Of a DNA stretch of 37,128 nucleotides, positions 1 through 37,128 are shown piece by piece; the first letter of the stretch is position 1, and each line of letters starts with the position of its first letter. A program made the position numbers and the translations under genes. The DNA comes from Syntrophobacterales bacterium (GTDB lineage Bacteria > Desulfobacterota > Syntrophia > Syntrophales > UBA2192), in assembly GCA_018053845.1 (NCBI GenBank), contig JAGPKU010000020.1, forward strand, positions 1-37,128. Direction: 5' to 3'. The notes under the pieces were generated by a model. The model was not told where the DNA came from. It saw only the letters and a list, made by a program, of their open reading frames with translations, and searched no databases.

Positions 1-110
1 CTGACCCCGTATTTATTACGTGGATGCAAGGGAAAAATCGTATTATGATACCGGCTCCGGATGAGAATCGATCAATCGTTGCAGGGTGTTGAGGGAAGGA
101 GGATGAAGCC

Positions 111-1106
111 ATGAAAAAGATCGCAGTTCTCGTCGCACTGATGATGCTGATCGCTGTTCCTTGCGCTTTTGCGCAGTCCCTGGCGGATAAGGCGAAGGCC
201 GAGGGCAAGGTGTCGTTCTACGCCAACATGACCTCCGTCGAGCCCGTGATGGAGGCCTTCCAGAAGAAGTACGGCATCAAGGCCGAGTACACGAGGCTCT
301 CGACGAGCAAGTTCATCGCCACGATCCTGACGGAGCACGCGGCGGGAAAGCTCACGGCCGACGTCCTGCAGGCGCCCGTCCCGGTGATGGAGCTGCTCAA
401 GAGCAAGGGAGTGATCGCCTCCTACGTATCCCCCGCCTCGGCGGGCTACCCGAAGTGGGCCAACAAGGACGGCATGATCCAGAGCTTCGGCATCGAGTAC
501 GTGGCCCTGATCTACAACAAGGAACTCGTCAAGGCGGCCGACGTGCCCAAAACGTACCAGGAGCTGACGGACCCGAAGTGGAAGGGCAAGATCGTCATGG
601 CCGACCCCGCCACGCACCCGACGACGATCTCCTGGCTCGTGGGCCTCAGGGAGAACGTCATCAAGTCCGACGCCGAGTGGCGGGCGTTCCTGAAGGGGCT
701 GGCGGCCAACAGCCCCATGTTCGTGGCCTCCTTCGGCCCCACGCCGGCCCCGATCGAGACGGGCGAGAAGCTCATCGGCATCTCCATGCCCAAGTACATC
801 GTCACCAAGGCCCCGGCGCCGCTCGACTGGGCGAGGGTCTCGCAGCCCATGATGGGCACCCCCCGCGCGATCGGCATCACCGCCAAGGCGCCCCACCCGA
901 ATGCCGCGCGGCTCTTCGTCGACTACTGGCTCTCGAAGGAAGCGATGAAGATCATGGCCGACCAGGTGGGAGAGTACGTGCTGGCCCCGGGCGTCTACCC
1001 GCCCATCGCCGGGATCGACAAGGCCAAGGTCATCCCGATCCGGGAGCTCTCCGACGACGAGATCAAGAAGTGGGGGGCCGAGTTCAAGAAGATCTTCGCG
1101 AAGTAA
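111..1106 (+). CDS. ABC importer periplasmic solute-binding protein (iron(III)/family 1 type)
   Basis: This 331-residue protein is the periplasmic receptor of the ABC importer encoded by the next two genes. It opens with a Sec signal peptide: two lysines, a hydrophobic stretch and AFA before Q22, so cleavage near residue 21. The body has the two-lobed binding-protein pattern, with the hinge region YVALIYNKELV and the motif DPKWKGKIVMADP typical of the iron(III)/thiamine/aminoethylphosphonate receptor group. I see no adjacent tyrosine pair in the C-terminal lobe, which FbpA-type iron binders use, so the ligand cannot be assigned. The start is supported by AAGGAGG about 8 nt upstream of the ATG. 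The order receptor-ATPase-permease on one strand suggests one operon. Family assignment is secure; substrate is unknown. Confidence 0.9.
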   Translation: MKKIAVLVALMMLIAVPCAFAQSLADKAKAEGKVSFYANMTSVEPVMEAFQKKYGIKAEYTRLSTSKFIATILTEHAAGKLTADVLQAPVPVMELLKSKGVIASYVSPASAGYPKWANKDGMIQSFGIEYVALIYNKELVKAADVPKTYQELTDPKWKGKIVMADPATHPTTISWLVGLRENVIKSDAEWRAFLKGLAANSPMFVASFGPTPAPIETGEKLIGISMPKYIVTKAPAPLDWARVSQPMMGTPRAIGITAKAPHPNAARLFVDYWLSKEAMKIMADQVGEYVLAPGVYPPIAGIDKAKVIPIRELSDDEIKKWGAEFKKIFAK

Positions 1107-1117
1107 AGGATGCCTTT

Positions 1118-1159
1118 TTCACCCTCGCCCTGGCCCTCTGCCGTCGAGGGAGAGGGGAA
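1118..1159. repeat. REP-like GC-rich inverted repeat in the receptor-ATPase spacer
   Basis: The spacer holds CCCTCGCCCTGGCCCTCTGC followed by CGAGGGAGAGGGG, an imperfect inverted repeat of CCCTC/GAGGG blocks. It resembles the short palindromic elements dispersed between proteobacterial genes. It could form a hairpin in the transcript that damps read-through from the highly expressed receptor gene. No second copy was aligned in this window, so the repeat label rests on resemblance. Confidence 0.3.
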
Positions 1160-1189
1160 GGAGGGGAAGGTCTGAACGGAGGGGCCGAC

Positions 1190-1201
1190 GAGAGTACTCT
1201 C
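1190..1201. promoter_or_regulatory. Perfect 12-bp palindrome between SD and start of the ATPase gene
   Basis: GAGAGTACTCTC directly abuts the ATG at 1202. The only good Shine-Dalgarno sequence, GGAGGGG (1178-1184), lies 17 nt from the start codon, which is too far. Folding the palindrome (4-bp stem, GTAC loop) would leave an effective spacing of 5 nt. The site could therefore decide initiation, or could be a protein-binding operator. Confidence 0.35.
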
Positions 1202-2290
1202 ATGGAAATCCGCGTAACGAAGGTCAGCAAATTCTACTACTCGGAAGGCAAGCGGATCGAGGCGCTGGTCGACGTCGACCTCGTGATCCCGTCGAACCGG
1301 ATCTTCACCCTCCTGGGCCCGAGCGGCTGCGGCAAGACGACGCTGCTGCGCTGCATCGTGGGCCTGGAGGCGCCGGACTCGGGCGAGATCGCCATCGGCG
1401 ACGAAGTCGTCTTCTCGGCCGAGCGGGGCGTCTTCGTCCCGCCCGACAGGCGGGGCTTGGGCATGGTGTTCCAGACCTACGCCATCTGGCCCCACATGAA
1501 CGTCTTCGACAACGTGGCCTATCCCCTGCAGGCCCGCAACGAGCCGAAAGAGGAGATCGCCCGCAAGGTCGCCCGGGCCCTGCACTTCGTCCAGCTCGAC
1601 GGCTTCGAGAAGCGCCCGGCCACGAAGCTCTCCGGCGGCCAGCAGCAGCGTGTCGCCCTGGCGCGGGCCCTTGTCGCCGAGCCGAAGGTGATCCTCTTCG
1701 ACGAGCCCCTGAGCAACCTCGACGCCAAGCTGCGCGAGGAGACGCGCAAGGAGCTGCGGCGCTTTCTCACGGAGCTGCGCATCACCGCCGTCTACGTCAC
1801 CCACGACCAGATCGAGGCCCTGGCCCTGTCCGATTTGATCGCGGTCATGCGAAACGGCCGCATCGTGGAGACGGGGACGCCGCGGGAGATCTACTTCGAT
1901 TCCGACCGGCAGTTCGTGGCCGACTTCATCGGCCATGCGAATTTCATCCCCGGCACGGTCACGGCCGCGGGCGAGGGGGGCGCGAGGGTCGACACCGCCA
2001 TCGGCCCCATCGCCTGCGCCCGCAAGACCGGCGCGGCGCCGGGACGGGCCGTCTCCGTCTGCATCCGCCCCGAGTTCATCCGCGTGCTGCCGGGGGGCCG
2101 GGGCGACGGGGAGAACGTCTTTCGCGGGAAGGTCGAGTCCCTGGTCTTCGTGGGCGATGCCTGCGAGGGGGAAGTCCGCGTCGGCGGGACCGTGCTCGTC
2201 TTTCGGATCGAGCCGACGGCGGCCGTCCGCGAGGGCGAGGAGATCGCCCTCCACTTCGACCCGCGGCACTGCACGATCCTCATGAACTGA
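1202..2290 (+). CDS. ABC importer ATP-binding protein
   Basis: This 362-residue protein is the cytoplasmic ATPase that powers the importer. Visible motifs in order are Walker A GPSGCGKTT (about 39-47), Q-loop VFQTYAIWPHM, signature LSGGQQQRVALARAL (about 142), Walker B VILFDEPLSNLD (about 163) and the H-loop in YVTHDQ (about 200). A C-terminal regulatory segment of about 120 residues fits a TOBE-type domain, as in FbpC/PotA/MalK-like ATPases. The next gene begins 14 nt after the stop, which supports co-transcription. The start follows the family's usual N-terminus (MEIRVTKVSKFY). The frame stays open upstream without another plausible start. The substrate follows that of the receptor and is unknown. 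Confidence 0.93.
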   Translation: MEIRVTKVSKFYYSEGKRIEALVDVDLVIPSNRIFTLLGPSGCGKTTLLRCIVGLEAPDSGEIAIGDEVVFSAERGVFVPPDRRGLGMVFQTYAIWPHMNVFDNVAYPLQARNEPKEEIARKVARALHFVQLDGFEKRPATKLSGGQQQRVALARALVAEPKVILFDEPLSNLDAKLREETRKELRRFLTELRITAVYVTHDQIEALALSDLIAVMRNGRIVETGTPREIYFDSDRQFVADFIGHANFIPGTVTAAGEGGARVDTAIGPIACARKTGAAPGRAVSVCIRPEFIRVLPGGRGDGENVFRGKVESLVFVGDACEGEVRVGGTVLVFRIEPTAAVREGEEIALHFDPRHCTILMN

Positions 2291-2304
2291 ACGGCGGGCC
2301 TGCC

Positions 2305-3978
2305 ATGGAAAAGACTTCAGCGGCGCTGACGCCGGGCCTCATCGCGATCGTCGGGTTCCTCACGCTCTGCCCCGTCGTCATGCTCGTCCTGGGGAGCTTC
2401 AGCGGCGAGTTGGGCGCCTTCGGCGCCTTCACGCCGGAGAAGTACGTCGCGGCCTACACGGACCCGGCCTTCGCGGAGATCCTCGTCAGCACGGTCCTCT
2501 TCACCCTGGGCTCGGCCCTCGTCGCAACGGGGCTGGCCCTCTTTCTGGCCTACCTCAACACGCGGACCAACATCCCCGGCAAGTTCATGTTCGGCGTCAT
2601 CTCGCTCATCCCGATGATGGTGCCGCACATCCTGTTCGCCGTCAGCTGGGTGCTGCTGCTCAACCCGTCCAACGGCATGATCAATCTTTTCCTGCGGCAG
2701 CTGGGCCTCGAGGGGGCGGCGCTCAACATCTACTCGCTCACGGGGATGATCCTCGTCGAGGGGCTGCTCGACCTGCCCATCGCCTACCTGGTTGTTGCGC
2801 CGGCCATGTCGGCCTTCGACGTCGCCCTCGAGGAGTCCTCGCGGGTCTGCGGGGCATCGAACCGGCGGACGCTATTCCGCGTGACCCTGCCCGTGCTGCG
2901 GCCCGCGATCCTGGCGGCGCTGACGCTCGTCATCGTCCGGAGCCTCGCCTCCTTCGCCGTGCCGTCGGTCATCGGCATGCCGGGCCGGATCTACGTGCTG
3001 GCCACCCACATCTACAGCATCGTCGCCACGGGCTACGCCGCCGACTACGGGATGGCGGCGGCGGTGGGCATGAGCGCCCTGGCGGCCTCCATCACCCTGA
3101 TCGTGCTGTACCGGCGTCTCACCCGCGAGGGCGAGAAGTACGTGACCGTCTCGAGCCGCGGCTACCGGCCCAGCGTCATCGATCTGAAGGCCGCCCGCTA
3201 CCCGCTCTTCGCCGTCGTGGCTCTCCTTTCCTTCGTCCTCATCGTCCTTCCGATCCTCGTGCTCTTCTACACGTCGCTTGTCCCCTACGTGATGACGCCC
3301 GGCGCGAAGGCCTTCGCGGCGATGGGCTGGCGGCACTGGGTCACGGTCCTCAAGGACCCCGTCTCGCTGCTCGCACTGAAGAACAGCCTCTGTCTCGGCA
3401 TCGGCGGCGCGACGCTGGGGATCGTCCTGTCCTTCTTCGTGGCCTACGTGATCGTCAAGGTTCGGACGAAGGCCTCGGGGCTGCTCGAGTCGCTGAGCTT
3501 CCTCTCTTTCTCCTTCCCCGGGATCGTCGTGGGGGTCGGCTTCATGTGGTTCTTCGTCCAGACGCCGCTCTACTCCACGATCTGGGCCCTGCTGATCGGC
3601 TACATCGCCACCTACCTGCCCTACGGCCTGCGGCCGCTGACGAGCGCCTTCGTCCAGATCCACAGCCACCTGGAGGAATCCTCGCGGGTCTGCGGGGGCG
3701 GGCCCTTCTACACCATGCGCCGGATCGTCCTGCCGCTGCTCGTCCCCGGGATCGCCTCGGGGTGGATCCTCATGGCCACCATGTTCGTCCGCGAGCTGAG
3801 CCTCTCCGTCGTCCTGTCGCGGCCCGGCACGGAGGTGCTGGCCGTGCAGATCCTGCGCTTCGCCGAGGACGGCCTCTGGGGGCGGCTCTCAGCACTCGGC
3901 ATCATCATGATCTTCATCTCCACGGTCCTGGTGGTGCTCGCAAACCTGATCGCGAAGAAACTGTCCAGACAGGATTAA
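2305..3978 (+). CDS. ABC importer permease, two fused membrane domains
   Basis: This 557-residue inner-membrane protein forms the whole transport channel. It contains two homologous permease halves of about 270 residues, each with roughly six hydrophobic helices. Each half has an EAA-type coupling loop that begins LEESSRVCG, followed by RVTLPVLRPAI in the first half and RIVLPLLVPGI in the second. These loops dock onto the ATPase. Fused permeases of this length are normal for the FbpB/AfuB/ThiP group. It is the last gene of the operon and is followed by two hairpins, the second a clear terminator. The C-terminus is lysine-rich and cytoplasmic. Confidence 0.92.
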   Translation: MEKTSAALTPGLIAIVGFLTLCPVVMLVLGSFSGELGAFGAFTPEKYVAAYTDPAFAEILVSTVLFTLGSALVATGLALFLAYLNTRTNIPGKFMFGVISLIPMMVPHILFAVSWVLLLNPSNGMINLFLRQLGLEGAALNIYSLTGMILVEGLLDLPIAYLVVAPAMSAFDVALEESSRVCGASNRRTLFRVTLPVLRPAILAALTLVIVRSLASFAVPSVIGMPGRIYVLATHIYSIVATGYAADYGMAAAVGMSALAASITLIVLYRRLTREGEKYVTVSSRGYRPSVIDLKAARYPLFAVVALLSFVLIVLPILVLFYTSLVPYVMTPGAKAFAAMGWRHWVTVLKDPVSLLALKNSLCLGIGGATLGIVLSFFVAYVIVKVRTKASGLLESLSFLSFSFPGIVVGVGFMWFFVQTPLYSTIWALLIGYIATYLPYGLRPLTSAFVQIHSHLEESSRVCGGGPFYTMRRIVLPLLVPGIASGWILMATMFVRELSLSVVLSRPGTEVLAVQILRFAEDGLWGRLSALGIIMIFISTVLVVLANLIAKKLSRQD

Positions 3979-3983
3979 ACAAA

Positions 3984-4004
3984 AAAAGGGGACAGTCCCC
4001 TTTT
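3984..4004. repeat. Short palindrome AAAAGGGGA-CAG-TCCCCTTTT
   Basis: A perfect 9-bp inverted repeat with a 3-nt loop lies 5 nt after the permease stop codon, just before the main terminator. Its GGGGACAGTCCCC core resembles palindromes scattered in many Desulfobacterota and related genomes, sometimes linked to REP-associated transposases. No transposase is present here. It may also help termination. Confidence 0.45.
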
Positions 4005-4018
4005 CTGACAAAAAAAAG

Positions 4019-4053
4019 AAAGCCCCGGAAGCGGTCGCCGCCGGGGCTTTTTT
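4019..4053 (+). terminator. Rho-independent terminator of the ABC operon
   Basis: AAAGCCCCGG (4019-4028) pairs perfectly with CCGGGGCTTT (4041-4050) around a 12-nt loop, and the T-run continues to 4053. The A-run on the other side makes it likely to serve the convergent minus-strand gene ending at 4073 as well. Confidence 0.88.
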
Positions 4054-4072
4054 ATCTCCGCTGTCCTTTCTG

Positions 4073-4450
4073 CTACTGGAAGATCTTCGGCACGCCAAGA
4101 ACCTTGATGGGGTCCTCATCGGGCTTCAGGTCCATGAGCTTCACCAGTTCGGGGCGGATCTTTTCCCAGTCCTGCCCGGCCAATGGTTTGCCCATCTCGT
4201 AGGCCAGGGCCGAGCACACCCGGTTGTGGAGGATGTCGCCCCCGGGCTCCTTCAACTGCCGGACTGCCGTGGCGATCATGACGTCCATGAGGCCCTGCAG
4301 CTCCGGGAATTCCTTGAGGTAGGCCTTCTCCCAGGCCAGGTAGAGCTCGGTCAGGGCGTACCTATCCTGGGAGGCCGCCGCAGCCGTGCCCGCCGCCCCG
4401 ACGACAATCACCAGCGCTATGATGCAGGCGATGCACTTCTTGCCGTTCAT
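4073..4450 (-). CDS. Small exported protein of unknown function
   Basis: I do not recognise this protein of about 125 residues. It starts with a clear signal peptide: MNGKK, a hydrophobic run IACIIALVIVVGAAG, then TAAAASQ with cleavage near the AAA. The mature part is charged and mostly helical, with no obvious catalytic motif. The start at 4450 lies about 9 nt from AAGAGG. An ATG two codons upstream (4456) would sit too close to that site. The gene stands alone, convergent with the ABC operon and divergent from another small exported protein. The signal peptide shows that the product leaves the cytoplasm; its role is unknown. Confidence 0.7.
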   Translation of the reverse strand: MNGKKCIACIIALVIVVGAAGTAAAASQDRYALTELYLAWEKAYLKEFPELQGLMDVMIATAVRQLKEPGGDILHNRVCSALAYEMGKPLAGQDWEKIRPELVKLMDLKPDEDPIKVLGVPKIFQ

Positions 4451-4674
4451 GTCCATCAACCTCTTTTCGCCGTCGTTCGATGCCGGTCCTATGGTGGTCC
4501 AATACCACGAAATGACGTCGACTTTCAGCTGACACCTCATCCCGGCCAGTCCGAACTCCGGGGCTGTAAACCGAATGCCCCGCCGTCCGTTTTACGAGTC
4601 AACGGAACGATTCGCGTTCAGGGACTGAACAAGGACAACGGAAAGAATTCAACCCCAGGGAAAGGATCCGAACC

Positions 4675-4992
4675 ATGCAACGCATTCTGCTCGCTCTTGC
4701 CATCACCCTCGTTGCCGCGACGGCGGCGCAAGCTGCCGACGTCGGCGTATCCGTCAGCATCGGCCAGCCCGGGTTCTATGGCCAGTTCTCCATCGGGCAC
4801 TTTTCCCCGCCGGTTGTCTACGCGCCGCCCGTCGCGGTGTACCCGGCGCCGGTCGTCGTCCGGCCCGTTGCCGTGGTCCACGCCCGGCCGATCTACGTGC
4901 ACGTGCCCCCGGGCCATGTGAAGCACTGGCAGCGCTACCACCGCGGCCACCCCGTGTACTATCGTCACGACGGACGGTACGATCACCGGTAA
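4675..4992 (+). CDS. Small exported Pro/Val/His-rich protein
   Basis: This 105-residue protein has a signal peptide (MQRILLALAITLVAATAAQA, cleavage before ADV). A mature region rich in Pro, Val and Tyr follows (PPVVYAPPVAVYPAPVVV), with a basic, His-rich tail (GHVKHWQRYHRGH). Similar short proteins with PVYAPP-type repeats are commonly annotated as hypothetical periplasmic or envelope proteins in Gram-negative bacteria. AAGGA sits 8 nt before the ATG. It is a single gene, followed by a long perfect hairpin. The His-rich tail might bind metal, but this is inference. Confidence 0.72.
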   Translation: MQRILLALAITLVAATAAQAADVGVSVSIGQPGFYGQFSIGHFSPPVVYAPPVAVYPAPVVVRPVAVVHARPIYVHVPPGHVKHWQRYHRGHPVYYRHDGRYDHR

Positions 4993-5073
4993 GGGCTCGC
5001 GGCGGACGCCGCCCCCCCCATGAAATCTTGAGCGATCGAGGAGCGCGAAACCCCTTCGTGCTCTGGAATAGAA

Positions 5074-5105
5074 GGAAAGCAGGGCCCGTGCAGGCCCTGC
5101 TTTCC
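5074..5105. terminator. Perfect 13-bp hairpin between convergent genes
   Basis: GGAAAGCAGGGCC pairs perfectly with GGCCCTGCTTTCC across a 6-nt loop (CGTGCA). It lies between the plus gene ending at 4992 and the minus gene ending at 5136. There is no long T-tract, but position and stability suggest a bidirectional terminator. Confidence 0.65.
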
Positions 5106-5135
5106 TGTTGACGCTCCCGCCTGCCGGGCCGGTTT

Positions 5136-6017
5136 TCATGCGCCGCCCGCGGAACGGTTTGTGAGATAAATGCCCGAGAGCACCAGGGCCGCACCGATGA
5201 GCAGCGAGGCATCGATCGACTCGCCGAGCAGGAAAAAGGACATGATGACGGCGCTGATGGGCACGAAGTTGATGAACACCCCCGCCTTCGAGGGACCGAT
5301 CTCCCTGATTCCCTCGTAGTACCAGATGAACCCGAGGCAGGTGCCGAAGAAGCCCAGGTAGACGATCGAGAGCCATGCGGAAAGCGAGTAGCTCCCGAGG
5401 CTGCCCGCCATCCCCTCGACGAGGGCCGGCGGCAGGAGGGCCGCCGAGCCGACGAGACAGGCATAGGTCACCGCCGAGACGGGCCGCACGTCCCGCATGA
5501 CGATCTTGCCGATGAGCGAATAGGACACCCAGCTGGCGACGCAGCCGAAAATGAACAGCTCGCCCCGGCCGATCGCCCCCTGGAGGATCTCCCCCGGGTT
5601 GCCGCGCGTGATCACGTAGACGGCGCCGCAGACGGACAGCGCGACCCCGACGGCTTTGAGCAGGGTCATCTTCTCGCCCCGGAACAGCAGCGCTGCAAAG
5701 AGGGAGATGAGCACCGGGTTGGAGGCCACGATGACCGACGCGCGGCCCGCCTGCACGGTCTGCATGCCCGTGAGGAAAAACACGTTGTAGAGGAAGACGC
5801 CCGTCATGCCCGAGAGGATGACGAAAAGGGCCGGCTTCCTGCCGAGCGATTGAAGCCGTCCCTCGAGGTGCCGGACCAGGGGGAACATGCACACCGAGGC
5901 GACGAGGAACCGCAGGAAGGAGCCCGCGTAGGGCTCCACTTCCCGGGCGAGGACGCGGCCCGCGACGAAGGTCCCGCCCCAGAAGACCGCCGTGAGGAAG
6001 AGCTTGGCGTAGATCAT
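5136..6017 (-). CDS. EamA/DMT-family inner-membrane transporter
   Basis: This protein of about 293 residues has roughly ten hydrophobic helices in two EamA repeats. It has the family start (IYAKLFLTAVFWGGTFVAGRVL) and conserved pieces such as ASNPVLISLFAALLFRGEK and YLGFFGTCLGFIWYYEGI. Members export amino acids, nucleosides or other metabolites, or take up sugars; the substrate cannot be told from sequence. The start at 6017 overlaps the azlD stop in an ATGA arrangement, implying translational coupling. The company of azlCD makes amino-acid export a reasonable inference. The frame is open further upstream, but that part lies inside azlD. Confidence 0.88.
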   Translation of the reverse strand: MIYAKLFLTAVFWGGTFVAGRVLAREVEPYAGSFLRFLVASVCMFPLVRHLEGRLQSLGRKPALFVILSGMTGVFLYNVFFLTGMQTVQAGRASVIVASNPVLISLFAALLFRGEKMTLLKAVGVALSVCGAVYVITRGNPGEILQGAIGRGELFIFGCVASWVSYSLIGKIVMRDVRPVSAVTYACLVGSAALLPPALVEGMAGSLGSYSLSAWLSIVYLGFFGTCLGFIWYYEGIREIGPSKAGVFINFVPISAVIMSFFLLGESIDASLLIGAALVLSGIYLTNRSAGGA

Positions 6018-6340
6018 CCGAGGACCCTCCCCGCCAGCCAGTAGAGGGCCATCCCGAGCACGACGGTGCCCCCCAGGGAACGCGTCCGCAGGGCGAACAG
6101 GAACACGGGCGCCGCCACGAGCAGGTCGATGTTCCAGAGCGACAGCTGCCGGGGCTCTCCGGCGGTCAGCAACGCCGGCAGGATCAGGGCGCTGAGGATC
6201 GCCGCCGGTATGAGGTCGAGCCACTCCTCGAGCCAGCGCGGCAGCGAACGCTGCGAGAGGGCGACCAGGGGCGCCCACCGCGGCACGTAGGTGACGAGGC
6301 CCATCCCGAGGCATAAAAGAAGGTACTCCTGCGTGATCAT
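6014..6340 (-). CDS. azlD: AzlD-type branched-chain amino-acid transport subunit
   Basis: This 108-residue protein has about four hydrophobic helices and the family's typical text: GLVTYVPRWAPLVAL near the start, IPAAILSALILPALL in the middle and a C-terminal GTVVLGMALYWLAGRVL. AzlD is the small partner of AzlC, and together they form an inner-membrane exporter of branched-chain amino acids. It sits downstream of azlC on the same strand and overlaps the following EamA gene by 4 nt. The 126-nt spacer to azlC is long for such a pair and is filled by a palindromic element. Confidence 0.9.
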   Translation of the reverse strand: MITQEYLLLCLGMGLVTYVPRWAPLVALSQRSLPRWLEEWLDLIPAAILSALILPALLTAGEPRQLSLWNIDLLVAAPVFLFALRTRSLGGTVVLGMALYWLAGRVLG

Positions 6341-6370
6341 CCCTTGAAAGACCCTTTTCCCGGGTTCATG

Positions 6371-6432
6371 GTCATCCTCGCGGAAGCGGGGATCCAGTCC
6401 ATGTGAGGATTCCCGGTCAAGCCGGGAATGAC
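6371..6432. repeat. Paired palindromic (REP-type) elements between azlC and azlD
   Basis: Two related units, GTCATCCTCGCGGAAGCGGG and ATTCCCGGTCAAGCCGGGAA with a trailing TGAC, face each other as inverted GTCAT...ATGAC ends. Each can also fold alone. The pattern of GGAATGAC ends around a CCCG/CGGG stem is a widespread proteobacterial intergenic repeat type. It splits a gene pair that is normally tightly spaced. Confidence 0.6.
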
Positions 6433-6466
6433 ACTCGTTGCTTGCTGCTTGTGCTGCACGTTCCCC

Positions 6467-7210
6467 TTACCGCCGATCTTTTCCCGCCGGGGGAGAGGAT
6501 GTGATCCGTGAAGGCCATCTCCTCCGGATGAAAAGACCCGCCGTGGCGGCGATGACCGAAGCCGCCACGATGTAGCTGTTGCCGGGGACGGTCAGCGAGA
6601 TCGCCACCGCCGAACTCCCGGCAATCGCGGCGGTCAGGACGTAAATCCCTCCCCTCAACTGATAGACGAGCAGGCACAGGAACATCCCCATGAGCGCGTA
6701 ATCGATCCCGAAGGCATGTGCCGGGATCAGGGCCCCGCCCAGCGCGCCCGCTGCGGTGCTCGTCACCCAGAAGGCATTGGTGACGTGGTTGACCGTCAGC
6801 GCCCGCCGCCAGTCCCAGCCCCCCTCCCGGAACCGCACCAGGTTCAGGGCGAAGCTCTCGTCGGTGATCCCGTAGGCAAAAAGCGTGAGCCGGCGCTTGT
6901 CAATCCCCTTGAGGTGGACGGAAAGGGCGGAGCTCATGAGCAGGTGACGCAGGTTGACGGTGAAGGTCGTGGCGATGATTGCGGGGATCCCCGCCCCCGC
7001 CCCCAGCATGGCCACGGCGATGTACTGGGCGCTGCCCGCGAAGACGAGCGCCGACATCAGCGCGACGGCAAGCGGCGAGAGGCCCGCCTTCTGGGCGAGC
7101 ACGCCGAAGGCCAACCCGATGGGGATGTAGCCCAGGCAGATGGGCCAGGCCGCCCGGAGCCCGTCGTGCAGGACGAAAGTGTTGTCCGCGGATTTTGTGT
7201 TGTCCGTCAT
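6467..7210 (-). CDS. azlC: AzlC-type branched-chain amino-acid exporter
   Basis: This 247-residue inner-membrane protein has hallmark segments of the AzlC family: AWPICLGYIPIGLAFGVLA, ALVFAGSAQYIAV and TFTVNLRHLLMSSAL, followed by a stretch containing AYGITDESFAL. These regions form the conserved pore of the exporter that works with AzlD. Length is normal for the family. It is the first gene of a minus-strand unit azlC-azlD-EamA. The ATG at 7210 precedes MTDNTKSADN, a polar N-terminus on the cytoplasmic side. No Lrp-type regulator gene is next to it. Confidence 0.92.
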   Translation of the reverse strand: MTDNTKSADNTFVLHDGLRAAWPICLGYIPIGLAFGVLAQKAGLSPLAVALMSALVFAGSAQYIAVAMLGAGAGIPAIIATTFTVNLRHLLMSSALSVHLKGIDKRRLTLFAYGITDESFALNLVRFREGGWDWRRALTVNHVTNAFWVTSTAAGALGGALIPAHAFGIDYALMGMFLCLLVYQLRGGIYVLTAAIAGSSAVAISLTVPGNSYIVAASVIAATAGLFIRRRWPSRITSSPPAGKDRR

Positions 7211-7230
7211 CGCTGCGGTCGTGCAGTGCG

Positions 7231-7298
7231 GAAGTGACGAAGAGCGGAAGATCGGCGTTGGTGGAAGATTTCTTTTCTGATCCGCTCTTCCTCACTTC
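7231..7298. repeat. Inverted repeat upstream of azlC
   Basis: GAAGTGACGAAGAGCGGA (7231-7248) is matched by TCCGCTCTTCCTCACTTC (7281-7298), 17 of 18 positions complementary, with a 32-nt loop. A small CCGGCA/TGCCGG hairpin follows at 7316-7333. The spacer lies between the exonuclease III stop and the azlC start, so it may be a terminator-like structure or a mobile palindromic repeat. Confidence 0.5.
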
Positions 7299-7364
7299 TG
7301 CTCTTCCGATTTTCACCGGCATGATGCTGCCGGACAAACAAACGGCAAACAGCGGGTCATCCGC

Positions 7365-8150
7365 CTAGAGTTTGAATTCGGCGACGACAGGCGTGTGGTC
7401 CGAGGGCTTCTCGGCTTTCCTCGGCTCCAGGTCGATCCAGCAGTCGACGGACTTCTTCGCCAGCGGCGCCGTGGCCAGGATGTGATCCACGCGCCACCCG
7501 AGCCCCCGCTCCACCGACTTGGGCACCCGGTAATCGAAGAAGGAATACTGGTTGGGCTCCCCCGGGTGATGCTTGCGGAAGACGTCCACGAACCCCCAGT
7601 CCTTCACGTGGTCAAACCCCTCCCAGACCTCGGGCGTGAAGTCCACGTGCCCCAGGAGCCTCTTGGGGTTGTGCACGTCGATTGCCTCGCGGGCCACATT
7701 GAGGTCGCCGCACCACAGGATCATCTGGTCCGGCTTGAAGTGTCTTGCGAAGAATTTCCGGAGGCGCCTGAACCACTCGAGCTTGTAGGCGAACCTCGGG
7801 CTCTCCCGCTCGACGCCCTGGGGGACGTACGTGTTGACCACGGCGATCCCCGAGAAGACGGCCCGGATCAGGCGGTCCTCGTCGGCGGGGCCGCCGTCGT
7901 CGAGGCCGAGGGACACCCGGTCGGCTTTCCCCGAGGATACGATGGCCACGCCGTTGTATCCCTTGCCCCCGCGGTAGACCACGTTCCAGCCTGCCTCCTC
8001 GAACTCCCTTGCCGGGAACCTGGCGTCTTCCACCTTGGTTTCCTGCAGGCACAGCACCGCGGGCCGGTTCTTCTCGAGCCAGGGCAGCACGACGGGAAGC
8101 CGGCTGCGGACCGAGTTGACGTTGTACGTGGCGATCTTGAAGGTCTTCAT
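7365..8150 (-). CDS. xth: Exodeoxyribonuclease III (AP endonuclease)
   Basis: This 261-residue enzyme nicks DNA at abasic sites and removes nucleotides from 3' ends in base-excision repair. Catalytic motifs of the exonuclease III family are all visible: [12 protein letters not shown] near the start, CLQETK with the metal-binding Glu, NTYVPQG, the WCGDLNVA motif, GWRVDHIL and the C-terminal [10 protein letters not shown] with the catalytic Asp-His pair. The length is standard. The gene stands alone on the minus strand with its start facing the YbaK-like gene. Assignment is secure. Confidence 0.95.
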
Positions 8151-8336
8151 GATCCCCTCCTTTGCGGCTGCGCGCCTGCGAGCGTATCACAGATTTCGGC
8201 TTATCAGGAAGGGAGAATTCTGCTAAGAAAATCGTGTCGCCGTTGCCGCCCTGCTCCGCTCCGCGGGGCGGCCCGGCAGGGGAGGAGCCAGACATGGTCG
8301 CGCAGCCCGACGGGATGCGCCCCCGGTCCGCCTCGC

Positions 8337-8366
8337 CCAAAGGGGGAAGTTGACGCCCTCCTTTGG
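8337..8366. repeat. Imperfect palindrome upstream of the YbaK-like gene
   Basis: CCAAAGGGGGAAG and CCCTCCTTTGG form an inverted repeat around TTGACG. Elements with CCAAAGG/CCTTTGG arms are a familiar dispersed repeat style. It lies about 40 nt before the start of the YbaK-like gene in the divergent spacer with xth, so it could also carry a promoter (TTGACG inside the loop). Confidence 0.4.
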
Positions 8367-8403
8367 CAAGGGATAGGCACGGAGGATTCAAGAGGATTTT
8401 CGC

Positions 8404-8931
8404 ATGTCACAGGACGTCTACCAGGCCATCCGGGACCTTCTCGAACGGATGGGGATCCCCTACGACGAGATCGAGCACCCGCCCGTCGGCTCCTGCGAGG
8501 AGTCGCTCGCCTTCCGCGGGCAGGCGGGCTGGAGCGGGGCGAGCAGCAAGTGCATCCTTTTGAAGGCCAAGGGGAGATACTGCCTGCTTGTCACCACCTC
8601 GGAAAAGGAGATCAAGGCGAGGCTCTTCAAGAAGGAGTTCGGCACGAAGGACATCCGCTTCGCCAGCCGGGAGGAGCTGATGGAAGTGACGGGCTGCGAC
8701 CCCGGCTCGGTGCCGCCCTTCGGCCACCGGGACCCGGCGCTGCCCTTCTACGTGGACGAGGACATCCTGCGGGCCGGGCATTTCATGTTCAACCCCGCCG
8801 TCCCCACGAAGAGCTTTCGGATCGGCACCGGCGATCTCCGGCGCATCTACGCCGCCGTGCCCAACCCCGTCAGCACCTTCGGCGAAGACGAGGACGAGCG
8901 CTTCGTGATCCGGGCCGTGGAGAAGGGCTAA
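8404..8931 (+). CDS. YbaK/ProX-type aminoacyl-tRNA editing (deacylase) domain protein
   Basis: This 175-residue protein matches the stand-alone editing-domain superfamily (YbaK, ProXp, PrdX), which hydrolyses mischarged tRNA, usually tRNA-Pro, in the cytoplasm. Visible family features are the N-terminal helix followed by YDEIEHPPVGSCEES, the substrate-pocket region GASSKCILLKAKGRYCLLV with a conserved lysine, and the GSVPPFGH motif followed by PFYVDEDI. Which mischarged amino acid is edited cannot be read from sequence. Its stop overlaps the start of the next gene (TAATG), so the two are translationally coupled. Confidence 0.82.
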   Translation: MSQDVYQAIRDLLERMGIPYDEIEHPPVGSCEESLAFRGQAGWSGASSKCILLKAKGRYCLLVTTSEKEIKARLFKKEFGTKDIRFASREELMEVTGCDPGSVPPFGHRDPALPFYVDEDILRAGHFMFNPAVPTKSFRIGTGDLRRIYAAVPNPVSTFGEDEDERFVIRAVEKG

Positions 8932-9590
8932 TGAACGGGCAGAAGCCGCCGCAGGGAACCCGGGGGCTGCACGGGCTCCTCGGCCCCGAACCGATGACGG
9001 TCCTGACGGATGTCCTCCTCGCGGCGGCGGCCGTGTGGGCGGGCTCTCGGGTCTACGGCGCATCCCCGGCGCCGGTGCACCGGTACTTCGCCCTGTCGTT
9101 TTTCCTGATCGCCCTGGGGACCCTCGCGGGGGCGACCATCCACGCCGTCCGGCACACGGCCCTCGTCCGGTGGGTGCCGCTTCTGTGGCGCATCACGGGG
9201 ATCGCCGTCGGCACATCCGTGACGGCCATGCTCGCCGGGACCTTCTATCACCTGCTTGCGGCCGAGGATGCCGACATCCTGCGGTGGACCGTCCTGGGCC
9301 TCTCCCTCGTCTATGCCTCCTGGATCTGGCGGGATTACCGCTTTCGCAACGTCGTCGTCTTCTACTCCGTCGTGATGGCGTTCGTCCTCGGGGCCATGGG
9401 GCTGAGCTACGTTACCACGGGCTCGCCGGGGGCGAAGCTCATCGCCGTCGCGATCCTCGTGAGCTTTGCCGCCGCCGCCGTCCAGCGCAGCGGCTTCAAG
9501 CCGGCCCGCCACTTCAACCACAACGACCTCTACCACGTGATCCAGCTGATCGGCCTGTACTTCTTCTACCGGGGCGCTCTCCTGCTCTAG
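8931..9590 (+). CDS. Seven-TM membrane protein, CREST-like histidine pattern
   Basis: I cannot name this protein of about 219 residues with certainty. It has seven probable transmembrane helices. Histidines sit near helix ends (ATIHAVRH after helix 2, TFYHLL after helix 3), and the last helix is introduced by FNHNDLYHVIQLIGLYFFYR. That layout recalls the CREST membrane hydrolase superfamily (alkaline ceramidases, PAQR/hemolysin III), where such residues bind zinc. It may belong to a bacterial DUF family (perhaps DUF6962-like). The ATG overlaps the stop of the upstream tRNA-editing gene (TAATG), which fixes the start. Membrane location is well supported; enzymatic activity is inference. Confidence 0.72.
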   Translation: MNGQKPPQGTRGLHGLLGPEPMTVLTDVLLAAAAVWAGSRVYGASPAPVHRYFALSFFLIALGTLAGATIHAVRHTALVRWVPLLWRITGIAVGTSVTAMLAGTFYHLLAAEDADILRWTVLGLSLVYASWIWRDYRFRNVVVFYSVVMAFVLGAMGLSYVTTGSPGAKLIAVAILVSFAAAAVQRSGFKPARHFNHNDLYHVIQLIGLYFFYRGALLL

Positions 9591-9682
9591 GCGTTGATCC
9601 TCTCGAGTTCCGGCAGCGTGTGCCGTCCTCGGGCCGCCGCGCTGTCCCCTTCCGACCCTCTCGCCCGCCGTTCCCGCCGGTC

Positions 9683-9711
9683 TTGACAAGCCGAAAACCG
9701 GATTTAATTTA
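9683..9711 (+). promoter_or_regulatory. Candidate promoter of the Hsp20 operon
   Basis: TTGACA at 9683-9688 is followed by AATTTA after 17 nt. The same stretch also reads CTTGACA then CCGGATTTA, close to the sigma-32 -10 element CCCCATTTA but with a slightly short spacer. It lies about 80 nt before the first Hsp20 start. No CIRCE element is seen. Confidence 0.4.
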
Positions 9712-9792
9712 TCGGCAACAAGCGAACACGGGGCATGCGAAAGATTGGGACCCCGGGCAAAACCAAAAACCTTGAAAGGAGGTTGCAGCGAT

Positions 9793-10239
9793 ATGTTCTG
9801 GCCGGAATTTGGTCGATACGGAAGGGTCTGGAGCCCCTGGCGGGAGATGGAGCGGCTGCAGCAGGACGTCAACCGTCTTCTCTCGAGTGAGAGCGCACCG
9901 TATGCCACCATGTTCCCCGCGGTCAACATCTGGGCTTCCGATCAGGATGTCATCGTGACGGCCGAGGTTCCCGGGGTCGACCCGGCGGGTCTCGACATCA
10001 CGGTAGCCGACAATGTCCTCAGGCTGTCCGGTTCGAGGAAGCCGGAGGAGCTCAAGCCCGGCGAGGTGTCCCATCGCCGGGAACGCGCGAGCGGCGAGTT
10101 CACCCGGAGCTTCCGTCTCCCCTTTGCCGTGGACTCGGGCAAGGTGGAAGCCGTCTGCGACAGGGGGGTTTTGACGGTCAGGCTGCCGCGCGCGGAGGCG
10201 GACAAACCCAGGAAGATCGCGATCAAGACGCAGAAGTGA
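9793..10239 (+). CDS. Small heat-shock protein Hsp20 (first of three)
   Basis: This 148-residue protein is a small heat-shock chaperone that binds unfolding proteins without ATP. The N-terminus (WSPWREMERLQQDVNRLL) is typical of bacterial class A Hsp20. The alpha-crystallin domain spans about residues 38-135, with VTAEVPGVDPAGLDI and the signature GVLTVRLPRAE. The tail carries an I-x-I motif (IAI), which links subunits into oligomers. I chose the start at 9793 because GGAGG sits 10 nt upstream; an in-frame ATG at 9745 lacks this. Two further Hsp20 genes follow on the same strand. Confidence 0.93.
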   Translation: MFWPEFGRYGRVWSPWREMERLQQDVNRLLSSESAPYATMFPAVNIWASDQDVIVTAEVPGVDPAGLDITVADNVLRLSGSRKPEELKPGEVSHRRERASGEFTRSFRLPFAVDSGKVEAVCDRGVLTVRLPRAEADKPRKIAIKTQK

Positions 10240-10257
10240 CGAAAGGAGGCAACCCTC

Positions 10258-10656
10258 ATGGCGGAAAAAGAGATCCAGAAGCGAGAGGCATCCTCGCCCG
10301 TTGAAACGGAGAGGACGAAGTCCATGAAGGTTTTCATCCCCCGGGTCGATATCCACGAAACCAAGGATGCCATCATCCTGCTGGCGGACATGCCCGGCGT
10401 GGATGAAAAGTCCGTCGACATCACCCTCGAGAAGAACGTGCTGACCCTCTCGGGCAGGGTCCAGCCCGCATCATACGAAGGCTACCGCGCCGCCTACGCG
10501 GAATACGATTCGGGCGATTACGAGAGGGCCTTCACCCTGTCCGACGAGATCGACCGCGACAAGATCGAGGCGTCGGTGAAAAACGGGGTCCTGAGGCTCA
10601 CCCTCCCCAAGGCGGAGCCCGTGAAGCTCAGGAAGATCAGCGTGAAATCGGCGTAA
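10258..10656 (+). CDS. Small heat-shock protein Hsp20 (second of three)
   Basis: This 132-residue Hsp20 starts with a short charged N-terminus (MAEKEIQKREASS) in place of the long aromatic one of its neighbours. The alpha-crystallin domain follows: FIPRVDIHETKDAIILLADMPGV, then VKNGVLRLTLPKAE. The tail has an I-x-V motif (ISV). The shortened N-terminal arm suggests smaller or mixed oligomers with the flanking paralogues, which is inference. AAAGGAGG lies about 9 nt upstream. It is 18 nt after the first Hsp20 gene, so the three are very likely one transcript. Confidence 0.92.
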   Translation: MAEKEIQKREASSPVETERTKSMKVFIPRVDIHETKDAIILLADMPGVDEKSVDITLEKNVLTLSGRVQPASYEGYRAAYAEYDSGDYERAFTLSDEIDRDKIEASVKNGVLRLTLPKAEPVKLRKISVKSA

Positions 10657-10689
10657 CGGCATCGCAATCCCTTGGAAAGGAGGCACACC

Positions 10690-11208
10690 ATGGCGAGCAA
10701 GATCAAGGATGTGGTCCCGGCGGGCCAGGCAAAGGCGACCCCGCCGGCGAGACGCGAGGAAGAGTTTCCTCTCTTCTCTCTCCAGAGGGAGGTCAACCGG
10801 CTCTTCGAGGATTTCTTCCGCGGGTTCGACCTCAGGCCCCTCCGCGCGGCCGAGGAGCGCTGGGGCGGGTTCACCCCGAAGATGGACCTCGAGGAGACGG
10901 AAAAGGAATACCGCATCACGGCCGAGCTCCCCGGGATGGAGGAGAAGGACGTGGAACTCATGCTGACGGGCAATTCCCTGACCCTCAAGGGGGAAAAGAA
11001 AGAGGAAAAAGAGGAGAAGGGCAAAAGCTTCTACCACGTGGAGCGCTCGTACGGAACCTTCCAGCGGACGGTCCCGCTGCCCGAGGGGATCGATCTCAAG
11101 AAGATCGACGCCGAATTCAAGAACGGCGTGCTCACCGTCAGGCTTCCCAAGACGGCGGAAGCGAAGGCCAAGGGCAGAAAGGTCCCCATCAAGACCGAGA
11201 AAAAGTGA
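10690..11208 (+). CDS. Small heat-shock protein Hsp20 (third of three)
   Basis: This protein of about 172 residues is the longest of the three Hsp20 paralogues. The N-terminal arm contains FPLFSLQREVNRLFEDFFRGF. The alpha-crystallin domain includes PKMDLEETEKEYRITAELPGM, the lysine/glutamate-rich KGEKKEEKEEKGKSFYHVERSYGTFQR and KNGVLTVRLPK. The tail has VPIKTEKK. The start at 10690 has GGAGG six nt upstream; an earlier in-frame codon at 10672 lacks an SD. A clear terminator follows the stop. The ERSYGTFQR stretch is close to that of the well-known bacterial class A Hsp20 proteins. Confidence 0.93.
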   Translation: MASKIKDVVPAGQAKATPPARREEEFPLFSLQREVNRLFEDFFRGFDLRPLRAAEERWGGFTPKMDLEETEKEYRITAELPGMEEKDVELMLTGNSLTLKGEKKEEKEEKGKSFYHVERSYGTFQRTVPLPEGIDLKKIDAEFKNGVLTVRLPKTAEAKAKGRKVPIKTEKK

Positions 11209-11210
11209 GA

Positions 11211-11244
11211 AAAAAGCCGGCCGGCGAAAGCAAGCCGGCTTTTT
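11211..11244 (+). terminator. Terminator of the Hsp20 operon
   Basis: AAAAAGCCGGC (11211-11221) pairs with GCCGGCTTTTT (11234-11244) around a 12-nt loop, 2 nt after the third Hsp20 stop. The U-tract is part of the stem end. The A-run on the opposite side lets it act for the convergent hydrolase gene as well. Confidence 0.85.
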
Positions 11245-11269
11245 CGTCGGCGGCCTGCAGCGTCAAGTT

Positions 11270-12055
11270 TCACCGGGCCGGGGAGATCCGGATTTCCATC
11301 AGGTCCTCGGCCAGCGTCAGCGGGCCCTGCCAGGTCAGCCGGCACTGGGCCGCGATGTCGGCCGCGTCGCACTCCGGGTAGAAGTGGGTGAGGACGAGCC
11401 GCCGAACCCCTGCCGCGGCCGCCGCGGCGCCTGCCTCGGAAGGGGTCAGGTGACCCTCGATTTTCATCCCGTCGGGCAGCGAGCACTCGCAGAGGAAGAG
11501 GTCGGCCCCCCGGGCAAGCTTCACGAGCTCTCCGCAGGGACCCGTGTCGCCCGAGTAGGCCACCACCGTTCCCCCGGGCGTCTCGACGCGGTACCCGATG
11601 CTGCTTTTCGTGTGGGCCATCGGCCATGACCGCACGGTGACCGGCCCGGACGTCCAGACGTCCGGACTGCGGTTGTCCAGCTCCCCCAGGGAAAAGAGGT
11701 GCCCGGGAAGGACGACCCATTCGCCGTAGACGCCGACGAGCCCGTCGAAGTGCGTCCGCAGGCCCCGGGCTCCTACCACGGTGAGGGGGCGGCGCCGCCG
11801 GGAGGTCTCGGGGTACTTGTTTGCGAACAGGAAGGAGGCCAGCTCGCCCGAGTGATCGGGGTGAAGGTGGGAGATGAAAAGCAGGTCGATCTCCCCGATG
11901 TCCGTTCCCGCCTCGAGCAGTCGACGCATCGTGCCGGGGCCGATATCGAACAGGAGTTTCCGGCCCGCCGCCTCGAGCAGGAAGGCGCAGGGGCTCCTGC
12001 GCAGCGAGGGCACGATGGTGCCGGAACCGAGAATCGTAACGAGGGCGCCTTCCAC
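11270..12055 (-). CDS. Metallo-beta-lactamase-fold hydrolase (RNase Z-like)
   Basis: This is a cytoplasmic two-metal hydrolase of about 261 residues. It has the family opening LVTILGSGTIVPS, the metal-binding motif SHLHPDHSGE, the AHTKSSIGYRVE segment, SGDTGPCGELVKLA with the bridging Asp, and a late LTHFYPE histidine. The layout is that of the RNase Z/arylsulfatase-like branch. The actual substrate (tRNA 3' end, cyclic nucleotide, ester) is uncertain. I prefer a GTG start at 12055 because AGGAG sits 9 nt upstream and the first strand then starts the protein; an ATG at 12085 would add ten residues. It lies downstream of yjbQ on the same strand. Confidence 0.85.
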   Translation of the reverse strand: MEGALVTILGSGTIVPSLRRSPCAFLLEAAGRKLLFDIGPGTMRRLLEAGTDIGEIDLLFISHLHPDHSGELASFLFANKYPETSRRRRPLTVVGARGLRTHFDGLVGVYGEWVVLPGHLFSLGELDNRSPDVWTSGPVTVRSWPMAHTKSSIGYRVETPGGTVVAYSGDTGPCGELVKLARGADLFLCECSLPDGMKIEGHLTPSEAGAAAAAAGVRRLVLTHFYPECDAADIAAQCRLTWQGPLTLAEDLMEIRISPAR

Positions 12056-12172
12056 GTCGATTCTCTCCTCATGAACCCCGGCCATGCTGCCGGCCCTTTA
12101 TGAAGCAGGTCCGAGGAACGAGGGTCAAAGAAAACCGTCGATCCTTTATCATCAGGCCTTGATCCTGTCGCG

Positions 12173-12571
12173 TCAGTCGCTTCGGATGATCTTGACGCAC
12201 ACCTGCCTCGTCCGGGGACCGTCGAACTCGCAGAGGAAGAGCGACTGCCAGGTCCCGAGAACGAGGCTTCCCTTTTCCACGATGACCGTTTCCGACGCCC
12301 CGAAGAGCGACGCCTTGATGTGGGCCGCCGAGTTGCCCTCGCCGTGCAGGTAATCGCCCCGCAGGGGGATTGTCTTGTCCATCTGCGCGAGGATATCCCT
12401 GGGCACGTCGGGATCGGCGTTTTCGTTGATCGTCACGGCCGCCGTCGTGTGGGGAACGTAGACGAGGCAGATGCCGTTGCCGACCCCGCTTTCCCGGAGG
12501 ATCGACCGGACCTGGCCCGTGATGTCGATCATCTGGGTTCGCGCCTGTGTCCTGACGAAAAATTGTCTCAT
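12173..12571 (-). CDS. yjbQ: YjbQ/UPF0047 family protein
   Basis: This 132-residue protein is a member of the small, conserved YjbQ family, annotated as secondary thiamine-phosphate synthase from weak activity in E. coli. Its true cellular role is unsettled. Signature stretches are VYVPHTTAAVTINENADPDV, LHGEGNSAAHIKASLFG and LGTWQSLFLCEFDGPRTRQV, which build the conserved His-containing pocket of the trimer. The start at 12571 has GGAGG five nt upstream; the open frame further upstream has no such signal. The MBL-fold hydrolase follows after a gap of about 90-115 nt, possibly in the same transcript. Confidence 0.9.
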   Translation of the reverse strand: MRQFFVRTQARTQMIDITGQVRSILRESGVGNGICLVYVPHTTAAVTINENADPDVPRDILAQMDKTIPLRGDYLHGEGNSAAHIKASLFGASETVIVEKGSLVLGTWQSLFLCEFDGPRTRQVCVKIIRSD

Positions 12572-13069
12572 CGCTGCCTCCCCGGTCATCCCGCGCCCTT
12601 CTCGCAGCCCCTGTCTGGTCCCGACCCCCGGTGCCATTGCCATAGCAGATTTGACCGGTCCCTGTCATCCGGTTTTGCAGGAAGTTGTCGTTTCGCCATG
12701 CCTTTCTCCACCCCTGGCCAGGGGAGGGATACCGGCGGCATGGGCCTGCAAAATTTGTGGACACGAAATGAAGGCGAGGCGTCCGCGACCCTCCTCTCGA
12801 GGGTAAGTGTTTGATTTATGGCATATATTGTGCAAAGGTTGCAGTGGTTGCCGGGGCCTAAAAAAGCTTGACAAAAAGAGCAAAATAGATAATGGTTTCA
12901 AAGGCTTTTCTTCGTGTGTGTAACTGTCTATTATTATTCGCGATTTTTGATGTGTCGCCTGAGGCCCTTTTCCTGGAAGGGTTTCGGGGATCTTTGTTTC
13001 CGTGACAGGGGGGCCGGCGGCGCAGAAGGTCGCCGGACATAGGGGCCCTTTTTTGACAAGAAGGTGAGC
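12572..13069. other. Regulatory spacer between yjbQ and the pilus operon (about 500 nt)
   Basis: I see no gene here. The stretch separates divergent transcripts and holds a perfect palindrome CCCCTGGCCAGGGG (12711-12724), a small hairpin ACCCTC/GAGGGT (12789-12805), a sigma-54 type promoter (12819-12835) and an AT-rich tract around 12860-12950. The palindrome is centred about 127 nt before the predicted transcript start, a distance usual for activator sites of sigma-54 promoters, but its sequence also resembles dispersed GC-rich repeats. The predicted leader of the pilus mRNA is about 225 nt. Confidence 0.6.
12819..12835 (+). promoter_or_regulatory. Sigma-54 (-24/-12) promoter of the pilus operon
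   Basis: TGGCAT-ATATT-GTGCA matches TGGCAC-N5-TTGCA at 9 of 11 fixed positions. The invariant GG (12820-12821) and GC (12832-12833) are exactly 10 nt apart. Predicted transcription start is about 12845. The operon downstream encodes its own sigma-54 activator, which raises confidence. Confidence 0.65.
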
Positions 13070-14980
13070 ATGGCCTCGAACCGAGAAATTTCTTCCACGG
13101 AAAAACTTCTCAACGTCATCCGGGGAAAGGCAAAGGCGGCTCCCGAGGAAGAGCCCTCCTACAGGCCCGTCGTGCCGAAGAGAAAAAAGGCCGGCCCTTT
13201 TTCGTCCCTCGCCCCCGCTTTCCAGCGGCCCGCCACGGTCGGGGTCGACATCGGCCACCAGGCCCTCCAGATGGTGAAAGTGGAAGAGACGGCCGCCGAT
13301 CAATGGAGGCTCGTCGATTTCCGGCGCGTGCCCATCCCCTCCACGACCGCCCGGGGGACGCACGAGTTCACGGGATTCCTGAAATCCGAGCTCGGGAAAT
13401 TCTGCGGCCCCGCCAAGGGTCTCCAGATCTGGAACCTCATGTCCTCGTCCAAGGTGGACGTCCGGTTCATCAAGGTCCCCAAGGTCCCGCGCAAGCAGCT
13501 CGAGAACGCCATCTACTGGACGGCCAAGCGGGAGCTTTCCTTCGAGGACATGGACACGATCCTCGATTTCGAGGTCCAGTCCGACGTGGTGGAGCAGGGC
13601 ATCAAGAAGACCTCCGTCATGGTCTACACGGTACCGAGGCGCGAGGTGGAGGCCGTCGTCGAGCTCTTCAACGACGCGGGCTACCCGCTGAGCGGCCTGA
13701 CCGTCGCTCCCTTCGCGATCCAGAACCTCTTCCGCACCAGGTGGATGCCGACCTACGGCGAAACCCTCGCCAGCCTCTACATCGGCCGCGAGGGCGCGCG
13801 GATCGACATCTACTCCCGGGGCAGCCTCATCCTGACCCGGGACATCAAGACGGGCATGAACAGCATGGTGGAGTCCCTCGTCGAGGGCTACACGGACCGC
13901 AGACGCCCCTCCACTCGGGACATGCGCTGGAGCGGCGCCGCGGAGATGGATTTCACCATCACACCCACGCAGGCCGGCAAGCTCATCATGAGCCTCGACC
14001 CCGATGCGCCGGCCCTGACTCCCGACGATGCGGGACACGACCTCTCGGAAGAGGACATCTTCGACATGGTCCGGCCGGCCCTCGACCGCCTCGTGCGCCA
14101 GGCGGAGCGCACCTTCGCCAACCTCGGCGGCGAGAAGGTGAGCCGGGTCTACATCTCGGGCGTCGTGAACGCCTACCGGCCCCTCATCGACTACATCGGG
14201 GAGCAGCTGGGGATCGAGAGCGGGGTCATGGACCCCCTGGATCCCTCCATCCCCTACATCGCCGGATACACGGCCCCCGCGACGTCCTCCGAGAAGGCGG
14301 CCCTCTCCGTGGCGTTGGGGCTTGCCCTGTCGGACAACGCGAGGACGCCCAACCTGCTGTTCACGTACAAGGAAAAGGAGAAGATGGCCACGGTGAGCCG
14401 GCTCAACCGGGTCATCCTCTTTTCCCTCGCCGGCATCATCATCACGGGGCTCACCGCCTTCGCCTGGCAGGAACGCATCGCGTCGAAGAAAAAAGCGACC
14501 ATCGCCGAGCTCAACCAGCAGCTCTCGTCGCTCAACCTCATGGTCGACACGAAGCTCATCCTCCAGATGGCGGCCAAGGACCGGGAGGAGCGGCGCCTGA
14601 AGAAGGAATACAGCGAGCGGTACCTGGGCATGGCCGTCCTGAGCGAACTGTCGGCCCTCACGCCCGAGAATGTCCGGTTCCTGAAGGTCAGGACGAGCCT
14701 CGGAAAACCCGAGGGAAAGGGCGCTCCCGCGGCCAAGGCGGCGGAAAAAGGCGCCGCGCCGGCAAAGCCGGCCGAGGCCGCGGCCAAGACCCTGGAGATC
14801 GACGGGATCGTCATGGGCGACAGGAGCATGCTCGAAGGCGCCCTCTCGAGCTACGTGCTCCGGCTCAAGGGCTCTCCCCTGGTCCGGGAGGCGACCGTGC
14901 AGCGGAGCGTCGTCGAGCCGCTGCAGCAGAACAAGGCCGAGGGGGAAGTCCTGCACTTCGTCCTGAACATCAAGCTCTAG
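13070..14980 (+). CDS. PilM-PilN fusion, type IV pilus inner-membrane assembly protein (MshI-like)
   Basis: This 636-residue protein joins two pilus proteins normally made separately. A basic N-terminal arm (1-55) precedes an actin-like ATPase domain of PilM type (about 55-420, opening VGVDIGHQALQMVKVEE with the phosphate-binding DIG). Next come a NLLFTYKEKEK segment (about 427), one TM helix (about 446-466), a coiled coil and a periplasmic PilN-like domain with a Lys/Ala/Pro-rich insert (about 543-575). In known systems PilM sits in the cytoplasm and binds the NLL motif of PilN; here the motif is built in. GspL of type II secretion has the same overall plan. It is the first gene of the pilus operon; ATG 13070 has AAGAAGG upstream, with an alternative GTG at 13064. 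Confidence 0.87.
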   Translation: MASNREISSTEKLLNVIRGKAKAAPEEEPSYRPVVPKRKKAGPFSSLAPAFQRPATVGVDIGHQALQMVKVEETAADQWRLVDFRRVPIPSTTARGTHEFTGFLKSELGKFCGPAKGLQIWNLMSSSKVDVRFIKVPKVPRKQLENAIYWTAKRELSFEDMDTILDFEVQSDVVEQGIKKTSVMVYTVPRREVEAVVELFNDAGYPLSGLTVAPFAIQNLFRTRWMPTYGETLASLYIGREGARIDIYSRGSLILTRDIKTGMNSMVESLVEGYTDRRRPSTRDMRWSGAAEMDFTITPTQAGKLIMSLDPDAPALTPDDAGHDLSEEDIFDMVRPALDRLVRQAERTFANLGGEKVSRVYISGVVNAYRPLIDYIGEQLGIESGVMDPLDPSIPYIAGYTAPATSSEKAALSVALGLALSDNARTPNLLFTYKEKEKMATVSRLNRVILFSLAGIIITGLTAFAWQERIASKKKATIAELNQQLSSLNLMVDTKLILQMAAKDREERRLKKEYSERYLGMAVLSELSALTPENVRFLKVRTSLGKPEGKGAPAAKAAEKGAAPAKPAEAAAKTLEIDGIVMGDRSMLEGALSSYVLRLKGSPLVREATVQRSVVEPLQQNKAEGEVLHFVLNIKL

Positions 14981-14991
14981 CCGGGTGAACC

Positions 14992-15525
14992 ATGGAACTG
15001 CGGAAAAACATCCCCTTCGCGACGCGAAGCCTGACGCTGCTGATCGCAGGGCTCGGCATCATCCTGATTCTCGTCTGGATCGGGTTCTACAACCACCGGA
15101 CGATCGCCCGGCTGGACCGGGAGATCCACGAGCTCAACACGAAGATCAACACCCACCAGAGCTACGCGCCCATGACCAAGCAGCTCTTCGACCGGATGAA
15201 GGTCAAGACGGAGCGGCATCTCCCGCTGCCGGCGAAGGCGAAACTCTCCGCGGAGCAGAAGGACCGGATCTCGCTGATCTTCCGCGACATGGCCCAGAAG
15301 GCGAAGCTCGACCTCGTGTCCGTCAACCCCGACATCAACTCCCTGGTCGGCGGCTCGACGGTCCTGCTCGTGCATGCGACCCTGAAGGGGGATTACTACC
15401 AGTTCCGCAATTTCCTGATCGAGCTGGGCGACCGGCCCTACCTCGAGAAGATCGAGGAGATCGAGATCCAGCAGGTGCCGGGGACCAAGGAATTCCGGCT
15501 CAAGGTGTGGCTCGCCGTCGGCTGA
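14992..15525 (+). CDS. PilO/MshJ-like pilus alignment-complex protein
   Basis: This 177-residue protein has a short cytoplasmic start, one TM helix (about 14-34, LTLLIAGLGIILILVWIGF), a coiled coil (about 38-75) and a small periplasmic ferredoxin-like domain. The YYQFRNFLIELGDRPYLEKIEEIEI stretch within it is typical of PilO/GspM proteins. Its role is to pair with the PilN-like domain of the preceding fusion and form the inner-membrane frame that connects the motor to the secretin. It starts 11 nt after the fusion gene. Sequence of this family is poorly conserved, so the call rests on architecture and position. Confidence 0.82.
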   Translation: MELRKNIPFATRSLTLLIAGLGIILILVWIGFYNHRTIARLDREIHELNTKINTHQSYAPMTKQLFDRMKVKTERHLPLPAKAKLSAEQKDRISLIFRDMAQKAKLDLVSVNPDINSLVGGSTVLLVHATLKGDYYQFRNFLIELGDRPYLEKIEEIEIQQVPGTKEFRLKVWLAVG

Positions 15526-15570
15526 CCGGCCTCGGCCGGCTTCCGCACGGACGACAGGGGGAAGTGCTCC

Positions 15571-16059
15571 ATGAGCAAGCGTGAAAAGATCATCGTCGGC
15601 ATCATGATTTTCTCGATCCTCTTTGCCCTCGTGTATTATCTCTCGCCCGCCGTCACGGGGCAGGGGGCCAAGCCGGCGGAGCAGTACACGGGCTCGGAGA
15701 AGATCATTCAGGAGATCGCCGCGGAGCTCAAGAAGGTGGCATCCTCGCCGACGGAGAATTACGTGATCGCCAGGGCGGAAGCGGCCTGGGCGAAGGATCC
15801 CTTTTACAAGAAGGTCATGCCCGCGGCGGCCAAGGCGGGCCCCGGCGGGACGGGCGGCCCCGACATCGTTTACTCGGGGTTTGTCGACATGGGCGGGAAG
15901 AAACTGGCCGTCATCAACGGCAACACCTACCAGGTCGGCGAGAAGCTCGATTTCGGCGGCGCCTTCTATCTCAAGAGCGTGGAAGCCACCCGGGTGGTGA
16001 TCAACGACCGGCAGAGCCAGAGAAACATCGTCATCAAACTGAAGGACGAAACCTTCTAG
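15571..16059 (+). CDS. PilP/MshK-like pilus periplasmic linker protein
   Basis: This 162-residue protein has an N-terminal TM anchor (about 8-27, IIVGIMIFSILFALVYYLS), a helical linker and a C-terminal beta domain. That domain contains YSGFVDMGGKKLAVINGNTYQVGEKL, followed by VEATRVVINDR. The beta domain matches the homology region of PilP/GspC/GspB, which contacts the N-terminal domains of the secretin. PilP is usually a lipoprotein; here it is TM-anchored as in MshK and GspC. It lies between the PilO-like gene and the secretin, the position expected for mshK. Confidence 0.8.
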   Translation: MSKREKIIVGIMIFSILFALVYYLSPAVTGQGAKPAEQYTGSEKIIQEIAAELKKVASSPTENYVIARAEAAWAKDPFYKKVMPAAAKAGPGGTGGPDIVYSGFVDMGGKKLAVINGNTYQVGEKLDFGGAFYLKSVEATRVVINDRQSQRNIVIKLKDETF

Positions 16060-16071
16060 AGGAGACAGGCC

Positions 16072-17730
16072 TTGAAACCCAGAGCCCTTACCCGGTGGAT
16101 GTGCTGGTGGCTGATCCCTGTGATCGGTATTTCGCTCGCGGGCTGCACGAAGGACCTCAAGCAGGTGAAGGACCCCTTCTTCGAAAAGTGGAGCACCATG
16201 GCGGAGACCTCGAAGGGCCACTCGCCGACGCCGCGGGCGCGGATCATGGACATGCCGCCCCTCGAGGAGGACGAGCTCGTCACCGACGAGGCGGCCCGGA
16301 AGGAAAAGCCCCTGCCGACGCGGCGCGTGTCGCTGCGGATGCACAACGTGGACATCAACGTCATCCTCCGGGCCCTCGCCCAGGCAGCCGACGTCAACAT
16401 CATGCTGCGCTCCGGCGTCAAGGGGGAGACCTCCATCAACATCGAGAACAAGCCCTGGGACCAGGCGTTTTTGGGCATCCTGAAAACCAACGGCCTCTCC
16501 TATGCCTGGGAGGGCGACATCATCCGCATCATGACCGTGGAGGACATGGAGCGCGACATCAAGCTCGACGCCGCCCGAGACCGCATCCGCGGCCAGAAGC
16601 TCCTCACCATGGTCGTCTCCGTGGACTACGCCGACGCCGGCAAGCTGCGCGACAGCCTCAAGGAGCTCCTCACGAAGGACAGGGACGGCAAGGTCCGCGG
16701 CTCCATCCTCGTGGATCAGCACACCAATTCCATGATCATCCAGGCCACCCGGGACGATCTGAAGCGGATGATCCCCATGATCGAGCGGCTCGACAAGCCC
16801 ACGGCCCAGATCCTCATCAAGGCCAACATCGTCGAGGCCTCGAAGGACACGGCGCGCGCCCTGGGCGTGCAGTGGGGCGGCGTCTACGCCAACCGGTGGG
16901 GAGGTCAGAACTACTACGTCACCCCCGGCGGGTCGGGCGGGTCGACGACGACCCCCCCCACCTCGGGCGGCTACACCCCGACCTACGGCTCCACGGGCAT
17001 CGCCGGCCAGGGCTTCGGCTTGAACTTCCCGGCCAACCCGGCGGCCATCGCCGCCGCGGGCGGCGCGGGGTCGCTGGGCCTCATCTTCGGCACGATCGGC
17101 GGCAGCGTCCTGGAGGTGCAGCTCCAGGCCCTGCAGAAGGACGGCAAGCTCAACATCCTGTCGAGCCCGTCCATCACGACGCTGGACAACCAGATGGCCT
17201 ACACGGAAAACGGCGAGCGGGTCCCCTACGTGGCCACGAGCACCTCGAGCGGCGTGGTGACCCAGGAGGTCAAGTTCGAGGACGCCGTGCTGCGGCTCGA
17301 GATCACGCCCCACGTCATCGACGGCAAGAACCTCAAGATGAAGATCAAGGTCAAGAAGGACGAGGTGGACTCGACCCGGAGCGTCCAGGGCAACCCCTAC
17401 ATCATCAAGAAGCAGACGGAGACCACCCTGATCGTTCAGGACTCGGAAACCATCGTGATCTCCGGCCTGACGAAGCAGCGCAGCCTGCTGACCGACACCG
17501 GCTTCCCCGGCCTCAAGGACATCCCGGGGATCGGGTACCTGTTCAAGGGTGAAGACCGGGCCGAGTCGATGGAGGAGGTGCTCATCTTCATCACGCCCCA
17601 CATCCTCAAGGCGTCGGCGGCCCTCCAGGCGGATCCGGCCGCCGCCGCACCGGCACCCGCCGCGCCCGCCGAGGCGCCGGCCCCGGCGCAGAAGGAGGCC
17701 CCCGGGTCGACACCGGGCAGACAGCCATGA
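16072..17730 (+). CDS. Secretin, outer-membrane pilus pore (MshL/PilQ-like lipoprotein)
   Basis: This 552-residue protein forms the outer-membrane ring through which the pilus exits. A lipoprotein signal ends in LAG-C25. An STN-like N domain (about 80-160, LRMHNVDINVILRALA) follows, then an N1/secretin_N domain (VDQHTNSMIIQATRDDLKRM). A Gly/Thr/Ser-rich insertion precedes the secretin core (LNILSSPSITTLDNQMA, VPYVATSTSSGVV, ISGLTKQR, PGLKDIPGIGYLF). An Ala/Pro-rich tail ends the protein. The start is a TTG at 16072 with GGAG seven nt upstream, which gives a proper basic n-region; the first ATG (16099) has none. Its stop overlaps the next start (ATGA). Confidence 0.93.
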   Translation: MKPRALTRWMCWWLIPVIGISLAGCTKDLKQVKDPFFEKWSTMAETSKGHSPTPRARIMDMPPLEEDELVTDEAARKEKPLPTRRVSLRMHNVDINVILRALAQAADVNIMLRSGVKGETSINIENKPWDQAFLGILKTNGLSYAWEGDIIRIMTVEDMERDIKLDAARDRIRGQKLLTMVVSVDYADAGKLRDSLKELLTKDRDGKVRGSILVDQHTNSMIIQATRDDLKRMIPMIERLDKPTAQILIKANIVEASKDTARALGVQWGGVYANRWGGQNYYVTPGGSGGSTTTPPTSGGYTPTYGSTGIAGQGFGLNFPANPAAIAAAGGAGSLGLIFGTIGGSVLEVQLQALQKDGKLNILSSPSITTLDNQMAYTENGERVPYVATSTSSGVVTQEVKFEDAVLRLEITPHVIDGKNLKMKIKVKKDEVDSTRSVQGNPYIIKKQTETTLIVQDSETIVISGLTKQRSLLTDTGFPGLKDIPGIGYLFKGEDRAESMEEVLIFITPHILKASAALQADPAAAAPAPAAPAEAPAPAQKEAPGSTPGRQP

Positions 17731-18857
17731 GCTACTTCGAGATCCTCAACCTCGACCGGGAACCCTTCTCCAACTCCCCGGAGCCGGAGTTCTTCTTCGA
17801 GGCCCCCCAGCACGTCCACTGCCTCCAGCAGCTGGAGATCTCCATCCGCCTGCGCCGGGGGCTCAACGTCGTCATCGGGGACGTGGGGACGGGGAAAACG
17901 ACGCTTTCCCGCATGCTGATCCGCAAGCTCCACGGGGACGACACCGTGGAGTTCCACCTGCTCATGGACCCCGATTTCGGGGGGCCCATCCAGTTCCTGG
18001 CGGGCATCGCCCGGATGCTGGGCGCCGTGGATTCCACCCGCGGCCTGACGGAGTGGCAGCTCAAGGAGGCGATCAAGCAGTACCTTTTCCGCCGGGGGAT
18101 CGATGAGGACAAGATCGTCGTCCTCATCATCGACGAGGGGCAGAAGCTCCCGGGGTTCTGCATCGAGATTCTGAGAGAGTTCCTCAACTACGAGACGAAC
18201 CGCTTCAAGCTCCTGCAGATCGTCCTGTTCGCCCAGCCGGAGTTCAACGCCGTCCTCGAGCGCCGGGAGAACTTCGCCGACCGGATGAACGTCTGCCTGC
18301 GCCTCGGGCCGCTGGGCTTTACCCAGATGCGCCGGATGATCGAGCACCGCATCGCCCAGGCGAGCCAGGCCGGCCACGATCCCGTCGAGTTCACCCTGCC
18401 GGCCCTCGCGGCCATCTACCTGGCCACGGGCGGCGTGCCGCGCAAGGTGGTCATGCTCTGCCACCAGGTCATCCTGGCGATGATCGTCCGCAACCGCTCG
18501 CGGGCGGGGTGGCTGCTCGTGCAGTCGTGCCTGCGGAACCGCACCGCGTACCGAAGGAGGCGGCGCCGGATCGGCTGGGGGGTGGCCGCCGTGCTGGCGG
18601 TCTCGGCCCTGGCCGTTCTCGCCGGGGTCTCGGTGCGGCCCGACAAGACCGGTTCGTCGGGCGAGCGCACGCCGCCGGCCTACCAGGCGCGGATCTCGGA
18701 CAAGACCGTCCACCCCCTGGCCTCGGCGCCGTCGGTTCCCTGGCAGCCCGCGGCGGCCATGGCCGGCGCGGCCGGACCGACAGCGGCCCCCCTGTTCCGG
18801 AAGAGCCTCCCGCGGGAGGCGCCCGCTGTGCCGCAGTCCCCGTCGGGGGCGCGCTGA
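17727..18857 (+). CDS. MshM/ExeA-like AAA ATPase with TM anchor
   Basis: This 376-residue protein has the family opening YFEILNLDREPFSNSPEPEFFF, Walker A GDVGTGKTT, Walker B VVLIIDEGQKL and a sensor region FAQPEFNAVL. Proteins of this group (ExeA, GspA, MshM) help insert or assemble the secretin across the cell wall. After the ATPase domain (about 1-265) there is a basic stretch RRRRRRIGWG and one TM helix, then only an Ala/Pro-rich periplasmic tail of about 75 residues. The peptidoglycan-binding domain of ExeA is missing. The ATG overlaps the secretin stop, so the two are coupled. In MSHA loci this gene also follows mshL. Confidence 0.87.
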   Translation: MSYFEILNLDREPFSNSPEPEFFFEAPQHVHCLQQLEISIRLRRGLNVVIGDVGTGKTTLSRMLIRKLHGDDTVEFHLLMDPDFGGPIQFLAGIARMLGAVDSTRGLTEWQLKEAIKQYLFRRGIDEDKIVVLIIDEGQKLPGFCIEILREFLNYETNRFKLLQIVLFAQPEFNAVLERRENFADRMNVCLRLGPLGFTQMRRMIEHRIAQASQAGHDPVEFTLPALAAIYLATGGVPRKVVMLCHQVILAMIVRNRSRAGWLLVQSCLRNRTAYRRRRRRIGWGVAAVLAVSALAVLAGVSVRPDKTGSSGERTPPAYQARISDKTVHPLASAPSVPWQPAAAMAGAAGPTAAPLFRKSLPREAPAVPQSPSGAR

Positions 18858-18957
18858 CCGCCGTCCCCCGCGGGTACGCCGGGCCGGGCCCGCGGACGGC
18901 AGGGGCACGACGGGGCGCGTGCAGACCGTAAAACCGAAGGAAGGAAAGGGCAAGACC

Positions 18958-20673
18958 TTGAGAGTCCGAAAGAAACTGGGTGAAATGCTCATCGATGCCG
19001 AGGTCCTCAACGAGGAACAGCTCAGGCATTTTCTCGGCGAGCAGAAGAAGACGGGGATGAAACTCGGCAAGCTGCTGATCCAGCAGGGCATCCTGTCGGA
19101 AACCCAGATGGTCGACCTGCTGAGCCGGCAGCTCAAGATCGAAAAGTACCACCCCGACAAGTATCCCGTCGATCTCAGCCTCGCCGCCGTCTTCCCCGCC
19201 GAGACGGCCCAGAAGTACCAGGTGGCGCCGCTCAAGAGAAAAGGCCGTCTGCTCACGATCGCCATGACGGACCCGGTGGACATCAACGCCCTGGACTACA
19301 TCGAGTCGCTCACCAACGAGGAGGTCGAGACGGTCGTCTGCACGGAGCGCGAGCTCAACCAGCTCATCGGCCAGATCTACGGCATGCAGTCGGGGCTGGG
19401 CGGGGTGCTGGAGAGCCTCGAGGAGATGAAGTTCGACTCCGGTGTCGACGCCGAGGCGGCCGCCGAATACACCGACGATCTGCAGGTGAGCCCCAGCTCC
19501 ATCATGGGGATGGCCGAGGAGGCGCCCATCGTGCGCCTCGTGAATTCCATCATCTCCCAGGCGGTCCGGGAGGGGGCCAGCGACATCCACATCAGCCCCC
19601 AGATGAAGAACGTGCAGGTGCGGTTCCGCATCGACGGCAGGCTCCACGAGGTGCCCGCGCCGCCCAAGCAGATGTTCCTGCCCATCATTTCGCGCATCAA
19701 GATCCTCGCGAACATGGACATCGCCACCTCCCGCATTCCCCAGGACGGCCGCTTCACCGTCAAGATGGAGAACAAGGAGATCAACGTCCGCGTCTCCTCC
19801 ATCCCGACGATCTACGGCGAGAACCTGGTCCTGCGGCTGCTGGACATGGGCGCCGGCGTCTACTCGCTCGACCGTCTGGGGATGGTCAAGGAGGACCGCG
19901 ACAAGATCGACTCCATCATCAACAAGCCCTACGGGATGATCCTCAGCTCGGGCCCCACGGGCAGCGGCAAGAGCACGAGCCTCTACGCCATCATCCGCGA
20001 GATCAACCGGCCCGACATCCACATCATCACCTTGGAGGACCCCGTCGAGTACCGCGTCGAGAAGGTGCGCCAGGTCCAGCTCAACCGAAAGGCCGGCATG
20101 ACCTTCGCGAGCGGCCTGCGGTCGATCCTGCGCCAGGACCCCGACGTGATCATGGTCGGCGAGATCCGCGACGCCGAGACGGCGGGCATCTCCGTGCAGG
20201 CGGCCCTCACGGGGCACCGGGTGCTGAGCACGGTGCACACCAACGACGCCGCGGGGGCCATCACCCGCCTCATCGACATGGGGATCGAGCGGTTCCTCGT
20301 CTCGTCGGTGCTGCTGGCGACCTTCGCCCAGCGGCTCGTCCGGACCATCTGCCCCTACTGCGTGGAGCGATACCGGCCCAACGAGAAGGTGATCGCCGCC
20401 TGGGGCCTGCAGGTCGACGGGGCCAATTTCCAGCGCGGCCGGGGCTGCCCGGCCTGCATGGGGACGGGCTACCGGGGGCGGACGGGGATCTTCGAGATCG
20501 TTGTCAACGACGAGGAGGTCCAGGACATGATCCTGCGGGGGATGGCGGCCCAGGAGATCAGCCGGACCCTCAAGCAGAAGGGCAAGCTGCGGACCCTCAA
20601 GGACGACGCCATGAGCAAGGTGCTCTCCGGTGTGACCACCATCGAGGAGGCCTCGGCGGCGGTCATGGTGTAG
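18958..20673 (+). CDS. Pilus extension ATPase (MshE/GspE-like)
   Basis: This protein of about 571 residues is the hexameric motor that drives pilus assembly. The N-terminal part (RKKLGEMLIDAEVLNEEQL and GKLLIQQGILSETQMVDLLSRQL) is an MshEN-type domain, which in MshE binds cyclic-di-GMP. The catalytic part shows Walker A GPTGSGKST (about 331-339), the Asp box region EDPVEYRVE, Walker B VIMVGEIRDAET (about 395), the His box LSTVHTNDA and a tetracysteine zinc site (CPYC about 464, CPAC about 496). I prefer a TTG start at 18958, with AAGGAAAGG upstream and the family N-terminus; a GTG at 18919 would add 13 residues. Confidence 0.92.
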   Translation: MRVRKKLGEMLIDAEVLNEEQLRHFLGEQKKTGMKLGKLLIQQGILSETQMVDLLSRQLKIEKYHPDKYPVDLSLAAVFPAETAQKYQVAPLKRKGRLLTIAMTDPVDINALDYIESLTNEEVETVVCTERELNQLIGQIYGMQSGLGGVLESLEEMKFDSGVDAEAAAEYTDDLQVSPSSIMGMAEEAPIVRLVNSIISQAVREGASDIHISPQMKNVQVRFRIDGRLHEVPAPPKQMFLPIISRIKILANMDIATSRIPQDGRFTVKMENKEINVRVSSIPTIYGENLVLRLLDMGAGVYSLDRLGMVKEDRDKIDSIINKPYGMILSSGPTGSGKSTSLYAIIREINRPDIHIITLEDPVEYRVEKVRQVQLNRKAGMTFASGLRSILRQDPDVIMVGEIRDAETAGISVQAALTGHRVLSTVHTNDAAGAITRLIDMGIERFLVSSVLLATFAQRLVRTICPYCVERYRPNEKVIAAWGLQVDGANFQRGRGCPACMGTGYRGRTGIFEIVVNDEEVQDMILRGMAAQEISRTLKQKGKLRTLKDDAMSKVLSGVTTIEEASAAVMV

Positions 20674-20733
20674 AGGCGCAGAGGGTCGAGGGGAAGGTAG
20701 ACGGGTCACGAATCCCTTGTCATTGTATTGACG

Positions 20734-21969
20734 ATGCCGAAATATTCCTACGAAGCCATCAACGAGACCGGTGCGAGCGTCAACGGCACGATCGAGGCGG
20801 ATTCGCCCGATGCGGCCCGGACGCTCCTGCTCAACCGCGGCTGGATCCCTTCCCGGGTCGCAGGGGCGTCGGAGCGCGCCATCCTCCCCGGGATCTCCTG
20901 GACGAGCCTGCAGCAGAGGGTGGGCGGAGTCTCCATGCAGGAGCTCATCCTCTTCACGAAGCAGTTCCGCACCATGTTCCTCGCCGGTGTCCCGATCATG
21001 CGGCTCCTGGAGGTCCTCGAGGTGCAGGTGGCCAACCCGAAGCTCAAGCAGATCGTGACGGAGATCTCCCAGGACGTGCGGGAAGGCGCGCCGCTTTCCG
21101 ACGCCATGGCGAAGCACCCCAAGACCTTCAACGCCCTGTACCGAAGCATGATCAAGGCCGGCGAGGCCAGCGGCACGATCCCGGAGGTCCTGCAGCGGCT
21201 CATCTACATCCTGGAGCACGAGCACAAGATCAAGTCCGACGTGAAGTCGGCCCTCCAGTACCCGATCATCGTCGTGGCGGCCCTGGGCATCGCCTTCTTC
21301 GTGCTGCTCAACTACGTCATCCCCCGCTTCGTGGGCATCTTCGCCCGCGTGGGCGTCGAACTGCCGTGGCCGACGAAGGTGAGCCTGTTTCTCCACCGCC
21401 TCCTGACGGATTACTGGTTCGTCACGCTCGCCCTGCTGATCGGCCTGATCGCGGCAGCGGGCTACTATTTCAGGACCGAGCAGGGCCGCTTTGTGCGGGA
21501 CGCCTTCCTGCTGCGGGTCCCCCTGCTGGGGCCCCTGTTCATGAAGTCGGCCATGTCCCGCTTCGCCAGCATCTTCTCCATCCTCCAGGCCAGCGGCGTG
21601 CCCGTCATGAACTCCCTGCAGATCCTCTCGGGGACGATCGGCAACACGGCCATCGCCCGGGAGTTCGACCAAGTGCGGGACCGTGTCGAGGAGGGCCGGG
21701 GGATCTCGGGGCCCCTGAGCACGGCACGCTACTTCACGCCCATGGTCATCCAGATGGTCGCGATCGGGGAGGAGTCGGGCCAGCTCGACGAGATGCTCCA
21801 GGCCGTCTCCGTCCACTACGACGACGAGGTGGCCTTCGCGGTCAAGCGCCTCTCCGATGCCATCGGGCCGGTCCTGGTCGTGGGCCTGGCCTTCGTCGTC
21901 GGGTTTTTCGCCCTTGCCGTCTTCCTGCCCATGTGGGATCTGACCAAGATCGCCACCAAGGGGTTTTAA
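20734..21969 (+). CDS. Pilus inner-membrane platform protein (MshG/GspF/PilC-like)
   Basis: This protein of about 411 residues is the polytopic platform on which the ATPase acts. It opens with PKYSYEAINETGASVNGTIEA, normal for the family. Two T2SSF domains follow, the first with LILFTKQFRTMFLAGVPIMRLLEVLE and KAGEASGTIPEVL, the second with SRFASIFSILQASGVPVMNSL and AIGEESGQLDEML. Three TM segments are visible. Helices near 170 and 220 bound the central loop, and a last helix lies near the C-terminus. The ATG at 20734 has no good SD, and the 60-nt gap to the upstream gene is the least compact junction in this part of the operon. Confidence 0.92.
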   Translation: MPKYSYEAINETGASVNGTIEADSPDAARTLLLNRGWIPSRVAGASERAILPGISWTSLQQRVGGVSMQELILFTKQFRTMFLAGVPIMRLLEVLEVQVANPKLKQIVTEISQDVREGAPLSDAMAKHPKTFNALYRSMIKAGEASGTIPEVLQRLIYILEHEHKIKSDVKSALQYPIIVVAALGIAFFVLLNYVIPRFVGIFARVGVELPWPTKVSLFLHRLLTDYWFVTLALLIGLIAAAGYYFRTEQGRFVRDAFLLRVPLLGPLFMKSAMSRFASIFSILQASGVPVMNSLQILSGTIGNTAIAREFDQVRDRVEEGRGISGPLSTARYFTPMVIQMVAIGEESGQLDEMLQAVSVHYDDEVAFAVKRLSDAIGPVLVVGLAFVVGFFALAVFLPMWDLTKIATKGF

Positions 21970-21976
21970 GGCCGAC

Positions 21977-23302
21977 ATGCAGAAATCACGGTTCCAGATC
22001 AGCCTCTACGTCCTGATCCCGATCATCTTCAGCGGCATCACGGTCTTTGCCGTGATCGTCACGTACCAGCTCGTCGACTTCTACACGAAGTACCCAGCGG
22101 AGACGCCGTGGCTGCTCAGGACCTGGGGGATCGGCATCGCGCTGTTCACCTTCCTGTGCGCGCTGCTGGTGACCTGGCTCATCCTGCGGCCCATCAAGAA
22201 ATTCATCCGCGACGCCGAGAACCTGCCCGCCTTCCCGAAGTCCCAGATCCAGAGCGCCGTGGACCAGAAGGCCGACGACATCAGCCAGTTCAACATCATC
22301 TTCGAGCAGGTGACGAGCCTCCTCTCCAAGGTGGAGGCGCGCGAGCTCTTCCCCGAGATCATCGGCCAGAGCAAGGTCATGCGAGGGATCTTCAGCCAGA
22401 TCCTCAAGGTGGCCCCGACGGACGCCACGGTGCTCATCACGGGGGAGAGCGGCACGGGCAAGGAGCTGGTCGCCCAGAGCATCTACCAGCACAGCCTTCG
22501 CAAGGAGGGGCCCTTCATCAAGCTCAACTGCGTCGCCATCCCGGAGGGGCTGCTGGAGAGCGAGCTCTTCGGCCACGAGAAGGGGTCTTTCACGGGCGCC
22601 ACGGCGCAGAAGCGGGGAAAGTTCGAGCTGGCCCACGGCGGCACCATCCTGCTCGACGAGATCGGGGACATGCCGCTGGCAACCCAGGCCAAGCTCCTGC
22701 GGGTTCTCCAGGAGAAGGAGTTCGAGCGGGTGGGCGGGACGAAACCCATCCGGGTCGATATCCGCATCATCGCCTCGACGAACAAGAACCTCATGAAGCT
22801 GGTCCAGGAAGGAAAGTTCCGGGAGGACCTCTTCTACCGACTCAATGTCTTCTCCCTGCACCTGCCCCCGCTGAGGGACCGCCGGGAGGACATCCCCGCG
22901 CTCGCTCAGGGGTTCCTGGAGACGGCCCCGAAATCGGCCGAGATCTCGTCATCGGCCCTGCAGCTCCTCATGGGTTTCCAGTGGCCGGGCAACGTACGGG
23001 AGCTCAAGAACGTCATCGAGCGGGCCGCCGTGATGGCGGAAAACGGGGTGATCGAACCCCAGCATCTGCCGGCCCAGATCTCGGGGGGTATCGTCGGTCA
23101 GGCCATGCAGGAGGTGCCGGAACAGGCCAACCTCGATGATCGGCTCGCCGAGATCGAGAAGCGGTTCATCATCGACGCCCTCACCCGGGCCGACGGGGTG
23201 CAGGTCAGGGCGGCGCAGATCCTGGGGATCAAGGAGCGAAGCCTGTGGCACCGGGTGAAAAAGTACAACATCGACGTCACGACGATCAAGAAATCTACAT
23301 AA
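21977..23302 (+). CDS. Membrane-anchored sigma-54-dependent activator (bEBP)
   Basis: This 441-residue protein combines two N-terminal TM helices (about 10-33 and 50-72) with a complete enhancer-binding protein. The periplasmic loop is only about 17 residues. A HAMP-like linker (RPIKKFIRDAENL) precedes the AAA+ domain: Walker A TGESGTGKE (about 154-162), GSFTGA (203-208, Ser for the usual Ala), LLDEIGDM and an R-finger region FREDLFYRLNVFSL. A Fis-type HTH ends it (RAAQILGIKERSLWHRVKKY). There is no receiver or PAS domain. It starts 7 nt after the platform gene with AAGG overlapping that stop. It most likely activates the sigma-54 promoters found in this window. Confidence 0.92.
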   Translation: MQKSRFQISLYVLIPIIFSGITVFAVIVTYQLVDFYTKYPAETPWLLRTWGIGIALFTFLCALLVTWLILRPIKKFIRDAENLPAFPKSQIQSAVDQKADDISQFNIIFEQVTSLLSKVEARELFPEIIGQSKVMRGIFSQILKVAPTDATVLITGESGTGKELVAQSIYQHSLRKEGPFIKLNCVAIPEGLLESELFGHEKGSFTGATAQKRGKFELAHGGTILLDEIGDMPLATQAKLLRVLQEKEFERVGGTKPIRVDIRIIASTNKNLMKLVQEGKFREDLFYRLNVFSLHLPPLRDRREDIPALAQGFLETAPKSAEISSSALQLLMGFQWPGNVRELKNVIERAAVMAENGVIEPQHLPAQISGGIVGQAMQEVPEQANLDDRLAEIEKRFIIDALTRADGVQVRAAQILGIKERSLWHRVKKYNIDVTTIKKST

Positions 23303-23310
23303 AATGTAGA
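23294..23310. repeat. Inverted repeat over the activator stop codon
   Basis: TCTACAT-AAA-ATGTAGA is a perfect 7-bp inverted repeat that overlaps the activator's stop codon. It is followed by an AT-rich tract rather than a T-run, so it is a weak terminator candidate or a binding site. Confidence 0.4.
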
Positions 23311-23442
23311 CATTACAACAATTTATGACAGTTTTTCGGCCCGGCAAGGCAGGCGCGGGGCCCTCCCCGCGCAAAAAAAGCAGGGTCAAGTGGCCGATAA
23401 CGCACGGCCTTTGCCTTTTCGCGGGTCGGCGGGTTTCTCCCG

Positions 23443-23458
23443 TGGCACGGATGATGCT
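23443..23458 (+). promoter_or_regulatory. Sigma-54 promoter of the prepilin gene
   Basis: TGGCAC-GGATG-ATGCT has the full -24 box, including the G after TGGCAC, and a -12 box with one mismatch if the last position is A or T. GG (23444-23445) and GC (23456-23457) are exactly 10 nt apart. Predicted transcription start is about 23469. Type IV pilin genes in other bacteria often use sigma-54. Confidence 0.72.
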
Positions 23459-23574
23459 CCGAGAATTTGCAGGTCATCTCGAAGGACCGGCATCCGGTTG
23501 TGGCGGCCGATCACCCGTTGACCAGGGGCTTCACCCCGTATGGCTTGGCCGGCCGGCAGGCAGCGCGGGGAGGA

Positions 23575-23592
23575 TCTCCAGGGCCCTGGAGA
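23575..23592. repeat. 18-bp perfect palindrome in the pilin leader
   Basis: TCTCCAGGGCCCTGGAGA reads the same on both strands. It lies about 106 nt into the predicted pilin transcript. It may be an operator or a strong RNA hairpin; nothing else in the window shares the full sequence. Confidence 0.6.
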
Positions 23593-23768
23593 CCGAAAAA
23601 CTGTGGAAATACGGGATGGAATGATTTACAATGCGCCACCTTTCGGATGGGTGCCGACGGGAAGGGGAAACCCGAAGGCGCCGGCCGGTCGCCGCACGAA
23701 CGTGCGATAAATGGGGTTGTCGGAGTTTCGAGAGAGAGAAAACTACACGTGAAGGAGGGCATTTGACC

Positions 23769-24149
23769 ATGTCAAGGAGGCGATCGAAAGTGCGCAATCA
23801 GAAAGGTTTTACGTTGATCGAAATCATCGCCGTGCTGGTGATCCTGGGCATCCTCGCGGCCGTGGCCGTGCCGAGGTTCATGAACCTTACGGAGGAAGCC
23901 TCAAAAAAGGCCGCCATGCAGGCAGTGGCTGAGGGAAAGTCTAGACTTTCTAATCAATTCGCGAAATTTCTGCTGGAAAGAAGCGGTGCAATTCCATCAA
24001 CGGCCTCGCTCGTTGCCGTGGCGGCCACAGACGCTGGAGATTACTCGCTGTCATTTTCAGCATCAGGTAGCAACGTCATCATTACAGCTCGGCTAAAGAG
24101 CAACCCCGCACAGATTTTCAACACGGGGACTTGGATCAAACCGCAATAA
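23769..24149 (+). CDS. Type IV prepilin, probable major pilin (MshA-like)
   Basis: This 126-residue prepilin has a basic 13-residue leader (MSRRRSKVRNQKG) cut between G13 and F14. The mature protein starts FTLIEIIAVLVILGILAAVAVPRF, with Glu at mature position 5. After removal of the leader about 113 residues remain. There is no cysteine pair, so the usual C-terminal disulfide loop of type IVa pilins is absent. GGAGG lies about 11 nt upstream, a strong signal compared with the next pilin. The 5' half is GC-rich like its neighbours; the globular half is much richer in A and T. It lies just after the activator gene and its own sigma-54 promoter. Confidence 0.93.
   Translation: MSRRRSKVRNQKGFTLIEIIAVLVILGILAAVAVPRFMNLTEEASKKAAMQAVAEGKSRLSNQFAKFLLERSGAIPSTASLVAVAATDAGDYSLSFSASGSNVIITARLKSNPAQIFNTGTWIKPQ
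23935..23950. repeat. 16-bp palindrome inside the pilin gene at a composition break
   Basis: GAAAGTCTAGACTTTC is a perfect palindrome located in codons of the pilin stretch EGKSRLS. It marks the place where base composition changes: hand-counted rows are 65% GC at 23821-23880 and 40% at 23941-24000. The second prepilin encodes nearly the same residues without the palindrome. Confidence 0.6.
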
Positions 24150-24176
24150 CCGCATTCGCGCGAGTCTTATAAACCA

Positions 24177-24262
24177 ATCGATGGGCGGGGGCCGCTCCTC
24201 CTTCGCGGCCTCTCGTCGATCGTACCCCCCTCGGGGAGGCGGCTTTTCACGGAGCCGCTCCC
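24177..24262 (+). terminator. Tandem hairpins between the two prepilin genes
   Basis: The first structure pairs GGGGCCGC with GCGGCCTC, with outer ATCGA/TCGAT arms. The second pairs GGGA-GCGGCT with AGCCGC-TCCC (24234-24262) with one bulged G. Neither has a T-run, so they look more like mRNA stabilisers or attenuators than full terminators. They would favour the upstream pilin over the downstream one. Confidence 0.45.
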
Positions 24263-24331
24263 ATTGTGCAGGGACGGCGTGTGCGGTTTCGTTCCAGGTG
24301 CAAAATAAAGGAATGAGGCTGTAACGCGTCC

Positions 24332-24706
24332 ATGTCTTTGCCCGTTTCCCAGAGGGGATTCACCCTGATCGAGCTTGTCGCCATCCTCGTCATTCTGGGT
24401 GTTCTCGCCTCCATCGCAGTGCCGAAATACTATGATCTCACACGCGAATCCCAGAATCGCGCGGCCCTGCAGGCCGTCGTTGAAGGGAAATCCCGCCTTT
24501 CCATGGGGTATGCACGATTCTTTCTCGACAGGAGCTTTCCCCCAACCCCCTCGAGCCTTGTAGAAGTCGTGGGGGCCACGACAAGCGTCGGCGACTACAT
24601 CCTGACGCTCTCCGTCCTTCCGGCCTCCTCGGATATCCGCATCGAGGCAGCGGGTAGAGGCGGCATCCCGGGCACGAGCAGCGGTGTCTGGACGATGCCG
24701 AAGTAG
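24332..24706 (+). CDS. Type IV prepilin, second copy (probable minor pilin)
   Basis: This 124-residue prepilin has a 9-residue leader (MSLPVSQRG) and a mature start FTLIELVAILVILGVLASIAVPKY with Glu at position 5. It is a clear paralogue of the upstream pilin: both continue with a helix ending QAV-EGKSRLS and a segment ending FFLDRS or FLLERS. Cysteines are absent. The best SD-like sequence, GAGG, is 13 nt from the ATG, so translation is probably weaker than for the first pilin. Two hairpins separate the genes. The stop is only 10 nt from the convergent TMTC-like gene. Minor-pilin status is inferred from these expression features. Confidence 0.9.
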   Translation: MSLPVSQRGFTLIELVAILVILGVLASIAVPKYYDLTRESQNRAALQAVVEGKSRLSMGYARFFLDRSFPPTPSSLVEVVGATTSVGDYILTLSVLPASSDIRIEAAGRGGIPGTSSGVWTMPK

Positions 24707-24716
24707 ACAATCCGGC

Positions 24717-26819
24717 TCATCTTTCCAAGACCTGACGCTTCACGTCGTCTCGAATGATTCGTGCGAGCTTGTGCGGGTCGACCTCGTAGACCGCCGCGGC
24801 ATTCAGGGCCGCGAGGTCGTCGAGCCACGCGCGGAGGGTTTCCGTTTCTTTCCGGACAAGACACCGCGCCGTGACACGCGCGAGGGCGGGCCTGTCTTTG
24901 ACCCGCTCGTAGATTTCCACAAGTGCAAGTAGGGCACGCGCATTGGCCGGGTTCAGTCGGAGAGCTTCCTCCCAGCACTGTGCCGCCTTCTTCCAGCAGC
25001 CCAGCTGCCGCCATGCCTCCCCCGAGATTTCCCAGGGCCTCGGGTCGGTCCACCTCAATCTCATGGCCGATGCCGCCGACTTGAGGGCGTCCCTCGCATT
25101 TCCTTTTTTCAGGAGCACCAGACCGTAGCAGTTCATTATCTCGGTATTGTTCGGCTGCCGGGGCGCGTGTACCTTGATCAAGGCCCATGCCTTCTCGACG
25201 TCCCCCCTTTGCAGGTGAATCGTCGCAAGACCGACAACGGCAGAAGCGAACCCCGGGAATCGATCCAGGGCCTTGATGAACTGCTCCTCCGCCCGGCCTA
25301 TGTCCTTGGCTTCTTTGAGGTAATAAAGTCCCAAGCCGTAAGACGCAATCCCTACCTGCCGCAGATTGGTGTCCCGGTTCAGACCCTCGGCTGTCTCAAA
25401 TTCCCTGACGGCCTGCTCATACATCCCAGCCTCGTAGTAATGCTTGGCCAGGTTGATGCGGGGACGGCTGATATTAGGGGACTTCTGAACGTTGTCAAGC
25501 CAGAGATGAAGGTCGGAGCTGACAACCTCGTTTCGCTCGAAGGTCGTGTGGCCTTGAAAAGCCAGAAGAAGCGCAAATCCCCCTGCCATGAAAATCTGAA
25601 ATTTCCTGCTGTATGAAAAATAGTGCAGCACGTTGACCATGACAGTCGCGATCGGCACGAAGAAGAACATCGACGGGATGTAGTTGCGGTGCTCGAAGAT
25701 CAACTCCAAGGGGATGATGGTCCCTTCGATGAGGTGATTCAGAAAGAAAAAGAGGACCGCGAAGGAGATCAAGGGGTATTGCCGGGCCTTCAGGATTGCC
25801 AATGAGAGGCTGAGGATGATCCCTGCAATGGCCGCAAGCGTCGTCCACGGGTCGATCAGGCTGCGCGAGATGTCGATGTCGTGCAGGAGCGTCAGCCTGG
25901 AAGGAATCGGGTAGAGGAGCAGAGACACGTAGAAGAAGAGAACCCTCCCTTGCGTCAGGAGCCGCTCCAGCGGCGAGAACGGCCTCACGCCCGACTCGTA
26001 GACGGCGCGCTCCATGGTGAAGTCGGTGTAGAGCAGACCCAGCCCGATCGCGACTGCGAGCGGCAGAACCGCCCACCTCATGGTTCTCCGCACGGACCCG
26101 GCAGAGATCCCCTGGATGAAAAAAAGGTCGTAGAGCAAGATGGTGATCGGTAAGACGGCCGTGTTCTCCTTGGTGGCAAAAGCCGCGAGGGCGGCCAGGC
26201 CGCCGAAGAAGTACCATGCGATGCGGAGACGCCCCGCTTCCGCCCTTCGGCCCCGGGCGTAGAAATATAGCGACGCGACGTAAAAGAGCCCGGCCATGCT
26301 CGCCATCCGCTGCACGATGATCGAGACGGCATGGACGTGCAGGGGGCTTGTAGCCCAGAGAAACGACGACAGCAGGGCCACGGGGTACGCGACGGCGCCG
26401 TACTTCTCCCTCATGGGCGGCAGCGTCAGGGTGAGCCGGACCAGCAGGAACAGGAAGAACGCCGTCAGTGCGTGGATCAGGAAGTTGACGACGTGATAGC
26501 CGGTGACGGCCGTCCCCCCGAAGAAATAGTTAAGTCCGAAGGTGAGGTAGGACAGGGGACGGGTCAGGTGCCAGCCCCGGGGTTCCACCGCTGTCCCGTA
26601 GAAGGTCTGGCGGATGTCATCCCAGGAAAGGGTCTGGAGATGGACATTGCGATTGTCGACGATGTTGTGATAATCGTCGAAGTGCCATTCGCCGAAAAAG
26701 CTGTTGCTGTAGATGATCAACAGCATGACCAGCAGGGAGACCACGGCGAACGCAAGGCCGCGCCCGCCGGATTGTGCTGCTGCACGTGTTGAGGCAACGC
26801 TCTCTTTCTCGATCATCAT
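24717..26819 (-). CDS. TMTC-like multi-TM glycosyltransferase candidate with TPR tail
   Basis: This protein of about 700 residues starts with a TM helix followed by EWHFDDYHNIVDNRNV. Its acidic pair D48-D49 lies in the first periplasmic loop, as in GT-C fold enzymes, and the wording resembles TMTC O-mannosyltransferases. About ten further hydrophobic helices follow to about residue 420. The last 260 residues are TPR repeats (KHYYEAGMYEQAVREFE, QCWEEALRLNPANARAL). Such proteins transfer a sugar from a lipid carrier to protein. It is convergent with the prepilins (10 nt apart) and has its own sigma-54 promoter, so a role in pilin glycosylation is a fair inference. GAGG lies 6 nt before the ATG at 26819; a second ATG follows at once. 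Confidence 0.75.
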   Translation of the reverse strand: MMIEKESVASTRAAAQSGGRGLAFAVVSLLVMLLIIYSNSFFGEWHFDDYHNIVDNRNVHLQTLSWDDIRQTFYGTAVEPRGWHLTRPLSYLTFGLNYFFGGTAVTGYHVVNFLIHALTAFFLFLLVRLTLTLPPMREKYGAVAYPVALLSSFLWATSPLHVHAVSIIVQRMASMAGLFYVASLYFYARGRRAEAGRLRIAWYFFGGLAALAAFATKENTAVLPITILLYDLFFIQGISAGSVRRTMRWAVLPLAVAIGLGLLYTDFTMERAVYESGVRPFSPLERLLTQGRVLFFYVSLLLYPIPSRLTLLHDIDISRSLIDPWTTLAAIAGIILSLSLAILKARQYPLISFAVLFFFLNHLIEGTIIPLELIFEHRNYIPSMFFFVPIATVMVNVLHYFSYSRKFQIFMAGGFALLLAFQGHTTFERNEVVSSDLHLWLDNVQKSPNISRPRINLAKHYYEAGMYEQAVREFETAEGLNRDTNLRQVGIASYGLGLYYLKEAKDIGRAEEQFIKALDRFPGFASAVVGLATIHLQRGDVEKAWALIKVHAPRQPNNTEIMNCYGLVLLKKGNARDALKSAASAMRLRWTDPRPWEISGEAWRQLGCWKKAAQCWEEALRLNPANARALLALVEIYERVKDRPALARVTARCLVRKETETLRAWLDDLAALNAAAVYEVDPHKLARIIRDDVKRQVLER

Positions 26820-26979
26820 GACGGCCCTCGTTCGGCCGCGGTCGTCAGTACCCGCATTCCGGCCTGACGATCCGCTGTGACAGGGTGCAGTGGGGGACCG
26901 GGTCGGCCTTTCTTAAGCACAACAAAGGGATAAACACAATCCCGGATGCCGGCTTCCCGGGAGAATCCTGTATGAAAGC

Positions 26980-26995
26980 TGCAATAACATTGCCA
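26980..26995 (-). promoter_or_regulatory. Sigma-54 promoter of the TMTC-like gene
   Basis: Read on the minus strand the site is TGGCAA-TGTTA-TTGCA, 10 of 11 fixed positions of the consensus, with GG and GC 10 nt apart. Predicted transcription start is about 26969, leaving a leader of about 150 nt. Confidence 0.72.
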
Positions 26996-27036
26996 AGGCA
27001 TTATAATCAATCGTCTTTTTGTCGATGCGCGGCACG

Positions 27037-27052
27037 GTTCGCGAACGTTCGC
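27037..27052. promoter_or_regulatory. Candidate activator site between divergent sigma-54 promoters
   Basis: GTTCGCGAACGTTCGC contains two overlapping perfect palindromes (10 and 12 bp). Dyad symmetry and central position suit a Fis-type HTH dimer such as that of the membrane-bound activator. The same sequence was not found before the other two sigma-54 promoters, which weakens the idea. Confidence 0.35.
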
Positions 27053-27124
27053 CGCATCTCCCATGAAACTGCCGCTCCGGGTGGCTGAAACGGCAGACCG
27101 CCCGCGCAGGGCGGGGACCTGGTC

Positions 27125-27140
27125 TGGCACCGACCTTGCA
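27125..27140 (+). promoter_or_regulatory. Full-match sigma-54 promoter of the glycan operon
   Basis: TGGCAC-CGACC-TTGCA matches all 11 fixed positions of TGGCAC-N5-TTGCA, followed by AAAA. GG (27126-27127) and GC (27138-27139) are 10 nt apart. The predicted transcript start (about 27151) falls next to the ATG at 27152, so the mRNA would have almost no leader. Confidence 0.78.
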
Positions 27141-27151
27141 AAATCCGGCAT

Positions 27152-28252
27152 ATGCGCGTCCTACTGGTGAGCACATCCTATCCACGAGGTCCCGATGACT
27201 GGAAGGTTCCCTTCATCAAGAACCTGGTCTATGCCCTTGCAGCTGCGGAGTCGGTGGATCTTCGGCTTTGCGCTCCGCCCGGCGACGTCCCGGATGGGGT
27301 CTCGAATATATTAACGGCCGAGGAATTGGCGTGGCTTCAGGGCATGCTTGCCTCCGGGGGCATCGCGCATCTGTTGCGCAGCGAGGGGTGGAAGGCGTCG
27401 GGCACCGTTCTCCGGCTGCTCGGGCTGCAGAGGAGGGCATACCGGAGAGCCGCGGACGTCGATCTCTTTCATGTCAACTGGCTGCAAAATGCCATTCCCC
27501 TGTGGGGCATCGACAAACCCGCCGTGATCAGCGTGCTGGGGACCGATTTCGCGCTGCTGGATCGGCCCGGCATGGTCAATCTGCTGAGGGCTGCACTCGG
27601 GCGCAGGAGAGCCGTGATCGCGCCCAACGCCGGGTGGATGACTGGGCGCCTGGATACCCTGTTCGGCGATCTTGCGGAAATCCGAACGATTCCCTTTGGA
27701 GTCGATCCGCCGTGGTTCGAAATACGGCGCGATCATGCCGGAAAACGGCGCAAGTGGCTGGTTGTCCTCCGGGTAACGGCAAAGAAGATGGGACATCTCT
27801 TCCCGTGGGGGGAAGGGCTTTTCGGCAAGGAGGATGAGCTGCACGTCCTGGGGCCCATGCAGGAGAAGATCGACATGCCCCCCTGGGTCCGCTTTCACGG
27901 AGCCACGCATCCCCGGGAGCTGAGGGAAAAATGGTTCCCTGAGGCGGCGGGTCTCATTACACTGAGCCAACACGACGAGGGAAGGCCTCAGGTGATCCTC
28001 GAAGCGATGGCCTCGGGGTTGCCCGTCATCGCATCCGATCAGCCGGCTCACCGGGACGTAATCCGGCACGGGGAAACCGGTTGGCTCGTGTCGTCGCAAG
28101 ATGAATTTCTCGAGGCCGTCGCCTGGCTCGGGAACAGAGAGAACAACTTGCAGATGGGAAAGCGGGCCAGAACGTGGGTCCTGGAAAACATAGGGACCTG
28201 GAGTGACTGTGCGACGCGTTACGTGGACGCCTATCGGACCGTTGTGAGGTAG
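27152..28252 (+). CDS. Glycosyltransferase family 4
   Basis: This 366-residue cytoplasmic GT-B enzyme transfers a sugar from an activated donor to a growing glycan. The N-terminal half opens RVLLVSTSYPRGPDDWKVPFIKNL, and FHVNWLQNAIPLWG lies in the acceptor domain. The C-terminal half carries SQHDEGRPQVILEAMASGLPVIASD, the family 4 donor-binding region, and GETGWLV. The ATG fits the family N-terminus, but no SD is visible, and a sigma-54 promoter ends only 12 nt upstream, pointing to a nearly leaderless mRNA. It heads a three-gene plus-strand unit with an epimerase and a GT2. Donor and acceptor are unknown. Confidence 0.88.
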   Translation: MRVLLVSTSYPRGPDDWKVPFIKNLVYALAAAESVDLRLCAPPGDVPDGVSNILTAEELAWLQGMLASGGIAHLLRSEGWKASGTVLRLLGLQRRAYRRAADVDLFHVNWLQNAIPLWGIDKPAVISVLGTDFALLDRPGMVNLLRAALGRRRAVIAPNAGWMTGRLDTLFGDLAEIRTIPFGVDPPWFEIRRDHAGKRRKWLVVLRVTAKKMGHLFPWGEGLFGKEDELHVLGPMQEKIDMPPWVRFHGATHPRELREKWFPEAAGLITLSQHDEGRPQVILEAMASGLPVIASDQPAHRDVIRHGETGWLVSSQDEFLEAVAWLGNRENNLQMGKRARTWVLENIGTWSDCATRYVDAYRTVVR

Positions 28253-28260
28253 AAAGGCAG

Positions 28261-29193
28261 ATGGAAAACGAAACGCTGCTCATCGGCGGGACGGGGTTTG
28301 TCGGCCAGGCACTGGCGCCCCGCCTGACCGCAGCCGGCCACCGGGTCCACCTCGTCGCGCGGCGGCCCGTGCCCATGCAGTTCGGCGGTCGTGCGGTTCT
28401 GCACACCAGCCCCCTGGACAATGCAAAACTGCTGCACGCGCTGTTGCCCGAATGCCGGTCGGTCTTCTACCTGGCCTCGGACAGCACGCCGGGAACTTCG
28501 GCCTCCGAACCGATGTGGGAATCCGAGCTGAACCTCGGGCCTGCCCTGCGGTTCCTCGACATCCTGCAGAAATACGAGCACGTTCATCTTTTCTTCGTCT
28601 CCTCGGGCGGGACGGTCTACGGAAACCCCCGAACCCTGCCGGTGGACGAGGACCAGCCCCTGTCGCCTCTCTCCTACCACGGGGCGGGCAAGATCGCGAT
28701 GGAGGCCTTTCTGCAGGCCTACTGCAGGCAATTCGGACGAGGCGTGACCATCCTGAGGCCCTCGAACTTCTACGGCCCGGGCCAGCCCTATCGGAAAGGG
28801 TTCGGCATCGTGCGCGGCATGCTGGAACATCTGCGGCGGGATCGCCCCGTGGAGATCTGGGGGGACGGGGAAAATATCCGTGACTTCATCTACATTGAGG
28901 ATTTTGTAGATGCCTGCGTTCGCCTCGTGGAAAGGGGACAGGCGGCCAGGACGATCGATGTCTTCAATGTGGGTTACGGCTCGGGGGTCAGCATCAACCG
29001 GCTGTGCGACCTTGTCGAGTCGGTGACGGGCGGGCGGATTCGAAAGGAATACCGCGCCGGACGTTCGATCGACGTCCGGTCGGTTGTCCTGGATTGTTCC
29101 AAGCTGAATCGACATGCGGGGTGGAAGCCCGCCACGGATCTGGAAACGGGCCTTGCAAGGACATGGGAATGGCTCAAGACGCAGCCGCTGTAA
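28261..29193 (+). CDS. NAD-dependent sugar epimerase/dehydratase (GalE-like)
   Basis: This 310-residue extended SDR protein acts on nucleotide sugars. It has the NAD-binding GGTGFVG (9-15), FFVSSGGTVYGN with the catalytic Ser/Thr region, LRPSNFYGPGQPYR and DFIYIEDFVDAC. The active-site segment reads Y139-H-G-A-G-K144, one residue longer than the normal Y-x3-K; in register with the lysine, the tyrosine position is His140. This may be a real variant or reduced activity. The gene starts 8 nt after the GT4 and overlaps the GT2 that follows, so all three are probably co-translated. The product sugar cannot be predicted. Confidence 0.87.
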   Translation: MENETLLIGGTGFVGQALAPRLTAAGHRVHLVARRPVPMQFGGRAVLHTSPLDNAKLLHALLPECRSVFYLASDSTPGTSASEPMWESELNLGPALRFLDILQKYEHVHLFFVSSGGTVYGNPRTLPVDEDQPLSPLSYHGAGKIAMEAFLQAYCRQFGRGVTILRPSNFYGPGQPYRKGFGIVRGMLEHLRRDRPVEIWGDGENIRDFIYIEDFVDACVRLVERGQAARTIDVFNVGYGSGVSINRLCDLVESVTGGRIRKEYRAGRSIDVRSVVLDCSKLNRHAGWKPATDLETGLARTWEWLKTQPL

Positions 29194-30212
29194 CCTCGGC
29201 AGCGGATCCGGTCTGTTCGATCTGCATTGCCAACTACAATGGCGAAGACGTTATCGGTCCGTGCCTGGAATCGATCCGCAACCAGGATTTCGATCAGCCT
29301 CTGGAGATCATCGTCCACGACGATGCGTCGACGGACGATTCTGTCGGGATCATACGCGCTCAGTTCCCGGAAGTCACCCTCATCGCAAGCGAGGAGAACG
29401 CAGGCTACTGCGTCAGCAACAACCGGATGGTTTCCCGCGCACGGGGCCGATACATTCTCCTGCTGAACAATGACGCGGTGCTGCAGCGGGATGCCGTCAG
29501 CACCCTCTTTCGCCATGCCGAAGAGCAACCGGGCCCTGCCATCCTGGGGCTTCCTCAGTACGATATCGAGACGGGCGCGCTGATCGACCGCGGCAGCCTG
29601 CTGGACCCATTCATGAACCCGGTGCCGAATCTGGATCCGGGCAGGACGGATGTGGGCATGGTCATGGGGGCGTGCATGTGGATCCCGAGAGCCCTGTGGG
29701 AGGAGCTGGGAGGCTTCCCGGAGTGGTTCGGAAGCCTGGCGGAAGATATGTACCTGTGCTGCCTGGCCCGGTTGAGAGGGGTCCCCGTGACGGTCCTGCC
29801 CGGCTCCGGTTACCACCACTGGGTCGGCCGGAGCTTCAAGGGGGGCAAGGTTGTCGGGAACGCCCTCCAGACGAGCTATCGGCGCCGCGCTCTGAGCGAA
29901 CGGAACAAGAGCTTTACAATGCTGATATGCTACCCGCCGCCAGCCGCGATAATACTGATTCCATTTCATTTCCTCGTGCTTGCCGGGGAGGGGCTCGTTA
30001 TTTCTCTGTTGAAGAGGAATGGCCGGGTCTTTTCTGAGATCTACTGGTTTTCGCTGCAGAACGTCTGGAAAGAGAAACGTCGGCTGTGGGGGCTGAGACG
30101 GGCCGTCCAGTCCAGCAGATGCATTTCATCACGCATATATCTCTCTACACATAAATGGATGCCGTACAAGCTGAACATGCTGCTCAAGTTCGGCCTGCCC
30201 AATATCGAATGA
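29169..30212 (+). CDS. Glycosyltransferase family 2 with C-terminal membrane segment
   Basis: This 347-residue enzyme has a GT-A fold. VCSICIANYNGEDVIGPCLESI opens it, followed by HDDASTDDS (DD at 51-52, nucleotide binding), ENAGYCVSNNRM and LLLNNDAVLQ with the metal-binding acidic pair, then GACMWIPRALWEELGGF. A hydrophobic stretch near residue 250-285 (PPPAAIILIPFHFLVLAGEG) probably anchors it to the membrane. Such proteins add rhamnose or similar sugars in O-antigen and EPS pathways. I chose ATG 29169, which lies 7 nt from AAGGA and overlaps the epimerase end by 25 nt; the ATG at 29163 is too close to that SD. Confidence 0.87.
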   Translation: MAQDAAAVTSAADPVCSICIANYNGEDVIGPCLESIRNQDFDQPLEIIVHDDASTDDSVGIIRAQFPEVTLIASEENAGYCVSNNRMVSRARGRYILLLNNDAVLQRDAVSTLFRHAEEQPGPAILGLPQYDIETGALIDRGSLLDPFMNPVPNLDPGRTDVGMVMGACMWIPRALWEELGGFPEWFGSLAEDMYLCCLARLRGVPVTVLPGSGYHHWVGRSFKGGKVVGNALQTSYRRRALSERNKSFTMLICYPPPAAIILIPFHFLVLAGEGLVISLLKRNGRVFSEIYWFSLQNVWKEKRRLWGLRRAVQSSRCISSRIYLSTHKWMPYKLNMLLKFGLPNIE

Positions 30213-30236
30213 TCCTCCTCAAGGATTTTTTTGCCG

Positions 30237-30505
30237 TCACGGAATCGGTCTGTCCCGGTTCCCTGTGATTGATTCCCACACACTCCAGAGGACTTGCGCA
30301 ACGCCGGTATTGCGATCGCTTCGGATCATCGCCAGCCTGTCCATTGTGCCGCGCAGGTCTTCGATCATGGCGAGGGACTCCTCGGCAGAAGCATTATCCA
30401 CAATGACAACCTTCCGAATCGGCGCAGGATCTTGTCGATTCTCCCGTGCAAATCCCAATCGGGAAAATAGGTGATGATCACCGTACGGAAGACTTCTCGC
30501 TGCAT
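30237..30505 (-). pseudogene. Frameshifted, truncated family 2 glycosyltransferase
   Basis: On the minus strand an ATG at 30505 with GGAGG begins MQREVFRTVIITYFPDWDLH and continues GRIDKILRR, then the frame closes. The neighbouring frame continues the same family with RKVVIVDNASAEESLAMIEDL and RSDRNTGVAQ, so one frameshift lies near 30420. After NTGVAQ the text no longer looks like a glycosyltransferase and stops at 30237, leaving only about the first 80 codons of a gene that is normally about 300. It starts 34 nt after the upstream GT gene and is the decayed end of the minus-strand polysaccharide cluster. A sequencing error could explain the frameshift but not the truncation. Confidence 0.75.
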
Positions 30506-30538
30506 GTCCGCCTCCGCGAGGGTTTCTGTTCCCTCGCA

Positions 30539-32101
30539 TTATATCCTCGCGGCCGCCTCACGGATCCTGTAGATGACGGATTTCGCGATACCCTGCACGG
30601 CGGATGCCGATGTCTGTAGACCCTTTCGGGCTGCATCCACCTGGTAGTAGATGGATGGGAAGAGGGCGTACAGGGAATTGATTTTGTCGCCGATTCCGGA
30701 TGGATCCAGTTCGGCCAGCAATCGGCAATCCCGCGAATCGATCATTTTCGTCGCTGGGATTTTACCGGGCCTGTGCGGCAGCGCGTCGATCTGTGTGTTC
30801 AGCGAATCGAGTTTGCTTTCGAAAAGCCTGTCCTCTTCTCGCATGGCTGTCCGCATCTGACTGGCGGCTTGACGAATTACCGCTTTGTTTCTTGCCTGAC
30901 GCGTCACATAGTCCACATAAGCCTTCTCGTCCAACGCACGCTCGGAGTACGAGAACGTTGGCTGATTCACATGTAATATGCTTTCGCCGGGACCATAGAC
31001 TGCGACGGGAAACGCTTCGCCGTATCCGACGGCTTCATGGACGGCACCGAGCGAGGGCATCGGGAACGATTCGAGGAAAAGATCGCTGGCCTTGTAGTAC
31101 ACGATTGGATTTACGACAATGCCCGTCAGGCGCACGTTGGGGTTCTTTCGCAACCCGTTCGATACGAGAGAGCTATTCTGATCGAGTCCGACGATCAGAA
31201 AATAAGCATCAGGAAGTTTTTCCGTGAGCGTTTCCAGCGTCCGAAAGAAATGATAGCCATCCATCGGTGTGTAATAGCGCTCATACGCAAGTGACATGAT
31301 CACGGTTGCATCCTCCGGCAGTGACAACTCCCGCTTAGCGGCGGCCTTGTCCACCGTGCCGTCGTCTATCGGTTGCATCCCGGCGACTCCTGTCAGCAGT
31401 GCTGTAGACCTTGCAAATCGATGCTTTTTGCTGATGTCACGATAATATTCGACAGTGTTGACAATGATGTCGGACACGGTACTTCCGAGGTTGAAGCTGA
31501 AATGCGCATGATTGAACATCGCAACAGGTGGACCGCCCTCTTTTGCAAAGGCGAGCACCGGGATGCAATCATGGGGGTGCGTATGCAGAATGACTCTGTC
31601 GCAGGCCCGGGATATTCTTCGCAGCATCGCCGCCCGACGGATAAGGCTGCTGAATGCTGGCAACCGCACAAAGGAACTTCCGCTTCCTGTGATCCGATCG
31701 CGCATGACACGAGGTGGATCATGCCATTGATTCGTCAGAACAATCAGGTGCTCGGCACTGGAATTTCTCTCCACCCACTTGGCAAGAACCCTCGAGTGAC
31801 CCCCGATAGCGTGCAGGGTTGTTGCCACGTGCAATGTGCGGCTGGCGCGATGCTTCGCAGCCGGAACAGGAATATTCCCGCCGACCGGATGGTCTTTCAG
31901 TCCCTCACCAACGTCCAGAACCAAATTTTCGAGCGCGCCGTCCGCAAATCGTCCCGGGTGATGGCGCCACGCAAAGTAGGCTACACGCTGTATGCTGTTT
32001 AGAAACAGCGGTAGACCATATCGCCTACAGGCTATCGTGAACTCTATGCCGTTTTCATAGAGGTTGCTGTTCATCTCGAGCTTGGCGATATTTCCTTCCA
32101 T
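30539..32101 (-). CDS. Glycosyltransferase family 4-like protein, long form
   Basis: This protein of about 520 residues resembles GT-B glycosyltransferases. An N-terminal extension of about 90 residues precedes TLHVATTLHAIGGHSRVLAKWV, HTHPHDCIPVLAFAKEGG and MFNHAHFSF. The C-terminal half has VIMSLAYERYYTPMDG, YFLIVGLDQNSS and ESFPMPSLGAVHEAVGYGEAFPVAVY, the donor-binding region. A helical tail of about 130 residues follows, unusual for GT4. I prefer ATG 32101 because AAGGAA is about 6 nt upstream; an ATG at 32128 has no SD. It follows the flippase on the same strand, so a role in the same surface glycan is likely. Donor sugar is unknown. Confidence 0.78.
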   Translation of the reverse strand: MEGNIAKLEMNSNLYENGIEFTIACRRYGLPLFLNSIQRVAYFAWRHHPGRFADGALENLVLDVGEGLKDHPVGGNIPVPAAKHRASRTLHVATTLHAIGGHSRVLAKWVERNSSAEHLIVLTNQWHDPPRVMRDRITGSGSSFVRLPAFSSLIRRAAMLRRISRACDRVILHTHPHDCIPVLAFAKEGGPPVAMFNHAHFSFNLGSTVSDIIVNTVEYYRDISKKHRFARSTALLTGVAGMQPIDDGTVDKAAAKRELSLPEDATVIMSLAYERYYTPMDGYHFFRTLETLTEKLPDAYFLIVGLDQNSSLVSNGLRKNPNVRLTGIVVNPIVYYKASDLFLESFPMPSLGAVHEAVGYGEAFPVAVYGPGESILHVNQPTFSYSERALDEKAYVDYVTRQARNKAVIRQAASQMRTAMREEDRLFESKLDSLNTQIDALPHRPGKIPATKMIDSRDCRLLAELDPSGIGDKINSLYALFPSIYYQVDAARKGLQTSASAVQGIAKSVIYRIREAAARI

Positions 32102-32178
32102 GTCAGGTTCCTTCAGCAAAGCCGTCATGAACGAAACGGCTCAGATGTATCTGATGATTATGGGGTTCCTTTCGACGA

Positions 32179-33645
32179 TTAAACGAAAGTGGTCCCCTTC
32201 AGCCACGCTTTCGTCCGACAGCCCTCCACGGCATTCATAAACGCCTCCAGACGAAACATCCGGCACAGGCAGGCATACACAAGGATTCCAATGATTATCT
32301 GCACGATGAAAGCAGCCAGCGGATTTGGAAACGGAAATAGTCCGGCTAAAAAAACGACGCCGCCCATGACCCCTGCCAGGATCAGATATGCGATCATGTC
32401 CCGCAGTTGCTCCCCGATCGGATACCGGAGAAGAACCCCCGTGTAACAACTGTTCAGGAAATAGCAGATGCCCGAGAATACAATCATTCCATAGATCATC
32501 ACAGCTATGCCGTACTGCCAGGTGACGGCAATGTTGATGACAATCAATACCTTTTTGATGATCTCCAGGCGCAGAAACAGGTCAGACCTCCCCAAGGCTT
32601 GTAGTACATTTAAGTTCATCAAGTGCAGGGGATAAAGAAGCCCCATTACGCAAAGCAGCTGCAGATAGGGTACGCAGGCAACCCATTTTTCAGTTAATAG
32701 TACGAGGACAAGCGGATGAGCGATCACCGCCATGCCGATCATGACGGGGGAATTTACCAGCACGAGGAAAGTAAGAGCCTTTCTCAGGCATATTTTCAAA
32801 CGTACCGGATCATCCTGGATGGCAGAAAATACCGGAAACGTCACCCTCGCGACCATTCCTGATAATGTCCGCGACGGAAGTTCGGCCAGAGCCATGGCAC
32901 AAGTAAAAAAGCCGAGGGGGCCCGCTGAAAACAACCGGCCGATCACGACATAGTAAAGGTTGTCAAATACCTGGTTGAGCAACCCGGATGCCAGGAGACG
33001 CGAACCGAAACCGAACATGTCCCGCAGGGACTGAACGCTGAAGAGAAAAGAAGGGCGCCAGGGATTGAAGAGCCAGAGAAAGACCGTTTGGAAAAAACTG
33101 AGCGACACTTGTTGTGCGACGAGGCTCCATACGCCGTACCCGGCAATGGCCAAGGCGATCCCGAGCAGGCCGGACAGGCCGCCCGAAAGCAGGCTCACTT
33201 TCGCTTGTGTTTTGAAGTCGATTTGCTTCGCCAGGATGGTTCCTTGGATCAGGCCAAAGGAATTAAGTGCAATGATCAGGGACATTGCCCGGGCAATGGG
33301 CGTCAGGGTCGGCTGGCCATAGAAGGTGGCAATGAAGGGAGCTGACATATATAAAATCCCCGATGCCGCCAGGCCAACCGCGATGTTAAAGTAGAAGATG
33401 GAGCAGAGATCGGCCTGCGTTGCTTCCCGTTTCTGAATCAGCGCCGCCCCGAAGCCGCTTTCGATAAAAGCATTGGCTACGGCAATGAATACAGACAGCA
33501 TGGCAATCAGACCGAACTGTTCCGGAAACAGTAACCTCGCCAGGAGAATCCCGATAACGAACTTCACAAGCTGGAGCCCGATCGCTTCGGTGAAACTCCA
33601 GGAAAGGGCATGCAGCGTGATGGATTTCAGAGATTCGTTGCTCAT
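32179..33645 (-). CDS. Polysaccharide flippase (Wzx/WzxC-like, MOP superfamily)
   Basis: This 488-residue inner-membrane protein has about 12-14 hydrophobic helices. The N-terminus (LVKFVIGILLARLLFPEQFGLIAML) and the IESGFGAALIQKREATQADLCSIFYFN segment are characteristic of WzxC-type exporters. It moves undecaprenyl-linked oligosaccharide repeat units across the inner membrane for O-antigen or exopolysaccharide assembly. It sits between an acyltransferase and a GT on the same strand, as expected in a Wzx/Wzy cluster. No Wzy polymerase is seen within the window. Codon use is more AT-rich than in the left part of the window. Confidence 0.9.
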   Translation of the reverse strand: MSNESLKSITLHALSWSFTEAIGLQLVKFVIGILLARLLFPEQFGLIAMLSVFIAVANAFIESGFGAALIQKREATQADLCSIFYFNIAVGLAASGILYMSAPFIATFYGQPTLTPIARAMSLIIALNSFGLIQGTILAKQIDFKTQAKVSLLSGGLSGLLGIALAIAGYGVWSLVAQQVSLSFFQTVFLWLFNPWRPSFLFSVQSLRDMFGFGSRLLASGLLNQVFDNLYYVVIGRLFSAGPLGFFTCAMALAELPSRTLSGMVARVTFPVFSAIQDDPVRLKICLRKALTFLVLVNSPVMIGMAVIAHPLVLVLLTEKWVACVPYLQLLCVMGLLYPLHLMNLNVLQALGRSDLFLRLEIIKKVLIVINIAVTWQYGIAVMIYGMIVFSGICYFLNSCYTGVLLRYPIGEQLRDMIAYLILAGVMGGVVFLAGLFPFPNPLAAFIVQIIIGILVYACLCRMFRLEAFMNAVEGCRTKAWLKGTTFV

Positions 33646-33775
33646 ACAATGCGATTACCCGGCAGGGCCGGCTTGGAGCGATTTGATCTGCAACGGGGCA
33701 TCGGCGTCCACAAAGGATGGCGCAGAATCGGGCTCGGCTGAACCTGTCATTCGTGGCGTCCGGCCGTTGCTTCTG

Positions 33776-34291
33776 CTACCCGAGAAAATGCTCATAGTTT
33801 TTTAATACGCCCGTTTTGTTACGTTCCCCGATACGCTTGTTATTTATGTAAATTCCCCACGGAGCGAGGTCTCTGCTCACGACAGAACAGGCGCCAACCA
33901 CGGCGCCTTCGCCTATGGTTACCCCGGGCAGAACGACACTGTTCGCCCCGATAATACAAAATTTGCCGATATGAATCGGTGCCATGCGTACATTCCTGTA
34001 TTGCAGAGCGATGGTGGGATTGCCGAACCCCCAATCTTTAAAATCTTCTGTGCCGGTTAAAATTCTGCAGCCTTGAGATAGTCCCGAAAAATCCTCCATT
34101 GTTGTCTCCTCTCCTCCAGTTATGGAGCTGAAACAGGCAATGTGGACATAGTTGCCGATTTTTATTTTCTTCTTTGCGTAAATCAGAACAAAATCGTCGA
34201 GGATGACCCCCGTGCCGAATTCCATGTTTTCGACGCCGATTAATTTCGTGAATTCGAACGTCTTGACATTCGAATGATCGGGTCTGCTCAT
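33776..34291 (-). CDS. Hexapeptide-repeat (LbH) O/N-acyltransferase
   Basis: This protein of about 171 residues consists mainly of left-handed beta-helix repeats: VILDDFVLIYAKKKIKIGNYVHIACFSSI and IHIGKFCIIGANSVVLPGVTIGEGAVVGACSVVSRDL. It belongs to the acetyltransferase group that modifies sugars or sugar nucleotides using acetyl-CoA (WbbJ, galactoside acetyltransferase). The start at 34291 lies 7 nt from AGGAG; a further upstream ATG (34315) lacks an SD. Next to a DegT aminotransferase, it could acetylate an amino sugar, but O-acetylation is equally possible. Confidence 0.88.
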   Translation of the reverse strand: MSRPDHSNVKTFEFTKLIGVENMEFGTGVILDDFVLIYAKKKIKIGNYVHIACFSSITGGEETTMEDFSGLSQGCRILTGTEDFKDWGFGNPTIALQYRNVRMAPIHIGKFCIIGANSVVLPGVTIGEGAVVGACSVVSRDLAPWGIYINNKRIGERNKTGVLKNYEHFLG

Positions 34292-34365
34292 CGCAAATCT
34301 CCTTCTATCGTTCATCCTCCAAGTCGAAGGATCGTGGACGCCCCGGCCCCGCCACGAGGATTTGT

Positions 34366-35496
34366 TTATTGTCTGTTGCGAAGGGAATCGATCATATCGC
34401 AGATACGCTCGACATCCGATAACTCCAGGCTGTCATAGATTGGAAGTGTCAATATGCGGTCCGCCGACCGGCGTGCAACCGTAAGGGAATCGCGCACCGA
34501 GAGGCCGCGATAACAGGCGTAATCGCAGATAAGAGGGTAGAAATAACGTCGGGTGTGCACATTCCACTGCTTGAGCCCATCATAGACCGCATCGCGGCTC
34601 ATTCCGAAGGCCTTCTCATCCACCTCGATCGGCATGTGACCGTAATTGTACTTGATGTCGGGTGAAAGTGGCGGTACGAGGCGTATGCCGGAAACATCCT
34701 GGAGCCGTTGCCTGTAGAGGGCCGTTATGCGGGAGCGCTTCAGAATCAGATCGTCCAGATAGGAGAGAACTTGGCTTCCCATCAGGGCCTGCATCTCATT
34801 CATTTTTGCGTTCGTTCCAGGCATGACCACTTCCACTTCGTTTTGAAAGCCGAAGTTTTTCAGATAATCGAAAACGCCCTTCAGCCCCGATTCCTTAAAG
34901 ATCAGCATGCCCCCCTCTATGGAGTGAAACAGCTTGGTGGCATGGAAGCTGAACATGCTCAAGTCGCCGAAGTGACCGATAGGTGTCCCGCCTATTTTTA
35001 CCCCGAAGGCATGGGCGGCATCATAAATGAGCTTCAGATTGTGCCGCCTGGCGATATCGGCCAGCGCGTTGAGCTTGCAGGGATGGCCGTAGACATGAAC
35101 AGCGAGAATAGCTGTTGTCCAGGGGGTGATGGCGGCTTCCACCTTATCAGGGTCAAGGGTGTAATAATCGGGCTCAATATCGACAAAAACGGGGCGGATC
35201 TTGTTCCAGAACAGAGCGTGTGTCGTTGCCACGAATGTATACGGGGTCGTAATGACTTCCCCGGAAATGCCCATTCCCTGCAATGCTATCTGAAGCGCTA
35301 AGGTGCCATTGTTGAAAAGACACAGATTGTCAGTCTCGAAATAGTTGCAGAGCTCTCTGGCAAAGCGGCGGATGATCGGTCCGTCGTTGGTCAGCCACCG
35401 GCTCTCCCAGATCTGGTTCAGTCCCTGGCAAAACTCCTCCAGCGGTGGCAAAAAGGGCCTGGTCACATAAATCGGTTTCTCAAAAGGCTTCATCAT
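34366..35496 (-). CDS. DegT/DnrJ/EryC1/StrS sugar aminotransferase
   Basis: This protein of about 376 residues is a PLP enzyme that aminates keto-sugar nucleotides to amino sugars for surface glycans. It has the family start KPIYVTRPFLPPLEEF, ESRWLTNDGP, NGTLALQIAL, YDAAHAFG with the ring-binding Asp (about 159) and FSFHATKLFHSIEGG with the PLP lysine (about 188). A PGTNAKMNEMQA loop follows. I chose ATG 35496, which fits the family; a TTG at 35511 overlaps the stop of a small upstream frame (TGA/TTG) and would add five residues. It lies upstream of an acyltransferase, which suggests an N-acetylated sugar. Confidence 0.9.
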   Translation of the reverse strand: MMKPFEKPIYVTRPFLPPLEEFCQGLNQIWESRWLTNDGPIIRRFARELCNYFETDNLCLFNNGTLALQIALQGMGISGEVITTPYTFVATTHALFWNKIRPVFVDIEPDYYTLDPDKVEAAITPWTTAILAVHVYGHPCKLNALADIARRHNLKLIYDAAHAFGVKIGGTPIGHFGDLSMFSFHATKLFHSIEGGMLIFKESGLKGVFDYLKNFGFQNEVEVVMPGTNAKMNEMQALMGSQVLSYLDDLILKRSRITALYRQRLQDVSGIRLVPPLSPDIKYNYGHMPIEVDEKAFGMSRDAVYDGLKQWNVHTRRYFYPLICDYACYRGLSVRDSLTVARRSADRILTLPIYDSLELSDVERICDMIDSLRNRQ

Positions 35497-35507
35497 AATA
35501 TCGTGTC

Positions 35508-35630
35508 TCAATCATCCCGTTTGTCACATGGCAGGGGATAGTACGAGCCGTAACGTTCATTGAACAGCCCGATGTCTTTTGGGGAGACCATGACCTTGAC
35601 CAGGTGCCCGAGATCCTCGTTTTGTTTCAC
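35508..35630 (-). CDS. Possible small coding frame or gene remnant upstream of DegT
   Basis: A minus-strand frame from GTG 35630 encodes 40 residues with protein-like composition, including KVMVSPKDIGLFNERYGSYY and ending PCDKRDD. Its TGA overlaps a TTG just before the DegT gene. The frame is closed upstream by a stop near 35655. I do not recognise it. It may be a small coupled leader gene, or the C-terminal relic of a lost sugar-pathway gene between WbsX and DegT. No SD is evident. Confidence 0.35.
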   Translation of the reverse strand: MKQNEDLGHLVKVMVSPKDIGLFNERYGSYYPLPCDKRDD

Positions 35631-35672
35631 CCCTAAAGAGCAACAGAGTGCAGCTTCTCATTGACTCGCCCC

Positions 35673-36788
35673 TTATGTCCTGAACCTGTTCAACGTTTCA
35701 TGAGTGATTTCCAGAAATTTCCTGCCGAACTTGACGTCGGGCTCCAGGTGGCAACCTTCTCCCCATTCATTCCATGCATTTATAAAAACGATCCGCTCCT
35801 CGTGGGCATGATCCATTGCGCGGTCGCAGGCCGCGGCGAGCCATTTCCCATACCATTCAGGCCTGTCGTTCTGCACAATCGAACAGATTCGTTTGCGCGG
35901 ACTGTTGTCCCAGTTCGGGGCGACACAGGGGAACTCTTTATATTTGGCAGGGCCGCGCTGGATCCAGTTCTTTACGATGGTTTCGTACTGATAGGTGTTC
36001 GTTTCGCTGAGGATGATCTGCCCGGGAATATGGAGCTTCGATGCCATGACGTTCCATGCGTTTCGGGGGAAATTTTTCAGAATGTTCATCCACACATCGT
36101 TCATCGCCAAACTCATGTCCGGCTGAAAATCAACGATAGCATCAAAACCGGCCTTGATCGCCGTTTCTCCGCTCATGGAAGATTTACCCCAATTTTTTAC
36201 AGAGCACAGATACAAGTCCATCCCATAGACGCTCTTTGCTTCCTGTCGCCACAGTTGAATCATCTTCTTGATGTGGGGGATCTGGATCGCCTTGTAAATT
36301 AATAACAGGGGCCTGTCGTTGATACGGATGTATCGTCTATCTTGAAAGGCCGCAGACAACCATGCCATATGACGAGAAGGATCATAATTCGCATAATCCT
36401 GTTTCATCAGGATTTCATGTTCTTTTCCATCCCATCGCCGGGTCCAGTTCTCATTGGCCCAGCATAAACAAAAAGGGAAATCGGGTTTGCCGGTTAGGAG
36501 CACCTCGTTGAACGGTTTCTCCAACAGCATTTTTTCGTTGAACCAGTAATGATAGTAGCAAAAGCCGTCGATCCCATATTTTTTTGCCATTTCGGCCTGA
36601 GCAATACGCGTTTCCTCCTGACGCAAATCATAATAGCCCAGGTCGGCCGGAATGTGCGGCTGATAGTGCCCGCGAAACCTTGGCCGGGCCGCTGCTACGT
36701 TTACCCATTCGGTAAAACCATGCCCCCACCAGAGATCGTTTTCCGGGATGGGATGGTATTGGGGAAGATAGAAGGCAATCACTTTCAT
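35673..36788 (-). CDS. WbsX-type glycan protein (GH99-like fold)
   Basis: This 371-residue protein matches the WbsX group of O-antigen and capsule clusters. Its hallmark start is VIAFYLPQYHPIPENDLWWG followed by HGFTEWVNV. It continues with GIDGFCYYHYWFNEKMLLEKP, FPFCLCWANENWTRRWDG and a late INAWNEWGEGCHLEPD. The fold is a GH99-like barrel; members are annotated as glycosyltransferases, but a glycoside-hydrolase type reaction has not been excluded. The ATG at 36788 fits the family N-terminus exactly. It lies 35 nt after the truncated GT2 in the same direction. Confidence 0.87.
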   Translation of the reverse strand: MKVIAFYLPQYHPIPENDLWWGHGFTEWVNVAAARPRFRGHYQPHIPADLGYYDLRQEETRIAQAEMAKKYGIDGFCYYHYWFNEKMLLEKPFNEVLLTGKPDFPFCLCWANENWTRRWDGKEHEILMKQDYANYDPSRHMAWLSAAFQDRRYIRINDRPLLLIYKAIQIPHIKKMIQLWRQEAKSVYGMDLYLCSVKNWGKSSMSGETAIKAGFDAIVDFQPDMSLAMNDVWMNILKNFPRNAWNVMASKLHIPGQIILSETNTYQYETIVKNWIQRGPAKYKEFPCVAPNWDNSPRKRICSIVQNDRPEWYGKWLAAACDRAMDHAHEERIVFINAWNEWGEGCHLEPDVKFGRKFLEITHETLNRFRT

Positions 36789-36823
36789 TGGACTATGTAT
36801 CTATCCGCACTGGCGACGAAAAC

Positions 36824-37128
36824 CTATTTCTCCTGCGACTCGGAGGATTCAGTTCGATCAAATCTCAGTTGCGCCACCTGCTCAGAGACCAACCCGACCA
36901 TGAAGACAACGACGGACATGGTAATCAGCATGGCAGACGTGGGACCGTAGCGGCCGTCGAGAAGCAAGATCCTCATCAATCCGTACCCCAGGCCGCTCGC
37001 AAACATCAGGGCGCTCACCGGCAGGAACACCTTCATGGGCGAGAATAGGGTCGCGATCTTCAGGATGATCATGAAGAAGCGCACCCCGTCCCGCAGCAGC
37101 TTGATCTTGCTCCGGCCCACGCGGCGCG
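36824..37128 (-). CDS. C-terminal part of a lipid-linked family 2 glycosyltransferase (runs off the window)
   Basis: Only the last 100 or so residues are present. The text RRVGRSKIKLLRDGVRFFMIILKIATLFSP, then two TM helices (VFLPVSALMFASGLGYGLM and SAMLITMSVVVFMVGLVSEQ) and the C-terminal QVAQLRFDR are characteristic of membrane-anchored GT2 enzymes. These resemble dolichyl/undecaprenyl-phosphate sugar transferases (DPM1/ArnC/GtrB group). The frame stays open to the last base, so the gene begins beyond 37128. A GTG at 37118-37120 is not its real start. It is the first gene visible of the minus-strand polysaccharide cluster. Confidence 0.82.
   Translation of the reverse strand, partial: RRVGRSKIKLLRDGVRFFMIILKIATLFSPMKVFLPVSALMFASGLGYGLMRILLLDGRYGPTSAMLITMSVVVFMVGLVSEQVAQLRFDRTESSESQEK

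Follow-up and report, generated by a model that had tools for sequence, protein, structure and literature searches.

A gene that converges on the prepilin genes of a pilus operon in a Syntrophobacterales bacterium encodes a membrane protein of a family in Desulfobacterota whose close members nearly always have a pilin gene as a neighbor, and this linkage is the strongest result of our analysis. The protein combines a predicted GT-C glycosyltransferase domain with a tail of tetratricopeptide repeats (TPRs) and resembles the TMTC O-mannosyltransferases of animals. The linkage makes it a strong candidate for an enzyme that specifically serves pilus glycosylation. The DNA analyzed here (the window) is a stretch of 37,128 nucleotides from contig JAGPKU010000020.1 of assembly GCA_018053845.1.

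Genomic setting of the TMTC-like gene

A preliminary description of the window had pointed to an open reading frame with an FDDYHNIVDN segment and a TPR tail, lying convergent with prepilin genes. This reading frame at 24717-26819(-) is real and encodes 700 amino acids with the segment at residues 47-56 (Table 1), and its 3' end lies 10 bp from that of the second prepilin gene at 24332-24706(+). Pilus machinery genes, an NtrC-type activator, and two prepilin genes occupy one side of it. Two alignments of partner pilins revealed no obvious single conserved Ser/Thr acceptor shared among them. The ATPase at 17727-18857 resembles the XrtA/PEP-CTERM-associated family (TIGR03015, below cut-off); it sits in the pilus operon and is kept in the relatives. 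Beyond the pilus operon, at 27152-36788, comes a cluster of sugar genes (GT4, epimerase, GT2, flippase-like, and others).

Table 1. Features of the window around the TMTC-like gene, in window coordinates.
Feature	Positions	Strand	Basis or remark
Pilus machinery	16072-21969	+	Family matches
PilQ-like secretin	16072-17730	+	Family matches
ExeA-like AAA ATPase	17727-18857	+	Family matches
MshE/PilB-like ATPase	18919-20673	+	Family matches
PilC/GspF	20728-21969	+	Family matches
NtrC-type sigma-54 activator	21977-23302	+	PF00158, E 4e-74
Sigma-54-like site upstream of prepilin 1, TGGCACGGATGATGCT	23443-23458	+	One mismatch to consensus; identical in L003 and L004
Prepilin 1, MSHA/GspG-like	23769-24149	+	PF07963, TIGR02532; likely start at 23769
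Prepilin 2, convergent with the TMTC-like gene	24332-24706	+	PF07963
TMTC-like GT-C + TPR protein	24717-26819	-	700-aa ORF, ATG start; AlphaFold mean pLDDT 91.2
C-terminal TPR domain, residues 448-700, predicted periplasmic	24720-25478	-	Pfam TPR models; positive-inside count
Predicted membrane GT-C domain, residues 1-447	25479-26819	-	AlphaFold pLDDT 90.3, pTM 0.91; Foldseek top nine are GT-C enzymes
EHRNY, residues 376-380, counterpart of TMTC motif M7 (ERxxY)	25680-25694	-	Invariant in alignment; motif comparison
FDDYHNIVDN, residues 47-56, first periplasmic loop; TMTC motif M1	26652-26681	-	Alignment, D48 and D49 invariant
Sigma-54-like -24/-12 site of the TMTC-like gene, TGGCAATGTTATTGCA	26980-26995	-	About 160 bp upstream of start codon
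Sigma-54-like site of the divergent GT4 gene	27125-27140	+	Recurs in L004
Divergent GT4-type glycosyltransferase	27152-28252	+	PF13692; possible helper; not conserved in L003

Linkage to pilin genes

Relatives of the protein were gathered by sequence alone, from 39 genome-contig loci and from the best-scoring places of a profile search that covered 395 genomes of the phylum and matched in 160. The contig loci were found with the C-terminal 497 residues as query and then supplied the full-length proteins; prepilins were called by their motif and hydrophobic stretch. We defined the close family as the 60 distinct members scoring at least 494 bits, a boundary set after seeing a gap in the scores (494 to 440) and before the neighbor counts were tabulated, and counted only members with full flanking sequence on both sides. 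Of the 40 close-family members flanked by 2.5 kb or more, 37 have a prepilin gene within 2.5 kb, and all 33 flanked by 4.5 kb have one within 4.5 kb; the corresponding counts in the next score band (380 to 494 bits) are 0 of 14 and 1 of 13. Members whose prepilin lies no more than 1 kb away have it at a median distance of 77 bp. Frequent orthologues without a pilin neighbor had been named beforehand as evidence that would speak against a role in pilin modification, and they proved rare (3/40 and 0/33 at the two distances).

The Fisher p of 2e-10 for these counts comes from related members that are not independent observations, and we find the phylogeny more telling. A FastTree phylogeny places pilin-linked members in a clade of 62 rows (support 99) and in a separate, weakly grouped set of 18 rows, while another clade of 48 rows holds no pilin-linked member. 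Inside the 62-row clade, the partner alternates between an MSHA/GspG-like pilin and PilA, and the orientation between convergent and co-directional, yet the pilin stays. A search by protein family found 16 N_methyl matches in the 2.65 Mb genome of the window, and chance adjacency would therefore amount to a few percent.

Carriers include a complete, named genome, that of Desulfonema magnum strain 4be13 (L011). In five loci (L024, L025, L032, L033, and L037), the TMTC-like gene is present near PilA in tandem copies, which may serve successive sugars or different acceptor sites. A more distant homologue with a weak match to the membrane profile lies near members in several loci (L023:7781-9649(-), L017:7839-9224, L080, L087, L035, L036, and L038); the one in L023, the only one scanned, has a PMT_2 match and TPRs. 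L034 is a family fragment from a possibly misbinned genome labeled Bacteroidales, the sole such label among the contig loci.

Predicted fold, topology, and conserved residues

Pfam detects TPRs alone in the 700-residue protein, from about residue 452 onward, and the membrane domain matches no Pfam or NCBIfam family. The TPRs weakly match the NCBIfam models of PilW and Tgl. A WaaL/Wzy_C O-antigen ligase domain was not found in the protein by Pfam; a single Wzy_C gene lies elsewhere in the genome.

AlphaFold models were computed with 41 sequences in the alignment, for the full length and for residues 1-447 separately. The full-length model proved unsuitable as a Foldseek query because it was swamped by TPR proteins, so the membrane domain was used by itself. 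Its first nine places are GT-C enzymes (fungal Pmt4, ArnT with undecaprenyl phosphate, STT3 proteins, and AglB), with weak E-values (0.03 to 0.16) at probabilities of 0.99 to 1.00. A sequence profile of the membrane domain gave only chance matches against the PDB (E about 1), and the fold assignment therefore rests on the AlphaFold model. Comparison with GT-C structures had been proposed beforehand as a test that could refute the enzyme reading, and the model does have the GT-C fold; as modeled, both the membrane fold and the acidic motif of the first loop place the protein in the GT-C superfamily.

We read eleven transmembrane segments off the model helices, with the TPRs following them, in agreement with the many helices and TPR tail described earlier; helix 283-302 was taken as juxtamembrane, like the helix described in TMTCs (PMC7801869). 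Lysines and arginines lie mostly at predicted cytoplasmic ends (16 versus 6), and because this charge count gives an N-in/C-out topology, we place the TPRs in the periplasm. None of the 32 invariant alignment columns lies beyond residue 448, and most fall in predicted periplasmic loops; they include D48, D49, R87, N97, H109, Q170, R171, K217, E365, and E376-H-R-N-Y380, while no TPR column of the same alignment is invariant. The acidic pair first noticed in the window protein, D48-D49, is thus common to all 41 sequences.

Relation to TMTC proteins

The Pfam signature of TMTC proteins, PF08409 (TMTC_DUF1736), matches neither the window protein nor any other protein of its genome, and it is absent from the families listed for the 41 members. 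Among 297 genomes of the phylum, we found six proteins with PF08409 matches, five of them above the curated cut-off. All six align end to end over the membrane domain with the profile of the TMTC-like family (E 4.5e-23 to 7.4e-68), which supports homology to TMTC through intermediates. The resemblance to TMTC proposed in the preliminary description thus holds as distant homology via intermediate sequences and in the predicted fold, but not as membership in PF08409: by its sequence, the window protein is a distant TMTC relative rather than a signature-bearing member.

Previous work tabulated seven ligand motifs of TMTCs, M1 to M7 (PMC7801869). Comparing the window protein with the human motifs by eye, we recognize five of the seven, M1 (DD), M4 (KE), M5 (D), M6, and M7 (ER..Y), while M2 (SHKSYRP) keeps only RP and M3 (RxD) only R. 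Like the window protein, TMTC1-4 (the animal cadherin O-mannosyltransferases) and bacterial PF08409 proteins have a GT-C domain followed by lumenal or periplasmic TPRs, and the first-loop DD, the KE, and the ER..Y-like motif of the fifth loop appear to be shared as well. Unlike TMTCs, the window protein is without PF08409, keeps M2 and M3 only in part, is bacterial, and is linked to pilins. Full-length TMTC homologues in bacteria, a deltaproteobacterium included, have been noted before (PMC7801869).

Sigma-54-like sites and candidate donor synthases

Exact matches to TGGCA-N6-TTGC occur three times in the window against 0.24 expected. The separate sigma-54 promoter suggested earlier for the TMTC-like gene is borne out insofar as a sigma-54-like site is present at 26980-26995(-) and the two nearest relatives for which upstream DNA is available, L003 and L004, have an equivalent in front of the gene. 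As a family-wide trait the site was rejected, being conserved in close relatives only, with isolated good matches elsewhere. Since an NtrC-type activator sits in the operon, we infer that co-regulation of the TMTC-like gene and the pilin is plausible. At 27125-27140, a strong site leaves a gap of just 12 bp to the start codon of the GT4 gene; an error in the annotation of this start, or in the site itself, is possible.

Two homologues of polyprenyl-phosphate sugar synthases are encoded in the genome, one being ArnC/GtrB-like (PDB match, E 4e-49) and the other, a second GT2, having ArnC and dolichol-phosphate-mannose synthase as its closest matches. Suitable donors could thus be produced; neither synthase is tied to the TMTC-like gene. 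The second GT2, on contig C117 (G000:C117:237-3378; L161), lies about 2 kb from three prepilin-like matches and is possibly a donor synthase near another pilin set.

Discussion

We consider it likely that the TMTC-like protein is a periplasm-facing GT-C glycosyltransferase dedicated to pilins that works with a polyprenyl-phosphate carrier and holds the pilin with its TPRs. Its membrane domain would take a sugar from the carrier and, using the acidic pair of the first loop together with the conserved R, K-E, H-D, and EHRNY of the periplasmic loops for catalysis, would place it in the periplasm on a Ser or Thr of the pilin head while the periplasmic TPR domain holds the pilin. The modeled fold, the invariant loop residues, the distant TMTC homology, the repeated linkage to pilin genes, the sigma-54-like sites kept in close relatives, and the donor synthase homologues of the genome speak for this reading; catalytic activity, the pilin as acceptor, binding of pilin by the TPRs, and the O-linkage are what we infer. 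We count against this reading the weak Foldseek E-values, the partial M2 and M3, and the lack of an obvious conserved Ser/Thr in the pilins.

The protein might instead be an active periplasmic GT-C enzyme with several envelope acceptors, with the pilin one of them or merely a neighbor by regulation. Subfamilies of the same architecture without a pilin link do exist in the phylum (the 0/14 at 380 to 494 bits and the 48-row clade), so the GT-C + TPR fold is not in itself pilin-specific, and PglL is a general enzyme that modifies pilins too (PMC12645811). However, the close family retains its pilin neighbor through changes of pilin type and orientation, and close linkage with the gene of the substrate has been described as a mark of O-OTases dedicated to that substrate, not of PglL (PMC12645811); we consider a broader acceptor range unlikely. 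Loss of catalysis, with the protein serving as an adaptor of TfpY or PilW type for pilin assembly or stability via its TPRs, seems to us very unlikely. Genes beside pilA are indeed described (PMC11841053) that encode non-enzymatic, chaperone-like accessory proteins such as TfpY, and the weak PilW and Tgl matches of the TPRs would suit an adaptor, but conservation centers on the periplasmic loops of the membrane domain (D48, D49, K217, and EHRNY) and no TPR column is invariant; one would not expect invariant loop residues of this kind to persist after loss of catalysis.

The adjacent sugar genes raise the question of whether the TMTC-like gene belongs with the cluster at 27-37 kb, in surface polysaccharide synthesis, and not with the pilus operon. 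The GT4 gene is divergent from it, further sugar genes lie beyond, and some GT-C enzymes modify polysaccharides (PMC11127046). Yet the pilin neighbor is kept across the family, while among the 39 contig loci a GT4 homologue lies beside the TMTC-like gene only in L004, with weak matches in L005 and L034. TPR tails are, to our knowledge, not a known polysaccharide-binding module, and we give a role in polysaccharide synthesis hardly any credence.

The earlier view that the known pilin glycosylation enzymes all differ in architecture holds only in part. It is correct for PglL, TfpO/PilO, TfpM, and PglS, which glycosylate pilins in the periplasm (TfpO, TfpM, and PglS from genes close to that of the substrate) but are of the WaaL/Wzy_C type (PMC12645811), with an O-antigen ligase domain that is missing from the window protein. 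It fails for TfpW of Pseudomonas, a pilin arabinosyltransferase of the GT-C family (Kus 2008, as cited in PMC11841053 and PMC5836110), so GT-C pilin glycosylation as such is already known. TfpW, described as the product of a pilin accessory gene, is matched by the window protein in predicted fold and gene linkage, and differs in that it adds D-arabinofuranose. ArnT and Pmt4 share the predicted fold of the membrane domain in the Foldseek comparison, and ArnT uses undecaprenyl phosphate carriers, but both are without TPRs and have other acceptors. The nearest published hint of a link between TMTC-like proteins and pilins comes from the pilA clusters of Ca. Electrothrix (cable bacteria), also Desulfobacterota, which by their description combine pilA, TPR proteins read by the authors as protein-protein interaction modules, and sugar-modifying enzymes (PMC10580974). 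No paper joining pilin and TMTC turned up in the open-licence literature searched, which is weak evidence; as far as this search goes, a phylum-wide association of pilin genes with a TMTC-like family of GT-C + TPR proteins is new.

With somewhat more conviction than doubt, we suggest that this family, widespread in Desulfobacterota, is their dedicated route of pilin glycosylation and a bacterial counterpart related to the TMTC pathway of animals. The TPRs would select pilins, the family would have come to accompany at least two pilin types, and its tandem copies may attach sugars one after another or act on different sites. Research on the pili of these organisms (sulfate reducers, syntrophs, and cable bacteria) concerns adhesion and electron transfer; the open-licence literature searched yielded no account of their glycosylation. 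If our reading is true, a dedicated pilin sugar enzyme would alter how pilin masses and surface properties are interpreted, and the family would offer a bacterial model for the TMTC proteins, including the purpose of their TPR domain.
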